A stretch of DNA of 64,000 bases from Melioribacteraceae bacterium (GTDB taxonomy: Bacteria; Bacteroidota; Ignavibacteria; Ignavibacteriales; Melioribacteraceae), in assembly GCA_030584085.1 (NCBI GenBank), contig CP129490.1:1645511-1709510 (forward strand), read 5' to 3'. Position numbers and translations under genes: made by a program. The notes below the pieces were generated by a model. The model ran no database searches. It saw only the letters and a program-made list of their open reading frames with translations, and was not told where the DNA came from. Below, piece after piece: positions 1-64,000 of the stretch. The first letter of the stretch is position 1; the number at the start of each line of letters is the position of its first letter.

Positions 1-2
1 TA

Positions 3-932
3 CCGCAACCCGACTTTTACCTCGGAGTTGGAAGCGGCTCTCATGCCGAACAAACCGCTAAGATAATGATAGAGTTTGAGAAAATTTTACTAAAAGAAAA
101 ACCTGATTTAGTTATTGTAGTTGGTGACGTTAATTCAACAATTGCTTGTTCACTTACTGCGGTAAAACTTCATATTAAAGTTGCCCATGTGGAAGCCGGA
201 TTAAGAAGCTTCGATAGATTAATGCCCGAAGAAATAAATCGATTGTTAACCGATTCTATTTCAGATTATTTGTTCGTTACAGAGAAAAATGGACTCGAAA
301 ATTTGAAAAGGGAAGGGGTAGATGATTCAAAAGTTTTCTTTGTCGGTAATACGATGATCGACAGTCTCGCTTATTATCAATCTAAAGCGGATCACTCTGA
401 TGTATTACTTAATTATAATTTAGAATCGCATAATCATGTTTTATTAACTCTTCACCGCCCAAGTAATGTTGATACTAAAGAGAATTTAATAGAATTAATA
501 AATTTCATAAATCAAATCGCGGATAAGAGAAAAATAATATTTCCGATACATCCACGTACTTTAAATAGTATCAATAAACATTCACTCAATCATTCAATCA
601 ACCAATCCGTGGTATTATGTGATCCTATCGGTTATATAGACTTTATAGCATTAATAAAAAATGCCGAGTTGATTGTAACTGATTCCGGTGGAATTCAAGA
701 GGAATCAACTTATCTCGGTGTACAATGTATAACACTACGTAATTCTACGGAGCGACCAATCACTTGCGAAGTCGGGACCAACCAACTATTAGGAAATGAT
801 CTGCCAAATGCCCTGCAAGCTTCATTAGATGTATTGGACGGTAAAATCAAAAAAGGAACCATTCCGGAATTGTGGGATGGTCACGCAGCTGAGAGAATCG
901 TCAAGATAATAGTAGAAAAATTATCCCAATAG
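3..932 (+). CDS. wecB: UDP-N-acetylglucosamine 2-epimerase, 5' end outside window
   Basis: Non-hydrolysing UDP-GlcNAc 2-epimerase, which makes UDP-ManNAc for surface polysaccharides in the cytoplasm. The frame is open to the left edge and the residues before the first ATG (PDFYLGVGSGSHAEQTAKI) are typical of the family, so the true start lies upstream of the window. Visible motifs include VVGDVNST, HVEAGLRS, the MPEEINR stretch and, near the end, TDSGGIQEES followed by LRNSTERPIT, which are active-site elements of WecB/MnaA. It sits directly outside the integrated island and is chromosomal. The paralogue identity (WecB or a capsule-specific homologue) cannot be settled from the sequence. Confidence 0.93.
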   Translation, partial: PQPDFYLGVGSGSHAEQTAKIMIEFEKILLKEKPDLVIVVGDVNSTIACSLTAVKLHIKVAHVEAGLRSFDRLMPEEINRLLTDSISDYLFVTEKNGLENLKREGVDDSKVFFVGNTMIDSLAYYQSKADHSDVLLNYNLESHNHVLLTLHRPSNVDTKENLIELINFINQIADKRKIIFPIHPRTLNSINKHSLNHSINQSVVLCDPIGYIDFIALIKNAELIVTDSGGIQEESTYLGVQCITLRNSTERPITCEVGTNQLLGNDLPNALQASLDVLDGKIKKGTIPELWDGHAAERIVKIIVEKLSQ

Positions 933-1051
933 TTGTCACACTATTATTAGAATCTTTGAGAAACTTTGTGTCTTCTTTGTGCAACTTAGTGTTACGCGTT
1001 TGCCTTAGAATCAGGATTCTGTATTTTTTAACTAAACTATATTAAAAACAA

Positions 1052-1082
1052 AAACCTCGATCACAAAATGTAACCGAGGTTT
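1052..1082 (-). terminator. Original terminator of the tRNA-Met gene (left of island)
   Basis: An 8-bp stem (AAACCTCG / CGAGGTTT) with a 15-nt loop lies just beyond the tRNA 3' fragment. Read on the minus strand it is followed by a T-rich run (TTTTTGTTTT). It is the counterpart of the similar but not identical hairpin at 35273-35307. This is what is expected if integration displaced the original tRNA tail to the left and supplied a new tail at the right end. Confidence 0.7.
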
Positions 1083-1084
1083 AA

Positions 1085-1133
1085 TGTGGGCCCAGATGGA
1101 CTCGAACCAACGACCCTCTGATTATGAGTCAGA
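1085..1133. repeat. Left attachment site: 49-bp direct repeat (3' half of tRNA-Met)
   Basis: These 49 bp are identical to 35311-35359 and correspond to the anticodon-to-3'-end half of the tRNA-Met gene on the minus strand. The integrase stop codon lies 3 bp inside the repeat's inner edge, the usual int-att arrangement. The 5' half of the tRNA is absent here, so this copy is a tRNA remnant and not a gene. Confidence 0.95.
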
Positions 1134-1135
1134 AA

Positions 1136-2242
1136 TTACTTGCGTTTTTTAACTAATTTCAAACGATTTCTCTTAGTTGTGTCTTTTTCTGTGCCCTTTA
1201 TGACACGACTTATCTCTTCTCCCATTCTTTTTAAGTCGACATTTAGATAGTATCTTTCTGTAGTTTTTATGTCCTTATGCCTCGCAATCTTCTGCACATA
1301 ATAGATATCAACACCATCATTCGCTAACCGAGTTAAAAAGGTTTTTCTTAACTCATGAATTGAATAATGGGGATATCCTTCTCTCTCCAAAAATCTTCTA
1401 AAGAATTTCAACGAATCAATTCTCTGATATGGTACAACCTTTCCAGATCTTTCCGCTTTACTATAATTAATTTCATAAAACAATTCTAGCTCCGGATGCA
1501 AAGGGATCTTATCAACTCTCCGTCCTTTTGTGTTTGTGACATAGAGTATCTTTCTTTTTAAATCAAAATCTTCATGCTTCAATCTGATTAATTCTCCGGC
1601 TCTTAATCCGGTCATGACTAATAACTTGATCGCTTTATATTGATCTCTGTCATGCACTCGAAGTTTGGTTAAGATTTCATCTAGCTCATAATCCGGTATT
1701 ACATTTATTCTTTTGGGTGTTTTATCTTTTATTGGGAATGGATTTGTAGTTACATATCGCTGCTTTTTATAATACTCGAAGATGATCCGCAGATGTCGAA
1801 AGATTATTTCAATTGTGTTCTTTGATTTCTCTCTTACTTCTTCTACAACTTTTCCTTCTTCATTTTTCTTCTTTACCTTTTTGAACTTGATGAACTTTTC
1901 AAATTCATCAACTAAATCTTCATCTACTTTGTGCAACTCAATATCGCCGGCAAAATTCAAAAATTTATCATGAACATAATTATACATCTCAATAGTTCTT
2001 TCTGATCTATTTCTCTTTGTGGAAAGAAATTCTTCAAACGAATTGGATAAATATTTTCTGTGGACTTTCTTTATGATGGGATGAATCCCGGTGAGAATTT
2101 CTGCTTCTTTTTGTTTTAATATTTTCCGCGCTATTTTCCGGTTTTCGCGAGAGTCTTGTAGACCTAAAGATTCCCGAAATCTTTCCCCGTTAACCGAATA
2201 TTGAATCCAAAGTATTTTTCCTCTTGGGAATATACGTGCCAT
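1136..2242 (-). CDS. Tyrosine recombinase (island integrase)
   Basis: Site-specific integrase of the lambda/XerD superfamily, 368 residues. An N-terminal SAM-like core-binding region spans roughly residues 65-175, and the catalytic domain follows. The catalytic residues are visible: Arg214 in TGLRAGEL, HELR at 296-299, His322 in ARHKDIKTTERYY and Tyr331 or Tyr332 as nucleophile. The gene ends 3 bp from the left attachment repeat and reads toward it, which identifies it as the enzyme that inserted this island into tRNA-Met. It appears intact. A lysine-rich tail follows the catalytic tyrosine. Confidence 0.95.
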   Translation of the reverse strand: MARIFPRGKILWIQYSVNGERFRESLGLQDSRENRKIARKILKQKEAEILTGIHPIIKKVHRKYLSNSFEEFLSTKRNRSERTIEMYNYVHDKFLNFAGDIELHKVDEDLVDEFEKFIKFKKVKKKNEEGKVVEEVREKSKNTIEIIFRHLRIIFEYYKKQRYVTTNPFPIKDKTPKRINVIPDYELDEILTKLRVHDRDQYKAIKLLVMTGLRAGELIRLKHEDFDLKRKILYVTNTKGRRVDKIPLHPELELFYEINYSKAERSGKVVPYQRIDSLKFFRRFLEREGYPHYSIHELRKTFLTRLANDGVDIYYVQKIARHKDIKTTERYYLNVDLKRMGEEISRVIKGTEKDTTKRNRLKLVKKRK

Positions 2243-2344
2243 CTTTAATCAAACAATGCCTTTATTATTATAGATGAAATTCCGAACCAATTCATTGCTA
2301 CTTCCATCAGTTTATCAGTAATTCTACTTAGCTTAATAAATTCT

Positions 2345-2695
2345 TTATTCTTTAATCCTTTCATTTATTTCTATTGCACGATTCAATTGTTCTATAACTT
2401 TATCTTTTGCCTCTAATAATTTGTCTAAATCTTTTATATAGCTATTCTTTTCATAAATTATAGTTTTTAATTCTTTAATTATATCAGCGTAATTTTCTAT
2501 TTCTCTTTCTGAGGTTATCATATTTTCGGAGAAAATTATTCCTTCCTTTTGTAATATTGCCTTAAATCGAGTACTGGGATTTTTAATCCATTTACTAAGT
2601 TGGGTATCTAATATTCCCGCTTTTTTTGCAAATTCCTTAAGCGTAGGATAATGCCTTAGGATCGCCTCTCTTATTTCCTCTGAGTTCATTTCCAT
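2345..2695 (-). CDS. Small HTH-like regulator with C-terminal coiled coil
   Basis: A 116-residue protein. Residues 5-50 (ILRHYPTLKEFAKKAGILDTQLSKWIKNP) resemble a short helix-turn-helix, and residues 60-114 are a charged coiled coil. It sits between the integrase and a divergently transcribed excisionase-like gene, with a 112-bp intergenic region. That is the position of a lysogeny repressor, which I infer as its role. No known family is recognised with certainty. Confidence 0.55.
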   Translation of the reverse strand: MEMNSEEIREAILRHYPTLKEFAKKAGILDTQLSKWIKNPSTRFKAILQKEGIIFSENMITSEREIENYADIIKELKTIIYEKNSYIKDLDKLLEAKDKVIEQLNRAIEINERIKE

Positions 2696-2734
2696 TGTTT
2701 AACCTTTCTTTTACTTTCTCTATATTGTGTAAAC

Positions 2735-2763
2735 TTGACATTACTTTCCTTTTTTTATATTTT
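2735..2763 (+). promoter_or_regulatory. Candidate sigma70-type promoter for the early rightward genes
   Basis: A perfect TTGACA at 2735-2740 is followed 17 bp later by TATTTT (2758-2763), about 45 bp before the excisionase-like start. The surrounding AT-rich spacer separates the repressor-like and excisionase-like genes. Assignment is by motif only, and the preferred promoter of this lineage may differ. Confidence 0.4.
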
Positions 2764-2807
2764 CATATAAGTTTTTCACATGTTCAACTTAACGAATATT
2801 TCTTTTT

Positions 2808-3038
2808 ATGTCAATATCTTATCGAGGATTTAACATAGATAAACTATCCCTTTCGATTTCGGAAGCCTCAAGACTCCTCAATTTAGATCGTGAACTCGTA
2901 AGACAAAAAATTAAAACCGGTGAATTGGAAATCTTCCTAACACCTGGAAGGATTCAAAGAAAAGTTTCTACTAAATCTGTAATAGATTTTCTTCTAGATA
3001 ATACATTTCAACAATCACAATTTAAGGAAGCTATATAA
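2808..3038 (+). CDS. Excisionase-like HTH protein
   Basis: A 76-residue protein with a MerR/excisionase-type helix-turn-helix (LSISEASRLLNLDRELVRQKIKTGELEIF...GRIQRKVSTKSVIDFL), in which the second half forms the wing and specificity helix. It is divergent from the repressor-like gene and its stop overlaps the next start (TAATG), so it is probably the first gene of the early operon. Likely roles are excision of the island or control of the operon; I cannot choose between them. Confidence 0.65.
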   Translation: MSISYRGFNIDKLSLSISEASRLLNLDRELVRQKIKTGELEIFLTPGRIQRKVSTKSVIDFLLDNTFQQSQFKEAI

Positions 3039-3205
3039 TGAGCAAGAAAAAGAGAGACCTTTCTAAAATCGTTCACCTTGATAAAACCATTCACGGTAAA
3101 CTGAAAATGTTTGTAACTAAGAAACAAGTACAAGGTGAACAAACCTCAATTGCAATCGAGGCAGAGAAAGCAATCTTGAACCATATTAGCAATTCAGCGG
3201 CATGA
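3038..3205 (+). CDS. Small basic protein, 55 residues
   Basis: A short lysine-rich protein starting MSKKKRDLSKIVHLDKTI. Its ATG overlaps the previous stop and its own stop overlaps the next ATG, so it is translationally coupled in the early operon. The pattern LDKTIHGKLKMFVTKKQVQGEQTSIAIEAEKAIL looks like a ribbon-helix-helix fold of the kind found in small phage and plasmid DNA-binding proteins. That assignment is a guess from the pattern. Confidence 0.6.
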   Translation: MSKKKRDLSKIVHLDKTIHGKLKMFVTKKQVQGEQTSIAIEAEKAILNHISNSAA

Positions 3206-3606
3206 AAAAAAATATAAGCTTCTATTCGCATTATGTTAATTCCCATAATCATTGGAAGTTCAAACTGCTTCGCTCCAAATACGGTTGGTCCGGAGAAGGA
3301 AAATTCTGGGCTTTAAATAATATGATTGCTGATTCGGATAATTGCCTGCTTAATCTAAATCGAAAAAATATTAAAGCTACAGTTGCGAACGATCTTGATT
3401 TCAATCTCAAAGAGTTAGATGAGTTTGTAAAATTTCTTTTTGAGGAATGTGAACTTATTAAAAATCTTGATGGGAATATCTACACAGAAAATGTTCGCGA
3501 AGATTATACAAGGGTTATGAAAGAAAGAGAAGCTGCCAGAATTCGAAAACTTAAGAGTTCGCCCGAACTTTCCACGAGTTCGCTAAAACTTTTCAAAAGT
3601 TCGTGA
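3202..3606 (+). CDS. DUF4373 / Lin1244-type replication-associated N-domain protein, short
   Basis: 134 residues with the pattern of the N-terminal domain found in phage replication proteins (FYSHYVNSHNHWKFKLLRSKYGWSGEGKFWALNNMIAD...). Family members are usually longer, with a basic C-terminal region. Here the gene stops in FKSS and is followed by a run of GA repeats. A neighbouring frame through that run encodes an RERERE-type tail, so a slippage frameshift that truncated the protein is possible. It probably takes part in initiating replication of the island, given its place in the early operon. Confidence 0.6.
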   Translation: MKKNISFYSHYVNSHNHWKFKLLRSKYGWSGEGKFWALNNMIADSDNCLLNLNRKNIKATVANDLDFNLKELDEFVKFLFEECELIKNLDGNIYTENVREDYTRVMKEREAARIRKLKSSPELSTSSLKLFKSS

Positions 3607-3617
3607 GACCAAAACAA

Positions 3618-3720
3618 CAGAGAGAGAGAAAGAGAGAGAGAAAGAAAGAAGGGTAAATTATCAACAAAATGTGGATAACTCCCCTTTCGAACTTTATGAA
3701 CTTTATAAACTTTTTAACTG
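3618..3720. other. Purine tract, paired DnaA-box-like sites and AT-rich repeats: candidate origin
   Basis: A GA-only tract (about 3618-3650) is followed by TTATCAACA (3658-3666) and TGTGGATAA (3670-3678), the latter a perfect DnaA box in reverse orientation and the former one mismatch from it. Next come three ACTTTAT/ACTTTT repeats (3690-3717), which would melt easily. Lying just downstream of a replication-type gene, this layout fits a small phage or plasmid origin. It is a motif-based inference. Confidence 0.4.
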
Positions 3721-3727
3721 AGGTATC

Positions 3728-4228
3728 ATGAAATATGAACCACTAAAATTTAAGTTCTTGTCCGACGATAAAATATTCTGTGCGTTTCAAATAAAACGAA
3801 ATGGGGATGAATACGATCAATACAACTTCACAACGGTTGATAAACCTACACCGGGATTATTGAATCAAGTAATGTTATTCAGAAAACACGTTCTCAATCT
3901 TTGTGAACTAGATATAACCGAAGATGAAATTCATAAACTAGAAATCAAATCATTCTCTTTTAGTTGGTCCGGTGAGAAACATATAATGGGATGTACTGTT
4001 TGTGCAGCTCGTAAATTATCAGCATCCAACACTCCATTAATCCTTAACACTCCCCACAAAATTGAAGACTTCCATGCGGAACATGGGGATGAAAAACAAT
4101 TGCTCCCTTCTAAAATGGTTAATGATATTTATGAATTAATGTTACATATAAATTCATTTATAGATGGAGAAAGAGAACAATTAAATCTTTTCTCAGAATT
4201 GATCGCTATGCGAAAAAAAGCCGGGTAA
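3728..4228 (+). CDS. Hypothetical early-region protein
   Basis: 166 residues with no membrane segment and no family I recognise. It has a central GCTVCAARKL segment with two cysteines and a helical C-terminal half. It begins 8 bp after a short AT-rich repeat region and is followed with 2 bp spacing by a cysteine-containing small protein, so it belongs to the early rightward operon. Function unknown. Confidence 0.7.
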   Translation: MKYEPLKFKFLSDDKIFCAFQIKRNGDEYDQYNFTTVDKPTPGLLNQVMLFRKHVLNLCELDITEDEIHKLEIKSFSFSWSGEKHIMGCTVCAARKLSASNTPLILNTPHKIEDFHAEHGDEKQLLPSKMVNDIYELMLHINSFIDGEREQLNLFSELIAMRKKAG

Positions 4229-4230
4229 AC

Positions 4231-4437
4231 ATGGCTAACTGCAAAGCATGTAATAAAGAAATCTATTTCTTAAAAACTAACAACGGAAAATTTATTCCGG
4301 TTAATGCAGATAGTCTTAATGATTCTGAACTGTACGATCTCCAAAACAAGATGAAAAGATTATTCGATTCAGAAAGACACGTCACTCACTTTACTGATTG
4401 CCCTAAGTCAGACAAATTTAGGAGAAAAGAACAATGA
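4231..4437 (+). CDS. Small zinc-ribbon-like protein
   Basis: 68 residues with Cys-x-x-Cys near the N terminus (MANCKACNKE) and a His/Cys group near the end (HVTHFTDCP), a spacing compatible with a zinc-binding site. Such proteins are common in phage early regions and usually lack a known function. Its stop codon overlaps the next start (ATGA). Confidence 0.65.
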   Translation: MANCKACNKEIYFLKTNNGKFIPVNADSLNDSELYDLQNKMKRLFDSERHVTHFTDCPKSDKFRRKEQ

Positions 4438-4718
4438 CTTTCGAAAACTTCTTTATCCTCAGCGCATTAATACTTTCATGTTTCTTGATTTCGTTTATTA
4501 TCAGTTACAAACTTCTCTACAATTATTTCAAACGGAATAATTCACACTTGATTAACCGGCATATCGAGGACATGCAAATATATCTTAATACAAACAACCG
4601 AGTAAAAATATTAGAACGCAGAATCAAAAAAATTATTTCTGCTTTTCGAAATGAAAAGAAAAGCAAAAACGATATCCTTAACATTTTACACAATGAAGAA
4701 AAAATGTCATGGAAATAA
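4434..4718 (+). CDS. Small membrane-anchored protein
   Basis: 94 residues. Residues 5-30 (FFILSALILSCFLISFIISYKLLY) form one strong membrane segment, and the rest is basic and helical. It overlaps the previous and following genes by a few bases, indicating co-translation. No family recognised. Confidence 0.6.
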   Translation: MTFENFFILSALILSCFLISFIISYKLLYNYFKRNNSHLINRHIEDMQIYLNTNNRVKILERRIKKIISAFRNEKKSKNDILNILHNEEKMSWK

Positions 4719-5068
4719 ATAACATTTATCAGTTTCTAAAGATTCTAGGTTACGGACAATCCGCAGCTAAAACGAGTGAAGAACTTTGGATCGCTGCAGA
4801 TAAGCCGGGATCTATTTCATCATTCCGGCGAAAGCTGAGAATATTTTCACACGAAGCAAGATTGCAAGGTCATTGGGTTGTTGCTGATGATAATGGTTAC
4901 TATCACGCAATGAATAAAGATGAATGGGAAGCTTATAAAAAGAGAAGATTAAATTCCATAGTGGATGAAATGAAAGCAATTGCTAACTGTGACCGTGTTG
5001 CAATCGGTGATCTCGTTAAAAATATTTTTGCAATTAAAATTGATAACCCAAACTATGAACTCTTTTGA
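4709..5068 (+). CDS. Hypothetical protein with possible winged-helix region
   Basis: 119 residues. The stretch SEELWIAADKPGSISSFRRKLRIFSHEARLQGHWVVADDNGYYHAMNKDEWEAYKKRR reads like a small winged-helix domain often found in phage gene products, followed by a helical tail. It overlaps the preceding gene by 10 bp. Function unknown. Confidence 0.6.
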   Translation: MEINNIYQFLKILGYGQSAAKTSEELWIAADKPGSISSFRRKLRIFSHEARLQGHWVVADDNGYYHAMNKDEWEAYKKRRLNSIVDEMKAIANCDRVAIGDLVKNIFAIKIDNPNYELF

Positions 5069-5294
5069 AATGAAAACCAAGTACAAATTCCTTCACTTCG
5101 AGGAAGTGCCTTGTTTGTTTGGTGACTCATATTACTATGTGAAAAACAAACGGAATCACATTTTGGGTAATGTTGAATTTTACGCCGACTGGGATTGCTT
5201 CGCCTTTTTCCCTAATGGTGGTTACGTTCTCGATGCGCAATGTCTTTCAAACATCACAGACTTTCTAATTCAATTAAATCTATTAAATAAATGA
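5055..5294 (+). CDS. Hypothetical small protein
   Basis: 79 residues from the ATG at 5055, which overlaps the end of the previous gene by 14 bp. A longer frame back to 4980 would sit mostly inside the previous gene and is less likely. The protein is aromatic-rich (FLHFEEVPCLFGDSYYYVK) and probably globular. No family recognised. Confidence 0.55.
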   Translation: MNSFEMKTKYKFLHFEEVPCLFGDSYYYVKNKRNHILGNVEFYADWDCFAFFPNGGYVLDAQCLSNITDFLIQLNLLNK

Positions 5295-5301
5295 GGTAAG
5301 C

Positions 5302-5517
5302 ATGAATAAATTCTATCAACTAACACACCCTTCATCAAAAAACTTTGCCAAACAAATTGCAGCTAACATTAATAAAGACCATCCTAATTCAGCATTCACT
5401 AAAGATCAAGCCGGTGGATTTGTTGTTTTAATCAGCATGGATTATTACAATTACTGTAAGGACTATGTTAAATCGCATTGTAGGATTAAGCCGGAAGAGA
5501 TGAGGCGATCTGCATGA
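5302..5517 (+). CDS. Hypothetical small protein
   Basis: 71 residues, beginning MNKFYQLTHPSSKNFAKQIAANINKDHPN, with GAGGTAA just upstream as ribosome-binding site. It is the last gene of the early rightward run before the strand switches. No family recognised. Confidence 0.55.
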   Translation: MNKFYQLTHPSSKNFAKQIAANINKDHPNSAFTKDQAGGFVVLISMDYYNYCKDYVKSHCRIKPEEMRRSA

Positions 5518-5557
5518 CCTGCATTGTGAAACTCATTTAACCGAATTACAAAATATT

Positions 5558-5794
5558 CTAAATTTTTGGTTCCTCAATTTTTTCAAGCCATTCCAATAAA
5601 GATACTTCAACTGGTGGATAATCTAGTCCGGTATCTAATGCTCTTATCTTAACCCTTCCACCATCTGGGTTTTCAATTAGTTCATATTTTAGATTATCAT
5701 TTCTCCTGAACTCCGGTCTTATCTTGACAATTTCACCTTGTTTAGACATACCAACACCTATTACCTTAGTCATATTTTTTGATTTTGTATTCAT
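5558..5794 (-). CDS. Hypothetical protein downstream of 5766-6041
   Basis: 78 residues, predicted mostly beta (VIGVGMSKQGEIVKIRPEFRR...GGRVKIRALDTGLDYPPVEVSLLEWLEKI). Its start overlaps the end of the previous minus-strand gene; an internal ATG at residue 8 would remove most of the overlap. The two genes form a pair beyond the restriction-modification operon. Function unknown. Confidence 0.5.
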   Translation of the reverse strand: MNTKSKNMTKVIGVGMSKQGEIVKIRPEFRRNDNLKYELIENPDGGRVKIRALDTGLDYPPVEVSLLEWLEKIEEPKI

Positions 5795-6041
5795 GATAAT
5801 CTATTGCTTCCAGCATAAATTTGTCTACGACATTGCCATTTTTCAATAATCTTATTTTAAATTCCTTTGAAGCCCTTTCAAAATCTTCGAAAATATTTTC
5901 ATCTAACATATTTTTAGAGCTGACCTCAACGCCTTCGAGTTCAACTTTGTAGCCCTGTTTTTCGAGTTCTGCTACAATTACCACAAGTCCTGAATTCATG
6001 TTATCATTATTCAAGGCATTAAATAATTTTGTTACTTTCAT
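5766..6041 (-). CDS. Hypothetical protein paired with 5558-5794
   Basis: 91 residues with a mixed alpha/beta pattern and no membrane segment or recognised motif. It lies 49 bp downstream of vsr on the same strand. It could be an extra accessory of the restriction-modification operon or an independent two-gene unit; the sequence does not decide. Confidence 0.5.
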   Translation of the reverse strand: MKVTKLFNALNNDNMNSGLVVIVAELEKQGYKVELEGVEVSSKNMLDENIFEDFERASKEFKIRLLKNGNVVDKFMLEAIDYHEYKIKKYD

Positions 6042-6090
6042 TTCGTCTACTTTTTATTTGCAAAGTAAAAAAAATACATCAAAAGAGCAG

Positions 6091-6498
6091 CTAATTTTTA
6101 TTTAGTTGCTTTAATAATTTTGTAAACACTTTTTCAAAATTATTTTTTATATCGTATTCCCATACTCTAATCACTTTCCATCCTTGATCCCGAAGAATCC
6201 GATTAACTTTTTTGTCTCTTTCTCTATTACGATTAACTTTGTTATCCCAATATTCAGTGTTCGTTTTAGGTCGTACGTAACTTTCTGGATGTCCATGCCA
6301 GAAATCTGAATCTACAAAAACAACAATTTTTTTCCTTCTAAAAACAAAATCTGGTTTGCCTTCAATGCTTTTTGGATGTTGTGAGAAATATACTTTTCTT
6401 TGTAGTAATGCTTTTGCAAATACTCGTTCTGGTTTTGTGCCCTTAGAACGAATGTTTTGCATATTTTTTTTTCGTTGTTCTAGTGTAAGATTATCCAC
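6091..6498 (-). CDS. vsr: Vsr-type very-short-patch mismatch endonuclease
   Basis: 135 residues. Vsr enzymes nick at T:G mismatches that arise when 5-methylcytosine deaminates, and are often encoded next to C5-cytosine methylases, as here. Motifs: RSKGTKPE at 17-24, GKPDFVF with the catalytic Asp at about 50, and FVDSDFWHGH at 61-70. The classical zinc-site cysteines (GCFWHHH...C, VWEC) are absent: the sequence has SDFWHGH and VWEY. It overlaps the endonuclease gene by 1 bp, so it is the third gene of an M-R-V operon. This zinc-less variant may be a distinct Vsr-like subfamily. Confidence 0.88.
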   Translation of the reverse strand: MDNLTLEQRKKNMQNIRSKGTKPERVFAKALLQRKVYFSQHPKSIEGKPDFVFRRKKIVVFVDSDFWHGHPESYVRPKTNTEYWDNKVNRNRERDKKVNRILRDQGWKVIRVWEYDIKNNFEKVFTKLLKQLNKN

Positions 6499-7328
6499 TA
6501 TATTAAATTATTAATAAAAACATTCCACTCTTCTCTCGTCTTTGCAAGCTCTCCCACAGCCTTAATATAACTTGGTTGGATTTGCGTATTTGAGATTGGA
6601 AGAATATTTACAATACCATCGCTTAATAATTGTTCTCTTGTCGCATAGCCACATATTTGAGCTTCCATTATAGAAAAATCGGGTATGATTGATGTCAAAT
6701 TTTTCAGTGAATCATGTTGTTTGAGTATTCGAATAAAATGGTTTAAAAATAAATCTACTCGCGTAAATACATATATGTCTGAACTTCGATTTATATCATC
6801 AACTTCATTGGCAGAAACAACCAACCACACATTTTTTATTTTACTTGTTTTTATTGATACTCTTTGCTTAGGTGGATTTGCTAATCGTCTTCCATTTCTT
6901 GTTATAATTATTTCTGTTATATCCTGTCCAACGACTTCATCTCTGAGTTCGAAATCTAGTTTTATTTCTATTTGAAATTCTCTGAATAAAAATTTTTTTA
7001 ATGCTGTTTCTCCTAGCTTACCTATAACGAAATTTGTAATAAATTTGCCTGCATCTCTTTGCTGTGAAGTACCAAAGTCTGAAGTCGAACGATATTGATA
7101 AAAACTTCTAATTGCGAATTCCAAACACTCGATATAATCATCTCGGTCTAATAATACAGTTGAGAATATTTTCTGATTTTTCCATTTGTCCAAATCCTCA
7201 ATCAAAATTGTGTTTGATCTTCCCCGCTTTTTAAACGGAATTTCCCGGCCAGCTTTGACATAGTTTTCTAGATACTTTCTTGTAATTTCTAAATAACTTG
7301 CTGCATCGTTAAAATTAAGGTATTCCAA
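6498..7328 (-). CDS. Type II restriction endonuclease with N-terminal excisionase-type HTH
   Basis: 276 residues. Residues 1-50 (LNFNDAASYLEITRKYLENYVKAGREIPFKKRGRSNTILIEDLDKW) are a helix-turn-helix of the excisionase type. The rest looks like a PD-(D/E)xK nuclease: GKLGETALKKFL, then GQDITEI and, after a loop, RVSIKTSKIKNVWLVV, where Asp and the SIK lysine would be catalytic. It lies 2 bp after the C5 methylase gene and before vsr, which strongly supports the restriction role. The recognition sequence cannot be read from the protein. Confidence 0.72.
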   Translation of the reverse strand: MEYLNFNDAASYLEITRKYLENYVKAGREIPFKKRGRSNTILIEDLDKWKNQKIFSTVLLDRDDYIECLEFAIRSFYQYRSTSDFGTSQQRDAGKFITNFVIGKLGETALKKFLFREFQIEIKLDFELRDEVVGQDITEIIITRNGRRLANPPKQRVSIKTSKIKNVWLVVSANEVDDINRSSDIYVFTRVDLFLNHFIRILKQHDSLKNLTSIIPDFSIMEAQICGYATREQLLSDGIVNILPISNTQIQPSYIKAVGELAKTREEWNVFINNLI

Positions 7329-7330
7329 GA

Positions 7331-8524
7331 TTATGTCTCCTCAAATAGATTATTTTGCACATTATTAAGTCTATCACTTAGGTTGCCATTTTCGATAAAA
7401 TTATATTTTTCCCCATAGATTGTTTTAAGTATTGCTTCGAATATTATAGTAGCTAATTTTGGTGGAACTGCCATCCCAATCTGTTTTCTTACACTTTCTT
7501 TATTTCCTTCAAAAATAAAATTATCCGGAAAAGTTTGTAATCTTGCCCGTTCTCGATTGGTTAATGCTCTAGGTTCTTCCCAATGGTAAACATGAGTCCC
7601 GCCTCCACCGCTCCCAGTAATTGTATATGAGGGTTCGTCTGGATGAAGCCTCCTATAAATCTGGCTCAATTTTGCACCTTTAACTTTTAAGGCTAGTTCA
7701 CCAGTTAAGCCACTGTTCCACGCATTATATCCCGGTTTAATTCTTTTGAGTCGCTCTACCACAACATCAGATTGTTTAGTAAACTCATTATTTGCTGTGT
7801 TTTTGGGGATGTGTTTCAATGCAGTCTTTACAGATATAAACTTATTTGGTGTATGTGTAACAGCTGGGACTTTAAATTCAAGACCAGAATCAGATCTAAA
7901 CCCGACGATAACTATTCTATGTCTTTTTTGAGGAACTCCATAATCTTCTGCTTTATATAAATGGACGGAAAGGTTGTAGAATAACTTTGAATTATTTCCC
8001 CATGGGTAGCGCAGTTCAGTAAGTATTTGATCAAAAGCTTTTCCATCATTTGATGATCTTATCCCTCCGACATTCTCTGCAACAATAAATAATGGTTTTT
8101 TCCTTTTTATAATTTCAATACCGTAACTATATAGTCCACCAAATTTACCATTAATACCTTTGGATTCTCCAACTATACTAAAGTCATTGCATGGGAAACC
8201 ATAAACAAAACCATCAATATCTTCAAGTCTATCTATATGCTGCACTTTTATTTTTTTAATATCATCATTAATTATCAGATTTTTACTCTCAAACTCTTTC
8301 TTATCAACAATTTTCTCAAGCTCTTGAAAGCTAATTATTAGTCCTTTATTACCGAATATATTTCTATTAAAAGTGGTGCAACTCCAATAATCATAATCAT
8401 TAGCCCAAACATGAGCAAATTTAATGTCCTTCTTTTTATTCTTTATTGATGCAAAGTGTGAACCTAAAGCTAACCCTCCCGGCCCACAATAAAGTTCGCC
8501 AATTTTATATAGATCCTTCTTCAT
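7331..8524 (-). CDS. DNA (cytosine-5) methyltransferase of a type II R-M system
   Basis: 397 residues. It transfers a methyl group from SAM to C5 of cytosine in the restriction target. Ordered motifs: I at 10-20 (ELYCGPGGLAL), IV with the catalytic PC at 111-112 (GFPCNDF), VI (AENVGG, 149-154), VIII (QKRHRIVIVG, 199-208), then a target-recognition region, IX (RALTNRERARLQTFPD) and X (RKQIGMAVPP). All key residues are present, so it should be active. It is first in a compact operon with the endonuclease and vsr, as expected if protection must be made before restriction. A phage-borne system can act against superinfection and as an addiction module. Confidence 0.95.
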   Translation of the reverse strand: MKKDLYKIGELYCGPGGLALGSHFASIKNKKKDIKFAHVWANDYDYWSCTTFNRNIFGNKGLIISFQELEKIVDKKEFESKNLIINDDIKKIKVQHIDRLEDIDGFVYGFPCNDFSIVGESKGINGKFGGLYSYGIEIIKRKKPLFIVAENVGGIRSSNDGKAFDQILTELRYPWGNNSKLFYNLSVHLYKAEDYGVPQKRHRIVIVGFRSDSGLEFKVPAVTHTPNKFISVKTALKHIPKNTANNEFTKQSDVVVERLKRIKPGYNAWNSGLTGELALKVKGAKLSQIYRRLHPDEPSYTITGSGGGGTHVYHWEEPRALTNRERARLQTFPDNFIFEGNKESVRKQIGMAVPPKLATIIFEAILKTIYGEKYNFIENGNLSDRLNNVQNNLFEET

Positions 8525-8641
8525 ATCAAACCATTTCTAACTTTTTGAATAATACTCTTATGCACTATTGTTCACTCACAAATAATTTAATATAAAAGCT
8601 AACCAAACGGTATCTTAAATTCAATTTTCTAATCGTGTTAA

Positions 8642-8824
8642 TCAATTCATCTTCGTAGAATCCCTCAACTTCTTCTCCATCTGTTCACGAATGCTTTTTA
8701 TCTCCAGCAAGTACTCATTATCATCAGTAATCTTTTTGCGGATAAGAATATTCGTCAACGCTTCCAACTGAATCATATTACTTACAATTAACTCTTCCCA
8801 GTTAACCGGACTTTCTTTTTTCAT
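8642..8824 (-). CDS. Small helical protein upstream of the R-M operon
   Basis: 60 residues, predicted all-helical and charged. It lies 117 bp upstream of the methylase gene on the same strand and diverges from the regulator gene at 8910. Too short to classify. Control of the R-M operon is possible by position, but it lacks a clear HTH like that of known C proteins. Confidence 0.4.
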   Translation of the reverse strand: MKKESPVNWEELIVSNMIQLEALTNILIRKKITDDNEYLLEIKSIREQMEKKLRDSTKMN

Positions 8825-8909
8825 TATTACCTCATTTTTTATTCATGCGCTTTATATCTTTACAATTTATTTTTAACTTTAGAAAAATATTTCATAATTA
8901 CAAAGGTAC

Positions 8910-9374
8910 ATGAAAAATTCCAAGTCATATCAGCAACAGCTCCTCGATATATTAAAAGAGAAAAATATTTCACTAAATGTTGTTGCCAATCTTGCCGGTA
9001 AATCTCGTCAATCTGTCCGTGGAATGTTTAATACAAATCTATCAAACATGAGAGAAGACACATTCCTTTTTTATAAGAATATTATTGATTCGGTAGATAC
9101 TGATAATTACTATGAAAAATATGTTCGTGGACCGGTTTCTGTTAAGAAAATTCCTCAAAAGGGTACGTGTAAAAATAAAATTCTGATCAACCAGTTTCTA
9201 ACCACCCACGGTATAAATAAAGCATTTGCTGCAAGGATTTGTAACCTTACACCTTCTTATTTTAATGCAAAAACTAGTCTTAGTAATCATTATAAACTTG
9301 ACGATAAAAAAGCTACTGAGATAATCTCTAAACTTGAAGAGTATGTAAATTCGGAAGATAAGTATAACTTATGA
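8910..9374 (+). CDS. Two-repeat HTH-like regulator (copy 1)
   Basis: 154 residues. It has two internal repeats of about 55 residues: QQLLDILKEKNISLNVVANLAGKSRQSVR... and KILINQFLTTHGINKAFAARICNLTPSYFN.... Both resemble an XRE-type helix-turn-helix and end in related tails. The following gene is a clear paralogue with the same architecture; both share the linker DNYYEKYVRG and the ending EIISKLEEYV. It starts a short + strand segment between two minus-strand operons. A DNA-binding regulator is likely, although the family is not one I recognise. Confidence 0.65.
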   Translation: MKNSKSYQQQLLDILKEKNISLNVVANLAGKSRQSVRGMFNTNLSNMREDTFLFYKNIIDSVDTDNYYEKYVRGPVSVKKIPQKGTCKNKILINQFLTTHGINKAFAARICNLTPSYFNAKTSLSNHYKLDDKKATEIISKLEEYVNSEDKYNL

Positions 9375-9421
9375 GTTACAAATAACTAAATTACTTGATT
9401 CATGAAATAACGAACTATCTT

Positions 9422-9880
9422 ATGACTAAATCTCCATCTCGAAAAGAACAAATAAGAAATTTATTAAAACAAAAAAATATATCTATTGCAGTTCTTGCAA
9501 TGCATATCGGTAAATCACGTGGTTCACTTAATTCAGTCTTGAAGTCGCCTCATAGTTTGTCAGAAGAAGATTTTAAGTACTACAAAAAAAGTATTGAATC
9601 AATCGATACTGAAAATTATTATGAGAAATATGTTCGTGGTGCTGAACTCCCTAAAAAAGAATTGATACCTTCTGAAAACGATCACAAGCAAAAGATTCGT
9701 GATTTCTTAAACGAACATAATATAAAAGCTCCATTTGCAGCTTTAATCTGTGGTAGAACAAGGGCAAGTTTTTCCTCTCTTATCAATCGTTCATCTATTC
9801 AGAGAATCAGTGACGATCTTTATATGGAAATTATTTCAAAGCTTGAGGAGTATGTAAAGAATAGAGATGCTAATAAATAA
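9422..9880 (+). CDS. Two-repeat HTH-like regulator (copy 2)
   Basis: 152 residues from the ATG at 9422; an in-frame TTG at 9395 would add nine residues but fits the alignment with copy 1 less well. It repeats the architecture of the upstream gene: IRNLLKQKNISIAVLAMHIGKSRGSLN, the shared linker ENYYEKYVRG, then KIRDFLNEHNIKAPFAALICGRTRASFS and EIISKLEEYV. The pair is a diverged tandem duplication, and the two products may bind different operators or form heterodimers. Confidence 0.65.
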   Translation: MTKSPSRKEQIRNLLKQKNISIAVLAMHIGKSRGSLNSVLKSPHSLSEEDFKYYKKSIESIDTENYYEKYVRGAELPKKELIPSENDHKQKIRDFLNEHNIKAPFAALICGRTRASFSSLINRSSIQRISDDLYMEIISKLEEYVKNRDANK

Positions 9881-9927
9881 GCTGGTTTTATTTTTATAAT
9901 TATGAATTAATCCTTATCTTATTTTTT

Positions 9928-10059
9928 ATGGAAATAGTTTTGGAAATATTATTACTTGGAATTTTATATCTCTTTGGAGCATTGATCTTGTTTCGTTTAG
10001 TGCAATTGTTTTTGATTATTCCAATTAGTACTCTTATTGATCATTTTAGATACAAATAA
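9928..10059 (+). CDS. 43-residue single-helix membrane peptide
   Basis: MEIVLEILLLGILYLFGALILFRL... is almost entirely one or two hydrophobic helices with a basic end (DHFRYK). It sits in the short gap between the regulators and the converging packaging operon. A holin-like or toxin-like peptide is possible by composition. Coding potential is uncertain because of its length. Confidence 0.35.
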   Translation: MEIVLEILLLGILYLFGALILFRLVQLFLIIPISTLIDHFRYK

Positions 10060-10081
10060 AAATCTAATTCCAAATATCCAC

Positions 10082-10315
10082 TTACTCCTCATCTTCCAAT
10101 TTCCCAATCCGCTTTTCATGATCCTCAATCTTATATTCAACAGTATTATTAATCACCATCTGTTTATTAATCGCTGTGTTAATTCTCTCAAGTTGATTTT
10201 CTATCGCTTCGAGTTTATTTGTCATCATGTAACCTAAAGCTGCAACTAATATGCTTATCACAATCGAGAAAATAAACTTCATGATATCAAGTATGTTTTT
10301 ATTTGATTCAGACAT
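10082..10315 (-). CDS. Small membrane protein with coiled coil, last gene of packaging operon
   Basis: 77 residues. One membrane segment (MKFIFSIVISILVAALGYMM) is followed by a coiled coil (NKLEAIENQLERINTAINKQ...). This layout is frequent in phage holin-like proteins. It starts 3 bp after the portal gene ends, so it belongs to the terS-terL-portal operon. Confidence 0.6.
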   Translation of the reverse strand: MSESNKNILDIMKFIFSIVISILVAALGYMMTNKLEAIENQLERINTAINKQMVINNTVEYKIEDHEKRIGKLEDEE

Positions 10316-10318
10316 TTA

Positions 10319-11398
10319 TTACCCTCTAATGTTTAATATATTCTTTTTATCCGGTAGAGATTCCTTATCTAATAATTCCACTTTCGCAGCTTCAACTTTC
10401 CCGAAGTTCAAAAACATATCATATTGCAATAATCGGTTTAATGTTAATTCCGGTAATTGCTTATCGCCATTACCTAACATTCTCAACATATCACGATGAA
10501 CATTCGCAGCATTGTAAGAGCCACTCGATCCGATCTCGATTGTGAGTGTTTCACTAAGGACGGCTTTTGAGATTTCGTTATTGTGAAAGTTTATTATGTA
10601 TTCGAAACTTTTACCGAGTTCATATTTCGGTGGTTCTTTGAAACTAAGTTTATAACTTTCTTTTTTTGTAAGAATATTCGTTTCTAACATTTCCTCGATC
10701 TTGTTTTCAAATGCTGTTATTTCCTCCGCTGATGCTGAATCGGGATAATCACCTTCAATAAAAGGTAGTCCGTATCTTTCAACTCGATCTTGCCAGTACT
10801 CAATAGCTGCTCTCTTAAAAATTACGGGCCAGTAAACATTAGCTAGTAATTTTTCTCCATATGGATTTTCATAACTTGGAAGATTACGCACGATGATAAA
10901 TTTGTAATCCGGCAATGTTTGACCCGGTTCAAAAAAATAATTTCCGTCGACTTTCTTTCTCAGCTTTATTTCATTCTTTGTATCGAAGATAAACCACTCT
11001 TGCGGTTTCTCTCTCAGATCAGTAATGATTAATTCGTTTGATAATTCATCGTAATCATAAATAACTTCCATAGGTGAGAATCCGTAAAGCAAGGAGTTTA
11101 AGCATTCGTTAATTATTCTAAATACCCCGATTCTCCCAAGAACTTTTTTCGCTCTTTTTATTTGATCATTTGTACCATGCAGATAGATAATCTTCTCTAG
11201 GACTTGCATCTTTCTTTGTTGTAATGCTGCCGATAAATGTGGATCAGTTAACAAATCCCGGAAGATAGAATAATCATAAGCGTTTTCTTCTAGAATTTTA
11301 TTCGGGTCGGGTAGAACTCCCATCAGACTAGTAAAGCTTGAAAGCTTCTTTCTAGTAGCAACTTCACTCGTCAACTTCTTTAATGAATATAATTGCAT
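10319..11398 (-). CDS. Phage portal protein, Mu gp29 / DUF935 type
   Basis: 359 residues. The portal forms the dodecameric ring at one vertex through which DNA is packaged. Family features include LTDPHLSAALQQRKMQVL near the N terminus, the RIINECLNSLLYGFSPMEVIY and RDLPSYENPYGEKLL-type core (here RNLPSYENPYGE), the RYGLPFIEGDYP turn, and the ETLTIEIGSSGSYNAANVHRDML segment near the end. Downstream of a portal of this kind one expects a Mu gpF-type head-morphogenesis gene; none is present. The gene follows terL by 15 bp. Confidence 0.88.
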   Translation of the reverse strand: MQLYSLKKLTSEVATRKKLSSFTSLMGVLPDPNKILEENAYDYSIFRDLLTDPHLSAALQQRKMQVLEKIIYLHGTNDQIKRAKKVLGRIGVFRIINECLNSLLYGFSPMEVIYDYDELSNELIITDLREKPQEWFIFDTKNEIKLRKKVDGNYFFEPGQTLPDYKFIIVRNLPSYENPYGEKLLANVYWPVIFKRAAIEYWQDRVERYGLPFIEGDYPDSASAEEITAFENKIEEMLETNILTKKESYKLSFKEPPKYELGKSFEYIINFHNNEISKAVLSETLTIEIGSSGSYNAANVHRDMLRMLGNGDKQLPELTLNRLLQYDMFLNFGKVEAAKVELLDKESLPDKKNILNIRG

Positions 11399-11413
11399 TT
11401 TATTTTCCTCAAT

Positions 11414-12679
11414 TTAATTTTGTCTAATAGTTCGGAAATTCTTTTTTCTTTTTATTGCTTTAAAAGAATTCAAATCAAATTCTTTTACTTCATTCTTCGC
11501 TTCATTCAAAAACTTTGAGAGCATATCAACTTGATCATCAAATTCACCATACGGAAATTCTTCACACTCTCGTAAAAATTCATCAGTCCATTTTTCTCCG
11601 TCACGAATAAATACTTTTCCCGATTGCAAAAGCGGGGTGATTGCATGGACGTATTCAACTTTATCTTGATTAGCTTTTATTTCTTTTACCGGAATTCTCG
11701 TTTCTCTTTTTAATTCTTGGATTAAACTTGTTCCGCTTGCTTTATCTTCAATCCAAATCTCATTTACTTTGTGCTTTTCGTAAATATCCACAGCTGCACT
11801 TTTCAAATCGGGAAACTCTAAGCGTTCTCTGAAAACGTAATCAAGATAATATCCCGATGTTGTTATTACCCAAACTCCACATACAGAGAAATCATTCTCT
11901 TGACTTTTCTTAAACGCAGTGTCCCACATTGCAATTCGCTTTATTGCTTTCTCTTTTGAATATTCATTGTCTGTATAATAATTCCACCATGTAGATTTTA
12001 TTATTCCTTCATCGGAACGATCAGCAAATTCTCCGTGTATTTCTTGCCGTCTCAGTTGGACCGGAATATCATTCTCTAATTCTCGTATTTGGTCTTTATC
12101 CAAAAGAGGATTATCATAAGTCGAGAAATTATAAGACTTCCAATCCGGGTGATTCTTGTTAAAAAGTTCATAAAACAAATGCTTTTCATTCTTGTGATAT
12201 TTTCCTTTCGGAGTTCCACCGATAATTACTTTTGAATCTTTGTAATCCAATGTCATGGGATAAATAGATTCTAACCACAGATTTTTATTTCTAAGTATTA
12301 TTCCGGCTTCATTCAGTATTATTAACCGATAACCGAATCCCTCTAAGTTCTCCGGCTTATCAGCAGAACGAAAATCACAAATGGAATTGAAAATCGATAA
12401 ATCATTTTGCGTTGCTCTGAATTTATATTTCGCTTTACATTTTTTTAAGTCCGGCTCAAAGTAACGGCGAAAATATCTTTCGATATTTCCATAGATTGTA
12501 TCGACCCACAGAACCGGAGAAATTCCATACATCATTTGCCTTATAACATATTTCGCAAATCCATGCGTTAATCCAAACCGGCGACCTTTAGCAATCACCT
12601 TAAATCTTTTTCCCTCGTCTTTCAAAAAGATTCCTTTCTGGATTCTGTGAAATTTTGTTTTGTATTCAATCGGTATCAT
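11414..12679 (-). CDS. Terminase large subunit
   Basis: 421 residues. The packaging ATPase and nuclease docks on the portal and pumps DNA into the prohead. A degenerate Walker A lies at about 31-39 (KGRRFGLTH) and Walker B at 118-125 (RLIILNEAG). A C-terminal RNase H-like nuclease begins at MWDTAFKKSQENDFSV, with further acidic residues in IEDKASG and near QVDMLSKF. The operon order terS, terL, portal is canonical. A 135-bp gap separates it from terS. Confidence 0.9.
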   Translation of the reverse strand: MIPIEYKTKFHRIQKGIFLKDEGKRFKVIAKGRRFGLTHGFAKYVIRQMMYGISPVLWVDTIYGNIERYFRRYFEPDLKKCKAKYKFRATQNDLSIFNSICDFRSADKPENLEGFGYRLIILNEAGIILRNKNLWLESIYPMTLDYKDSKVIIGGTPKGKYHKNEKHLFYELFNKNHPDWKSYNFSTYDNPLLDKDQIRELENDIPVQLRRQEIHGEFADRSDEGIIKSTWWNYYTDNEYSKEKAIKRIAMWDTAFKKSQENDFSVCGVWVITTSGYYLDYVFRERLEFPDLKSAAVDIYEKHKVNEIWIEDKASGTSLIQELKRETRIPVKEIKANQDKVEYVHAITPLLQSGKVFIRDGEKWTDEFLRECEEFPYGEFDDQVDMLSKFLNEAKNEVKEFDLNSFKAIKRKKNFRTIRQN

Positions 12680-12814
12680 CAGTAATACGCTCAGTCATAA
12701 TAATTTGTTTTCCGTTGTCTCTTTCTTTCCTGCATTCAATCGCCTACAGATCAAGGCTCATTCATTCCGTCAATCAGTCACCAACTTCACTGCACAAATA
12801 TTTTGCCTTCGCTC

Positions 12815-13348
12815 TTAATCCTCTCCCTCTATTTCGTCAATTATTTTGATTAAATATTCATTATCCCTTTGATCAGCCATCCACATTCCCAGATGCTTGC
12901 CTAATAATTCTAATGCAGTTTCTTTCGAGTAAAATTTCACACCAACCCGCACTCCTTTGTCCGTGTCATATTTTATTATTTCTTTTATCGAAGCAGTTAA
13001 TTCATTCGGTAATGTAGTAATGTCTTTAAGTTCATAGTTTGGTTCGTAAAGATTCCTTACATCAGCAAAAGCTATCTTCGCTAACTCTGCAATTATTTCT
13101 TTTTCAGTGATTTCTATTTTATTCTTACGTTCCTCAATCCGTTTATCAATTTCTTTTTTGATACCAACATTTACCAACAACCTTGGTCCGGTTTTATTAA
13201 CATATTTCTTGTCATATCCGGCTCTTAATGCTGCTTGAGTCGCATTAAAATCCACGCAGTATTCTTCTACAAATCTTTGCTGCTTATCCGTTAAAGGTCT
13301 ATCCTCCGGATTTGTTTTCTGCTTATTATTTTTCTTTCGCTTTTTCAT
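12815..13348 (-). CDS. Terminase small subunit (Terminase_2 type)
   Basis: 177 residues. It recognises the packaging site and recruits the large subunit. The pattern LTDKQQRFVEEYCVDFNATQAALRAGY is characteristic of the family's N-terminal DNA-binding domain, followed by the IAELAKIAFADVRNLYEP helical region. The N terminus is strongly basic (MKKRKKNNKQK). It heads the minus-strand packaging operon and is divergent from the capsid operon at 13461. The 112-bp gap between them should hold promoters for both. Confidence 0.88.
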   Translation of the reverse strand: MKKRKKNNKQKTNPEDRPLTDKQQRFVEEYCVDFNATQAALRAGYDKKYVNKTGPRLLVNVGIKKEIDKRIEERKNKIEITEKEIIAELAKIAFADVRNLYEPNYELKDITTLPNELTASIKEIIKYDTDKGVRVGVKFYSKETALELLGKHLGMWMADQRDNEYLIKIIDEIEGED

Positions 13349-13460
13349 CTTTCCTAAACTTACTAAATATTTCCTTTCCTTGATATTTCTTTCTTGATTT
13401 TTACTTTTCTTATCTCCATATTAACAATAAATTAAATCAGACAAAATAGGATTCTTGAAT

Positions 13461-14513
13461 ATGAAACCATTTGAAATATTTAGAACCGGCACTCACACAA
13501 GCTCAAACGGAATCACAAAAGATTATTCACTCGACGATTTAGAACAGATTGCCGATAATTACAATCGCTCAGAACATGAAGCCCCAATTGTAATAGGACA
13601 CCCGAAATCAAACGCTCCGGCTTTTGGATGGATTAAAAAAATATTTGTTGAAGGTGATAGACTTTTCGCCGAAGCTAAAGATTTGGCTGAGGATTTTGTT
13701 AATGCAGTAAAAGAAAAGAAGTTCTTAAAACGTAGCATTTCTTTAACCAAAGACGGACTACTAAATCACGTTGGATTTTTAGGAGCCACAGTTCCCGCAG
13801 TAAAAGGTTTAGCAGATGTCGAGTTTAACGAAGATCAAGAATTAACCGAGTTCGAATTTGATGAAGAAATGTTGGAGGAAGAAATAGGACAAGATAAAGA
13901 TGCTGATGAAACTCAAACCAAAGATGAAAACTTTTCTAAATCAGAAGAAGATGAAACCAAAAACAAAAACGAAATGAAACTTTATTTCGAAAATCTTTCG
14001 AATACTCTTACTACTGTTATATCTGATTTCAAAGATGTTATCTCCAAACATTCTGATTCAAATTTACAATTCATGGAAGAAAACAAAGAAGAACTCTCTA
14101 AACTCGAAAATAAAATGAGTGATCTCAGAGCTAAGATTGACGTAGCTAACTTTGAAATGATGTTAACCGAAAGAGTCGCTTATGGAAATTTAACTCCGGC
14201 AATGAAAGAAAAAATGGTTGATCTCTTAAATTATTTCGAGACTCTTAATTTTGCCGAAACTTCTCAAAATGAAATTTCAAGTTCTATTCAAAATCTTCTT
14301 ACCGAGTTCGTGAATTCTATCCCGAAGATTGTTCAGTTTGAAGAAGTCGCAACTCTTGAAGAAACTGAAACGGAAACTAAAGACGATACGTTTGATGATT
14401 TTGATTTAGACCCGGATTCTGCAGCGTTGCATTCTGAAATAATTAAGACAATGAAAAAAGATGAAATCACTTATGAAGAAGCTTTTCACAAAGTAATTAA
14501 TGAGAAAAAATAA
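13461..14513 (+). CDS. Mu gpI-like phage protease / scaffold
   Basis: 350 residues from the ATG at 13461; an in-frame TTG two codons earlier is less likely. The N-terminal part (EIFRTGTHTSSNGI...APIVIGHPKSNAPAFGWIKKI...FLKRSISL...LLNHVGFLGATVPAVKGL) matches the phage protein found upstream of Mu-type capsid genes. There it supplies the maturation protease and, through its acidic helical C-terminal part (here about residues 125-350), the scaffold. It leads the capsid operon, directly before the major capsid protein. The enzymatic role is inferred from the family. Confidence 0.78.
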   Translation: MKPFEIFRTGTHTSSNGITKDYSLDDLEQIADNYNRSEHEAPIVIGHPKSNAPAFGWIKKIFVEGDRLFAEAKDLAEDFVNAVKEKKFLKRSISLTKDGLLNHVGFLGATVPAVKGLADVEFNEDQELTEFEFDEEMLEEEIGQDKDADETQTKDENFSKSEEDETKNKNEMKLYFENLSNTLTTVISDFKDVISKHSDSNLQFMEENKEELSKLENKMSDLRAKIDVANFEMMLTERVAYGNLTPAMKEKMVDLLNYFETLNFAETSQNEISSSIQNLLTEFVNSIPKIVQFEEVATLEETETETKDDTFDDFDLDPDSAALHSEIIKTMKKDEITYEEAFHKVINEKK

Positions 14514-14621
14514 TTGAGCACAAAAAAAACAAATACCAAACCAAAAAAAGAAACAAAAAACAGTAAACAATCTTCAACTAAAGCTATTGTCAAAAAACGT
14601 TTATCTAAATTTGTCAATTAA
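14514..14621 (+). CDS. 35-residue lysine-rich peptide before the capsid gene
   Basis: It begins with TTG directly after the protease stop codon and encodes a Lys/Thr/Ser-rich peptide ending VKKRLSKFVN. Immediate coupling and position favour a real small product, for instance a DNA-binding head component. The length and alternative start leave real doubt. Confidence 0.3.
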   Translation: MSTKKTNTKPKKETKNSKQSSTKAIVKKRLSKFVN

Positions 14622-14635
14622 TTAAGGAATAAAAA

Positions 14636-15556
14636 ATGTCACTCAAAAAGAAAAGAGTAATCGACCCGGTTTTGACTACAATCGCTAGAGGCTTTTTTAA
14701 CGCCGAGCATGTAGCCACTTCGCTTTTTCCTGTTGTAACTGTAACAAAAGAGGGTGGTAAAATTTTACAGTTCACCAAAGAATCTTTCAAAGTTTACAAC
14801 ACCGAAAGAGCAATCAGAGCCAAATCAAACAGAATCAATCCAGAAAATAAATCTAGTATTGATTTCGCTTTAACCGAACACGATCTTGAATATCCTATCG
14901 ATTATCGTGAAGCCGATGAAGATTTAGTAAATCTACAGCAACACGGAACTAAAGTCACATCAGACGGTATTTCGCTCAGACTTGAAAAGATCGCTGCAGA
15001 TTTAGCACAAGACGAATCGAATTATCCTTCCGGAAATAAAGAAACTTTGGCGAGTGGTGATAAATTCACAACCGATACATCAGACCCAATTGCAATTTTT
15101 GAAGATGCAAAAGAAGCAGTACGTTCTAAAATTGCATCATACCCGAATACTGCCGTTATCGGTGCATCGTCTTTCGCAGCTTTGAAACAACACCCTAAAA
15201 TTGTTGACAGAGTTGCTTACACTACTTCCGCAGTTGTAACAATCGATCTTCTTAAAGCTTTATTGGATATTCCTAACATTGTAATCGGTAAAGCTGTGTA
15301 CGCCGATGATACCGGTGCTTTTAATGATGTTTGGGCTGATAATGTCGTCTTGGCTTATGTCCCTCAGAAATCACAAAATATCGAACGTTCTTTGTATGAA
15401 CCTAGTTTCGGTTATACACTACGAAAAAAGAATATGCCTATGGTTGATCGTTACGATGAATCCGGTAAAATCGAAGTTGTAAGAACTACTGATATTTTTG
15501 ATGCAAAAATTCTTGGTGCTGATGCTGGTTATTTAATTAAAGATACAAACGCTTAA
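14636..15556 (+). CDS. Major capsid protein
   Basis: 306 residues. The HK97-fold shell protein of the head. Family signs include IDPVLTTIARGFFNAEHVATSLFPVVTV near the start, the Gly-rich GGKILQFTKESF, the NTAVIGASSFAALKQHPKIVDR motif in the middle, and PSFGYTLRKKNMPMVDRY near the end. This set is typical of Mu-like and Bacteroidota-phage capsid proteins. A good ribosome-binding site (TTAAGGAAT) precedes the start. It is followed by a small protein and a decoration protein, the canonical order. Confidence 0.9.
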   Translation: MSLKKKRVIDPVLTTIARGFFNAEHVATSLFPVVTVTKEGGKILQFTKESFKVYNTERAIRAKSNRINPENKSSIDFALTEHDLEYPIDYREADEDLVNLQQHGTKVTSDGISLRLEKIAADLAQDESNYPSGNKETLASGDKFTTDTSDPIAIFEDAKEAVRSKIASYPNTAVIGASSFAALKQHPKIVDRVAYTTSAVVTIDLLKALLDIPNIVIGKAVYADDTGAFNDVWADNVVLAYVPQKSQNIERSLYEPSFGYTLRKKNMPMVDRYDESGKIEVVRTTDIFDAKILGADAGYLIKDTNA

Positions 15557-15570
15557 GGAGTTTTTATTTT

Positions 15571-15744
15571 ATGAAAGTTAGAATTACTAACACTCATTTC
15601 CGCTACAACGGAAAATTAATTAAAGAGGGAACTGTTATTGATCTCCCTCAAAAAGAGGTAGAAGATCATCCCTCTATTTTAATTCCGGTTACTGATGAAA
15701 CTCAATCAGTGACAAAATCTAAAAAGAAATCAAAAGGTAAATAG
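15571..15744 (+). CDS. Small head-region protein, 57 residues
   Basis: Begins MKVRITNTHFRYNGKLIKEGTVIDLP and ends in a lysine-rich tail (KSKKKSKGK). An AAGGAG site lies 10 bp upstream. It sits between the capsid and decoration genes with tiny spacers. Proteins of this size and position are common in phage head operons, but the function is unknown. Confidence 0.6.
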   Translation: MKVRITNTHFRYNGKLIKEGTVIDLPQKEVEDHPSILIPVTDETQSVTKSKKKSKGK

Positions 15745-15746
15745 TT

Positions 15747-16076
15747 ATGAAAACAGAACAACCTTTATTAATAACTTCTGTTAAAGCTGCTGCTGAAACA
15801 GACGCTTTTTTATTTGTTGGTTTTGATGGTGCGGTACTATCATCAGCCGTAAAATCTCTTGGCGTTTCACACGCACATACAGAATCCGGTGAACAATTAC
15901 CTGTTACAGTTTCGGGTATTGCTCTTGTTCTTTCCGGTGATGCTGTCTCTGTTGGTGCGGAAGTCGAATCAGACGCAAACGGTAAAGCTGTTCCGCTTGA
16001 TGCGGGAGTTTCAAACGGTTATGCTTTAGATGAAGCAACCGGAGCAGATGAAGTAATTCGTGTTTTATTGAAATAA
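15747..16076 (+). CDS. Head decoration protein (DUF2190-like)
   Basis: 109 residues with the small beta-rich, Gly/Ala/Val-rich pattern of capsid decoration or stabilising proteins (FVGFDGAVLSSAVKSLGVSHAHTESGEQLPVTVSGIALVLSGDAVSVGAEVESDANGKAV). It is the last of the capsid genes before the tRNA. It starts 2 bp after the previous stop codon. Confidence 0.75.
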   Translation: MKTEQPLLITSVKAAAETDAFLFVGFDGAVLSSAVKSLGVSHAHTESGEQLPVTVSGIALVLSGDAVSVGAEVESDANGKAVPLDAGVSNGYALDEATGADEVIRVLLK

Positions 16077-16082
16077 TATTTT

Positions 16083-16154
16083 AGTGGGATGGAGCAGTGG
16101 TAGCTCGCTAGACTCATGATCTAGAGATCGAGGGTTCGACTCCCTCTCCCGCCA
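16083..16154 (+). tRNA. tRNA-Met(CAU)-like, phage-encoded
   Basis: A 72-nt cloverleaf can be folded. The D stem is GAGC/GCTC, the anticodon stem CTAGA/TCTAG with loop CTCATGA (anticodon CAT), and the T stem GAGGG/CCCTC with loop TTCGACT. The acceptor stem 16083-16089 / 16147-16153 has one A-C first pair and one T-G pair, with discriminator A. CCA is not encoded. The anticodon stem lacks the three G-C pairs of initiators, so it is an elongator Met or a lysidine-type Ile tRNA. It lies in the capsid operon. The host tRNA used as attachment site also has a CAU anticodon. Confidence 0.85.
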
Positions 16155-16184
16155 CAACTTTTAATTTATTTATGAGGTTTTCAA

Positions 16185-16961
16185 ATGAGAAAAATTCAAC
16201 CTTACTTAGAATCGAAAGGTCTTAAAAGTATTACCGACTTACAATTTTCCCTTCCCTCTAATGTCATTACCGTTGGTCTTGATAAGTGCGATTATACTTC
16301 TCCAAAAGATGCCGCTGATAATTCTAATTCGGGGGATTTGATTTTTGTTTTTCCGGGTACTTATGATGTCGGTAATAATTCAATTTTGCTTAAAGATAAT
16401 GTCAATTGGCAGTTTATGCCCGGAGTTACGATTTCAAGTTCTTCTAGCGATAGCACTTTCACAGATGGCGGTCAAACGGTGGAGATGAAATTTGATGGTT
16501 CTCCAAACATTGTCAATACTAATCCTTCGGGTTCTCTTTTCAATTGCAGCAATCAATCTTATGTCGACTATGAAATGTATATTAGCTTCATACTAGAATC
16601 TGGTCAATATCTTTTTGATTTTAAGATATTCGACACAAATTTGCACCCCTCTATATATGAGTCATTTACTGTTTCTACACCTTACGGTGATACCGGCACT
16701 CATATGATTGATTTAAATTATTTGATTTGCTCGGGTGCTTTTACCTTAGCTGGGGATCGTCACCTTATATTTGATTTAGGCAGTAACGATCAAATGGTTT
16801 ATGTCAAAACTAAATTTAACAACTCTAACCTTTTGCAAATTATGATTGATTTTCAACCAACTGATTCTCTTACTAATAGACCATCTATAGAATCGTTATT
16901 GATGACGATTCGCATTAGACCTGGTGGTAAAGATCTTGGTTCGCATCATATAGGTATTTAA
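16185..16961 (+). CDS. Spike-like protein with pectin-lyase-type N-domain
   Basis: 258 residues. Residues 35-90 (DAADNSNSGDLIFVFPGTYDVGNNSILLKDNVNWQFMPGV) are characteristic of the start of right-handed beta-helix domains seen in tail spikes and polysaccharide-binding proteins. The remainder is beta-rich and serine-rich. In a phage context it would be a host-recognition appendage. It is the only candidate for a receptor-binding part, and no other tail gene accompanies it. It is shorter than most spikes. Confidence 0.55.
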   Translation: MRKIQPYLESKGLKSITDLQFSLPSNVITVGLDKCDYTSPKDAADNSNSGDLIFVFPGTYDVGNNSILLKDNVNWQFMPGVTISSSSSDSTFTDGGQTVEMKFDGSPNIVNTNPSGSLFNCSNQSYVDYEMYISFILESGQYLFDFKIFDTNLHPSIYESFTVSTPYGDTGTHMIDLNYLICSGAFTLAGDRHLIFDLGSNDQMVYVKTKFNNSNLLQIMIDFQPTDSLTNRPSIESLLMTIRIRPGGKDLGSHHIGI

Positions 16962-17046
16962 TAAAGTTTCTCCCGATTCATTCTATGAGTCGGTGGAAAA
17001 CAGTTCTTTTCATGTATTTCTTTTAAGATTCATTATTTACTCCATT

Positions 17047-17079
17047 CTGTCTCGATTAAAATCGGGACAGATTTTTTTA
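17047..17079 (+). terminator. Rho-independent terminator after the capsid/spike operon
   Basis: A 10-bp stem (CTGTCTCGAT / ATCGGGACAG, one G-T pair) with loop TAAA is followed by ATTTTTTTA. It separates the capsid-spike genes from the following lysis-type genes. It also argues against the longer reading frame that would start the next gene at 16993. Confidence 0.85.
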
Positions 17080-17103
17080 TTTATCGCTATGCGCGAGCTC
17101 ATT

Positions 17104-17376
17104 ATGCCAAACAAATTAATTCTTGAATGCAAACATACAGACACAACCAAGACTGAAAATCCTCAGCCATGCAAAACATTTTTATCGGACGATAAAGGAA
17201 ATAAATCTTCAATGAGATTAATGTCTTTTATCGCTTTAATCGCTGCTCTTACAATTTCCGGCTTGCTTTTATTCTTAGATCGCATCACTCCGGAATCCGT
17301 TACACTCGTTTCACTTTTTATCTTCGGTGCATTCGCTCCAAAAGCATTACAGAAATTCGCGGAGGTCAAAGAATGA
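17104..17376 (+). CDS. Small membrane protein, holin-like
   Basis: 90 residues from the ATG at 17104, placed after the terminator. Two hydrophobic segments lie in the C-terminal half (MRLMSFIALIAALTISGLLLFL and VTLVSLFIFGAFAPKALQKFAE). The layout and the position just before a spanin-like protein and an endolysin fit a holin. The stop overlaps the next start. No specific holin family is recognised. Confidence 0.55.
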   Translation: MPNKLILECKHTDTTKTENPQPCKTFLSDDKGNKSSMRLMSFIALIAALTISGLLLFLDRITPESVTLVSLFIFGAFAPKALQKFAEVKE

Positions 17377-17858
17377 ATTGGAAGAATATCCTTCCCATAG
17401 CATTCATCTTAATCTTAATCATAATCTTACTCTTAATCTCAAACTCAATCATCCAATCATGCAATGAATCTTCTTCCCAGTATTCCAATATTCCATCTTT
17501 CCATCATTCCGCCGACACCATATATGCTAAGCCCGATACTATTTTACTTTTTGATACAGTTAAAGTAAATCAACTATCTGCTCAACTCGATACCGTTTAT
17601 ATAGATTCCACTCGTATCATATCCGCAGCAGCCGACACAACATTTCAAAAAGATTCTTCGCGGATCTCTGTTAAGTATTTCTTTCCACCACTTAATTACT
17701 TTGAGATCGCTGCAGATTTGAAGGAAAGAATAATTACTAAAGTTAAAACGATAACGGAAGTAAAGGAATTTGAGAAACCGATACCCCTTTTCAAAAATGA
17801 ATTCTTTTATTCTTCGGTAGTCCTTGCTGTCCTTCTAGTCCTTTCATTATTAAAATAG
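17373..17858 (+). CDS. Bitopic membrane protein, possible spanin-type lysis protein
   Basis: 161 residues with a strong N-terminal membrane segment (ILPIAFILILIIILLLIS), a periplasmic-type Ser/Thr-rich stretch and a second membrane segment at the very end (SSVVLAVLLVLSLLK). It lies between the holin-like gene and the M15 endolysin. A lysis accessory or spanin role is suggested by position only. Confidence 0.5.
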   Translation: MNWKNILPIAFILILIIILLLISNSIIQSCNESSSQYSNIPSFHHSADTIYAKPDTILLFDTVKVNQLSAQLDTVYIDSTRIISAAADTTFQKDSSRISVKYFFPPLNYFEIAADLKERIITKVKTITEVKEFEKPIPLFKNEFFYSSVVLAVLLVLSLLK

Positions 17859-17867
17859 GTTAACTCT

Positions 17868-18302
17868 ATGTACGTTCCAAAATATTTCAAAGCTTATGAA
17901 TTTGTCTCTGAAAAGATTTATAAAATCTATGGTGATAATTCACTGATGTTTGTCTCTGATGAAATGAAAATCACGATGGATCATATTAGAGAATTCTTCA
18001 CTTATATGTCCGGGACGGACAAAAAGGTTTTTATAAATACTTGGTTGTGGGATGGTCATTTCAAATCACGCGGTTATCGTGATCCGTTTACAAATATTGG
18101 TTCTCATTTATCTCAACATAAATTCGGCAGAGCTATCGACTTCGATGTTGAAGATATCGATGCTTACGATGTTCGACAAATCATTATGGATAACCAAGAA
18201 AAGTTTCCGCACATCTACAGAATGGAAAAAAATATTAATTGGGTTCATATTGATATGCATCCTGATTATAAAGACAAACGAATTTATTTATTCAAACCAT
18301 GA
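17868..18302 (+). CDS. M15-family peptidase, phage endolysin
   Basis: 144 residues. Zinc-dependent D,D- or L,D-carboxypeptidase or endopeptidase of the M15 family that cuts peptidoglycan cross-links. The zinc ligands are visible as His84 and Asp91 in SQHKFGRAIDFDV and His127 in NWVHIDM. No signal peptide is present, so export would depend on a holin. Its stop overlaps the next start codon (ATGA). Confidence 0.85.
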   Translation: MYVPKYFKAYEFVSEKIYKIYGDNSLMFVSDEMKITMDHIREFFTYMSGTDKKVFINTWLWDGHFKSRGYRDPFTNIGSHLSQHKFGRAIDFDVEDIDAYDVRQIIMDNQEKFPHIYRMEKNINWVHIDMHPDYKDKRIYLFKP

Positions 18303-18553
18303 AACCAAAACTTTTTATATCGCAGACTTCCTTCCTCAGAGAAGAAGCTGAGGAAAGATTAGATCAATTATCCAAAATCGGAATTGATTCTTCTCTCTCA
18401 GATGAAGATGTCGAAATGATTCCTATTAAAATTCCATACGATAAGATTGTCTATTCTTATCCACTTGGAGAAGGATTCAAAGTCGGCGTTATTAGTGCCG
18501 GCTCTTTTTGGTGCTTAGATGATCCGTTCGCTGATAAGAATGATCGTACTTAA
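18299..18553 (+). CDS. Hypothetical protein after endolysin
   Basis: 84 residues, beginning MKPKLFISQTSFLREEAEERLDQLSK, acidic, without membrane segments. It is coupled to the endolysin gene by a 4-bp overlap. No family recognised. Confidence 0.55.
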   Translation: MKPKLFISQTSFLREEAEERLDQLSKIGIDSSLSDEDVEMIPIKIPYDKIVYSYPLGEGFKVGVISAGSFWCLDDPFADKNDRT

Positions 18554-18582
18554 TCAATTACTATAACTGATAAATCTAAGAA

Positions 18583-18653
18583 TTAGGGAGAGTTTGTTTC
18601 ACAAATTAATTAACACTAAAATCTTTGTAAACATTATCGATGTGAACTCTCCC
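18583..18653 (+). other. Long-range inverted repeat before the nuclease gene
   Basis: GGGAGAGTT and AACTCTCCC form a 9-bp perfect stem around a loop of about 50 nt, followed by a short T-rich run just before the ATG at 18665. It could act as a weak terminator, a leader structure or a protein-binding palindrome. Confidence 0.4.
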
Positions 18654-18664
18654 GCTTATTTTTT

Positions 18665-18949
18665 ATGAGCAATCCAAGAAGAAAAAGAAAGGACAACAAT
18701 CATAATGAGATTCAGACTAAACTTGCTAAACTTCCTGCTGTTTCTGTTGTGGATATCTCTAATTTTGGTAATGGGATCGGTGATCTTCTAGTCGGTTACG
18801 CCGGTAAGAACTTTCTTTTTGAAATCAAAAATCCAAATAAAAAAATTACATACACTTCCGCAGAGGAAGTATTTCGTAGATCATGGTTCGGGAATCATTA
18901 CAAAATCCAATCTTTTGATGAAGCTTGCAACATTCTTTTCAACGCTTAA
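18665..18949 (+). CDS. VRR-NUC-like nuclease
   Basis: 94 residues. A compact PD-(D/E)xK nuclease pattern: GIGDLLVGYAGKNFLFEIKNPNKK, where the Asp and the E-I-K triad are the expected catalytic residues, preceded by a basic N terminus and NEIQTKLAKL. Such small nucleases are common in phages, where they process DNA branches or assist packaging. It is the last phage-type gene before the cassette array. Confidence 0.65.
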   Translation: MSNPRRKRKDNNHNEIQTKLAKLPAVSVVDISNFGNGIGDLLVGYAGKNFLFEIKNPNKKITYTSAEEVFRRSWFGNHYKIQSFDEACNILFNA

Positions 18950-19020
18950 TAAACTTTTCCTTGTGAACATTTGAACTTTTTTTCTTATTTTGTTTTTCAA
19001 TTCCAACAGTTTAGGTTGTT

Positions 19021-19176
19021 ATGGATTTGACATCTGTAGTTTCCTTTTCTCTTGTTACTTCTCTCTCTTATCAAGATGCAATTCTCGGAATGTTAGATCG
19101 GCAATTATTTCATAAAATAAATCTTAAATCTAATCGGAGATTTTTCAATAAGCATTTACATTATAATCAATTATAG
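19021..19176 (+). CDS. Possible 51-residue ORF in the gap before the cassette array
   Basis: A frame beginning MDLTSVVSFSLVTSLSYQDAILGMLDRQLF, with no clear ribosome-binding site and no recognised family. It occupies the otherwise empty 18950-19268 interval between the phage module and the first cassette boundary, where an integron attI or leader might have been. Probably a remnant or non-coding. Confidence 0.2.
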   Translation: MDLTSVVSFSLVTSLSYQDAILGMLDRQLFHKINLKSNRRFFNKHLHYNQL

Positions 19177-19325
19177 AATTTATTGAATTATATAAATGAT
19201 TGTTAGATCTGCAAAATCCGCAAAACTAACAACCGAAGTGTTATTAAATCGTGCAGCTTAAATAAAAGTTAGGCTGTAGAAATTATCCGTGTAATTACGA
19301 ATATCAATTTATTAAAGGAAATATT

Positions 19326-19400
19326 ATGAGAAATACTTTACCTCTTTATTCCATCCCTTTTAGGATGGGAAATAGATCACAACTAAACAAAATGAGGTAA
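19326..19400 (+). CDS. 24-residue leader peptide-like ORF in cassette 1
   Basis: It starts with ATG after AAAGGAAATATT, encodes MRNTLPLYSIPFRMGNRSQL-type sequence and stops 2 bp before the next gene's start. The message contains a small hairpin (TTCCATCC / GGATGG). Translation of this ORF would help ribosomes reach the following gene. Evidence is limited to the ribosome-binding site and spacing. Confidence 0.3.
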   Translation: MRNTLPLYSIPFRMGNRSQLNKMR

Positions 19401-19402
19401 GT

Positions 19403-19840
19403 ATGAAACGGATAGTAGTAATTCTGTTCGTATTATTTTCTTCAATTGTGTTTTCTTCACCAAAAAGTGGAGATGATAGCAATAAGACAAATAATACAGA
19501 ACTTATTGAACAACTTGTTCCAATGGTAAAATCTATTTTGCAAGGGAAAGATATTACTGAACTCAAAGAAAATATTTCTCCCGAAGCATATGTAATCAAT
19601 AACAATACTTACGAAAGTATATTTGAAGTATTAGGCAATCAATCAAAAAAAGAAATGTTCATTGATGGAAAAGAAATTAAAGTTGAATTTGTTTATTTAT
19701 GGCTTCCAGAGGATAAAAAAGAAGCGTATATGGTTTTAGAAACAAAATCGATAGATAACACGAAGACAAGTTGGCATTCAATCTTATTTAAGATTGGCGT
19801 TAATAATAAATGGCAAATCTTAAGTTGGCATAAAAGTTAA
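19403..19840 (+). CDS. Secreted NTF2-like small protein (cassette 1)
   Basis: 145 residues with a Sec signal peptide (KRIVVILFVLFSSIVFSS) and a mature part resembling SnoaL/NTF2-like folds (conserved pattern VEFVYLWLPEDKKEAYMVLETKS...SWHSILFKIGVNNKWQILSWH). A GAGGTAAGT ribosome-binding site precedes it. Exported cassette products are frequent in chromosomal integrons. The specific role is unknown. Confidence 0.6.
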   Translation: MKRIVVILFVLFSSIVFSSPKSGDDSNKTNNTELIEQLVPMVKSILQGKDITELKENISPEAYVINNNTYESIFEVLGNQSKKEMFIDGKEIKVEFVYLWLPEDKKEAYMVLETKSIDNTKTSWHSILFKIGVNNKWQILSWHKS

Positions 19841-19845
19841 ATAAA

Positions 19846-20070
19846 CAGCCTAACCCACAAATCAACCGGACGCCGATTTCAAACCGGCATTTGTGCGTTT
19901 CTTAGGTTTATTGAAATATGCAAGGTTGCTATTCAGCAGTAATGTATTAAAACTAAATTGTTGCAACCGGCTTGTACGGTTGAATTTACAAACCGGTTGC
20001 TAAATTATTGATGTTATTCTTTTAATCGGCTTTCCTGTTCTGGCGCCGGTTATTTACGCAGCCGTTAGTG
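19846..20070 (+). repeat. attC1-like recombination site
   Basis: R'' is CAGCCTAAC (19846-19854), exactly complementary to the cassette start GTTAGGCTG at 19268-19276. R' is GTTAGTG at 20064-20070, preceded by GCAGCC. The interior is long, with several CCGG-containing inverted segments (CAACCGG / CCGGTTG). The segment AAATCAACCGGACGCCG recurs in attC2, so these two belong to one attC family. Confidence 0.8.
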
Positions 20071-20093
20071 TGCTAAATTAATTGGGAATCATA

Positions 20094-20912
20094 ATGTCTG
20101 AATTAAAATATATTGATAGACTAAAGTTTGAAAAAATATTTGGTATGGGTGGTGGATATGTAATGGATTTTACTAATAGAACTTTTAGAGATTTTATTTA
20201 CCAAACGATTGACAAAGATATTTATGATGATAAATACGAAGGATTTAGTGGTTCTAAAGCAAATAGATTAAGAAAGTTTTGGGAAGTTGAATCAAATTAT
20301 TTGGCTGCGAAACTTAACTCGAATCTACTGGAATATTGGAAATCATTAAACATAGCTCCAGATAAAGAATTAAATGACTTATATGAAGAATGCCTAAGAG
20401 TATGTGAAGAATTAAAGCAAGATTCGATGGATGAACATATTGGTGCGATAAAACCTAATACTGAGGATAAGGATTTCTCAACTCTTGCAAATTTAATTCG
20501 TGATAGTATTGAGAAAAATGAACCTGAAACAGCAATTGATAGACTTCATACGTTTGTTGTTAAATATATTCGCAGTTTATGTAATAAGCACAGTATTAAC
20601 TATGACAAAAATAAAGCTCTACACAGTTTCTATGGAGAATATGTCAAACATCTTAGAGCGGAAAATAAAATTGAATCGGAGATGACAGAAAGAATTTTGA
20701 AAACATCCATTTCAATCCTTGAAGCATTTAATACAGTTAGAAATGATCAGAGTTTCGCTCATGACAATCCAATTCTAAATTATAATGAGAGCTTACTCAT
20801 ATTCAAGAACATAGCGTGTGTAATTGAATTTTTAGAATCTATTGAGAGAGATGATAAAAAAGAAGATGAAGATAATAAGGATATATTTGTTGATGATGAT
20901 CTACCATTTTAA
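20094..20912 (+). CDS. Abortive-infection family protein with Abi_C domain (cassette 2)
   Basis: 272 residues from the ATG at 20094. The C-terminal 110 residues (IDRLHTFVVKYIRSLCNKHSI...KALHSFYGEYVKHLRAEN...ILKTSISILEAFNTVRNDQSFAHDN) show the Abi_C pattern, with the RNxxSFAHDN motif seen in HEPN-like abortive-infection proteins. The N-terminal half is helical and unrecognised. Such proteins are linked with phage defence, possibly as RNases; an antiviral role here is inferred. The acidic C terminus ends KEDEDNKDIFVDDDLPF. Confidence 0.72.
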   Translation: MSELKYIDRLKFEKIFGMGGGYVMDFTNRTFRDFIYQTIDKDIYDDKYEGFSGSKANRLRKFWEVESNYLAAKLNSNLLEYWKSLNIAPDKELNDLYEECLRVCEELKQDSMDEHIGAIKPNTEDKDFSTLANLIRDSIEKNEPETAIDRLHTFVVKYIRSLCNKHSINYDKNKALHSFYGEYVKHLRAENKIESEMTERILKTSISILEAFNTVRNDQSFAHDNPILNYNESLLIFKNIACVIEFLESIERDDKKEDEDNKDIFVDDDLPF

Positions 20913-20914
20913 AT

Positions 20915-20952
20915 AGCACACTAACACGCAAATCAACTGGACGCCGTTATGT
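20915..20952 (+). repeat. attC2-like site, unusually short
   Basis: R'' AGCACACTAAC (20915-20925) is complementary over 11 bases to the cassette start GTTAGTGTGCT at 20064. R' GTTATGT is at 20946. Only about 20 bp (ACGCAAATCAACTGGACGCC) lie between them. The usual central hairpin and L' arm are missing, so the site may be a deletion derivative of an attC1-type site. Confidence 0.75.
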
Positions 20953-20988
20953 GTATTGCAATGAACATTTCATTAACTCATTATTAAT

Positions 20989-22071
20989 ATGATTAAATTA
21001 TTTCCATACATTTATGAACCAGAGAAAAGTCTTGAGGTTTTACAACAAACAGAGAAATATTTTATTGAGAAACCTGATATTAAAAACAAAATTGAAGAAC
21101 TAGGATGGGTTTACCATAGTATTGGCAAATCAATTCCACAAACCACTGAGAACTTTTGGTCTGGTCATTATTTCCCTTATGTTGAATCTTGGGATGAATT
21201 ACAAATATCATTTAATCTTGTAGCTTTCGGTTTATATAAACAAGCCTTTATGTCACTAAGAAATGCTCTGGAAGTAGGGATGTTATCGGTCTATTACAAT
21301 ATTGATGATGATGGACACAAAGTGGTTAAAGATTGGCTGAATTCAAAGGACACTTGGGAAGCAAACACACCAAGGTCAGATAAAATTTGGAAAATTCTTA
21401 AGTCTAATGGTAATATTAATAAATTCAATGAGTTATTTAGATTGGAAGATGAATTTAATTCATTGAGTTTTCTACATAATTTTGTTCATACAAAAGGTTA
21501 CAAATTTTCAAATAAATTAGGAATTCCAAAACCCAACTGTCAAACTTTTGCGGAAGATATATTTCTAAAGTGGTTAAATACATATCAAAGAATAATCGAA
21601 TTTATATTAATATTACATATATTAAAATATCCAATATCCATTATCGAATATGATTGGAGTGTGAAAATTGGTATTGATAATCCCTTCCCAGTTCTTGAGG
21701 TATTTGAGATTGAAAAGATTAAAAAAATATTACCAAAAGAATATTTTGATGAATTAAAGAAAATTGCAGAAAACGATAAAAATACTCAAGATTTGTTTGA
21801 TCATATATGTAATCTACCTGATATGAGTGAAAATGACCAAGAATCACAAATTATTAGGTCGGTTAAAATGTTCATCGAACACGGAGAAGGTTTTATTGAA
21901 TGGGAGAAAAAAGAAAGAGAATTAATGAAAGAATGTAGTGATGAGGTAAAAGAAAAAATATCCAAACGAATTGAAATCATTAGGGAATGGGCAATAGAAA
22001 ATAATATGATGAAATCGCAATTAGAGAGATTAAAAGAGGAAGGCTTTTTCAATAAACAAAAATACACATGA
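20989..22071 (+). CDS. Unknown cassette protein, paralogue of 22202-23149 (cassette 3)
   Basis: 360 residues, soluble, helix-rich. It shares with the next cassette the patterns YKQAFMSLRNALEVGMLSVYYN, a DWLNS stretch, a His-containing FVHTKGYKFS motif, and KIGIDNPFPVLEVF...EYFDELKKI...LPD. The LRNALE and H-x-x-G elements recall HEPN-type proteins, without a firm match. The stop codon lies inside the R'' box of attC3. Function unknown; defence is a guess from context. Confidence 0.65.
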   Translation: MIKLFPYIYEPEKSLEVLQQTEKYFIEKPDIKNKIEELGWVYHSIGKSIPQTTENFWSGHYFPYVESWDELQISFNLVAFGLYKQAFMSLRNALEVGMLSVYYNIDDDGHKVVKDWLNSKDTWEANTPRSDKIWKILKSNGNINKFNELFRLEDEFNSLSFLHNFVHTKGYKFSNKLGIPKPNCQTFAEDIFLKWLNTYQRIIEFILILHILKYPISIIEYDWSVKIGIDNPFPVLEVFEIEKIKKILPKEYFDELKKIAENDKNTQDLFDHICNLPDMSENDQESQIIRSVKMFIEHGEGFIEWEKKERELMKECSDEVKEKISKRIEIIREWAIENNMMKSQLERLKEEGFFNKQKYT

Positions 22072-22180
22072 CATCTTTAATAAGTAAAAAGTCAAGATGA
22101 CATAAATATTCTTGACAAATAAATTTTTATTAAATGAGAACTCGGCTATATTAGAAACTAAAGATGACACGCCGTTAGGT
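22063..22180 (+). repeat. attC3-like site
   Basis: R'' TACACATGAC overlaps the stop of the upstream gene and is complementary to the cassette start GTTATGTGTA at 20946 with one mismatch. R' GTTAGGT is at 22174, preceded by ACACGCC. The arm ATCTTT next to R'' pairs with AAAGAT next to R'. An inner hairpin GTCAAGA / TCTTGAC follows the shared ATCTTTAATAAGTAAAAAGTC segment. Confidence 0.8.
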
Positions 22181-22201
22181 GCCAAGGAATTATAGGATAT
22201 A

Positions 22202-23149
22202 ATGGATTTAACAAACATTCCATCTGACCCATTTGAAAGTAGGTTAGCATTTTTGAGAGATGGTTTTGACATATATGCTAATCTTACTATTGAATATATT
22301 CAGAAAGAGTATCCAAAGAAATTAGAACTTTATCAATGTTTAGACTTTATGGGTTATTCAATGTCAGAAACAAGTAAATCTGATTTTGAGACTCTAAAAA
22401 GACTTTGGTTTTTCCCAACGAATGAAGCGATAAGTGAGTTGAATGAATGCTTACACAGAATATTAGAGGCTGCTTATAAAGCTGGATATGATAATCTCCG
22501 ACGTGCTTTAGAACTTATTGTTGTCGGTTCATACTTTTCAATGAGTGAAACTAATGAGAAAGATGCAATAGATTGGCTTAACTCACAAAGAGGAACACCT
22601 TTATTCTCACGTGCAATTAAATCGCTTCTTAATGATAACAGATTTTTTAATCTTGAAAAAGATACTCTTTGGGTAACCAATCTAAAGAATTTTTATTGGT
22701 ATCTATCGGATATTATTCACACTAGAGGTAATAACTATTCTCTTGAAGCTCTCCAACCCTCTAATTTTTCATACAACAATATTAGAACTGCTCAATTTTC
22801 CAAAGCGAATCTAAAGCAATTATTGGACACATTTATTGAGACATTTAAAAATATATGCACTTGCATAGCTATTACAAATCCAATCTTATTAATTGGATTA
22901 CCAGTTGATGAAAAATATGGTTTTGATACCCCCGTTTCTGGTTTTTTCCGCGAACATCAATCGAATGATTTGTGGAATTTATTAATACCTGAAACAAAAG
23001 AATATTTTAGAAATTTAATTTCTACAGATTTAGAATTAATCTCTGTTTCTAGATGGATGAATTCTCTTCCTGATAAGACTGAAGAAGAAATTGAGAGACA
23101 AATTGAAGAATTTAAAAAAACTATAAACGATTTAAAAAAAGGCAACTAA
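22202..23149 (+). CDS. Unknown cassette protein, paralogue of 20989-22071 (cassette 4)
   Basis: 315 residues, helix-rich and soluble. It aligns by eye with the preceding cassette protein across the middle and C-terminal parts: YDNLRRALELIVVGSYFSM, DAIDWLNSQ, IIHTRGNNYS, EKYGFDTPVSGFF and SRWMNSLPD. The C terminus is a charged helix. The gene ends within the R'' box of attC4. Function unknown. Confidence 0.65.
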   Translation: MDLTNIPSDPFESRLAFLRDGFDIYANLTIEYIQKEYPKKLELYQCLDFMGYSMSETSKSDFETLKRLWFFPTNEAISELNECLHRILEAAYKAGYDNLRRALELIVVGSYFSMSETNEKDAIDWLNSQRGTPLFSRAIKSLLNDNRFFNLEKDTLWVTNLKNFYWYLSDIIHTRGNNYSLEALQPSNFSYNNIRTAQFSKANLKQLLDTFIETFKNICTCIAITNPILLIGLPVDEKYGFDTPVSGFFREHQSNDLWNLLIPETKEYFRNLISTDLELISVSRWMNSLPDKTEEEIERQIEEFKKTINDLKKGN

Positions 23150-23320
23150 CATCTTTAATAAGTGAAAAGTCCCTCCTTCGTAAAATACAACTTCGGAGGG
23201 CGGGCAAGTTGGGTATAGTTTTTCCGTGAAATAAGTTTTGTGGAAAAGTTCTTAGTTAAAAAATTATTAAAAAAATATAAATCGGCGTTGCTGGTTGTTT
23301 AATAGAACACGCCGTTAGGC
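23141..23320 (+). repeat. attC4-like site
   Basis: R'' GGCAACTAAC (23141-23150) against cassette start GTTAGGTGCC at 22174, one mismatch. R' GTTAGGC is at 23314-23320 after AACACGCC. The shared segment ATCTTTAATAAGTGAAAAGTC is followed by an inner hairpin CCCTCC / GGAGGG. The right arm contains AAATCGGCGTTGCTGGTTG, nearly identical in attC5. Confidence 0.82.
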
Positions 23321-23424
23321 AGTCAAAAACATTATTATAAAATATTGCAATACTTTGGGATTTTGGGTCAACGTAAATAGTTAGTGAAAAAATATTAAAC
23401 AGTAGAATAAGTTGAAAATTCAAT

Positions 23425-23610
23425 ATGGATAAAACTCATTTAATAATGATTGCTTTTGGTCTTGTTTCTGCCATTTTATATTTCGCTACTCCAAATACTA
23501 AAAAAAATGATCCAAATTGGATGAAACTTGGAAGTGTAGCAATTTATATAAGCATAATTATTGGGATAATAGGATTATTCTTACTTATAAGAGATTTAAT
23601 ATTTAAATGA
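23425..23610 (+). CDS. 61-residue two-helix membrane protein (cassette 5)
   Basis: Two membrane segments (HLIMIAFGLVSAILYFA and VAIYISIIIGIIGLFLLI) joined by a short polar linker. It is the sole gene of its cassette, which carries perfectly matching boundaries. Small membrane proteins are a frequent class of integron cassette product. Function unknown. Confidence 0.5.
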   Translation: MDKTHLIMIAFGLVSAILYFATPNTKKNDPNWMKLGSVAIYISIIIGIIGLFLLIRDLIFK

Positions 23611-23621
23611 AATATATAAAA

Positions 23622-23792
23622 ACTGCCTAACATCTTTAATAAGTAAAAAGTCCCCGCATCAAAAAACTGTGGGGTGAGTAAGTGGATATAGTTATTCCAT
23701 GAAATAAGTTTTGTAGAAAAGTTGTTTGTAAATCATTATTGAAAAAATATAAATCGGTGTTGCTGGTTGTTTAACATAACACGCCGTTATAC
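23622..23792 (+). repeat. attC5-like site
   Basis: R'' ACTGCCTAAC (23622-23631) is complementary over 10 of 10 bases to the cassette start GTTAGGCAGT at 23314. R' GTTATAC is at 23786-23792 after AACACGCC. The inner hairpin is CCCCGC / GTGGGG. It shares both arms with attC4 (ATCTTTAATAAGTAAAAAGTC, GAAATAAGTTTTGTAGAAAAGTT). Confidence 0.85.
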
Positions 23793-23808
23793 ATTTAAGG
23801 GAAACATT

Positions 23809-24399
23809 ATGAGTTTATTCAACAAGGTTGATTTACAAAAAAAATATGATTCAATATCACGAGGGCTTTACAAATCTGCAAGCACAATTTTACTTGAAGA
23901 TTCAAGATCGTTTTCTGAATATAAAACTTATGATGTGTTTTTATCGCATAGTTCATTGGATGCCAGTTATATTCTAGCCATTTCCGAAGAAATTAAAGAT
24001 TTAGGATTTACAGTTTATGTCGATTGGATAGAAGACCCAGCATTAGATAGAAAAAATGTAAATAAGCATACTGCCGCTAAACTAAGAGAAAGAATGAAAA
24101 ATAGTAAATCATTGTTTTACGCAACCTCTGTTAATTCTTCTGATTCAAAATGGATGCCTTGGGAATTAGGTTATTTTGATGGTATAAAATCTAAAGTAGC
24201 AATATTACCTGTGTATGATAGCCCCAAATATCTTGCAAATTATAAAGGTCAAGAATACTTGGGATTATATCCATTTGTAGCAAAGGGAAAAATACAAAAT
24301 AAAAATGAGGAAGCACTTTGGATTCATTATGATGAAAATACTTATGTTAACTTTTATTTCTGGTTGAACCAAGGCAAACAACCCTATAAACATTATTAG
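23809..24399 (+). CDS. TIR-domain protein (cassette 6, gene 1)
   Basis: 196 residues from the ATG at 23809, after AAGGGAAAC; an earlier TTG would begin inside attC5. A TIR domain begins at about residue 40 (YDVFLSHSSLDASYILAISEEIKDLGFTVYVDW) and includes the putative catalytic Glu in WMPWELGYFDG, near residue 117. Bacterial TIR proteins cleave NAD or make cyclic ADP-ribose isomers in antiphage signalling. It shares a cassette with a membrane protein and a ThsB-like protein. Confidence 0.82.
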   Translation: MSLFNKVDLQKKYDSISRGLYKSASTILLEDSRSFSEYKTYDVFLSHSSLDASYILAISEEIKDLGFTVYVDWIEDPALDRKNVNKHTAAKLRERMKNSKSLFYATSVNSSDSKWMPWELGYFDGIKSKVAILPVYDSPKYLANYKGQEYLGLYPFVAKGKIQNKNEEALWIHYDENTYVNFYFWLNQGKQPYKHY

Positions 24400-24407
24400 G
24401 TGGTTTT

Positions 24408-24809
24408 ATGGAAAGTAAATTAAAACACTTGGAAATGATACAAGGAATTATCAACCGGATGGCTCAAAATTCATTTATGCTAAAAGGTTGGAGTGTTATT
24501 ATAATTTCTGCACTTTTTGTATTAGCAGCAAAAGATTCAGTTAAAGAATTTGTTTACTTGGGATATTTCCCCGCTGTAATATTTTGGGTCCTCGACAGTT
24601 ATTTTCTCTGGCAAGAAAAATTATTCAGAAAATTATATGATAAAGTTAGATCAATTAGTAATGAGGATATAGATTTCTCGATGAATACAAAAGAATTTTT
24701 GACTGAAGTAAGTTGGTTTAAAACCACTTTCGCAAAAACACCTGTTTTATTCCATCTCATGGTGTTATCTGTTCTAATAATAGTCACTATAATTATTAAT
24801 TGGAGGTAA
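24408..24809 (+). CDS. Membrane protein associated with TIR-like genes (cassette 6, gene 2)
   Basis: 133 residues. An amphipathic N terminus (LKHLEMIQGIINRMAQNSFMLKGWS) is followed by two close membrane segments (VIIISALFVLAA and FVYLGYFPAVIFWVLDSYFLWQE), then FRKLYDKVR and a C-terminal membrane segment. I recall this family as a regular neighbour of DUF1863 TIR-like genes. The inferred role is a membrane effector triggered by a nucleotide signal. It starts 9 bp after the TIR gene. Confidence 0.65.
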   Translation: MESKLKHLEMIQGIINRMAQNSFMLKGWSVIIISALFVLAAKDSVKEFVYLGYFPAVIFWVLDSYFLWQEKLFRKLYDKVRSISNEDIDFSMNTKEFLTEVSWFKTTFAKTPVLFHLMVLSVLIIVTIIINWR

Positions 24810-24813
24810 TTTT

Positions 24814-25305
24814 TTGGCCCGTAGAGTGTTTTTTAGTTTTCATTTCGATCGTGATTCTTGGCGTGTCGGTCAAGTTAGGAATTGTAACGTAGTTACAAAT
24901 AATTATATTCGAAATGATTTTGTAGACTCAGCAATTTGGGAAGCTGTAAAGAGTGCTGGAGATACTGCAATAAAAAATTGGATTAATAATCAATTAAAAG
25001 GTACTTCTGTAACAATTGTATTAATCGGTAATCAAACTAATGAGCGGAAATATGTTCATTATGAAATTGAACAGAGTATTGCCAAGGGGAATGGCTTTCT
25101 TGGAATTTACGTCCATAATATTAAAAATCAACATCAAATGACCGATTTTATGGGCTCAAATCCATTAGATGCTTGGCAAGTAAGAACAATTTATGGTAAT
25201 CAATATTTGTCGCAAATATTTAGAACATATGATTGGGTGCTGAATGATGGTAGAACTAATATTTATAACTGGGTTGAAGAAGCAGCAAGGATTGCTGGCA
25301 AATAA
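24814..25305 (+). CDS. MTH538/ThsB-type TIR-like protein, DUF1863 (cassette 6, gene 3)
   Basis: 163 residues, TTG start at 24814 preceded by a strong GGAGG. The start ARRVFFSFHFDRDSWRVGQVRN, the middle WINNQLKGTSVTIVLIGNQTNERKYVHYEIEQSIAKGNGFLGIYVHNI and the end match the DUF1863 family, which includes the ThsB sensors of Thoeris defence. Together with the preceding TIR and membrane genes it suggests a Thoeris-like signalling system in which one protein detects phage and another executes. Confidence 0.78.
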   Translation: MARRVFFSFHFDRDSWRVGQVRNCNVVTNNYIRNDFVDSAIWEAVKSAGDTAIKNWINNQLKGTSVTIVLIGNQTNERKYVHYEIEQSIAKGNGFLGIYVHNIKNQHQMTDFMGSNPLDAWQVRTIYGNQYLSQIFRTYDWVLNDGRTNIYNWVEEAARIAGK

Positions 25306-25308
25306 AAC

Positions 25309-25495
25309 GTATAACCTGCTTTTCCACCCGACCGAGTTTTCAATACGGCACTGTGCAAATTATGGGGTTTGGTATAAAAGGTAAGCATTGCCTGTAACAT
25401 TGTTCTAATTAATAAATTTACAAAAATTATTGGCAGTAGCTTTTCAGTTCGTAATTGTTATTAGGGGCGGCCGGGTGAAAAGCCACACCGATAAA
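25309..25495 (+). repeat. attC6-like site of a different family
   Basis: R'' GTATAAC (25309-25315) is complementary to the cassette start GTTATAC at 23786. A long imperfect inverted repeat (GCTTTTCCACCCGACCG at about 25318 with CGGCCGGGTGAAAAGC at 25468) flanks an interior of about 130 bp. R' is degenerate (GATAAAA near 25490). Sequence arms differ from attC3-5, so this cassette came from another source. Confidence 0.65.
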
Positions 25496-25507
25496 ATATT
25501 GTGATAT

Positions 25508-25861
25508 ATGCTTAAGATAATTACCATTATTATATTATCTCTAATATCAATTTTTATTCTTTTCTCAACATTCTACTTTTGGTATTCAGCTTTTAAAGGT
25601 AAGCGGGATATTGTAAATGGAGATAGTAATAAATATTATGCTATTTTTATTGGCTCTTTAGTAGGTGTAGGTATTTTATCATATCTCTCATTTGATGGTA
25701 TATTATTTTTTATACCCGAAACTTGGGGAAACATAAATGATGATGGTGACTTTTTTTCTTATAAAAGCATAATTGCTGGTTTTTTATCAGTGCTGTTGAC
25801 ATTCTTTTTCCATTCAAGACCATTTAAATTTATCAACTTTATAAGAAGTAAGGAGGATTGA
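25508..25861 (+). CDS. Three-helix membrane protein (cassette 7)
   Basis: 117 residues. Membrane segments lie at about residues 3-25, 45-68 and 88-105, with an acidic loop (NINDDGDFFSYKS) between the second and third. It is the single gene of its unit. No family recognised. Confidence 0.55.
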   Translation: MLKIITIIILSLISIFILFSTFYFWYSAFKGKRDIVNGDSNKYYAIFIGSLVGVGILSYLSFDGILFFIPETWGNINDDGDFFSYKSIIAGFLSVLLTFFFHSRPFKFINFIRSKED

Positions 25862-25892
25862 GATATAAATATAATCTTAATCTTCTAATGCA

Positions 25893-26028
25893 ACATAACA
25901 TCTTTAATAAATAAAAAGTCAAGAGGATATATTTATTCATTAAATATGTTTTGTAAAAAAGTTGATTGTAGATAATTATTGAAAAATGAATTATCGCTAA
26001 TGGATATTTAACATAAAAACCGTTTAGC
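25893..26028 (+). repeat. attC7-like site
   Basis: R'' ACATAAC (25893-25899) is followed by the shared segment ATCTTTAATAAATAAAAAGTC. R' GTTTAGC is at 26022-26028. The R'' no longer matches the start of this cassette, since the preceding boundary is degenerate. Other arms resemble attC4 and attC5 (ATGTTTTGTAAAAAAGTTG). Confidence 0.65.
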
Positions 26029-26050
26029 AGAATAAAAGGGTAATCATACT

Positions 26051-26782
26051 GTGCAAATCTTAGGCATTATACTCTGGATCTTGAGTTTAGTATGGGCAAT
26101 AACTCAAGGTCTAAATATTCGCCGTAAGGCTAAAGTCGAACAAGCTACAGAACATACGTTGGAAGTACATGCATTTCTGGCAGCAGTTTCTGTTGTTATC
26201 GTACCATTACTATCTCTATCTCCTTTCCACTTATTATGGATGTTACCTGTTTCTTTTTTTCTCGGGTTATCGAGTATAATTTTTCCACTTAATTTATTAT
26301 GGTATCCAGCTTCGTTATATAGTTATTTGTGGTATTATGGTGTAAAAAATCCTGGTCGGGCTTTTTATCTTAATGGTGATTATGAAAATGCGATAAAACA
26401 TTTCAAAGCACAGCTTCACTCAAATCCTAATTCTGCGGAAACATTTTTTAACTTAGGCCTAGCATATGATAAAGCTGGTGACACCAATAATGCAATTGAA
26501 TCATATAAAAATGCTGTTCAGATTAGACCCGATTCTGAAATCACATATTTAAATCTGGGATTAGCATATAAGGACTCTGGTGATTACCAAAATGCTATTG
26601 AATCTTTCAAAGAGGCAATAAAAATTAAACCGACCTATTATAAAGCTCGCGTTAATTTGGGTTTAGTTTTTCTTGAACTTGGTGATATCGAAGGTGCTAT
26701 GAAAGAATATGTTATTCTTAAGAAATCAGATAGCTCTATAGCTGCTGAATTATATTCAGAAATTGAAAAGCTTAACAAATAG
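26051..26782 (+). CDS. Membrane protein with TPR repeats (cassette 8)
   Basis: 243 residues, GTG start. Up to three N-terminal membrane segments (residues 1-20, 38-60, 62-95) are followed from about residue 108 by three to four tetratricopeptide repeats (AFYLNGDYENAIKHFKAQLHSNPNSAETFFNLGLAYDKAGDTNNAIESYKNAV...). TPRs mediate protein contacts. The combination suggests a membrane-anchored scaffold. It is longer than most cassette products. Confidence 0.7.
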   Translation: MQILGIILWILSLVWAITQGLNIRRKAKVEQATEHTLEVHAFLAAVSVVIVPLLSLSPFHLLWMLPVSFFLGLSSIIFPLNLLWYPASLYSYLWYYGVKNPGRAFYLNGDYENAIKHFKAQLHSNPNSAETFFNLGLAYDKAGDTNNAIESYKNAVQIRPDSEITYLNLGLAYKDSGDYQNAIESFKEAIKIKPTYYKARVNLGLVFLELGDIEGAMKEYVILKKSDSSIAAELYSEIEKLNK

Positions 26783-26817
26783 CTGAAATTATGAAGTATT
26801 ATGAAAAAGGTAGTTCA

Positions 26818-26926
26818 GCCAAATCGTTTTAATAAGTTAAAAATCAAGCGGTCGTAAATATACATAACAAAGTATATTTTAGAAAAGGAGAACTCCGTGT
26901 CGTTATTAACATAACGGCCGTTATAT
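26818..26926 (+). repeat. attC8-like site, partly eroded
   Basis: R'' region GCCAAAT followed by CGTTTTAATAAGTTAAAAATC aligns with the GCCTAAC-ATCTTTAATAAGT arm of attC5 with several changes. R' GTTATAT is at 26920-26926 after ACGGCC. Complementarity to the cassette start is only partial. Confidence 0.55.
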
Positions 26927-26951
26927 GCTTGAGAAATAGTAAGGTGTTTAC

Positions 26952-27341
26952 ATGATCAAACAAATATTAAGTAAGCTTTTTGGATTTAGGTGGTCCCTTT
27001 ATGTATTGCGTAACAAAAAAGAGCTAGGTTTTGTCATGCATAGTCAAAATGTTGGCGACTTAGTTGGATATATTGGAAGTTGGTTTGAAAAAAAAGGCGA
27101 ACCACATAACAATTATTCACTTGCCTTAAATTTTAACAAAACTAATGAAGTAATCCATTTATCCCAACACCACTTTAAAGAAGACGGATTCCCAACAAAT
27201 GAATTATGGAATAAACTAAACAGCATAGATAAAAAGTGGAAAGGTAAACCTCATCTTCAAATGAATGAATTCTTTTTTATTAATGTTGCGACCGGTGAAA
27301 AAGTTGATTCAACCATAGTCAAAGAATTAATTTACTTATAA
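26952..27341 (+). CDS. Hypothetical cassette protein (cassette 9, gene 1)
   Basis: 129 residues with no signal peptide or clear membrane segment beyond a hydrophobic N-terminal helix. Patterns such as GYIGSWFEKKGEPHNNYSLALNFNKTNEVIHLSQHHF suggest a globular beta-rich protein. It is followed 25 bp later by a second gene in the same cassette. No family recognised. Confidence 0.55.
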   Translation: MIKQILSKLFGFRWSLYVLRNKKELGFVMHSQNVGDLVGYIGSWFEKKGEPHNNYSLALNFNKTNEVIHLSQHHFKEDGFPTNELWNKLNSIDKKWKGKPHLQMNEFFFINVATGEKVDSTIVKELIYL

Positions 27342-27365
27342 AATATTAAAATAACAGAAAGTGTA

Positions 27366-27983
27366 ATGGAAAAAGCATTTTGGTTATTACTTGGCTCTAT
27401 TATCACAATTGTGATTACAAAGTTATTTGAAATCTTTCAAGCAAGTAAAGAGAATAAATTTACATTACGCAAAATTTACTTTGAAAAGAAAATAATTGCA
27501 GCCGAAGAAGCAATAACAGATTTATATAATGATCTAAACGGTATTAGCAAATTTATGAGGGTCTACAATAAAATCGCTAACTCTAAAATAGAAGATTTTC
27601 CTTTTATATATAAGGAAATGGAATATCTAAATGAGGAGACCAAAAAAGCAATTGATGCTACTGATAAAATTGCCCATCGAATGTATCTATACTTTGATTT
27701 TGATGAATATATGGAAAAAGAAGAATCAAACTTAGATGCATTGCTAGATCTTTCCACTGAATTGAGAAGTGCCGAATCTGAAATAGAGATAATAATAAAA
27801 GTTGCTAAAGATTTTGATAAAGACCAAGGAGCAGAAGAAATAGCGTTAAATAAAATTAAAGAGAAATTTGAGGAATACATCCCAAAATTAAAAGAACTTG
27901 TTCAACTAGGTCATCGTGCACAAAAAGATGCAAGGATGCAATTGAAACAAATTAAAGCAGAAATGAAAAAATATGATTTATGA
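27366..27983 (+). CDS. Membrane-anchored coiled-coil protein (cassette 9, gene 2)
   Basis: 205 residues. One N-terminal membrane segment (FWLLLGSIITIVITKLFEIF) is followed by a long helical, charged cytoplasmic part with heptad-like spacing, ending in a lysine-rich tail. Such anchor-plus-coil proteins often accompany defence or surface systems, but the function here is unknown. Confidence 0.55.
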   Translation: MEKAFWLLLGSIITIVITKLFEIFQASKENKFTLRKIYFEKKIIAAEEAITDLYNDLNGISKFMRVYNKIANSKIEDFPFIYKEMEYLNEETKKAIDATDKIAHRMYLYFDFDEYMEKEESNLDALLDLSTELRSAESEIEIIIKVAKDFDKDQGAEEIALNKIKEKFEEYIPKLKELVQLGHRAQKDARMQLKQIKAEMKKYDL

Positions 27984-27989
27984 AGAAGT

Positions 27990-28164
27990 GCATATAGTCT
28001 TTTGATTAAGCACAAAGTCTTGCCTAAGTGCAACTATAATTTCGGAGGTCGGGTAAGCTGGGGATAGGTGTTCTTGAGTAAAAGTTTCTAAAATAGTTCT
28101 TCTTTTATAGGAGAATATGGTTAGTACGACGTTATTGGTTATTTGGCATGATCCATCGTTATGT
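27990..28164 (+). repeat. attC9-like site, eroded
   Basis: R'' region GCATATAGTC shares seven bases with the complement of the cassette start GTTATATGC at 26920. The shared TTTTGATTAAGCACAAAGTC arm follows, with an inner segment GGTTAGTACGACGTTATTGGTTATT. R' GTTATGT is at 28158-28164. Confidence 0.5.
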
Positions 28165-28169
28165 GAATT

Positions 28170-28604
28170 ATGAAATATTTAGCAATTATTAAATATTATC
28201 TTTTACTTCTGCTTTTATCGGTAGTAGCATACATCAGTATATATATATTGAGCTATTTAATTATTTATTCCCACTATCTACTTGAAGCAAATTTTAGTTT
28301 TATTGCAGATGTTATGAAAATAATGGTTGGAAACATTGCCTACACTTCATCATTATTTTTAATGGTCGAAGTTACAGCTATAATGGGAAGCGGTTATATT
28401 TTAGGCAAAGTAACAGATAATCTTTCATACAATAATCCACCTTGTGGTCAAGCTTTTATATATGTACTAGCAACTATTTCTATATTTTTTATTACTGTTT
28501 TTTTTATTATGGTTTTTAGTGAAACACTTTATTGGTTCTTTGATTATTTGATAACAATTCTTTCACCAATATTATTTGTTTTACCATTTGGTGCCAATTA
28601 CTAA
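28170..28604 (+). CDS. Polytopic membrane protein (cassette 10)
   Basis: 144 residues, nearly all hydrophobic, with about four membrane segments (for example LLLLLLSVVAYISIYILSYLIIY and FIYVLATISIFFITVFFIMVF). No motif or family recognised. It begins 6 bp after the R' box of attC9, typical of tightly packed cassettes. Confidence 0.5.
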   Translation: MKYLAIIKYYLLLLLLSVVAYISIYILSYLIIYSHYLLEANFSFIADVMKIMVGNIAYTSSLFLMVEVTAIMGSGYILGKVTDNLSYNNPPCGQAFIYVLATISIFFITVFFIMVFSETLYWFFDYLITILSPILFVLPFGANY

Positions 28605-28700
28605 TAAAACATAAATGGAAGTTTTTAGATTAGAAATTAATTAATGGATTTAATTCTGTTTCGGTAGTTGATTGATAATAAGAATTAACCATCGATACAT
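28605..28700 (+). repeat. Possible eroded attC10
   Basis: The segment ends with CCATCGATACATTTGAGG, which resembles the ACGCCGTTATACATTTAAGG boundary at 23781-23800 with changes in the core. An AAAACATAAAT near its start could be a decayed R''. It is reported because it keeps the cassette spacing, but homology is weak. Confidence 0.3.
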
Positions 28701-28713
28701 TTGAGGTACTTTT

Positions 28714-29262
28714 ATGTCTCATGCTAACGATACTGAATGGATTCCAATAACAATGGAAACAACCTTACGCGAAAATGATGTTGTTTCTAATATCGAATTA
28801 AAAGATGGTAAAGAAGAATTAATAATTTGGCGTTTGTTAACAATTGAAGATTCTCCTTTCCCTGGTCTAATACCTTTAAGAAGTATTATGCGTTCTGGTG
28901 TTGCTATCGATCCAAAAGATCGAAGAGAAATGGGTGTTGTGAAAGAGTATTTTGTAGAAAACAATTTTTCATTATTAGTTGGAAAGTCTGATAATGAAAA
29001 TGATTGGCCTGTTTCACTTATTGAAGCAGTCGAATTACTAAAATCAAAATTGACAGTTGAGCAACAAGATGAAATTCGTAACTATAAACAAGATGATTTA
29101 ATAGATCTGCATTTTAGCCTTGGGCTTTGGATTAGAAATACTTTTGGGTTACATGGGGGTAATAAACAATTATTAATGGATTGCTCACCGGATAAACCTG
29201 AACCTGATAATGTATCTGGGATTATTATAGAAGAGTTTTGGAAGTCTTTACAAAACGTTTGA
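28714..29262 (+). CDS. DUF6794-like protein (cassette 11)
   Basis: 182 residues, soluble. The second half, SLIEAVELLKSKLTVEQQDEIRNYKQDDLIDLHFSLGLWIRNTFGLHGGNKQLLMDC...SGIIIEEFWKSLQ, has the pattern of the DUF6794 domain, whose function is unknown. A ribosome-binding site (TTGAGGTAC) precedes the start. It is the last gene of the array; no convincing attC follows. Confidence 0.6.
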   Translation: MSHANDTEWIPITMETTLRENDVVSNIELKDGKEELIIWRLLTIEDSPFPGLIPLRSIMRSGVAIDPKDRREMGVVKEYFVENNFSLLVGKSDNENDWPVSLIEAVELLKSKLTVEQQDEIRNYKQDDLIDLHFSLGLWIRNTFGLHGGNKQLLMDCSPDKPEPDNVSGIIIEEFWKSLQNV

Positions 29263-29407
29263 TTATTTAGGGTTCTCCTTCGCCCTTCGGGTCTCGTAAG
29301 TTTATCATAATTCGCCCCGATATATCGGGGTCTCATGTATAAAATCACCTTTCATTAAACCAGATCAATCATTTCATTTGTGCGGTTCTATCTTAACATT
29401 CAGCAAA

Positions 29408-29843
29408 GTTGACCGTTTTTCAAAAGACGTGGATTCCCGGTTAAGCCGGGAACCACAACAAAAAAGGTCAACATTGCTTATCAGTAAATCCGAACATGTT
29501 TCAACTGCCAAAGATAATTCGTTACCTTCATTCAGCTACATTTCGTGATCCTTCATTCCGCTTCATTCACTTCACTCATTAACTTTGTTTCTCTAAAAGC
29601 AAAATCATATTTGTAGTTCTATCCGTGTTTCGTTCCGCTTCACTCGACTAAAATATTATCAATGCAACTTTCGAGGTAAACAGTCCGGTAATTCGCCGGA
29701 CGTTTACCTCTCACATGGGTTATGCAACAGTTGACCGTAAACATCGGATAATTCAAAAGCCCGATGTTTAGGTCAACAATGGGTCATGGTCACGTTGACC
29801 GTAAAACATCATATAGAACAAAAGCATGATGTTTTAGGTCAAC
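29408..29843. repeat. Array of four related long hairpins
   Basis: Hairpins at 29408-29472, 29730-29777 and 29794-29843 all have outer arms GTTGACC / GGTCAAC. Their inner arms differ but stay paired: GTGGATTCCCGG / CCGGGAACCAC, TAAACATCGG / CCGATGTTTA, and TAAAACATCAT / ATGATGTTTTA. A fourth (29673-29710) pairs GAGGTAAA with TTTACCTC and GTCCGG with CCGGAC. Conserved ends with compensatory inner changes point to selection on the folded structure or on a palindromic binding site. Confidence 0.75.
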
Positions 29844-30372
29844 AATTGATCAATCATACTTTTGTCTCGTTTTGCGGAAACAGAAACACTTAACATTCGC
29901 AGATTGTTAATCATTCCGCAGTTAACCCATTAAAGACTTTGGGATAACTAATCGCTTCATAACAAACTGCATCAGTAAATCGATTCATGGGGATTGCAAC
30001 CTAACAGAAATCTACTTTCATTAGAGTCATCCGATCGTTTCATTTGTGCGTGTTAGTCGGACATTCCGCAATAACTCATTTCGCTCGGTCATGCTTTTTG
30101 TTTCTAATCGCTTATGTTGTTTACTTCGCTTTTGTTGAAATTTAAGCTTCGTTCACAACTGACCCCACTTACAAAAAGACTCGCCCTCGCTTCATTCGTC
30201 AATGCTCATCAATTAATCATAATATGTTTCGTGAAGCAAAAGTTTTCATTCCTCATTCGCTTAACGGGACACACGCTCATTCGTCATTCAAACCTTTGCA
30301 AAACAAAATCAGAAAGGACTTATTCCAAAAACCCTTCCTTGTTGTTTGCCGGTAAACATCACCGGCTTGAAT

Positions 30373-30593
30373 GAAAAAACCCGCCAGTATTCAATTTTAG
30401 TGTAAAACAAAATCACTGTGTCGACAACCTAACATATATCTGCAATCGATAAATGCAAGGGTACATAAACTCGTTTTGTCAGTTTTCTTCACGCCTCAAT
30501 TATTCGGCTAAAAACTTCCAAAACTTCGCCCTTGCATTGTCTTGTTCAATGCAACGTACATAGGTAAAAGCATTTTTCTGCGCGGGTTTTTTC
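30373..30593 (+). ncRNA. Candidate structured RNA (nested inverted repeats)
   Basis: GAAAAAACCCGC (30373-30384) pairs perfectly with GCGGGTTTTTTC (30582-30593). Inside it AATGCAAGGG (30452-30461) pairs perfectly with CCCTTGCATT (30529-30538). The nested arms, closed by a T-rich 3' end, suggest a stable transcript of about 220 nt or a DNA structure. No known RNA family is recognised and transcription is unproven; the strand is chosen from the T-tract. Confidence 0.4.
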
Positions 30594-30961
30594 AAATGTT
30601 TTTTTGGGGAAAGTCCGTCAACAATTTAGGGGTAGTCATGCAACAATATATAATATTAAAACTAAGGTGTAATAAATACGGCATTCAATCTATTCATGTT
30701 GTCCAGCATAAAAAAAATTGTTCTGTTAATTGTTGGTTTTCAAATGGCAGCTTTTCTTCAGTGCGGTTCCGGTCTGCTTCGCAAGCCGTTTCTTTTGCTC
30801 GTTTCGTTTGCGGTGCAAAACCTAAAAACAGTCCGGTGCAATTATCATTATTATAGTTTCTTAATCTTTCTTTTTATTGTTATTACTTGCTATTTCTTTC
30901 CTTTTCTTGTATATTTCAAGTGTTCTTTTGTTCAGTTTTTCACAATCAAAAGGAGTTTATT

Positions 30962-31279
30962 ATGTCACTATCAAAAACCGTTTCTTTAGCACTAAGAGCC
31001 GGCTGTTCTTTTTTTGGTGGCAAACCTTTATTATCTGTGCCTTACGGTCGCAGAGGTCAACTTGTTTTATTATTTCGCAAACCGTTAAACCCTTACTTCT
31101 TTTTTTTCCTGCTCAAAAATTACTCCGCTGAAAATATAACCCTTAAAGCTGTGGAATACAAAGGGGTATTATATCACGGTGTTTTTGTCGCAATTCCTTT
31201 TCGTGTTACTAAAAAATTTCTTTTCTCGTTTCGCAAGTTCTCAAAACATCATCATCACTTAATAAGTCATTTTGCTTAA
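30962..31279 (+). CDS. Hypothetical Phe-rich small protein upstream of ardC
   Basis: 105 residues from the ATG at 30962, preceded by a good AAAAGGAG site; longer frames starting upstream lack one. It begins MSLSKTVSLALRAGCSFFGGKPLLSVPYGRRGQLVLLF and is basic and aromatic, ending in a His-rich tail. It is the first gene of the right-arm operon. No family recognised. Confidence 0.55.
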   Translation: MSLSKTVSLALRAGCSFFGGKPLLSVPYGRRGQLVLLFRKPLNPYFFFFLLKNYSAENITLKAVEYKGVLYHGVFVAIPFRVTKKFLFSFRKFSKHHHHLISHFA

Positions 31280-31282
31280 ATC

Positions 31283-31310
31283 ATTCCGGCATATTGCCGG
31301 GAAGGAGTTA
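31283..31310 (+). promoter_or_regulatory. Hairpin abutting the ardC ribosome-binding site
   Basis: TTCCGGC / GCCGGGAA with loop ATATT ends at GAAGGAG, the ribosome-binding site of the ArdC gene. The stem would compete with or present the site. A second, longer hairpin of the same type stands before the gene at 32298. Confidence 0.45.
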
Positions 31311-31315
31311 ACATC

Positions 31316-32245
31316 ATGAAAAGATCAGACATTTATAATAAGGTTAATTCAGTAATCAAAGATAAACTTGCTTCCGGGTCTTTGCCTTGGCGCAAGACAT
31401 GGAACAACGGAAAACCACCGCAGAACTTTATTTCAAAACATTTATATCAAGGAATCAATTTTCTTTTACTTTCTTGTTTTGATTTTCCTTCACCTTTCTA
31501 TTTAACTTTCCTTCAAGCAAAGGAAAGAAACGCCTATATCAAAAAAGGCGAAAAAGGTATTCCGATTGTTTTCTGGAAATTATTGGATAATACCAAGATC
31601 AAAGAATCCGGTAAAGCAGAAATTGATAAAATTCCATTCATGCGTACAAGTACAGTTTTTAATCTTTCGCAAACTTCGCTTTATAATTCCGCAGCTCTCG
31701 AAGATCTTAAATTTCCAAACGTGGAAAAATTTCTAGCTACTGTTCCGGCAGTTATCAAAAATAATATTCAAGGTAAAGCAGTATTTAATCTTACCAAAGA
31801 TTTTATTTCTATTCCTGCAATCTCAGAGTTTGAATCCTCAGATGAATATTATTCAACTTTATTCCATGAGTTAATCCATTGGACCGGATTCAAAAACAGA
31901 TTAAACCGTTTCAAATCCGCAGACTATAACTCAGACAACTACTCAAAAGAGGAACTTATCGCGGAAATCGGCTCGGCTTATCTTTGCTCTTATTTCGGCA
32001 TTAATAACACTCTGGATAATTCGGCCGGTTATATTCAAGGATGGTTAAACTCTCTAAATAACGATCAATCAATTTTTATATCCGCAGCAGCACAAGCAAA
32101 AAACGCAGTTAATTATTTAATCAAAGATTTTGAAGAATCCGCAGAGCAAGACCCCGTTAATACTTCGGAAAGAGAAACTTTCTTTAATGCAGAAGCAGAA
32201 AACGCAGAAGATTTAGAACCTGGATTTGTAATGGAACATCGTTAA
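31316..32245 (+). CDS. ardC: ArdC-type anti-restriction protein
   Basis: 309 residues. The N-terminal ssDNA-binding domain (IYNKVNSVIKDKLASGSLPWRKTW...QGINFLLLS...AYIKKGEKGIPIVFWK) is followed by a zincin-type metalloprotease domain with HELIH at 184-188 and Glu217 in EELIAEIGSAYL. ArdC proteins protect incoming single-stranded plasmid or phage DNA from restriction. All catalytic residues are present. It leads an operon with the Sak4-like ATPase and small genes. Confidence 0.88.
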   Translation: MKRSDIYNKVNSVIKDKLASGSLPWRKTWNNGKPPQNFISKHLYQGINFLLLSCFDFPSPFYLTFLQAKERNAYIKKGEKGIPIVFWKLLDNTKIKESGKAEIDKIPFMRTSTVFNLSQTSLYNSAALEDLKFPNVEKFLATVPAVIKNNIQGKAVFNLTKDFISIPAISEFESSDEYYSTLFHELIHWTGFKNRLNRFKSADYNSDNYSKEELIAEIGSAYLCSYFGINNTLDNSAGYIQGWLNSLNNDQSIFISAAAQAKNAVNYLIKDFEESAEQDPVNTSERETFFNAEAENAEDLEPGFVMEHR

Positions 32246-32254
32246 AAATATTAA

Positions 32255-32289
32255 ACCGGTTCCGGCATTCGTGCCGGTTCCGGTGGGAG
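32255..32289 (+). promoter_or_regulatory. Palindromic hairpin before the 32298 gene
   Basis: ACCGG-TT-CCGGC and GCCGG-TT-CCGGT form a near-perfect stem with a six-base loop, ending exactly at the GGGAG ribosome-binding site. It resembles the shorter structure before ardC, suggesting shared translational control or an RNA-binding protein site. Confidence 0.45.
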
Positions 32290-32297
32290 TTAATAAA

Positions 32298-32501
32298 ATG
32301 TGCATGAGAAATATCGACGTAAAAGCAGAAAGAGAATTTGAAATAATTCAAAGCTATCTAAATGATCAACATATAAGCGATCTATTAGAAATCATTCCGG
32401 ACAGATTCGAGGAAGATATCAAAGATGCATTAAAAGAAATCATTCAAGAATACAATCTTATCTATATAAATCAATTCAATGAAATTTGTTTTGAATCATA
32501 A
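32298..32501 (+). CDS. Hypothetical small acidic protein
   Basis: 67 residues from the ATG at 32298 with GGGAG eight bases upstream; an earlier GTG lies inside the hairpin. Helical and acidic (EREFEIIQSYLNDQHISDLLEIIPDRFEEDIKDALKEIIQEY). No family recognised. It precedes the Sak4-like gene by 17 bp. Confidence 0.6.
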   Translation: MCMRNIDVKAEREFEIIQSYLNDQHISDLLEIIPDRFEEDIKDALKEIIQEYNLIYINQFNEICFES

Positions 32502-32518
32502 AAGAAGGAGTAACCAAA

Positions 32519-33628
32519 ATGAAATTAGAAAATTTTGCAACCGCTTTAGTAAGTAAGAATCACTTCATCAAAGCTTCTTTCGGTGGTTTTCAAGGTGCGG
32601 GAAAAACTCGCACAGCAACCGAGTTTGTTATCGGTGCTTACAAAGATTTGAAATGTACCAAGCCGGTTTTAATTCTGGATAATGAAAAAGGTTCAAGGTT
32701 CTTAATCCCGATTTTCAATAAAGCCGGTATCAGAGCTATTGTTAAAGATACTCGCAGTCTTTCAGATGTTAAACAAGCTTTTAATTTTCTCAACAATAAA
32801 GAGATCGATTTTCTTTTCATCGATTCACTTACAAAGATTTATTATCAGTTTGTCAAAGACTATAAAGCAAAAAACAGAAAGTCTTTTATGTCGCTGATGG
32901 ACTGGGGAAAACTTCTTCCCGCCTGGCAAGAAGAGTTCTCAGATGTGTTTGTGGAAACAGAAGGAAATATAGTCTTTACCGGTCGAGGTGGTTTTGAGTA
33001 TGAGAAGGAAGATGATCAGAAAGATGAAGCCGGAAATATTACAGAGAAAGGAAGTTATGTTAAGTCCGGTGTAAAAATGAAAATCGCCGGTGAAACTCCC
33101 TATGAAACCGATCTCAATATCTGGATGCAATTAGAGAAAGAATTAAAGAATGATAAACCCGTTCAAACAAATGTTGCTTATGTTCTCAAAGATCGTTCGG
33201 ACACAATAAACGCCAAATCTTTTTCTATGCCTAAATACAGAAATTTGAAACCGGTTATTAGATTTATTCAAGGTCTTGAAGTTGGAGAGATTGCTGGAGA
33301 ATCCACTCATGAGAACTTCACTCCCGGAGATGATCTAGATTACTGGCAAAGAAAGCAAGAACAAAAAATTGCTCTCGAAAAAATAGAAGCGGTATTCGAT
33401 GAAAATGGATTAGGTGATGCAAGAAGTAAAGCTGATAAACAACTAAAAGCGGTAATCATTAAAAAGGTTTTTGGTACAACTTCCAAAACGGAAATTGAGA
33501 AAATGAAAGCTTCTCAGCTTACATATCTCAAAGAATCTTTAGAACAATTATTTATTGATCTAAAAGACAACCAACCGGAAAACCCGATTGAGTTCATAGA
33601 AGCGTACAACTTAGAGGAAGCTGCTTAA
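32519..33628 (+). CDS. Sak4-like RecA-fold ATPase (phage recombination)
   Basis: 369 residues. P-loop ATPase: Walker A GFQGAGKT at 23-30, Walker B DFLFID at 97-102, and a helix-rich C-terminal third. The pattern matches phage nucleotide-binding proteins of the Sak4/AAA_24 group, single-strand annealing or recombination mediators. AAGGAG lies eight bases upstream. It overlaps the next gene's start by 1 bp (TAATG). Its role would be recombination-dependent replication or repair of the element. Confidence 0.75.
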   Translation: MKLENFATALVSKNHFIKASFGGFQGAGKTRTATEFVIGAYKDLKCTKPVLILDNEKGSRFLIPIFNKAGIRAIVKDTRSLSDVKQAFNFLNNKEIDFLFIDSLTKIYYQFVKDYKAKNRKSFMSLMDWGKLLPAWQEEFSDVFVETEGNIVFTGRGGFEYEKEDDQKDEAGNITEKGSYVKSGVKMKIAGETPYETDLNIWMQLEKELKNDKPVQTNVAYVLKDRSDTINAKSFSMPKYRNLKPVIRFIQGLEVGEIAGESTHENFTPGDDLDYWQRKQEQKIALEKIEAVFDENGLGDARSKADKQLKAVIIKKVFGTTSKTEIEKMKASQLTYLKESLEQLFIDLKDNQPENPIEFIEAYNLEEAA

Positions 33629-33897
33629 TGAAGCTTTCCTTATTCAAATATGATTTAGAGATTGAAGCAGCCGAAAAACGCCGGGAGCTTCAATCTCTTT
33701 TTACTGATGATGAGTTAGATTCAATCGCACAAGTTTTTGATTATCAATACAATCGTTGCTTTTGGGAATTGAGAAGTCTTAATTCAAAACATTGGCTGCC
33801 GGATGAAGTATTAAAGAGAAAGAGATATTCAATTTCCAAGCAGCGATCGTATTGTAAAACATATCGAGATAAATTTAGAAACGCTAAAAGGAGATAA
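33628..33897 (+). CDS. Hypothetical protein following the Sak4-like gene
   Basis: 89 residues, helical and basic toward the C terminus (KRYSISKQRSYCKTYRDKFRNAKRR). It starts at the previous stop (TAATG). It may be a DNA-binding partner of the ATPase, by position. No family recognised. Confidence 0.6.
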   Translation: MKLSLFKYDLEIEAAEKRRELQSLFTDDELDSIAQVFDYQYNRCFWELRSLNSKHWLPDEVLKRKRYSISKQRSYCKTYRDKFRNAKRR

Positions 33898-33901
33898 TAA
33901 A

Positions 33902-34090
33902 ATGAATAGTGAAATAGCCATTATTAAATATCAAATCGGGACTTATTCCGGAACAATAGAAATTAATTGTAATGCTGATGATGAATCAGAATGGATTATA
34001 AACAGAGCAAAAAGAATCTTATTGAAGGATTTAGTTTCGCCTATGGTTTACACTTCATTCAAAATAATTGAAAGGAGGATAGTATCATGA
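33902..34090 (+). CDS. Hypothetical small protein
   Basis: 62 residues, beta-rich N terminus (IAIIKYQIGTYSGTIEINCNADDE). It overlaps the next gene by 4 bp (ATGA). Part of the right-arm operon. No family recognised. Confidence 0.55.
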   Translation: MNSEIAIIKYQIGTYSGTIEINCNADDESEWIINRAKRILLKDLVSPMVYTSFKIIERRIVS

Positions 34091-34302
34091 AATACTTCAA
34101 AGCAATCTTACTCTTGAAAGGTACACCGATCAGACACTACTCCGGAACGATCTATAAAGTAGGATTGAATATTGTTGTAGATGATCCCTATGTAGTTATT
34201 CCGGTCTATAATGATTTTGGTAAAACCCAAGACTTATTCAAAAACTTCGAGGTTCTAAATAATGAAATACATCAATCAGACCAACATCAGAAAGCTAGTT
34301 AA
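34087..34302 (+). CDS. Hypothetical small protein
   Basis: 71 residues. It is beta-rich (FKAILLLKGTPIRHYSGTIYKVGLNIVVDDPYVVIPVYN), and the YSGTI element recurs in the preceding protein. The gene overlaps both neighbours. Confidence 0.55.
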   Translation: MKYFKAILLLKGTPIRHYSGTIYKVGLNIVVDDPYVVIPVYNDFGKTQDLFKNFEVLNNEIHQSDQHQKAS

Positions 34303-34453
34303 TTCACAAGGCAAAAGAGCCGGTAAAGATTTTCTTTTGCAGCTTGATATTATGATTGAGAATAAAGTAAAACAAGCTTGTGAAATTCACAATGGAGGGA
34401 AGAAAACCCTGGATGAATCAATTGCTACTTACATCGGGATTAACAAACAATGA
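34262..34453 (+). CDS. Hypothetical small basic protein
   Basis: 63 residues, overlapping the previous gene by 41 bp in another frame and the next by 4 bp. It carries a pattern like small histone-fold or HU-like basic proteins (QGKRAGKDFLLQLDIMIENKVKQACEIHNGGKKTLDE), which is weak evidence for DNA binding. Confidence 0.5.
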   Translation: MKYINQTNIRKLVNSQGKRAGKDFLLQLDIMIENKVKQACEIHNGGKKTLDESIATYIGINKQ

Positions 34454-34857
34454 TTAAAGAGCAGAGCAATACTAAAGATTTTTGTTTGATCAGCAATAGA
34501 ATTGCTCTGCTCAATTATGATCTAATTATTCCTACAGATTTTCTTGAACTTAAAACCGGACAGCAAATAAATAAAATCGGAAAACAACCACGTAAATCTT
34601 ACAGCTCCACTTCGAGAGTTGATGAATTTACTTTACCTCTAACATATCGAGGAATTGTAAATTATGACGATGATCGATGGTTATGTTTCGAAGTTCCACC
34701 GGAGGGAATAGGAGGTTTTAATTTATTCAATCAACCGAGATCAGTTTGTATAATGTATATGATTTCACAAGTTGAGGATTATATCGAGTTAATTGTTCCG
34801 ATGGTTAATCAAGGTGAAATCAGAATTTATAAACCTGTATTCGAACTTACTTCATAA
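34450..34857 (+). CDS. Hypothetical protein, last gene of the right arm
   Basis: 135 residues, beta-rich, with no membrane segment. It shows FCLISNRIALLNYDLIIPTDFLELKTGQQINKIGKQPRKSYSSTSR and a conserved-looking YDDDRWLCFEVPPEGIGGFNLF. It overlaps the previous stop. No family recognised. Confidence 0.55.
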   Translation: MIKEQSNTKDFCLISNRIALLNYDLIIPTDFLELKTGQQINKIGKQPRKSYSSTSRVDEFTLPLTYRGIVNYDDDRWLCFEVPPEGIGGFNLFNQPRSVCIMYMISQVEDYIELIVPMVNQGEIRIYKPVFELTS

Positions 34858-35272
34858 TATCCGCTTCACTTCCGGCACGGTTACAAAACAACCTGCCGCC
34901 GTTCGTTTCGCTCAGACTTAAGAACCTCAGCCGCCGGACATTGCTCAGTCATAATTTTCGCAGAGCGATCAATTCTGATTGTTTCGGACTGTTAAAGCCG
35001 TCAACAAAAATTACGCCTTCGCTCAGTAAATCTTTTTATTAGATCGTGTTATTCGTTGTCTGTGAAGTGATGCTCAGTAATACTTTTTGCATTGTTCCGC
35101 AGTTTTCCGTTTCGGTTCTGTTTGAAATTTAACCTCCACTCCAAACAGCTGCACGACAAAAAGATATTCCTTCGCCTAACATGCAAAAATACTGTGCCCT
35201 TTTTGTGTCATTTTTCACTCCAAGACAATCCAAAACAAACCATTTTGATTTTAACTTAAAGGGAAGGAGAAT
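34858..35272. other. Non-coding right end of the island
   Basis: No gene is supported. The stretch contains a small hairpin (CTGTTTG / CAAACAG around an AAATTTAA loop, near 35120-35150) and is rich in TTCGCTCAG-like words also found in the 29.3-30.9 kb non-coding region. It precedes the tRNA terminator. Confidence 0.5.
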
Positions 35273-35307
35273 AAAAAAACCTCTATTAGGATTTCTAATC
35301 GAGGTTT
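35273..35307 (-). terminator. Terminator of the reconstituted tRNA-Met gene
   Basis: A hairpin with arms AACCTC-ATTAG-type and CTAAT-GAGGTT, and T-runs on both sides, lies directly after the tRNA 3' end on the minus strand. It was brought by the island and replaces the original terminator now at 1052-1082. Confidence 0.75.
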
Positions 35308-35310
35308 TTG

Positions 35311-35359
35311 TGTGGGCCCAGATGGACTCGAACCAACGACCCTCTGATTATGAGTCAGA
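35311..35359. repeat. Right attachment site: 49-bp direct repeat
   Basis: Identical to 1085-1133. It forms the 3' half of the intact tRNA-Met, so integration regenerates a functional tRNA at this end. Confidence 0.95.
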
Positions 35360-35386
35360 TGCTCTAACCAACTGAGCTATGGGCCC
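35313..35386 (-). tRNA. tRNA-Met(CAU), integration target
   Basis: A complete 74-nt cloverleaf on the minus strand. The acceptor stem is GGGCCCA / TGGGCCC, the anticodon stem TCTGA / TCAGA with loop CTCATAA (anticodon CAT), and the T loop TTCGAGT is standard. The 5' part (35360-35386) is chromosomal and the 3' part is within the attachment repeat. Elongator Met is most likely; an Ile tRNA with modified CAU cannot be excluded. CCA is not encoded. Confidence 0.93.
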
Positions 35387-35560
35387 AAAAAGAAGAGCAT
35401 AAAAATAGCATAAAAGAGTTCATTTTGCAAGAATATATTCCTCTATGAACGAATTTGTGATAACACTTTTCCCGATTCCTAAGCTTCCGCCTTTGATTCT
35501 GAATAATAATACCCAATCATTCCTGGCCCATGAAATGTAATTTAAACTATTTCACTAGGC

Positions 35561-36115
35561 CTGACCCGTGAAATGCCTCATCTTATATTTAACCGGGTCC
35601 CTTTGACTTGATTTCTCTGTGGTACTCTGTGCATCCTCTGTGTAACTCTGTGTTACAGCTTTTGCCTTTGAATTACCCTTTTCCCTGACCCGTGAAATGC
35701 TTCATCTTATATTTCACCGGGTCCCTTTGCCTTTTCCCTTTGACTTGATTTCTCTGTGGTACTCTGTGCATCCTCTGTGTAACTCTGTGTTACAGCTTTT
35801 GTCTTTGAATTTGAATTAACTTTTCCCTGACCCGTGAAATGCCTCATCTTATATTTCACTGGGTCCCTTTGCCTTGATTTCTCTGTGGTACTCTGTGTGA
35901 CTCTGTGTTACAGCTTTTGCTTTTGAATTTACCTTTTCCCTGACCCGTGAAATGCTTCATCTTATATTTCACCGGGTCCCTTTGACTTGATTTCTCTGTG
36001 GTACTCTGTGCATCCTCTGTGTAACTCTGTGTTACAGCTTTTGCCTTTGAATTTGCATTAACTTTTCCCTGACCCGTGAAATGCCTCATCTTATATTTCA
36101 CCGGGTCCATTTCCC
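35561..36115. repeat. Tandem repeat array of about 113-142 bp units
   Basis: Five starts of a CTGACCCGTGAAATG unit at 35561, 35685, 35827, 35940 and 36069. Each continues CATCTTATATTTCACCGGGTCC and, in most, a CTCTGTGGTACTCTGTG-rich segment. The GACCCGTGAAAT and ATTTCACCGGGTC parts are inverted repeats, giving a hairpin in each unit. An open frame on the minus strand here is a by-product of the repeats. Confidence 0.85.
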
Positions 36116-36224
36116 TTTGAACTTGCCATTGTTTTATTCTACATGCTGTACTATAGACTCCTAACTTCTGGATTCTGACTCCTGCTTTTCATATCTTTGT
36201 TTCCAACCTAAACGGAGTACCCCG

Positions 36225-37277
36225 ATAGAAACAGCCAAATTAGTATTCGAAAATAATTTCTCATTAACAGGTAAATTGTTTGGAGCTGCAAAATCTGCTG
36301 CGGGGGAGATCGTTTTCAATACAGGAATGGTTGGCTATCCTGAAACTCTAACCGATCCATCCTACACCGGACAAATCTTAGTCCTAACTTTCCCTCTAAT
36401 CGGTAATTATGGAATTGAAAAAGAACTTGAAGATCTCTCTTCATCATTCGAATCAAAAGGAATAAAAATTAGCGGCTTGATTATTTCCGACTACTCAAAA
36501 GACTTCAGCCATTGGTCTGCTTTCAATTCCCTCTCGAAATGGATGACAAAATATAATGTTCCCGGTTTATGCGATGTCGATACTCGTGAACTTACAAAAA
36601 TACTTCGCGAAAAAGGCACGATGCTCGGCAAGATTGAAATAGAAACCGATCCGATTGAGTTCTTCGATCCAAACCATATTAATTTATTTGATAAAGTTGC
36701 TCCAAGTGATTTACAAGTCTACGGAGAAGGGAAATCAATTCTATTATATGACTGTGGGTGTAAAGAAAACATTGTAAGAAACTTAGTTGATCGTGGATAT
36801 CAAGTTAAACGTGCACCGTGGAATTATGATTTTACTCAAACAGAATTTGATGCCGTACTTTTTAGCAATGGTCCCGGTAATCCGGAGATGTATCCAGAGC
36901 TAGTTAATACAGCAAAACAAATTATCAATACCGGTAAGCCGGTACTCGGTATTTGTATGGGTCATCAAATCGTTTCTTTAGCTGCGGGCGCAAGGACTTT
37001 TAAAATGAAATATGGTCATCGTAGTCAGAATCAACCAGTTATTAATAAAGTAAATAATCGTTGTTATGTAACTTCTCAAAATCACGGTTATGCGGTTGAT
37101 ACAAGTTCATTATCTTCTGATTGGCATATCTGGTTCGAAAATTTGAACGACGGAACAAACGAAGGAATTATCCATAAAGAATTACCCGTAATGTCGGTAC
37201 AATTCCACCCGGAAGCAGCACCCGGCCCGGTTGATACTGAATTCATCTTTGATGAGTTTTTAAGTAAAATTTTATAA
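36225..37277 (+). CDS. carA: Carbamoyl-phosphate synthase small subunit
   Basis: Glutamine amidotransferase subunit that feeds ammonia to CarB for arginine and pyrimidine synthesis. The N-terminal domain has AGEIVFNTGMVGYPETLTDPSYTGQILVLT and a class I glutaminase domain has GICMGHQ with the nucleophile Cys, plus QFHPEA. The conserved N terminus (ETAKLVFENNFSLTGKLFGA) extends upstream of the first TTG at 36276. No ATG, GTG or TTG precedes it in frame. The best match is an ATA at 36225, seven bases after GGAG, giving 350 residues. An AUA start is unusual and is noted as a finding. Confidence 0.9.
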   Translation: METAKLVFENNFSLTGKLFGAAKSAAGEIVFNTGMVGYPETLTDPSYTGQILVLTFPLIGNYGIEKELEDLSSSFESKGIKISGLIISDYSKDFSHWSAFNSLSKWMTKYNVPGLCDVDTRELTKILREKGTMLGKIEIETDPIEFFDPNHINLFDKVAPSDLQVYGEGKSILLYDCGCKENIVRNLVDRGYQVKRAPWNYDFTQTEFDAVLFSNGPGNPEMYPELVNTAKQIINTGKPVLGICMGHQIVSLAAGARTFKMKYGHRSQNQPVINKVNNRCYVTSQNHGYAVDTSSLSSDWHIWFENLNDGTNEGIIHKELPVMSVQFHPEAAPGPVDTEFIFDEFLSKIL

Positions 37278-37294
37278 CTGAAAAAAACATTCTA

Positions 37295-37352
37295 CTTAGC
37301 GTCATTGCGTCTCTGCGGTTGTTTTTAATTGACTCACCGCAAAGTCGCTAAG
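37295..37352. other. Intergenic hairpin between carA and carB
   Basis: CTTAGCG ... TGCGGT and ACCGC ... CGCTAAG form a long hairpin of the type repeated between genes in this genome (compare 57745-57807). It may stabilise or partly terminate the carA transcript. Confidence 0.5.
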
Positions 37353-37369
37353 TTGTGAAGCAAAAGTGA

Positions 37370-40300
37370 ATGACAAACAAACCAAAAAAAATATTAATAC
37401 TCGGAAGCTCAGCTCTAAAGATTGGTGAAGCCGGTGAATTCGACTATTCCGGCAGCCAAGCAATTAAAGCTCTCAAGGAAGAGGGAATTTATACCGTACT
37501 TATAAACCCGAACATTGCAACAATCCAAACATCGGAATACCTTGCCGATAAAGTTTATCTTCTTCCGGTTAACGTTGAGTTCGTCGAAAAAGTAATCATT
37601 AAAGAAAAACCCGATTCAATTTTAATCAGCTTTGGCGGACAAACAGCACTTAACTGTGGTATGGAACTACACGAAAAGGGAATATTAGAAAAATACAATG
37701 TCCAAATTCTCGGTAGTCCAATTCAAGCTGTAATCGATACGGAAGACAGAGAAAAATTCAATCATAATTTGCAATCACTCGATGTTAAAGTCGCGCGTAG
37801 TCAAGCTGTTTCTTCGGTAAAAGATGCCGTTGAAGTTGCTAATAAAATAGGGTTCCCCGTACTAATCAGAATCGCATTCGCTCTTGGTGGATTGGGTTCC
37901 GGTGTTTGCAGAAATAAAAATGAGGTTGAAGAATTAGCCGCCCGCGCTCTATCATATACATCACAAATTTTAGTCGAAGAATATCTGGAAGGCTGGCGTG
38001 AAATTGAGTACGAAGTTGTTCGCGATAAATATGATAATTGTATTACAGTTTGCAATATGGAAAACTTTGATCCGATGGGAATTCATACGGGTGAAAGTAT
38101 AGTTGTCGCCCCGAGTCAAACTCTTACTAATCATGAATATCACAAACTTCGTGAAATTGCGATTAAAGTTATCCGACATTTCAAAATTGTCGGTGAATGT
38201 AATATCCAATACGCACTTGATAAAAACTCGGATGACTATCGAGTCATAGAAGTAAATGCAAGACTATCGCGAAGTTCAGCTTTAGCTTCAAAAGCAACCG
38301 GCTATCCGTTGGCTTTTGTTGCGGCAAAGTTAGCAATCGGATATGGATTGCATGAACTAAAAAATAATGTAACCAAAACAACTCCAGCTTTCTTTGAACC
38401 TGCACTTGACTATTGTGTAGTGAAAATTCCTCGCTGGGATCTAAAAAAATTCCGTAATGTTTCTAAACGTATCGGCTCTTCTATGAAATCGGTTGGTGAA
38501 GTAATGGCAATCGGAAGAAAATTTGAAGAAGCATTACAGAAAGCCGTACGAATGTTGGATATTGGAGCTAATGGAGTTGTATGTAATAATAAAAAATTCC
38601 AATTCGAGAATATCGAATCATTTCTAAAAGAACCGGGTGAGGAGAGATTGTTTGTTATCGCCCAAGCTTTCGAAAGGGGTTACTCGGTTGATCAAGTCCA
38701 TGAGTTTACTAATATCAACAAATGGTTTTTGTATAAGATTAAAAATATTGTTGATCAAAAACGTATGTTGGAAATAGATCAGCGTGTTACAAAGGATTCT
38801 CTTCTTCATGCTAAAAAACTGGGCTTCTCTGATCAACAAATTGCCATCGCAATAAATAAAACTACCGATGATATCAGACAAATTCGAGTTTACGAAAACA
38901 TTCATCCTTCTGCTTTACAAATTGATACGCTTGCCGCTGAATATCCTGCTAAAACAAACTATCTCTATCTTACATACAATGCTTATCATGACGATTTGGA
39001 CAAAGATCAAGAGTTTAACCCGGTTATTATTCTTGGTTCCGGTCCATATAGAATCGGAAGTTCAGTTGAATTTGATTGGTGCTGTGTGAATGCTGGAAGA
39101 TTTTTACGCAAGTATGATGAAAAATCGGTAATGATTAACTGCAACCCCGAAACAGTCAGCACGGACTACGATGAATTTGATTTCCTTTTCTTCGAAGAAT
39201 TAACTCTCGAAACAGTTGAAGAAATTTATAGAAAACTAAACGCGCGTGGGGTTATAATTTCAATGGGCGGGCAAGTTCCTAATAATTTAGCTCTTCCCTT
39301 ATTAAAGCGGGGAATAAATATTCTCGGAACAACTCCTGCAAAAATTGATCTAGCCGAAAATCGAAGTAAGTTTTCTTCTTTGTTAGATCAATTAAAAATT
39401 GAGCAACCTGAGTGGAGTGAACTTTCCGCAATTGACGATGCAATTACATTTGCAAATAAAATTGGTTATCCGGTTTTAGTTCGCCCTTCGTATGTTTTAA
39501 GCGGCGCTGCGATGGGTGTGGCTTCTAACGATAATGAATTGATTACCTTTTTACAAAAAGCGGCTGAGCTTTCTTCTGAACATCCGACTGTTATTAGTAA
39601 GTTTTTGGAAAACGCAAAAGAACTCGAGTTTGACGGGGTCGCAGCGGACGGTAAAATTATTAAATATGCAATTTCGGAACATGTCGAGAATGCTGGAGTG
39701 CATTCGGGTGATGCAACATTAGTTCTTCCGCCTCAACGGACTTATCTTGAAACGATGAGACAAATTAAAAAAGTTGCGGAGAAAATTGCATCCGCACTTT
39801 ATATTAATGGACCGTTCAATATTCAATTCATTGCTAAACAAAACAATGTAAAAGTGATAGAATGTAATCTGCGTGCGTCAAGAAGTTTTCCGTTTGTTTC
39901 AAAAACCTTGAAGGATAATTTTATCGAAACTGCTGTAAAAGTTATGCTTGGTAAACCTTACGAAATAAAAGAGTCGTCTTTATTTGAATATGATTACGTT
40001 GCTGTTAAAGCGCCGGAGTTTTCTTTCACTCGACTCGAAGGAGCTGACCCAACAACCGGCGTTGAAATGGCATCCACAGGTGAAGTTGCTTGTTTTGGTG
40101 ATGATTTTAATGAAGCTTTCTTGAAAGCTCTTATTTCAGTTGGATATAAATTTCCAATTAAATCCATACTAATCTCATCAGGTGCAATAGAATCAAAAGC
40201 AGAACTGCTTGAGACATCAAGAATATTATCCAACCTTGGAATTAAATTTTATGCAACTCCCGGAACGGCAGAATTTATGAAAAGTAATAACGTGGAAGTT

Positions 40301-40561
40301 GAAAAAGTATATTGGCCATCGCAAAAGAAAAAACCGAATGTAATAGATTTAATTAAAGCCAAAGGAATTGATCTGGTTATAAACATTCCGAAGAGTTTCC
40401 AGGAAGAAGAATTGACAAACGATTATCTTGTTAGAAGATCGGCAGTGGATTATAAAATTCCTTTATTAACAAATCGTCAACTCGCAATGAGATTAGCAGA
40501 AGCACTCGAAAAATACACACCGGATTTTCTTCAAATTAAAAGCTGGGATGAATATCTTTAA
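37370..40561 (+). CDS. carB: Carbamoyl-phosphate synthase large subunit
   Basis: 1063 residues, full length. Two homologous ATP-grasp halves: the first with [29 protein letters not shown], the second beginning near [24 protein letters not shown]. An oligomerisation region lies between them and an MGS-like allosteric domain ends the protein ([16 protein letters not shown]). Ammonia from CarA, bicarbonate and two ATP yield carbamoyl phosphate. It follows carA by 92 bp and forms its operon. Confidence 0.97.
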   Translation: [1063 protein letters not shown]

Positions 40562-41092
40562 AGCATAATTCAGTAGTTAGAAGTCAGAAGCCGGAATTGA
40601 AGCTAGCGCTTTATTTTCGTTTCCCATTATTCCATCGTTCCATCGTTCCATCATTCCACTTATCAGCAATCCAAAAATCCATCAATCAATAAATCTTGAG
40701 CATTTTAGGGCGAAATCCCGATGATTTCCAATCGGGACAATATTCCCAAACCAATATCACCCCTTCAGGGTTCATGAAAGTTTTTTTCATTTGTTGTTAT
40801 AAATGTTTCACCCCTAACGGGGTTTCCATTTATCCAACTGAATTCGCTAATTCATCAATCCGCAAATCCATAAATCCAATAATCCTTTACTCTTACAATC
40901 CATCAATCCAATAATCCATAAATCCATAAATCCAACAATCCGTTAATCCGCAAATTCGCTAATTCGCAAATTCCTAATCCTCTAATTTTTGAATTAAATT
41001 TTGTTGCTAAAATTGCGTCAAACATCTATATTTGTAACTCGTTTGTTTTGCAAATGAGACGTTCTTACCATATTGTTGGTAATAACCAATTT
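40562..41092. other. Intergenic region with degenerate simple repeats
   Basis: No gene. It contains many AATCCATAAATCC / CCATCAATCC words and two hairpins (CACCCCT...GGGGTTT type) near 40755-40830. These low-complexity features are unlike the flanking coding sequence. The last part should hold the promoter of the tRNA operon. Confidence 0.55.
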
Positions 41093-41178
41093 GCCGGGGT
41101 GGCGGAATTGGTAGACGCACAGGACTTAAAATCCTGTGGGCGCTCGCGCCCGTGCCGGTTCGACTCCGGCCCTCGGTA
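41093..41178 (+). tRNA. tRNA-Leu(UAA)
   Basis: 86 nt with a long variable arm (GGGCGCTCGCGCCC), anticodon stem CAGGA / TCCTG with loop CTTAAAA (anticodon TAA), T loop TTCGACT and acceptor GCCGGGG / CCTCGGT. Class II architecture and anticodon agree. Confidence 0.95.
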
Positions 41179-41256
41179 CTCTTCAGTTTGAAGGTTAGAA
41201 AGTTTGAAAGTTATAAAGTCTTTATAACTTTCAACTTTTTACTTTCAACTGGATCC

Positions 41257-41331
41257 GGGTTCTTAGCTCAGTTTGGTTAGAGCGTCTGCTTGACGTGCAG
41301 AAGGTCATAGGTTCGAATCCTATAGAACCCA
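41257..41331 (+). tRNA. tRNA-Val(GAC)
   Basis: 75 nt: acceptor GGGTTCT / AGAACCC, anticodon stem TCTGC / GCAGA with loop TTGACGT (anticodon GAC), T stem and loop TAGG-TTCGAAT-CCTA, discriminator A. It follows tRNA-Leu by 78 bp and is transcribed together with it, then ends in the terminator at 41387. Confidence 0.94.
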
Positions 41332-41386
41332 CTGACATTTATAAATGATTCGTTTTCGATTTTTCTATTGAATCAAAATTCAAATT

Positions 41387-41409
41387 CGGAGTTTGCTCCG
41401 TTTTTTTTT
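41387..41409 (+). terminator. Terminator of the tRNA-Leu/tRNA-Val unit
   Basis: CGGAG-TTTG-CTCCG followed by nine T residues. Because it lies inside a longer reading frame of thrS, it shows that translation starts after it, at 41425. Confidence 0.85.
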
Positions 41410-41424
41410 ATTCGGATGTTCTGT

Positions 41425-43359
41425 ATGAATGATATAATTAAAATAACTTTTCCCGATGGTTCCGTTAAAGAATTTGAAAAAGGAATTACTCCTTATCAAA
41501 TTGCCGAATCAATTTCCGGAAGATTAGCTAAGGAAGCATTAGTCGCTAAAGTTGATGGGGTCGTAAGAGATTTAAATACTGTCATAAATAATGATGCTAA
41601 ACTACAAATTCTTACTTTCAACGATGATGATGGTAGACATACTTATTGGCATTCTTCATCTCACTTAATGGCGCATGCAGTTAAAGCTTTATACCCGGAA
41701 GCTAAGTTTGGTGTTGGTCCCGCTATTGACGGTGGATTCTATTATGATATCGATATCAATACTCAATTGACCGAAGAAGATCTCCCAAAAATTGAAGCAA
41801 AAATGATGGAGATTGCTGCAGAAGATAAACCGTTCGAAAGGGAAGAAGTTAAGAAAGATAAAGCAGTAAAAATTTATGAAGAAGTCGGTGATAACTATAA
41901 ATTAGAAATCATCGAAGATCTTAACGAAGATGAAGAAATTATAAGCATCTATAAAGAAGGTGATTTCACGGATCTATGTACCGGTCCTCATATTCCTTCG
42001 GCTGGATTAATAAAGAATGTCAAATTATTAAGTGTCTCCGGTTCTTATTGGCGTGGTGATGAAAAACGTCAACGTTTACAAAGAATTTACGGAATCACAT
42101 TCCCAAAAAAGAAAATGCTTGATGATCATCTTGCACTTTTAGAAGAAGCGAAGAAAAGAGATCACCGCAAACTTGGTAAACAATTAGATTTATTCAGCGT
42201 TCATGATGAAGGTGGTGCTGGACTAATTTATTGGCATCCGAAAGGAGCCAGAATTAGAAACACCGTAGAAAATTTCTGGCGCGAAGCTCATCAAAAACAT
42301 GGCTATGATTTATTATATTCTCCTCATATCGGAAAATCATCGTTATGGGAAATAAGCGGTCATCTTGGTTTTTACAAAGAGAGTATGTACTCTCCGATGA
42401 AAATTGATGACCAAGATTATTATGTGAAGCCGATGAACTGTCCGTTTCATATAATGATCTACAAATCAAACTTAAGATCTTATCGTGAACTTCCATTACG
42501 GTGGGCAGAACTTGGTACTGTTTATAGATATGAGAAAAGTGGTGTGCTCCATGGTCTTTTAAGAGTTCGTGGATTTACTCAAGATGACGCACATATATTC
42601 TGTGCGCAAGAACAAGTTGAATCGGAAATTATCGAAGTAATTCGTTTCTGTTTATTTGTCTGGAATTCATTTGGTTTCAAAGATCTGAAGTATTATGTAT
42701 CAACAAAACCTGAAAAGTCGGTTGGTGAAGATAAGTTATGGGATTTAGCTACAGAATCACTTAAAAAAGCCTTAGATCATGAATCTCTTCCTTACGAAGT
42801 TGACGAAGGTGGCGGAGCATTTTACGGACCGAAAATTGACATAAAAATTAAAGATGCACTCAATCGTGAATGGCAAATGAGTACAATTCAATTTGATTTT
42901 AATTTGCCAGAACGCTTTGATATGACATATATTGGTGAGGACGGTAAAGAACACAGACCGTTTATGGTTCACCGTGCTTTACTCGGTTCACTTGAAAGAT
43001 TTTTTGGCGTAATGGTTGAACATTACGGCGGAGCATTCCCAACATGGCTTGCTCCCGTTCAAGCTGCGGTAATTCCGGTTTCCGAAAAATTCTTGGATTA
43101 TGCAAGAGATGTGAAAAACAAGTTAAAAGAACAAGGTTTATTCGTCGAACTCGATGAGCGTAATGAGAAAATAGGATATAAAATTAGAGATTGGGAAACT
43201 CAGAAAGTGCCTTATATGTTAATTGTTGGCGAAAAGGAAGTTTCTGCTAATACGGTTTCTGTTAGAAAACATGGACAAGGCGATCAAGGTTCGGTTGACT
43301 TAAATAAATTTATATCAGATATTAACGACGAAATAAAAAACAAAACAATTAACAATTAG
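41425..43359 (+). CDS. thrS: Threonyl-tRNA synthetase
   Basis: 644 residues from the ATG at 41425 (MNDIIKITFPDGSVKEFEKG). TGS domain at 1-65, editing domain with HSSSHLMAHAV, class II catalytic core with MNCPFH (zinc Cys), YRYEKSG and RGFTQDDAHIF, and an anticodon-binding domain at the end (APVQAAVIPVSEKF...LDERNEKIGYKIRDWE). First gene of the translation block, ending 11 bp before infC. Confidence 0.97.
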   Translation: MNDIIKITFPDGSVKEFEKGITPYQIAESISGRLAKEALVAKVDGVVRDLNTVINNDAKLQILTFNDDDGRHTYWHSSSHLMAHAVKALYPEAKFGVGPAIDGGFYYDIDINTQLTEEDLPKIEAKMMEIAAEDKPFEREEVKKDKAVKIYEEVGDNYKLEIIEDLNEDEEIISIYKEGDFTDLCTGPHIPSAGLIKNVKLLSVSGSYWRGDEKRQRLQRIYGITFPKKKMLDDHLALLEEAKKRDHRKLGKQLDLFSVHDEGGAGLIYWHPKGARIRNTVENFWREAHQKHGYDLLYSPHIGKSSLWEISGHLGFYKESMYSPMKIDDQDYYVKPMNCPFHIMIYKSNLRSYRELPLRWAELGTVYRYEKSGVLHGLLRVRGFTQDDAHIFCAQEQVESEIIEVIRFCLFVWNSFGFKDLKYYVSTKPEKSVGEDKLWDLATESLKKALDHESLPYEVDEGGGAFYGPKIDIKIKDALNREWQMSTIQFDFNLPERFDMTYIGEDGKEHRPFMVHRALLGSLERFFGVMVEHYGGAFPTWLAPVQAAVIPVSEKFLDYARDVKNKLKEQGLFVELDERNEKIGYKIRDWETQKVPYMLIVGEKEVSANTVSVRKHGQGDQGSVDLNKFISDINDEIKNKTINN

Positions 43360-43370
43360 AGAGGTATTTC

Positions 43371-43898
43371 ATCGCCCAAACAAATCACAGAGTAAACCGG
43401 GATATAAGAGTACCGCAAGTTAGAGTTATTGATCCCGAAGGAAATCAACTTGGAATCTTAACTCCGCAAGAAGCTTTAAAAGAAGCTGAAAAAAGAGGAC
43501 TTGATTTAGTTGAAATCGCGCCTCTTGCAAAACCTCCGGTTTGCAAAATTATTGATTATGGTAAATTTATTTATGAACAGCAGAAGAAAGAAAAATTAGC
43601 TAAAAAAAATACTCAAACGACTGTTCTTAAAGAAATTAGACTTCACCCTAATACTGATACACATGATGTTAACTTTAAAGTTCGTCATGCTGAAAAATTC
43701 TTAGCCGATAACAACAAAGTTAAGGTTGCTGTTATTTTTAAAGGCAGAGAATTGGCTTATAAAGAACAAGGTGAAGAACTGTTAAAAGAATTTATCAGTC
43801 ATCTTGAAGATGTAGCTAAAATTGAACAAGAAATAAAATTTGAGGGTAGAACGATGTTTACTATTCTAGCACCTCAAAAAAGTAAATCAAAAAAATAA
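43371..43898 (+). CDS. infC: Translation initiation factor IF-3, AUC start
   Basis: 175 residues. The frame begins with ATC, nine bases after GAGAGG, and reads IAQTNHRVNRDIRVPQVRVIDPEGNQLG at its N terminus. It has the IF-3 core RGLDLVEIAPLAKPPVCKI IDYGKF and the C-domain KFRVRHAEKFL-type motif (here VNFKVRHAEKFL). IF-3 discriminates against non-AUG starts, and its own gene uses one to control its level; AUU or AUC is well known in this gene. It precedes rpmI and rplT. Confidence 0.92.
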   Translation: MAQTNHRVNRDIRVPQVRVIDPEGNQLGILTPQEALKEAEKRGLDLVEIAPLAKPPVCKIIDYGKFIYEQQKKEKLAKKNTQTTVLKEIRLHPNTDTHDVNFKVRHAEKFLADNNKVKVAVIFKGRELAYKEQGEELLKEFISHLEDVAKIEQEIKFEGRTMFTILAPQKSKSKK

Positions 43899-43913
43899 TA
43901 GGAAGGTGTTACA

Positions 43914-44105
43914 ATGCCTAAAATGAAAAGTAATCGCGGAGCTTCTAAGACCTTCAAGAAAACAGGTTCCGGTAAGATCAAAAGAAACAAGGCTTTTAAA
44001 GCCCACATTCTTACCAAGAAGACAACAAAAAGAAAAAGGAACTTGAGAAAAGCTACTTTAGTGGCTGCTTCCGATTCAAAACGTGTTAAAATAATGATTC
44101 AATAA
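43914..44105 (+). CDS. rpmI: Ribosomal protein bL35
   Basis: 63 residues, the usual length. Typical start [33 protein letters not shown] and KRKRNLRK in the second half. AAGGTG lies just upstream. It sits between infC and rplT as in most bacteria. Confidence 0.97.
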
Positions 44106-44119
44106 GGAGTTGAAGAACT

Positions 44120-44467
44120 ATGCCTAAAACAAGTAACAACGTAGCCTCCAGAGAACGTAGACGTAAAGTTCTTAAAGCGGCTAAAGGTAATTGGGGTGCG
44201 CGAAGTAAGGTTTATACCGTCGCCAAAAATACCGTTGAAAAAGGTTTATCCCATGCCTACAGAGATCGTAAACTCAAAAAAAGAGTTTATAGAAGATTGT
44301 GGATCGCCAGAATTAATGCTGCTGCCAGAATGAATGGTACCACATATTCAAAATTAATCCATGCTCTTAATGATAAAGGTGTGGATATAAACAGAAAAGT
44401 CCTTGCTAATTTAGCTTTAGAAAATCCGCAGGCTTTCTCTGAAATAGTTAAATTTACAATGAACTAG
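44120..44467 (+). CDS. rplT: Ribosomal protein bL20
   Basis: 115 residues, full length. Typical patterns VASRERRRKVLKAAKGNWGARSKVYTVAKNTVEKGLSHAYRDRKLKKR and LWIARINAAARMNG. It binds 23S rRNA early in 50S assembly and in some bacteria represses the infC-rpmI-rplT operon. AAGGAG ribosome-binding site. Followed by a terminator-like hairpin. Confidence 0.97.
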   Translation: MPKTSNNVASRERRRKVLKAAKGNWGARSKVYTVAKNTVEKGLSHAYRDRKLKKRVYRRLWIARINAAARMNGTTYSKLIHALNDKGVDINRKVLANLALENPQAFSEIVKFTMN

Positions 44468-44471
44468 TTTT

Positions 44472-44515
44472 TACCCTCTTCGGGGATTTATTATTCTTAT
44501 TTCCCCAAGAGGGTA
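44472..44515 (+). terminator. Terminator-like hairpin after rplT
   Basis: TACCCTCTT / AAGAGGGTA outer arms with an inner GGGGA / TTCCCC pair, followed by TTTCTTTATATT. It separates the ribosomal protein genes from pheST. Confidence 0.75.
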
Positions 44516-44541
44516 TTTCTTTATATTAACGGATATGACTT

Positions 44542-45531
44542 ATGCAGGATCGAATTAAAGAACTAGAACAACAATTCAACTCAGAGTTAGCGCAAGTATC
44601 AAATCTTAAATCACTCGAAGAACTTCGTATCAAATTTCTCGGCAGAAAAGGTTCAATCACCGCATTGTTTGATGAATTCAAAGAACTGCCTCGAGAAGAA
44701 AAACCCAAATACGGACAAGTTCTAAATCAGCTTAAAAATTCTACCCAAAACAGTTTTGATGAAAAGAAAAATTTATTAAGTGAAAAAGAAAAATCACAGA
44801 AGGAATTTGTTGATTTATCTTTGCCTGGAATTAAAAATAAAATTGGTACAAAACACATACTTACGCAGACTCTCGATGAAATGAAATCAATCTTTAAAGT
44901 TCTCGGTTTTTCTGTCTATGAAGGTCCGGAACTTGAATCTGATTATTATAATTTCGAAGCACTAAATTTCCCCGATGATCATCCCGCTCGTGATATGCAG
45001 GATACCTTTTTCGTGAACAAAGATTTTTTGCTGCGGACTCATACTTCACCGGTTCAAATTAGATTGATGCAAAATAAGAAACCACCTCTTCGTGCAATTA
45101 TGCCGGGTAAGGTTTTTAGAAATGAAGCAATAAGTGCTAAAAGTTATTGTCTGTTTCATCAACTTGAAGGACTTGTTGTAGATACCGACGTAACATTTGC
45201 CGAACTGAAAGCAACGGTTGTTCATTTTGTAAAACAATTTTTTGGTGAAGATGTAAAGTATAGATTTCGTCCAAGTTTCTTCCCGTTTACCGAACCAAGT
45301 GCAGAAGTTGATATTTGGTGGCAGCCGACTGGTAAAGAAGGTAGATGGCTTGAAATAATGGGCTGCGGAATGGTTGATCCAAATGTTCTCGAAAATTGCG
45401 GAATTGATTCCGAAAAATATACCGGTTACGCATTCGGTATGGGTGTCGAAAGAACTGCAATGCGTAAGTACGGAATAGATGATATTCGTACATATTTTGA
45501 TAATGATAAACGATTTCTTGTACAATTCTAA
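44542..45531 (+). CDS. pheS: Phenylalanyl-tRNA synthetase alpha subunit
   Basis: 329 residues. N-terminal coiled coil (RIKELEQQFNSELAQVSNLKSLEELRIKFLGRKGSI), then the class II core with HILTQTLDEMKSIFKVLGF, FDSGPE-type EGPELESDYYNFEALNFPDDHPARDMQDTF, FRNEAISAKSYCLFHQLEGLVVD, and GMGVERTAMRKYGIDDIR at the end. Forms an alpha2-beta2 enzyme with PheT, whose gene starts 14 bp later. Confidence 0.97.
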   Translation: MQDRIKELEQQFNSELAQVSNLKSLEELRIKFLGRKGSITALFDEFKELPREEKPKYGQVLNQLKNSTQNSFDEKKNLLSEKEKSQKEFVDLSLPGIKNKIGTKHILTQTLDEMKSIFKVLGFSVYEGPELESDYYNFEALNFPDDHPARDMQDTFFVNKDFLLRTHTSPVQIRLMQNKKPPLRAIMPGKVFRNEAISAKSYCLFHQLEGLVVDTDVTFAELKATVVHFVKQFFGEDVKYRFRPSFFPFTEPSAEVDIWWQPTGKEGRWLEIMGCGMVDPNVLENCGIDSEKYTGYAFGMGVERTAMRKYGIDDIRTYFDNDKRFLVQF

Positions 45532-45545
45532 TTGTGGAGTAAGTT

Positions 45546-47948
45546 GTGAAAGTTTCACTTAAATGGTTATCCGAATACATTGATCTTAGTGATATCTCAG
45601 TTGAAGAAGCCGCTGAAATAATTACTAAAGCCGGACTGGAAGTCGATGAAATAATTGATAACAGAAAAGTTTTCCAAAACTTTGTTGTTGGTTATGTTAA
45701 AGAGAAAAAGAAACATCCCAACGCAGATAAACTTTCTTTATGTGTTGTCAATGATGGAAATGAAGATTTTAATGTGGTCTGCGGTGCTCCAAATGTTGAT
45801 GCCGGACAAAAAATCGCCTTCGCAAAAGTTGGAGCAATTATTCCGAACGGTCAATTTGAAATTAAAAAAGCTAAAATTCGTGGTGAAGTTTCTTTGGGTA
45901 TGATTTGTTCAGAAAGTGAACTCGGTATTAGTGATAATCATGATGGAATTATTGTGCTCGATCCTTCATTAAAGGAGGGGACTGATTTAGCTAAAGCACT
46001 TGGACTTGATGATGTAACTTTTGAAATTGATCTAACTCCAAATAGAGCTGATGCATTAAGTCATATCGGTATTGCTAGAGATTTAGCAGCTTCACTTAAT
46101 CGCCAATTCAAATTACCTCATTTCCAATTGAACGAAATTGAAGATGAATCTTCATCGTTTGCAAAAGTTTCTATAGAAGATGCCGAAGGTTGCCCACGTT
46201 ATATCGGCAAAGTTGTCCGTGATGTCAAAGTTCAAGAGTCTCCGGAGTGGTTAAAGAAAAAATTAACAAGTATTGGTTTGCGACCAATTAATAATGTTGT
46301 TGATGTTACAAATTTTGTCCTCTATGAAATAGGTCAACCTTTGCACGCATTTGACCTTGATGTACTCGAAGGAAATGAAATAGTAGTGCGCCAAGCCGGA
46401 AACGATAAAAAGTTTATCACACTCGATTCGAAAGAAAGAGAATTAGAAAATAATGACTTAATGATTTGTGATAAGCACAAACCCGTTGCAATTGCCGGAA
46501 TAATGGGTGGAGAAAATTCCGAAGTTACCACAAAGACAAAAAATATTTTGATTGAGTCAGCTTATTTTAATCCGTCAAGAGTTAGAAAAACTGCAAGAAG
46601 ATTGGCTCTTTCAACAGATGCGTCATACAGATTCGAACGCGGAACCGATATTGAAATTACACTATGGGCCGCACAAAGAACTGCACAATTAATTGCTGAA
46701 CTTGGAAACGGTAAAATCTGCAAAGGTGAGCTTGATGTTTATCCAATTAAATTTACTCCAAAAGTTGTTGATCTTAGGTTTGCCAGATTGAATAAAATTT
46801 TGGGATTTGAAATTGATTCAAGTAAAGCGACAGATATAATTAAAAATCTCGGTATAAAAGTATTAACAGTCGATGAAGAAAAATTGACTGCGGAAATTCC
46901 GGCTTTTAGACCGGATATCGAAAGAGAAATTGATCTTATTGAAGAAGTCGCAAGAATAAATGGTTATGATAATATTCCCGATTTCGATCATATAAAAGTT
47001 GCACTTGATAAACATATCGATCAATCAAAATATGTTGATGAACTTAGGAATAAATTAACAGCACTCGGTTTCAATGAAATTGTTACAAATAGTTTATTAA
47101 ATGAAGATAGAGCAAACCTTTTCGGTAAACCGATCAGTTTAATGAATCCGCAAAGTAAAGAAATGTCACATTTGCGTACATCATTAATTCCCGGAGCATT
47201 GACAACAATTTCAAATAATTTAAAAGTAAGAGAAAATAATCTATCGCTTTTTGAGATCGGTCATACTTTTCAAAATATCGGTAAAGGTGTTATTAAATCA
47301 TTTGATGATATAGCAGAAAATGAAATGCTGCTAATGGTTCAAACAGGTAAATTAATAGAAGATGAATGGTACGCTAAAAATAATGATTCATCACTGTTTA
47401 GTCTTAAAGGATCAATTGAAGAACTTTTCAGTAAATTGAAAATCTTAACAAATCTTGATGTAAATCTTGAAGCAAGCAAAGAAAATTCAAAAAATATTTT
47501 TACATATTTATACAAAACTAAAATAGTCTGTTCAATTGGTGAGCTAGATCAAAAACTACTCAAGTTGTATGATATCGAGCAGCAAGTATTCTTCGCTGAA
47601 ATAAACATCGGCATATTGAAATCAATTGAATTAGAGGAAAAGAAGTTTTCACCACTATTAAAATTTCCTAAAATTATACGTGATTGCGCTTTTGTGCTTG
47701 ATCAGAAAATCGTAACATCTGACGTCGAAAAAACAATTTACCAGGGCAGTTCTAAACTATTGAAAAATATAAAGTTATTCGATATCTTTGAAAGTGATAG
47801 CTTAGGTGAGGGTAAAAAAAGTCTTGCATTTCAGTTAGAGTACTTTGATCAAAATAGAACATTAACTGAAGAAGAAGTAGAAAAAGATTTTTGGAACGCT
47901 ATCGAAACTGTAAAAACAAAATTTAACGCTCAATTGCGTGGAGGCTAA
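45546..47948 (+). CDS. pheT: Phenylalanyl-tRNA synthetase beta subunit
   Basis: 800 residues, GTG start. It has the tRNA-binding (EMAP-like) domain near 40-150, B3/B4 editing domain, B5 domain, catalytic-like core and a C-terminal FDX-ACB anticodon-binding domain (KFPKIIRDCAFVLDQKIVTSDVEKTI). Its length is usual. It follows pheS closely. Confidence 0.96.
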   Translation: MKVSLKWLSEYIDLSDISVEEAAEIITKAGLEVDEIIDNRKVFQNFVVGYVKEKKKHPNADKLSLCVVNDGNEDFNVVCGAPNVDAGQKIAFAKVGAIIPNGQFEIKKAKIRGEVSLGMICSESELGISDNHDGIIVLDPSLKEGTDLAKALGLDDVTFEIDLTPNRADALSHIGIARDLAASLNRQFKLPHFQLNEIEDESSSFAKVSIEDAEGCPRYIGKVVRDVKVQESPEWLKKKLTSIGLRPINNVVDVTNFVLYEIGQPLHAFDLDVLEGNEIVVRQAGNDKKFITLDSKERELENNDLMICDKHKPVAIAGIMGGENSEVTTKTKNILIESAYFNPSRVRKTARRLALSTDASYRFERGTDIEITLWAAQRTAQLIAELGNGKICKGELDVYPIKFTPKVVDLRFARLNKILGFEIDSSKATDIIKNLGIKVLTVDEEKLTAEIPAFRPDIEREIDLIEEVARINGYDNIPDFDHIKVALDKHIDQSKYVDELRNKLTALGFNEIVTNSLLNEDRANLFGKPISLMNPQSKEMSHLRTSLIPGALTTISNNLKVRENNLSLFEIGHTFQNIGKGVIKSFDDIAENEMLLMVQTGKLIEDEWYAKNNDSSLFSLKGSIEELFSKLKILTNLDVNLEASKENSKNIFTYLYKTKIVCSIGELDQKLLKLYDIEQQVFFAEINIGILKSIELEEKKFSPLLKFPKIIRDCAFVLDQKIVTSDVEKTIYQGSSKLLKNIKLFDIFESDSLGEGKKSLAFQLEYFDQNRTLTEEEVEKDFWNAIETVKTKFNAQLRGG

Positions 47949-48263
47949 TTGCCCGAATCCACTAAATATGATTTTTTTATGGATGAGCTTTCATCTTTAG
48001 AAAAGCAGATCTATAAATTTTTACAAAAAAATTCAGACACGACAGAAGAGAATAAAGCTCTTCAAAAAAGAATTAAACAATTAGAAAAAGAAAATGAGGT
48101 ATTAAAACTAAAAGTAGACGATATAGAAGTGAAATTAAATAATGCTTTCATCGATACTGAAAATTCGCAATTCAGCGGATTGTTTAACGATGAAGAAAAG
48201 ATTCAACTTAAAAACAAGATAAACGATTTAATAACAAAAATTGATTTTCATTTACGCTCTTAA
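47949..48263 (+). CDS. Coiled-coil protein between pheT and zapA
   Basis: 104 residues, TTG start touching the pheT stop. Largely coiled coil (SLEKQIYKFLQKNSDTTEENKALQKRIKQLEKENEVLKLKVDDIEVKLNN). Positioned before zapA, it could be a small division-associated protein, but no family is recognised. The start is uncertain because of the TTG. Confidence 0.65.
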   Translation: MPESTKYDFFMDELSSLEKQIYKFLQKNSDTTEENKALQKRIKQLEKENEVLKLKVDDIEVKLNNAFIDTENSQFSGLFNDEEKIQLKNKINDLITKIDFHLRS

Positions 48264-48293
48264 AAAATTTGTTTGTATGGCGGAAGTGATATA

Positions 48294-48590
48294 ATGACCG
48301 AAAAAAAGAAGCTGAAATTAAAAATATTTGATAAAGAATATTCTCTCTTAGTAGAAAACGAAGAAATTGCTACCGAGTTAGCTAAGTATGTTAATAATGT
48401 AATGACCGAAACTAAGGAAGAATTGCCTGATCAACCAACTGAAACTATCGCAATTATTGCATCGCTTAACATAGCTTATGATCTCTTTGTTGAGAAAAAT
48501 AAATTTAGAGAATTCAGTATACAGGCTACAGATAAAATCAAAAAAATTAAGCTTCTTTTAAACGACTCCGAAGTTATATCCTCTCCATAA
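48294..48590 (+). CDS. zapA: Cell division protein ZapA
   Basis: 98 residues from the ATG at 48294, preceded by GGAAG; the longer TTG frame is not needed. ZapA pattern: LKLKIFDKEYSLLVENEEIATELAKYVNNVMTE followed by TIAIIASLNIAYDLF and a coiled-coil tail. It bundles FtsZ filaments at midcell. A 6S-type RNA follows it, as in many bacteria. Confidence 0.88.
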   Translation: MTEKKKLKLKIFDKEYSLLVENEEIATELAKYVNNVMTETKEELPDQPTETIAIIASLNIAYDLFVEKNKFREFSIQATDKIKKIKLLLNDSEVISSP

Positions 48591-48598
48591 TATTTTAC

Positions 48599-48804
48599 GC
48601 CGCATAACCGGTTGGACAAAAGGAAGAACTAACATTATAACAACCAGGGTTATTGACTCACGGCGTGTATTACAGGCCTCGGTAAGTTCCGAATAACATC
48701 GGGATGAGTCACCATTTGGTGGTCAGTGGAAGTAAAAAGCGTCGGGCAGTTTCCCGCATTGTCCATTTGAGTTCTTCTCTTTTGAAAAACCGGCTCTGTG
48801 CGGC
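48599..48804 (+). ncRNA. ssrS: 6S RNA candidate
   Basis: A 206-nt transcript-sized stretch between zapA and rny folds as one long hairpin. GCCGCA (48599) pairs with TGCGGC at the end, ACCGGTT with AAACCGG, and CAAAAGGAAGAACT with AGTTCTTCTCTTTTG. An internal GACTCA / TGAGTC pair and a large central unpaired region fit the promoter-mimic design by which 6S RNA sequesters sigma70 polymerase. The zapA-linked location is the most common one. Confidence 0.75.
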
Positions 48805-48833
48805 TCCTTATATATCCGTATAGTGGAGGAAAC

Positions 48834-50399
48834 ATGGTTGTGGAATTATTACATATTATTGCTATTGCTGCAGCGCTAATTCTTGGGTTCTTTATTGGCT
48901 GGTTTTTCCAAACTAAAATTGCTGCCAATACTGTTAAAAGTGCTCATGAAGCTGCAAAGAAAATTGCTGAAGATGCTGAAAAAGAGGCTAAACACTTAAA
49001 ACGAGAAAAATTACTCGAAGTAAAAGACGAATGGCTTAAGAAAAAACAAGAGTTCGATAATGAAGTAAATAATAAAAAACAGAAATTAGGCAACTTCGAA
49101 AAGCAATTAGAAAAACGAGAAGAGAACCTCGAAAAGAAAATTGAAGTAGTTAATCAAAAAGAAAAAGAATTTAATACAAAAGAAGCTCAACTTAATGCTT
49201 TAACCAAAGAAGCAGAAAAGAAAAATGCAGAGCTTGAGCGTTTGATCCTCGAACAAAATATTCGACTAGAAAAAACTGCGGCATTAACGGCTGAGGAAGC
49301 TAAAAAAATGCTCATGGAAAATATGGTCAACGAAGCAAAATCTGATGCTTCACAAATGATAAAGGATATTCGAGATCAAGCCAAAGTGGAAGCAAAAAAA
49401 GAAGCTCAAAAAATTGTTGTTCAAGCAATTCAAAGAACTGCGGTTGATCACTCGGTTGAATCAACTGTTTCGGTTGTACAAATTCAGAACGATGATATGA
49501 AAGGTAGAATCATTGGACGAGAAGGAAGAAATATCCGCGCGTTTGAATCAGCAACCGGCGTTGATGTTATTGTAGATGATACGCCCGAAGCCGTTATCCT
49601 TTCGGCATTCGATCAATTCCGAAGAGAAGTTGCTCGACTTTCTTTGGAAAGATTGATATCCGATGGAAGAATTCATCCCGCAAGAATTGAAGAAGTCGTC
49701 GAAAAAGTTAAAAGCGAACTCGAAGAAGAAATTGCAAAAGATGGTGAAGCGACATTAATGCAATTGGGAATTCATGGCGTTCATCCTGAATTGACCAAAG
49801 CAATCGGTAAAATGAAATACCGTTCTAGTTACGGACAAAACTTGCTTCAACATTCTATTGAGGTTGCTTATTTAACCGGAGTTATGGCAGCTGAACTTGG
49901 TTTCGATACACACATTGCAAAAAAAGCCGGTTTAATGCACGATATCGGTAAAACATTAGATCGAGATGTTGAAGGTCCTCATGCTTTACTTGGTATGGAG
50001 ATGACTAAGAAATATAAAGAACATCCTATTGTTATTAACGCAGTTGGTTCTCACCACGAAGATATCGAAATGGAACATCCGATTTCTGCATTAGTGCAAG
50101 CCGCAGATGCTATAAGCGGAGCAAGACCTGGCGCAAGAAGAGAACCTTTAGAAAGTTATGTTAAGAGATTAGAGAATTTAGAAAATCTCGCTAAATCGTT
50201 TGAAGGTGTTGCTAAGACTTATGCAATCCAAGCTGGTAGGGAAGTACGCGTTGTTGTTGAACCTGATAAATTAGATGATGATTTATCGGATCGTTTATCA
50301 TATGATATAGCTCAGAAAATTCAAGAAGAAATGGAATACCCGGGACAAATTAAAGTCACAGTTATTAGAGAAGTAAGAAAAATTAATTACGCAAAATAG
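48834..50399 (+). CDS. rny: Ribonuclease Y
   Basis: 521 residues from the ATG at 48834 after GGAGG. N-terminal membrane segment (LLHIIAIAAALILGFFIGWFF), long coiled coil (about 30-190), KH domain (GRIIGREGRNIRAFE) and HD hydrolase domain (HSIEVAYLTGVMAAEL...GLMHDIGKTLDRD). Membrane-bound endonuclease that starts mRNA decay. All catalytic residues appear present. Confidence 0.96.
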   Translation: MVVELLHIIAIAAALILGFFIGWFFQTKIAANTVKSAHEAAKKIAEDAEKEAKHLKREKLLEVKDEWLKKKQEFDNEVNNKKQKLGNFEKQLEKREENLEKKIEVVNQKEKEFNTKEAQLNALTKEAEKKNAELERLILEQNIRLEKTAALTAEEAKKMLMENMVNEAKSDASQMIKDIRDQAKVEAKKEAQKIVVQAIQRTAVDHSVESTVSVVQIQNDDMKGRIIGREGRNIRAFESATGVDVIVDDTPEAVILSAFDQFRREVARLSLERLISDGRIHPARIEEVVEKVKSELEEEIAKDGEATLMQLGIHGVHPELTKAIGKMKYRSSYGQNLLQHSIEVAYLTGVMAAELGFDTHIAKKAGLMHDIGKTLDRDVEGPHALLGMEMTKKYKEHPIVINAVGSHHEDIEMEHPISALVQAADAISGARPGARREPLESYVKRLENLENLAKSFEGVAKTYAIQAGREVRVVVEPDKLDDDLSDRLSYDIAQKIQEEMEYPGQIKVTVIREVRKINYAK

Positions 50400-50421
50400 T
50401 TTTAGGTTATTAATCATATAA

Positions 50422-50493
50422 TGTCATTCCCGCATGATTTAAGCGGGAATCTACATTATGCTTAGATGGATTCCCGACTTTGCGGGAATGACA
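50422..50493. other. REP-like intergenic palindrome
   Basis: TGTCATTCCCGC and GCGGGAATGACA are perfect inverted repeats, with further internal ATTCCCG / CGGGAAT pairs. It lies between rny and coaE, and could protect the rny transcript or act as a terminator. Confidence 0.6.
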
Positions 50494-50497
50494 ATAC

Positions 50498-51103
50498 ATG
50501 CCAAAAAAACTAAAAATTGCAGTAACCGGCGGAATTGGAACGGGCAAATCATCCGTCTGCAAAATATTTCAATCTCATGGCTATCCGGTTCTGTATGCCG
50601 ATCAAATTTCAAAAGATATTCTCTCCACTGACAAAATAATCCAGCAAAAAATAATTGAAGAATTTGGTTCTAAATCATTTATCGATGGAGAACCCAATAC
50701 CAAATTCTTATCAGAAAAAGTTTTTTCGGATTCTCAAAAAGTTAAGAAGATCAATTCAATTCTTCATCCCGCAGTTATAAATGTAATTAATAAGAAAATG
50801 GATGAGGGATTAACAAAATCAAACATTGTCTTTGTCGAAGCGGCATTAATTTTTGAAGCAAACATGGAAGATCTATTTGATTATGTGTTGGTCGTCAGTG
50901 CATCAGAGCAAGTAAAAATCGAGAGAGTTGTTAATTCCAGAAAGATGAATGAAGAAGAAGTAAAAAAGATTATCAATAACCAAATTCCGGATGACAAAAA
51001 GAAAAGTGCCGCAGATTTTGTAATTGAAAACAATGGAACTGAATCGGATTTAGAGAAAAAAGTAAATTTTATTCTGATGGTTATCAAATCACTAAAACAA
51101 TAA
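50498..51103 (+). CDS. coaE: Dephospho-CoA kinase
   Basis: 201 residues. Last step of coenzyme A synthesis, phosphorylating the ribose 3' hydroxyl. Walker A GGIGTGKSS near the start, the ADQISKDI motif and LHPAVI and EAALIFEA elements typical of CoaE. It is separated from rny by a REP-like palindrome, so may have its own promoter. Confidence 0.93.
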   Translation: MPKKLKIAVTGGIGTGKSSVCKIFQSHGYPVLYADQISKDILSTDKIIQQKIIEEFGSKSFIDGEPNTKFLSEKVFSDSQKVKKINSILHPAVINVINKKMDEGLTKSNIVFVEAALIFEANMEDLFDYVLVVSASEQVKIERVVNSRKMNEEEVKKIINNQIPDDKKKSAADFVIENNGTESDLEKKVNFILMVIKSLKQ

Positions 51104-51193
51104 AAAAATATTATTATAAGAGATAATAGGGTCTTAACTTGCTTTATGAATTACGTTCATATATTTTTGATAGTCCAAAATTGAGGTGTATTC

Positions 51194-52093
51194 GTGAATC
51201 CACTTAATATTGCTATTGTACAATTTGTAAAGTTACTCCCGAAATCGATAGTTCACATTTTTGCTAAAAAATATGTTGCTGGTGAAAAATTAGAAGATGC
51301 GGTACGTGTTGTTAAGGAATTGAATGCCAAGGGTATTGTCGCCACGATGGATGTTCTTGGTGAAGCTATTAAATCTAAAGTCGAAGCTGCGGAAACAAAA
51401 TCTCAGTACTTTGAACTTCTGGATACAATTCAAAAAAACAAACTTAATTCCAATATTTCTATTAAACCAACCGCACTTGGTTTGGCGATTGATGTGGATT
51501 ACTGCAAAGAATTGATCATCGAGATAATAGAAAAAGCTAAATCAATGGACAATTTTGTGCGGATCGATATGGAAGACTCGCCGTTTACTCAAACAACCAT
51601 TGATATGTTCAAGGAGTTACGCGAAAAATATTCGAATGTTGGAATTGTTCTCCAATCATATTTAAGAAGAACATATGACGATGTTGTTGATCTAAATAAA
51701 ATCGGAACTAATTACAGATTATGTAAAGGTATTTACATAGAACCGGTAGAAATTGCATTCAAAGGAAGACAGGAAGTTAGAGATAATTTCATGAAATCTC
51801 TGGCAAGAATGTTCGATGACGGAAATTATGTGGGAATTGCAACCCATGACGAATACTTGATAAATGAATCTTACAAACTGATCGAAGAAAAAAAGATTTC
51901 CAAAGATAAGTATGAATTTCAAATGCTCTACGGTGTAACAGAACATTTAAGAGATAGAATTAATGCCGACGGACATAAAATAAGAATATATGTTCCTTAC
52001 GGTGAACAATGGTATGCTTATTCGATCAGAAGATTACAAGAGAATCCATCCGTTGCTTGGTATATAACTAAAAGTATTTTTTCTTTTAAGTAG
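51194..52093 (+). CDS. Proline dehydrogenase
   Basis: 299 residues, GTG start. Monofunctional FAD-dependent proline dehydrogenase that makes pyrroline-5-carboxylate. Patterns SIKPTALGLAID, FVRIDMEDSPFTQTTIDMF, VGIVLQSYLRRT, NYRLCKGIY, IATHDEYL, FQMLYGV and RIYVPYGEQWYAYSIRRLQENP are diagnostic for the family. No P5C dehydrogenase lies nearby. The gene ends right at the tsaD start. Confidence 0.92.
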   Translation: MNPLNIAIVQFVKLLPKSIVHIFAKKYVAGEKLEDAVRVVKELNAKGIVATMDVLGEAIKSKVEAAETKSQYFELLDTIQKNKLNSNISIKPTALGLAIDVDYCKELIIEIIEKAKSMDNFVRIDMEDSPFTQTTIDMFKELREKYSNVGIVLQSYLRRTYDDVVDLNKIGTNYRLCKGIYIEPVEIAFKGRQEVRDNFMKSLARMFDDGNYVGIATHDEYLINESYKLIEEKKISKDKYEFQMLYGVTEHLRDRINADGHKIRIYVPYGEQWYAYSIRRLQENPSVAWYITKSIFSFK

Positions 52094-53128
52094 ATGAATG
52101 TATTAGGAATAGAAACTTCGTGTGATGAAACTTCTGTTGCAATTATTAGTAATGGACGGTTAAAGGCAAATCTTATATCCTCGCAAGATTTCCACAAATT
52201 TTACGGTGGTGTTGTGCCGGAGCTTTCAAGCCGAGCACATTTACAGATGGTGAATCCACTTCTTAGAAATGCCTTATCCGAATCAAAACTTTCACTAAAG
52301 GATATTGATTTAGTCTGTGCAACTGCCGGTCCGGGTTTAATCGGAGCATTGTTGGTAGGATTAACATTTGCAAAGGGTCTGTCTCTTTCACTTGGAAAAC
52401 CTTTTATCCCGGTTAACCATATAGAGGGACATATATTCAGCGGATTCTTGATGAATGAAAAACCGGAATTCCCTTATTTGTGTTTGGTTGTTTCAGGCGG
52501 ACATACTTTGTTATTAATAGTTAAAAATGAATTAGAAATTATCAAATTAGGTTCAACAATTGATGATGCTGCCGGTGAAGCGTTTGATAAAGTTGCTAAA
52601 ATGCTTGGCTTAGGTTATCCCGGTGGTCCGGCACTACAAAAAGCCGCATCGCTCGGTAATGAAGATGCCATTGATTTCCCGATTGCTCAACTAAAAACAG
52701 AATTTGATTATTCATTTAGTGGATTGAAGACAGCAGTTCTACGATATTTACAGAAAGAACACAATAATAATTTAGAAAATATTTCTAATGAAGAATTAAA
52801 TAACATTGCGGCTTCATTTCAAAAAGCAGCTGTCGAAGCATTAGTAAGAAATGTTAAAAAGGCAATCAGCCAATTTGAATTAAAAGCTATATCATTAGTT
52901 GGCGGAGTTGCGGCTAACATGAAATTGAGAAATTCGTTGGAAATCACTGCAAAAAAATCGAATCTAAAATTTGTGGTTCCGGATATTCAATATTGTGGTG
53001 ATAACGCGGCAATGATTGCGTATCGAGGTTTTACTCTTCATAAAAACGGTAAAAGTTTTGACTTAAATGCAAACGCCTATCCTTCCATCCTAGATGGAAC
53101 TTTCATTGAGTATCAACCACATCGGTAA
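52094..53128 (+). CDS. tsaD: tRNA threonylcarbamoyladenosine biosynthesis protein TsaD
   Basis: 344 residues. Carries the start VLGIETSCDETSVAII, the metal-binding NHIEGHIFS, VSGGHTLL and DNAAMIAYRG of the Kae1/Qri7/TsaD family. With its partners it makes t6A37 in tRNAs that read ANN codons. It begins at the stop of the previous gene and ends 52 bp before mltG. Confidence 0.96.
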   Translation: MNVLGIETSCDETSVAIISNGRLKANLISSQDFHKFYGGVVPELSSRAHLQMVNPLLRNALSESKLSLKDIDLVCATAGPGLIGALLVGLTFAKGLSLSLGKPFIPVNHIEGHIFSGFLMNEKPEFPYLCLVVSGGHTLLLIVKNELEIIKLGSTIDDAAGEAFDKVAKMLGLGYPGGPALQKAASLGNEDAIDFPIAQLKTEFDYSFSGLKTAVLRYLQKEHNNNLENISNEELNNIAASFQKAAVEALVRNVKKAISQFELKAISLVGGVAANMKLRNSLEITAKKSNLKFVVPDIQYCGDNAAMIAYRGFTLHKNGKSFDLNANAYPSILDGTFIEYQPHR

Positions 53129-53180
53129 AAAGTAAATTATTTACTATATTTTGCTTCTCAAAATTCAACAATAGTTTATA

Positions 53181-54236
53181 GTGATACCAAAAACAGACGA
53201 AACTCATACACCCAAAAAATTTTCTGTAAACGAAATCTATCTAGTTGCTGCATTCTTTGGATTTATACTAGGATTTCTAATCATAACTTTTTTTACACCA
53301 AATTATTACAGCAGGACTGCTCCGGTTGAATTAACTGTAGAAGAAGGATCATCTTTAACTGAAGTTATCGATTCACTATGTAAATATGAAGTTATTCCGA
53401 GCAGATTTAACATGAAAATTGCCGCATTCTTGTATGGTGCGGAAAGAAAAATCAAAGCCGGTAAATACAATATTCCAAACGGTTTAAGTTATCTTCAACT
53501 TGTTGATTTGTTGGTTGACGGCTCACCGGTTGCTCAAAAACTGGTTACCATCCCGGAAGGAGTTTGGCAAAATAAATTAGCCGGAATTTTACAGAGAAAT
53601 CTGAATGTTGATTCAACCGAATTTATGGACTTAAGTTATGATCAATCATTTCTTAGGAATCTAGGAATAAAATCGGTGTCGCTTGAAGGTTATCTTCTTC
53701 CTGATTCATATTACTTTTTGAGTGATATATCAACAAAAAATATCATTCGTAAACTTGTAAATGAATTAAATAAATTTTTTGACGAAGAGAAAAAGCATAG
53801 AGCTCATGAACTCGGCCTTACAATGCATGAAGTTCTAACTCTAGCATCAATTATCGAGGCCGAGACAAGTATTGCATCCGAATTGCAGACGGTTTCCGGT
53901 GTATATCATAATAGATTGAAAAGGGGAATGCTGCTTCAAGCCGATCCTACAGTTCAATTTTTAATTCGAAACAGAAAAAGACCTATTGTTTTGTTAAAGG
54001 ATTTAGAATTAAATTCACCGTACAATACTTATAAAAGAGTCGGATTACCTCCGTCACCGATAAATAATCCCGGGAAAGCTGCAATTAATGCTGCTTTGTA
54101 TCCGGAAGAACATAATTATTATTATTTTGTAGCTGACGGAACCGGCGGTCATAAATTTGCGACTACGCATTCGCAACATATACAAAATGTAAGTGAGTAT
54201 AGACAATGGCAGAGAGAACAACGTTTCAAAAAATAA
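53181..54236 (+). CDS. mltG: Endolytic murein transglycosylase MltG
   Basis: 351 residues, GTG start. One N-terminal membrane segment (VAAFFGFILGFLIITFF), then a LysM-like region and the YceG core: EGYLLPDSYYF, LTLASIIEAET with the catalytic Glu, and DPTVQFL, GLPPSPINNPG, YYYFVADG. Cuts nascent glycan strands at the inner membrane. Overlaps the next gene by 31 bp. Confidence 0.95.
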   Translation: MIPKTDETHTPKKFSVNEIYLVAAFFGFILGFLIITFFTPNYYSRTAPVELTVEEGSSLTEVIDSLCKYEVIPSRFNMKIAAFLYGAERKIKAGKYNIPNGLSYLQLVDLLVDGSPVAQKLVTIPEGVWQNKLAGILQRNLNVDSTEFMDLSYDQSFLRNLGIKSVSLEGYLLPDSYYFLSDISTKNIIRKLVNELNKFFDEEKKHRAHELGLTMHEVLTLASIIEAETSIASELQTVSGVYHNRLKRGMLLQADPTVQFLIRNRKRPIVLLKDLELNSPYNTYKRVGLPPSPINNPGKAAINAALYPEEHNYYYFVADGTGGHKFATTHSQHIQNVSEYRQWQREQRFKK

Positions 54237-55882
54237 TTTTGACTCTTGCATTAGTATTGTTCCTCTATGCATGTGCAAACCAACTTCCACCTTCGGGCGG
54301 AGATGTTGATAGAATTCCTCCCGAAATCATAAATATTTATCCCGCTGATCAAACAATTAATTTTGACGAAAATTATATTGAAATAACTTTCTCGGAATAT
54401 GTGAATAAAAGGTCAGTTCAAGAATCAATTTTTATCTCTCCTAATATAGATTCACGAATTGAATATGATTGGTCCGGCAAATCTGTCGATATAATTTTAC
54501 CTGATACACTTCTCGAAAACACGACTTACACTATAACTATTGGAACGGAAGTAGAAGATATTAACAATCGGAATAGAATGGAGAAGGCTTATACATTTGC
54601 TTTTTCAACCGGGGATAAAATTGATCAAGGTGCAATAACCGGGACGGTTTTAGACGCTAAACCAAGCGGTGTAATGATATACGCTTACAAAGTTTTAACG
54701 GACACACTAAATCCGATTAAACAAAAACCAAATTACATAACACAATGCGGAAACGACGGAAGTTTTCGATTAACTGGTTTAGCTGATGGTCTATATAGAG
54801 TTTTTGCAATAAGAGATGAGTTCAAAGATTTTCTTTATAATCCTACTCAAGATCAATTTGGTTCACCCTATAAAGAAATTAATCTCTCCGATTCCAATGC
54901 TCTGTTTACAAATCTTAATTTCCAATTGCAGAAAGAAGATACAACAAAACCGCGTGTGTTCAACTTGACAATGACCGATCAAAATCACATTCTAATTGAA
55001 TTTAGCGAAGCGATCGATTCAACTCAAATCACAAATGAAAACTTTTTTATTTATGATTCTACAAATCAACGCAAAACTGATGTTGATTATTTCTTTAAGG
55101 GAAGAACAAAAAAGAATAATTTCTTAATCGCTTTTAAGGATTCTTTGATCGAATCGGAAGGACTTTATCTTGTAACACAAAATATTATTGATCACCAGGA
55201 TAATAAACTCGAATTGGAAATAACATCGTTTGTTTATAACGATGCAACTGATACAAATCATACGGAGATGCATAATTTTTCGTTCCAATATCCGAATAAG
55301 AAAATTGATTTTAAAAACAGCTATGTTACTTTTAGTTATACAGATGGGTTCGATAAATATCTTGTAAATGATGCTGTAAGAATTTATGATAAAAAGAATG
55401 CCGAAGTCGAAAAGCAAATTAAGATGATTGATGACGCATCGTTTTACGTTTTATTTAATGAATTAAAACCAAACAGTGATTATGAAATTAAAATTGATCA
55501 AAACAAATTAATTGATGCTGCAGGAAATAAATTAGATTCGGTATTTACTTATCGAGTTAGTACAATAAACAATTTGGATTTCTCCGGTGTATCGGGAAAG
55601 GTGATTGCATCTGATAAGACTAATATTGAAGTTAGATTGAATAATGTCGCTGATCCCAAAATTCAGTATTCACAAAATCAGCGTGATTTTAATTTTGAAA
55701 GAGTATTCCCGGGCAAATATCTAATCATTGTATTTGACGATAAAAACCAAAACGGTGAATATGATAAAGGTTCTGTTTACCCATTTGAAATGTCGGAAAG
55801 ATTTGTATTTTATCCCGATACGCTTGACCTTAAACCGCGATGGCCGGTCGGCGATATAAAAATAAATTTTGAAAAGAATTAG
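54206..55882 (+). CDS. Lipoprotein with Ig-like domain
   Basis: 558 residues. Signal peptide with lipobox (LVLFLYACANQLPPSGG) sends it to the envelope as a lipoprotein. An Ig-like domain follows (DRIPPEIINIYPADQTINFDENYIEITFSEYVNKRSV...), a type common in Bacteroidota and Ignavibacteria. A second repeat appears near 240 (TTKPRVFNLTMTDQNHILIEFSEAID). The C-terminal part resembles a small beta domain. Start overlaps mltG. Confidence 0.78.
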   Translation: MAERTTFQKIILTLALVLFLYACANQLPPSGGDVDRIPPEIINIYPADQTINFDENYIEITFSEYVNKRSVQESIFISPNIDSRIEYDWSGKSVDIILPDTLLENTTYTITIGTEVEDINNRNRMEKAYTFAFSTGDKIDQGAITGTVLDAKPSGVMIYAYKVLTDTLNPIKQKPNYITQCGNDGSFRLTGLADGLYRVFAIRDEFKDFLYNPTQDQFGSPYKEINLSDSNALFTNLNFQLQKEDTTKPRVFNLTMTDQNHILIEFSEAIDSTQITNENFFIYDSTNQRKTDVDYFFKGRTKKNNFLIAFKDSLIESEGLYLVTQNIIDHQDNKLELEITSFVYNDATDTNHTEMHNFSFQYPNKKIDFKNSYVTFSYTDGFDKYLVNDAVRIYDKKNAEVEKQIKMIDDASFYVLFNELKPNSDYEIKIDQNKLIDAAGNKLDSVFTYRVSTINNLDFSGVSGKVIASDKTNIEVRLNNVADPKIQYSQNQRDFNFERVFPGKYLIIVFDDKNQNGEYDKGSVYPFEMSERFVFYPDTLDLKPRWPVGDIKINFEKN

Positions 55883-55905
55883 TTGAATAAAATTTAAGAG
55901 GAATT

Positions 55906-57735
55906 ATGTCAGACAAATTAATTGAATGTGTACCTAATTTTTCCGAAGGAAAGAACAAGGATGTAATTAATCAAATAACCGATGCGATCAAATCTGTTGA
56001 GGGAATAAGATTATTGGATGTTGATCCGGGTGAGGAGATGAACAGAACTGTTGTCACATTTGTCGGCGATCCGAATCAAGTTAAGGAAGCGGCTTTTAGA
56101 GGAATTAAAAAAGCTTCCGAGCTTATTGATATGAATAAACATAAAGGATCCCATCCCCGCATGGGAGCGACAGATGTTTGTCCGTTTATTCCGGTTAATG
56201 GAGTTACAATTGAAGAATGTATCCAACTTTCCAAAGATGTTGCGAAACGAGTTGGTGAAGAACTTGAAATTCCGATCTATCTCTATGAAAAGTCCGCTCA
56301 ATTACCCGAAAGAGAAAATTTAGCAGTAATCAGAAAAGGAGAGTATGAAGCTTTAGAAGCTAAGTTAAAAGATCCTAAATGGAAACCGGATTTCGGTCCG
56401 ACAAAATTTAATGCGAAATCCGGTGCGACGGTGATGGGTGTTAGAGAATTCTTAATCGCATATAATATTAATCTAAATACACGCGAACCAAAACATGCAA
56501 CTGATATTGCTTTCGAACTTAGAGAGAAAGGACGATCTGCCCGTGAACTTTCCGATGGTTCGTTTTACTATAAAAGTGAAAACATCTTAAAATATGAAGA
56601 AGGAAAATATCCTTGCGGTCACCACGATTTTATTGGCAAATCAATCCAAGAAACAATTGAACATTGCAAAAAAGAACACGGTTATGATTTAGCCGATATT
56701 CTTGATCAACATGGAATTGACCCTTCTAAACCGGAAAGTGAATCAGTAAAGATCCCGGGCAAGTTTAAATATTGCAAAGCAATTGGTTGGATGGTTCCGG
56801 AATATAACCGTGCACAAATTTCAATTAACTTGACAAACTACAAAGTGACTTCGATGCATCATGTTCTTGAAGAAGCTAGAAGATTGGCGATGGAAAGGGG
56901 ATTGGTTGTTACCGGAAGTGAAATAGTTGGAATGGTACCTTATACCGCATTATTAGAAACCGGGAAATTTTATCTTAGAAATCAACACAGATCAGCCGGG
57001 ATACCAATTAAGGATATTTTGGAAACAGCGGTTCAGTCACTTGGCTTAAATGATGTTTCACAATTTAATATTGAGGAAAGAGTTCTCGGTCTTCCAAAAA
57101 ATCTAGATAACCCTTTAGTAGAAATGAAAGTAACTGATTTTGTCGATGAAGTATCAAGAGAATCTCCGGCACCTGGTGGTGGATCTATTGCGGCTCTTTC
57201 CGGAGCGTTAGGAGTTTCGCTTTCATCGATGGTTGCTAATCTAACAGCAAACAAAAGGGGAAGTGAAGAAGTTGACAAAATTTTAAACGATGCCGCTGAA
57301 AGATGTCAGGAAATTAAGTCCAAACTTGTTAAGTCGGTTGATGATGATACAAATGCATTCAACCAGTATATGGATGCCATGCGAATGCCGAAGAAAACTG
57401 AAGAAGAAAAAAAGAAAAGAACTGTGGCTATGCAAGAAGGATTAAAAGTTGCTGTTCAAGTTCCTTACTCAACAGCGTTATTAAGTCTTGAAGCGATAGA
57501 GATTGCAGAAGTAGTAGCTAAACATGGAAACCCTAATTCTATTACAGACGTTGGTGTTGGAGCTCAAAGTGCTTACACAGGTGTCCTGGGTGGAATTTAT
57601 AATGTGTTGATAAATCTAAAAGCTATAAAAGATGAAAACTTTGTGAAAGAAATGAAAAGTAACTGCGATGAATTGAAAGAAAAATCAATAAAGAAGTTGA
57701 ACGTTGTTCTTAGCTTTGTCGAATCTAAATTATAA
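55906..57735 (+). CDS. ftcD: Glutamate formimidoyltransferase / formimidoyl-THF cyclodeaminase, fused
   Basis: 609 residues. Histidine degradation and one-carbon metabolism: N-terminal transferase (IECVPNFSEGKN, catalytic HKGSHPRMGATD) and C-terminal cyclodeaminase (SPAPGGGSIAALSGALG, about residue 423 onward). An insertion between about 205 and 290 contains CGHHDFIG and other conserved-looking residues, seen in related Bacteroidota enzymes. It converges on hutI, in line with a common histidine pathway. Confidence 0.93.
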   Translation: MSDKLIECVPNFSEGKNKDVINQITDAIKSVEGIRLLDVDPGEEMNRTVVTFVGDPNQVKEAAFRGIKKASELIDMNKHKGSHPRMGATDVCPFIPVNGVTIEECIQLSKDVAKRVGEELEIPIYLYEKSAQLPERENLAVIRKGEYEALEAKLKDPKWKPDFGPTKFNAKSGATVMGVREFLIAYNINLNTREPKHATDIAFELREKGRSARELSDGSFYYKSENILKYEEGKYPCGHHDFIGKSIQETIEHCKKEHGYDLADILDQHGIDPSKPESESVKIPGKFKYCKAIGWMVPEYNRAQISINLTNYKVTSMHHVLEEARRLAMERGLVVTGSEIVGMVPYTALLETGKFYLRNQHRSAGIPIKDILETAVQSLGLNDVSQFNIEERVLGLPKNLDNPLVEMKVTDFVDEVSRESPAPGGGSIAALSGALGVSLSSMVANLTANKRGSEEVDKILNDAAERCQEIKSKLVKSVDDDTNAFNQYMDAMRMPKKTEEEKKKRTVAMQEGLKVAVQVPYSTALLSLEAIEIAEVVAKHGNPNSITDVGVGAQSAYTGVLGGIYNVLINLKAIKDENFVKEMKSNCDELKEKSIKKLNVVLSFVESKL

Positions 57736-57744
57736 AAGATTTAT

Positions 57745-57807
57745 CACCACGAAGGACACGGAGTAACACAAAGAAATACTCTGTGATTCTTTGTGCCCTT
57801 TGTGGTG
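57745..57807. terminator. Bidirectional terminator between ftcD and hutI
   Basis: CACCAC-GAAGG-CAC and GTG-CCCTT-GTGGTG with an inner CACAAAGAA / TTCTTTGTG form a long hairpin between the two convergent genes, followed by ACTATTTTTT. Confidence 0.75.
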
Positions 57808-57811
57808 AATA

Positions 57812-59053
57812 CTATTTTTTATAAATCACTTCACCATCTTTAATTGTCATTTCGCAAATATTCTTCCCGACTTGATAAACTATATCAGCATAGTTGTTTG
57901 TATCGAATACAGAAAAATCAGCTCGCTTCCCGATCTCCAAACTTCCAACAGATTTTGATTTACTTAATGCAGCGGCAGAATTGATCGTCACAGAAGTAAT
58001 TACTTCCTCAATTGATAATTTCATTTTCAATGCAGCAAGACTCATTATAAAATTTAAGTTTGCTATATGAGAAGAACCGGGATTATAATCTGTTGCTAAT
58101 GCAATTGGAATTTTATTTTTAATCAATTCTCTCGCCGGTGCGTAATCATAATTGAGGAAGAATGAAACACCGGGCAAGAGCACCGCAATGGTTTTTGACT
58201 TCTTTAGTGATTCGATTTGTTCAAGTTTTAAGACCTCGAGATGATCAACACTGATTGCCTTATGCTTAATTGCAGTTTCCAATCCACCGATATTATTAAA
58301 TTGCTCAGTATGAAGTTTTAATTTTAGTTTATGCTTAGAAGCTGCATTAAAGATTCTGTCCACTTCTTTAGCGGAGAAAGCAGTCGATTCACAAAAAACA
58401 TCACAAAATTCAGCCAGTTTATTTTCAGCGACATAAGGAATCATTTCGTCACATATAATTTCGATATACTTCTTGCGATCTTTTTTATATTCAGGCGGAA
58501 AAGTATGGGCACCCAAAAAAGTTGCAACAATATCGATCGGAAAAATCTTATTAAGATGTTGAATTACTTGGAGTAATTTTATTTCATCAAAAAAACTTAA
58601 TCCATATCCGCTTTTTATTTCAAGAGTTGTAATTCCTTGTTCAATAAAATATTCCACTCTTGGTTTAGCAATATTTACTAGCTCATCAAAAGAAGATTGC
58701 CTAACAGCTTTAACTGTAGAAATTATTCCGCCGCCTTTTTTTGCAATTTCTTCATAATCTATTCCTTCAAGTTTCATTCGGAATTCATCTGCTCTCGAGC
58801 CGGCAAATGTTGTATGTGTGTGGCATTCAACTAATCCGGGAAGAATTACTTTATTTGAAACATCAATCACTTCATCATAACTTTCTTTTTTCGCTTCGCC
58901 GGTTCTAATAAAATCTTTTATTCTTCCGTTCTCAATTTCAATGGAATGGTTTTCTAATAATCCGACATCGGATTGCTCTTTACCACGTTTCAGATTATTT
59001 CCATTGGTGTTAATTGTTAATATTTGCGCAGGATTGTAGATTAATTTTTTCAT
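57812..59053 (-). CDS. hutI: Imidazolonepropionase
   Basis: 413 residues. Third step of histidine degradation. Amidohydrolase with VECHTHTTFAGSRADEF metal-binding HxH, KKGGGIISTVKAVR, SGYGLSFFDEIK, the HTEQF motif, and ALATDYNPGSSHIANL. Converges on ftcD, which processes its downstream product. Confidence 0.95.
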   Translation of the reverse strand: MKKLIYNPAQILTINTNGNNLKRGKEQSDVGLLENHSIEIENGRIKDFIRTGEAKKESYDEVIDVSNKVILPGLVECHTHTTFAGSRADEFRMKLEGIDYEEIAKKGGGIISTVKAVRQSSFDELVNIAKPRVEYFIEQGITTLEIKSGYGLSFFDEIKLLQVIQHLNKIFPIDIVATFLGAHTFPPEYKKDRKKYIEIICDEMIPYVAENKLAEFCDVFCESTAFSAKEVDRIFNAASKHKLKLKLHTEQFNNIGGLETAIKHKAISVDHLEVLKLEQIESLKKSKTIAVLLPGVSFFLNYDYAPARELIKNKIPIALATDYNPGSSHIANLNFIMSLAALKMKLSIEEVITSVTINSAAALSKSKSVGSLEIGKRADFSVFDTNNYADIVYQVGKNICEMTIKDGEVIYKK

Positions 59054-59137
59054 TTCTTTGCTCAGATTCGCATTTATTTATATGATAGGTTTTCTCGGTA
59101 AGTCAACATTTCGAAAAAACTTTAATATCCCACATTT

Positions 59138-59166
59138 TTGTCAATAAGTCAATAATTTTGTATTTT
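59138..59166 (+). promoter_or_regulatory. Candidate promoter of glgA
   Basis: TTGTCA (59138-59143) and TATTTT (59161-59166) with a 17-bp spacer, 28 bp before the glgA start. Divergent from hutI. Confidence 0.4.
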
Positions 59167-59194
59167 TGTATGCTAAAATTTAGGGGCACTCCAA

Positions 59195-60688
59195 ATGGCA
59201 TCTTCCAAAAAGTTAAAAATTTTATTTGTTACTTCAGAAGTAGTTCCATTTATTAAAACAGGCGGGTTAGCCGATGTATCTTCTGCATTGCCACAAAAAC
59301 TTCAGGAATTAGGGCACCAAGTCAGAATTGTTGTGCCTAAATATGGTGCGATCGACGAGCGAAAATATAAAATTCATGAAGTTGTACGACTTAAAGATTT
59401 AACGACAAAAATAGGTGAAAAGGAAGTCGTTTTTTCACTTCGATCATCATTCTTGGTGGGTCAAAAGGCTCGAGTACAAATTTATTTCTTAGATAATCCG
59501 GAATATTACGGCAACCGACCAAGTTTATACCATGATCCTTTAAGCGGTAAAGAATTCGAAGATAACGATGAAAGATTTATTCTTCTTGCTAAATCTGTTT
59601 TTGAATTAATCAGTAAACTTGGCTGGATTCCGGATATTATACATTGTAATGATTGGCAGTGCGGTTTAATTCCGGCTTATCATAAAACAATTTATAAAGA
59701 TGACGAAACTTTTAAGCAAATTAAGACTTTATTTACAATTCATAATCTGTCCTTCCAAGGTGAATTCCCAAAATCGTCATTCGTAAAAACCGGACTACCA
59801 AAAGAACTTAATTCTACTAAAGGTATTCTTAACGGAACAAAAATTAATTTCATGAAGAGTGGTTTATTACATGCCGATTATATCAATACTGTAAGTGAGA
59901 CTTACTCCAAAGAAATCTGCAAAGATAAAGAAATAAGTTCGGGTTTACAGTCAATCTTATGTAAACGTCAAAAAGATATAACAGGAATTATAAACGGAAT
60001 CGATCCTGCAATTTGGAATCCGGAAAAAGATAAACATATTGCAAAAAAATACTCTATTAAAAATCTTGATCATAAATTGGAAAACAAGAAGGAACTTGCA
60101 GAAAGATTCGGGTTTGAATATAAAGAAGATGTTCCGGTAATCGGGATGATCGGCAGACTTTCGGATTCGAAAGGACATGATCTTGTCGAGAAAGCTTTTA
60201 GTGAATTAATGAAGATGGATATTCATCTGATTATTCTCGGAACAGGTGAAAAGAAATATCACAAATTTTTTGAATCACAGATTTCTAAGTTTAAAAATAA
60301 ATTCTCATGTTATATCGGGTTTGATGATGAGCTAGCCCATTTAATTGAAGCGGGAAGTGATATGTTTTTAATGCCGTCAAAATCTGAACCTTGCGGGCTG
60401 AATCAAATGTATAGTTTAGTTTACGGCACTATCCCAATCGTACGCGCAACAGGTGGTTTGGCTGATACAGTTGAAAATTTTGATGAAAAAAAGAAAACCG
60501 GTACAGGGTTCGCATTTACAAAATATGATCATAAAGAGATGATCAAAGAAATTAAACGAGCAATTAAAATATATTCAAAAGATAAAGAAACTTGGCAGAA
60601 GATCATGAAAGAAGGAATGAAACAAAATTTCACATGGTTAAATTCTGCTAAAAACTACGTAAATCTTTATCGAGAAATTATTGGCTAA
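59195..60688 (+). CDS. glgA: Glycogen synthase (ADP-glucose type)
   Basis: 497 residues. GT5 family: SEVVPFIKTGGLADVSSALP at the N terminus, IIHCNDWQCGLIP, TIHNLSFQGEFP, INGIDPAIWNPEKD, and MPSKSEPCGLNQMYSLVYGTIPIVRATGGLADTV. Elongates alpha-1,4 glucan chains. Its stop overlaps or abuts the next gene. Confidence 0.95.
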   Translation: MASSKKLKILFVTSEVVPFIKTGGLADVSSALPQKLQELGHQVRIVVPKYGAIDERKYKIHEVVRLKDLTTKIGEKEVVFSLRSSFLVGQKARVQIYFLDNPEYYGNRPSLYHDPLSGKEFEDNDERFILLAKSVFELISKLGWIPDIIHCNDWQCGLIPAYHKTIYKDDETFKQIKTLFTIHNLSFQGEFPKSSFVKTGLPKELNSTKGILNGTKINFMKSGLLHADYINTVSETYSKEICKDKEISSGLQSILCKRQKDITGIINGIDPAIWNPEKDKHIAKKYSIKNLDHKLENKKELAERFGFEYKEDVPVIGMIGRLSDSKGHDLVEKAFSELMKMDIHLIILGTGEKKYHKFFESQISKFKNKFSCYIGFDDELAHLIEAGSDMFLMPSKSEPCGLNQMYSLVYGTIPIVRATGGLADTVENFDEKKKTGTGFAFTKYDHKEMIKEIKRAIKIYSKDKETWQKIMKEGMKQNFTWLNSAKNYVNLYREIIG

Positions 60689-60689
60689 A

Positions 60690-61256
60690 ATGTCCTATCG
60701 TGCAGTATTCCTAGATAGAGACGGAACTATTAATGAAGATCCGGGTTATCTTGGTGATGAAAGCTTAGTTAAGTTATTGCCCGGTGTTGCTGAAGGTATT
60801 TTTGAACTTAAGTCAAAATTCGGTTTTAAGATCATTGTTATTTCTAACCAATCGGGAATTGCCCGCGGATTAATAACACACGAAGATGTAAAAAGAGTAA
60901 ACGGAAAAATTAATAGTCTATTATCGGAACAAAATGCAGAAATAGATGTATTCTACTACTGTGAATTTCATCCTTCGTTTAGTTCTGAAAATGATGAAAA
61001 TTGTAGGAAACCTTCTCCTAAAATGATTTTTAAAGCTGCTGAAGAAAATAATATTGATCTTTCCGGTTCTTATATGATAGGTGATAAATCGTCGGATGTG
61101 CTTTGTGGTATTTCTGCCGGTGTTAAATCAATACTTTTAAGTTCAGAATCAATTTCGGAAGAAATAAATAGCTTGAAAAAAGTGGGAAAAACTCCCAATT
61201 TTGTAGCTAGCGATTTTTTAAATGCAGTTAATTTTATAAAGCAAGATTTTAAATAA
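60690..61256 (+). CDS. gmhB: HAD-type heptose/histidinol phosphatase
   Basis: 188 residues from the ATG at 60690. HAD motif I FLDRDGTINEDPGYL, motif II VISNQSGIARG, lid loop YYCEFHPSF...NCRKPSPKM, motif III MIGDKSSDV. This matches D-glycero-D-manno-heptose 1,7-bisphosphate phosphatase and related histidinol-phosphate phosphatases; one of the usual Zn-loop cysteines is missing. LPS heptose synthesis is the likely role. Confidence 0.82.
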   Translation: MSYRAVFLDRDGTINEDPGYLGDESLVKLLPGVAEGIFELKSKFGFKIIVISNQSGIARGLITHEDVKRVNGKINSLLSEQNAEIDVFYYCEFHPSFSSENDENCRKPSPKMIFKAAEENNIDLSGSYMIGDKSSDVLCGISAGVKSILLSSESISEEINSLKKVGKTPNFVASDFLNAVNFIKQDFK

Positions 61257-61266
61257 AGGTGACTTT

Positions 61267-62445
61267 TTGCAGCTTGTCAAATTTTCCTCACTCATTCTAA
61301 TTTTCATTGTTTTCTTTACTTCTTGTCAAGATGATCCAACTTCTCTTGGAAAGGATTTAATAGGTGATCAATTAGAAATTCTAATAATTAGTAGCGATAC
61401 CGATACATTAGCACAAAACTCTTCTTCGTTCGTTACCGATTCACTAAATTTTGGATCGGCGAGCAGAGTATTACTCGGTAATCTTGAATATGTGAAATCA
61501 ACAATGCTCCTGAGATTCGGAACTTTCTTACCGGATTCAATAAGCGATGCATTAGAAGATGGATCTATTACTGTGCTTAGTTCTGAAGTAGAACTGAGAC
61601 CAATTTACCGGATTGGTGATCGATCTCAAATCTTGAATTTTTCAGTCCATGAAATTACTTCTTCGTGGGGATCGTCAGGCTTTAATGCTGATTCGCTTGC
61701 TATGCTGACGTACGATCCGGTTGAGTTAACTAGTACAAAAGAAGTTACCGATTCGCTAATCAAGTTTGATGTTAATACCGCTGTTGCATTAAAATGGTTA
61801 AACACTTTAAGAGGTGATACATCTGCAACAAATTATGGGATGATATTAATTCCAACAGGCGGTAACTTATTATATGGATTTCGAGCATTCCCACTTATTT
61901 CCCAAGAGGATTCTCCTTTTATTAGATTTGTGATTCAGAATTCTGAAAATAAAATAGATACAATTTCAGCTCCGGTAGTTTTTGATGTGCATATTCCTGA
62001 AGGAATAATCCCGGCAATTTCCGAAGATAGAATTCAACTTACAGCGGGTTTAGGACAACGTGGTATATTGTTTTTCGATTTATCTAAATTACCTCCACAT
62101 GTTAATATTAATAAAGCCGAACTAACTCTAAATGTTGATTCAACTTTATCTTATATCGGTTCACCGGATACTGATTCATTAAGATTACATTTATATTCTG
62201 ATAGTACTAATAATGAAATTGCAAGCGACCAAAGAGGTTTGAGATTATATTTTGACGGAAAACAATTCAAAGGTGATATTGCAAGATTCGTTCAAGCTTT
62301 TGTTTCCGGTAAGGAAAATCAAGGAATGAGTTTGACTTTAAGTAACGAAATTTCCGCAGTTGATAAATATGTGGTTTACGGCAGTAAATTTGCTGATCAA
62401 ACTCTTAGACCTAAATTAGTCATTTACTATAACGTCTTTAACTGA
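61267..62445 (+). CDS. Hypothetical lipoprotein
   Basis: 392 residues, TTG start after AAAGGTGA. Signal peptide with lipobox (LIFIVFFTSCQDD). The mature part is beta-rich and repeats a pattern (LLRFGTFLPDSISDALEDGSITVLSSEVELRP and LFFDLSKLPPHVNINKAELTLNVDS) resembling DNRLRE-type domains of Bacteroidota surface proteins. It forms an operon with the following outer-membrane protein. Confidence 0.68.
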   Translation: MQLVKFSSLILIFIVFFTSCQDDPTSLGKDLIGDQLEILIISSDTDTLAQNSSSFVTDSLNFGSASRVLLGNLEYVKSTMLLRFGTFLPDSISDALEDGSITVLSSEVELRPIYRIGDRSQILNFSVHEITSSWGSSGFNADSLAMLTYDPVELTSTKEVTDSLIKFDVNTAVALKWLNTLRGDTSATNYGMILIPTGGNLLYGFRAFPLISQEDSPFIRFVIQNSENKIDTISAPVVFDVHIPEGIIPAISEDRIQLTAGLGQRGILFFDLSKLPPHVNINKAELTLNVDSTLSYIGSPDTDSLRLHLYSDSTNNEIASDQRGLRLYFDGKQFKGDIARFVQAFVSGKENQGMSLTLSNEISAVDKYVVYGSKFADQTLRPKLVIYYNVFN

Positions 62446-62450
62446 GGGAA

Positions 62451-63689
62451 ATGAAAAATAAAATTTTAATATCGTTACTCTTGCTTAGTTCAATAATACT
62501 TGCTTCAGGTGGCTCGATCTATAGTCGTTATGGAATTGGTAATTTGTTAGTTTCAAACTCAGCAAGAGATGCCGGAACTGGTTTTTCGGGATTGGCTTAT
62601 GCTCAACATGATCATATAAGTTTGTTAAACCCTGCCGGTTGGCATAAAATTGACATGACAAGATTCTCAACTGGTGTTTCCTTCACCGGATATGATATTG
62701 CTGATATGACTCAATCAACCTTTTATTCAGAGACAGATTTCAGTGGGTTTTTAATTGCGTTTCCAATTTCAAATGATTACGGAATTACTTTCGTTGGAGG
62801 TTTAACACCTTACAGCAATATTAATTATGATGTTTTATCCGACGTTGATGATCCGATTCTTGGAAAGCACACATTCGAATATTCCGGAGATGGCGGACTT
62901 TCAAAAGCATTTCTTGGTTTTTCATATAAACTCCCATTTAATTTGGCCTTAGGCGGAACATTTGATTATTACAGTGATAAATCAGAATACAAATCGTCCG
63001 TTAAGTTTGAGCAAAACACTGATTTTGCCAACACCGAGTATGTGTTTGGCTTAAAAAGTAGAGGATTGGGTTTCTCATTTGGTCTGATTTCGCCCGATTT
63101 ATCACAAGTATTGAATATTGATGGTTTATCTCAGTTAAGATTAGGAGCAACTTATCAATTTGGTATGACTCTTAAAGTGGATTCTGTTGGGGCATATAAT
63201 AATTCTAATGGATACGAAGATTACCTGAGCAAAGGTTTTGATCGTGAGATTCCTCACAGATTAGGTCTTGGTTTAGCATTTAACTGGAGTGAAAACTATA
63301 CATTCATGGTCGATTTTGTGAATCAACCATTTTCCCAATTTAAAGAAAACAAAATCAAATCCGAGTATTTAAGGGATTTTTATCGTTATTCTATCGGTTT
63401 TGAATATCGGCACGCTTCTAGTAGATATGGTAGTACGTGGCAGCAAGTTATTTGGCGTGGCGGTTTAAGTTATGAACAAACACAGTTTATTTTTAATGGT
63501 AAGGGAATTGATGAAATGGCAGCTTATGCCGGAGTGTCATTCCCAATGGGTTTTGATAATTCAATTGACATTGGCTTGAAATATGGAATTCGAGGCACTA
63601 CTGATTTTAACTTGTTGAAAGAGAATATTTTCGCAGCTTTTATAACAATCAATTTTGGCGATCTCTGGTTCATCAGACCGGAGAGGTAA
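62451..63689 (+). CDS. Outer-membrane beta-barrel protein
   Basis: 412 residues. Sec signal peptide (KNKILISLLLLSSIILASGGS) then SIYSRYGIGNLLVSNSARDAGTGFSGLAYAQHDHISLLNPAGW, a start typical of FadL/PorV-like barrels with NPAG. Repeated amphipathic strands follow to the end, which finishes with an aromatic residue pattern. Transport or gliding-export assistance is possible. Confidence 0.72.
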   Translation: MKNKILISLLLLSSIILASGGSIYSRYGIGNLLVSNSARDAGTGFSGLAYAQHDHISLLNPAGWHKIDMTRFSTGVSFTGYDIADMTQSTFYSETDFSGFLIAFPISNDYGITFVGGLTPYSNINYDVLSDVDDPILGKHTFEYSGDGGLSKAFLGFSYKLPFNLALGGTFDYYSDKSEYKSSVKFEQNTDFANTEYVFGLKSRGLGFSFGLISPDLSQVLNIDGLSQLRLGATYQFGMTLKVDSVGAYNNSNGYEDYLSKGFDREIPHRLGLGLAFNWSENYTFMVDFVNQPFSQFKENKIKSEYLRDFYRYSIGFEYRHASSRYGSTWQQVIWRGGLSYEQTQFIFNGKGIDEMAAYAGVSFPMGFDNSIDIGLKYGIRGTTDFNLLKENIFAAFITINFGDLWFIRPER

Positions 63690-63709
63690 ACAAAATAGGG
63701 GATAAGAAA

Positions 63710-64000
63710 TTGAAACGGACTAAAAACTTACTCGCAATAATTTTAACAATATTTAGCATAAACTCCTTGGCTCAAAACCAAGAGATAATGGCTGAATTTA
63801 GTTTGTTTTATGAATATCATAAAAACGGTGATTTCGTTAGCGCGCTTCCTCATGGATGGAATGTAGTTAATGAAAATCCTGAGCAGTTTATAAGATACAA
63901 AATCTTCACACGAATGGAAGAAGCACTTTTCTACATGTATGATAGTGTAGCAACAACTGATGAAGAAAAATCTGCCATTGCAGACACAACTCTTTATCTG
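63710..64000 (+). CDS. Exported protein, 3' end outside window
   Basis: TTG start after AGGGGATAAG. 97 residues visible, with signal peptide (KRTKNLLAIILTIFSINSLAQN) and a mature part EIMAEFSLFYEYHKNGDFVSALPHGWNVVNENPEQF that reads like TPR-type repeats of secreted Bacteroidota proteins. Frame remains open to the right edge. Confidence 0.6.
   Translation, partial: MKRTKNLLAIILTIFSINSLAQNQEIMAEFSLFYEYHKNGDFVSALPHGWNVVNENPEQFIRYKIFTRMEEALFYMYDSVATTDEEKSAIADTTLYL

Follow-up and report, generated by a model that had tools for sequence, protein, structure and literature searches.

The window, that is, the whole analysed stretch of 64,000 nucleotides from a Melioribacteraceae bacterium, contains an integrated phage-like element of 34,226 bp. 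We delimit it in this way because an exact 49-bp repeat bounds it, with a tRNA-Met at the right copy and an integrase gene by the left one. The main features of the element are the following (window coordinates):

1085 to 35359, no strand assigned: integrated phage-like element, 34,226 bp (1085 to 35310) plus the second att copy
1085 to 1133 and 35311 to 35359: exact 49-bp att repeats, of which the right one forms the 3' part of tRNA-Met
1136 to 2242: tyrosine integrase gene adjoining the left att copy (Phage_integrase, E 1.2e-23)
3202 to 3606: replication-initiator-like gene, 26 kb from the hairpin region on the integrated map
10319 to 18302, no strand assigned: head and lysis genes (Pfam and PHROGs)
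17868 to 18302, plus strand: endolysin (Pfam/PHROGs)
29263 to 30637, plus strand: non-coding region of about 1.4 kb that holds the hairpin array, with no coding-type ORF by eye
30638 to 33628, plus strand: operon 3' of the region, with small ORFs at 30638-30856 and 30962-31279, then ArdC and AAA_24
31316 to 32245, plus strand: ArdC
32519 to 33628, plus strand: AAA_24 / Sak4-like ATPase
35312 to 35386: tRNA-Met at the right end

The gene set comprises a Mu-type portal, large and small terminase (minus strand), a head protease, a major head protein and a scaffold. Among the element proteins scanned, a subset of the ORFs, no tail family was recognised, and the late ORFs at 16185, 16993, 17373 and 18665 have no family match. 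Capsid-forming PICI (cf-PICI) satellites carry their own head, terminase and integrase genes, lack tail genes and use the tails of helper phages. By the genes identified, the element resembles them: it carries its own integrase, a terminase and head genes, and a tail module was not recognised among the proteins scanned. Relatives of the capsid occur in 43 of the 391 genomes of the class, own genome included. The element may vary within its species, since a genome of the same species (G112, 80% complete) has neither an ArdC match nor a strong match to 29263-33897. Other observations on the element and its surroundings are a tRNA-Met gene within it (16083-16155), a restriction-modification-like set (6091-8524) made of a DNA cytosine methyltransferase (7331-8524) and a PHROGs-family endonuclease (6091-6498), and, between the right-end tRNA-Met and a carA-like gene, diverged direct repeats of about 100-140 bp (35512-36112, by eye).

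Genes are arranged in the order late genes, cassette cargo, non-coding region, two small ORFs, ArdC and AAA_24. The cassette array (19403-29262), whose cargo genes are split by attC-like repeats of the GCCTAAC...GTTAGGC type, ends just upstream of the non-coding region. Part of its cargo (20082-25305) resembles anti-phage defence, with an Abi_C protein (20082-20912), a ThsB-type TIR protein (23767-24399), PDC-M50A (24408-24809) and ThsB/PDC-M50B (24814-25305). The hairpins and motifs of the non-coding region, all given on the plus strand, are:

29402 to 29478, plus strand: H1, span including its outer extension, AGCAA[A]GTTGACC...GGTCAAC[A]TTGCT (29408-29472 in array coordinates)
29429 to 29456, plus strand: centre of H1, a second, distinct hairpin nested in it
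29480 to 29490, plus strand: motif ATCAGTAAATC, directly after H1
29509 to 29587, plus strand: H1b, CAAAG[A]TAAT...ATTA[A]CTTTG, the same in the relative G424 (L213 4623-4701)
29673 to 29710, plus strand: H2, GAGGTAAAC[A]GTCCGG-loop-CCGGACGTTTACCTC
29730 to 29777, plus strand: H3, GTTGACC[G] and a 10-bp inner stem, with CAAAAGC at the loop end
29794 to 29843, plus strand: H4, GTTGACC[G] and an 11-bp inner stem, with CAAAAGC at the loop end
29899 to 29970, plus strand: H5, GCAG[A]TTGTTA...TAACAA[A]CTGC, with an inner stem at 29920-29949; it lies outside the array coordinates
29971 to 29981, plus strand: motif ATCAGTAAATC, directly after H5
30454 to 30536, plus strand: H6, TGCAAGGG...CCCTTGCA, by reading with GCAAGGG/CCCTTGC arms

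An original prediction made from the letters had described three hairpins with GTTGACC/GGTCAAC ends and a fourth between them, in DNA without a gene. This description holds. H1, H3 and H4 have the exact arms, H2, whose arms differ, sits between H1 and H3, and no ORF of coding character was seen by eye in 29263-30637. The outer helix of H1 extends past an A.A mismatch into AGCAA/TTGCT (29402-29478). The G that follows GTTGACC on its 3' side is unpaired in H3 and H4 and stands opposite an A in H1, and H1 has CAAAAG at the position matching the CAAAAGC loop ends of H3 and H4. Each hairpin folds far better than its shuffles, with z of -7.1 as RNA and -7.7 as DNA for H1 (29402-29478), -6.5 and -6.0 for H2 (29674-29711), -7.2 and -7.3 for H3, and -7.2 and -8.5 for H4; in each case, 0 of 200 shuffles were as good. 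For the array (29408-29843) z is -9.3 (60 shuffles) and for the whole of 29263-30637 it is -6.4, against +1.5 to -3.5 for 12 coding and +0.5 to -4.7 for 10 intergenic controls from the window. The part without H1-H4 (29860-30637) folds weakly (z -1.9; 3 of 60 shuffles as good). The hairpins are a real, strongly folded part of a non-coding region.

Since the cassette array ends so close by, the hairpins could be degenerate or unusual attC sites of that array. The genome has an integron integrase above the TIGR02249 cut-off (G000:C1:1507483-1508418, 137 kb before the window), and attC sites fold with constant outer boxes, a variable centre and unpaired bases, all of them traits that the hairpins share. 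By consensus, however, a folded attC site starts with RYYYAAC (5') and ends with GTTRRRY (3'). The boxes of the array are reversed (GTTGACC 5', GGTCAAC 3') and one base off GTTRRRY, the adjoining sites read GCCTAAC...GTTAGGC instead, and no cassette gene lies between the hairpins. Judged by its boxes the array is probably not attC, as the original prediction had held, and we regard this reading as extremely improbable.

The array also appears to stand outside known RNA families. Using Rfam 15, only tRNAs reached the gathering score in the window, and neither C4 nor any other family passed its threshold. Weak matches in the region (E 0.42-9.4) were all sub-threshold; unlike GOLLD, ROOL and OLE, the region gave no match to these families at E up to 10, nor did the regions of four relatives give any match at E up to 1. 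Among titles and abstracts, we found none describing these elements or this array.

Searches for further copies in other islands, which had been suggested as a check, returned little. In the 3.74-Mb host genome, the pattern GTTGACC-N20..50-GGTCAAC matches H3 and H4 only (H1, with 51 nt between its arms, is just beyond the pattern) and the reversed control pattern matches nowhere. A BLAST of 29263-30100 against the same genome found only itself below E 0.03. A dispersed palindromic repeat of the REP or MITE kind was rejected, as exact arms, BLAST and the H5 model described below are all confined to a single locus in this genome. Among viral contigs, the arm pattern occurs at 11 loci, which fall into two 64-nt types, with 5 loci of one and 6 of the other; they show one letter of variation and have no matched inner stem. 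In the genome collection it gave at least 118 stretches, 80 of them kept as loci L040-L119, and the best-folding 25 were judged to be chance matches. One of these 25 listed, L118 from Frankia, is a long GC-rich hairpin, but its inner sequence is unrelated. Short BLAST matches were also set aside, G021, G023 and G048 falling in apparent genes on reading and G039 and G045 being judged low-complexity from their coordinates only. Exact arms thus yielded no convincing copy in viral contigs or among the genome-collection matches listed. A BLAST of 29380-30080 matched 2 of the 391 genomes of the class, its own and that of G002, a genome of the same genus.

More was learned from related elements. We compared the regions of the window, G424 (cut), G043, G034 (a 3-kb contig), G091:C43 (cut) and L261; G017, G091:C23 and L263 were left out for short upstream DNA, L262, G068/L203 and G166 as distant, and G085 for a degenerate small-ORF match. 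Non-coding DNA lies at the corresponding place in all six, the window and its five relatives. In G043 the endolysin is followed by another ORF, 1.6 kb with no recognised gene, a small ORF related to 30962-31279 and AAA_24; L261 has endolysin, 1.4 kb without recognised genes and AAA_24. Relatives with such an order were returned by an alignment-based search and not by a single-query one. In G034 (small ORF, ArdC) and G091 (ArdC, AAA_24) such DNA stands 5' of the genes, its left side being cut by contig ends. Among 12 capsid-bearing loci, tblastn found AAA_24 only in L196 (in the stretches searched, several of them cut by contig ends). The regions of G043, L261, G034 and G091 do not align to the window's region as DNA. 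Those of the five relatives fold better than their shuffles (z -2.6 to -5.8), but since intergenic controls reach -4.7 these scores are unexceptional. The array is a fast-changing part of the non-coding region in this phage-like family.

The closest relative is the IMG/VR contig G424, which has the head genes in common (capsid 80%) and ends within the non-coding region. It retains H1 and about 130 bp 3' of this hairpin (76%), as well as the H5 block (74%). It lacks the H2-H4 segment (29643 to 29870 on the plus strand of the window, boundaries approximate), and in this interval it has a 74-aa ORF (L213 4736-4960) with no PHROGs or family match. The array as originally drawn is therefore no fixed unit. 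Related islands that lack the array and lose no function had been named as what would refute the idea; this is half borne out, since in G424 H2-H4 are missing but H1, its flank and H5 are kept.

The original prediction also stated that the inner arms covary. Between H3 and H4, a tandem duplicate, this is so in a limited way: 16 of 18 pairs are invariant, 2 are changed on both sides, one base pair is inserted and all scored cells are paired, which with two sequences is not significant (124 of 500 shuffles score as high). It fails for H1, whose centre is a different hairpin. Stronger covariation was found in H5, aligned across the window, G424 and G002. Its 19 pairs are paired in 98.2% of cells, with one cell broken; six pairs are changed on both sides and not one has a one-sided change; as high a covariation score came up in 2 of 500 shuffles, and double changes are absent from all six slid controls. 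The six changes are all confined to the G424 lineage and all Watson-Crick, with no G.U step. A model of H5 run against 23 loci gave true scores only in the window, G424 and G002 (a 28-bit match is the antisense of the G002 copy and the remainder have E > 3), and against 79 genomes of the family, under strict filters, it found the own genome, with one copy, and G002. The G002 copy stands alone (L004 about 1590-1727), near a contig end and intergenic by eye, with the rest of the region missing.

Such double-sided changes may also arise without selection. The hairpins could be functionless palindromes, created by duplication and by template switching during replication, which would also mend their arms. 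This agrees with the tandem duplication of H3 and H4, with the coming and going of H2-H4 among relatives and with the absence of one-sided changes from H5 and from H3/H4; moreover, template switching has been reported to generate hairpins and to keep them intact (PMC8794818). Against it, related elements retain H1 together with its unpaired flank and H5 together with its A.A mismatches, which repair alone would not account for, since it should erase mismatches. Similar hairpin-bearing regions also occur at the same place in other elements. We consider this explanation unlikely, though a serious competitor.

Other sequences beside the array recur as well. H1 and H5 have in common an A.A mismatch 4-5 pairs from the base and ATCAGTAAATC just past the 3' arm; this 11-mer occurs twice in G424, once in G091, after H6, and once in L196, there outside its non-coding region. 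The H6 arms GCAAGGG/CCCTTGC are found 5' of the operon in the window, G043, G034 and G091 with differing inner sequence (by eye); MAFFT did not bring them into register, and the exact words GCAAGGGTA and CGCCCTTGC are absent from L261. In this last element, an IMG/VR relative, a hairpin with 19-bp arms lies inside the non-coding region (7350-7441), and hairpins with the loop TCGTNCCTC are present in both L261 and G034. A short repeat near TCGCATAGCGATCAATTCTGA was seen in the H1 loop of G424 (L213 4547-4567) and in the endolysin gene of G424 (L204 11738-11758), and a variant of this repeat adjoins the H5 copy of G002 (L004 about 1578-1597).

Two further patterns, which were noticed first and tested afterwards, are offered as leads. 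Hairpins that share a loop (stem score of at least 8, 7-letter loop word) occur in 3 of 6 regions and in 0 of 181 control windows, and under looser settings in 5 of 6 and 14 of 181; in G043, TGAGGAA is the loop of three hairpins on different stems, while the strict matches in the window and G034 are duplicates. Among helices of at least 9 pairs with one mismatch, the mismatch is A.A in 15 of the 30 from these regions and in 47 of the 254 from controls (p = 0.0003), and in 11 of 26 (p = 0.009) once four homologous or duplicate copies are taken out; T.T accounts for 1 of 30, against 31 of 254.

Whether the region acts as DNA or RNA has to be weighed. As DNA, the hairpins could serve as an origin of replication or as some other site that works single-stranded (primosome assembly, ssDNA promoter), the folded strand being recognised by an initiator or polymerase. 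Folded as DNA, H1-H4 also reach z of -6.0 to -8.5, the downstream ArdC and Sak4-like ssDNA annealing family act on single strands, and the Watson-Crick-only changes of H5 are of the kind such a site would show. However, the initiator-like gene is far off in the integrated map, and cumulative GC skew of the element has no clear turning point at the region. This role seems to us improbable, without being remote. The hairpins could also serve as the element's signal for packaging (pac/cos) or transfer (oriT), since such signals are often repeated or folded and the element carries its own terminase. The terminase genes, however, lie 16 kb from the region and no relaxase family was found among the element proteins scanned (a subset of the ORFs), so we rate this reading as very unlikely. 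As to strand, the informative changes conflict, T.G in H1 pointing to the plus strand and C.A in H5 to the minus strand. Promoter-like matches are at chance (6 observed, 7.3 +- 2.4 expected), as are terminator-like ones (2 observed, 1.8 expected).

Comparison with known systems favours RNA. According to PMC7567579, the most abundant transcripts of phage ICP1 are non-coding and arise at its lysis cluster, from about 1 kb that has no ORF; those of PLE satellites are also non-coding, among them the IIR transcript. Our region, if transcribed, resembles the ICP1 feature as a gene-free stretch of about 1 kb beside lysis genes, and the PLE feature as a gene-free stretch of this size linked to inverted repeats. 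It is also long and strongly folded like the large RNAs GOLLD, ROOL and OLE, the first two of which occur in phages (PMC12286853, PMC7567579). Unlike antisense RNAs of the P4/PLE type, it has no exact antisense match of at least 12 nt to the -35..+20 stretches of 42 element gene starts on its plus strand, and the sole minus-strand match is where the region itself overlaps the 30638 leader.

Taken together, the hairpins are best explained by a cis-acting structured region or an RNA, as first suggested; the basis for this is the excess folding, the kept place, the covariation of H5 and the kept H1. Our preferred reading is that the array is part of a folded control region, likely RNA, of a phage-like, integrase-bearing element. 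The region would be the untranslated leader of the operon of small ORF, ArdC and ATPase, or a separate non-coding RNA. A constant outer arm, unpaired base or loop would sit on stems that are free to change while still pairing, and the hairpins would be repeated binding sites for one putative factor; its binding may regulate the operon, or may titrate the factor. The place, the kept H1 and H5 and the constant pieces on changing stems all fit a folded control region of this kind, with several copies of a binding site. We put RNA first because the gene-free gaps of ICP1 and PLE yield the most abundant non-coding transcripts and because A.A exceeds T.T on the plus strand; neither is proof. That the region is transcribed, that it acts as RNA and not as DNA, that a factor exists and that it regulates are what we infer from this sequence, and the control function is a proposal. 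Owing to the A.A helix count and to the weak folding outside H1-H4, we hold this reading tentatively, at somewhat less than an even chance.

A bolder possibility, which we consider quite doubtful, is that these regions form a new class of large phage and satellite non-coding RNA, evolving as a series of hairpin binding sites in which the constant part is kept and the stems diverge yet stay paired. The constant parts would be GTTGACC[G] and CAAAAGC in the window, TGAGGAA in G043, CAAAA..CGC in G034 and TCGTNCCTC in L261. If true, many non-identical copies of one binding site would escape recombination, as do the MS2/PP7 arrays of non-identical binding sites made by hand, and element-specific constant parts would indicate co-evolution with an element-specific partner.

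In phages and satellites, the transcripts made in the largest amounts can come from gene-free gaps, and their roles are mostly unknown. The gap described here matches no Rfam family, occupies a definite position in a family of phage-like elements of the host's class, has several relatives and contains, in H5, a hairpin that covaries between elements. It is also a natural test case of whether hairpins are kept by selection or by template-switch repair of palindromes.
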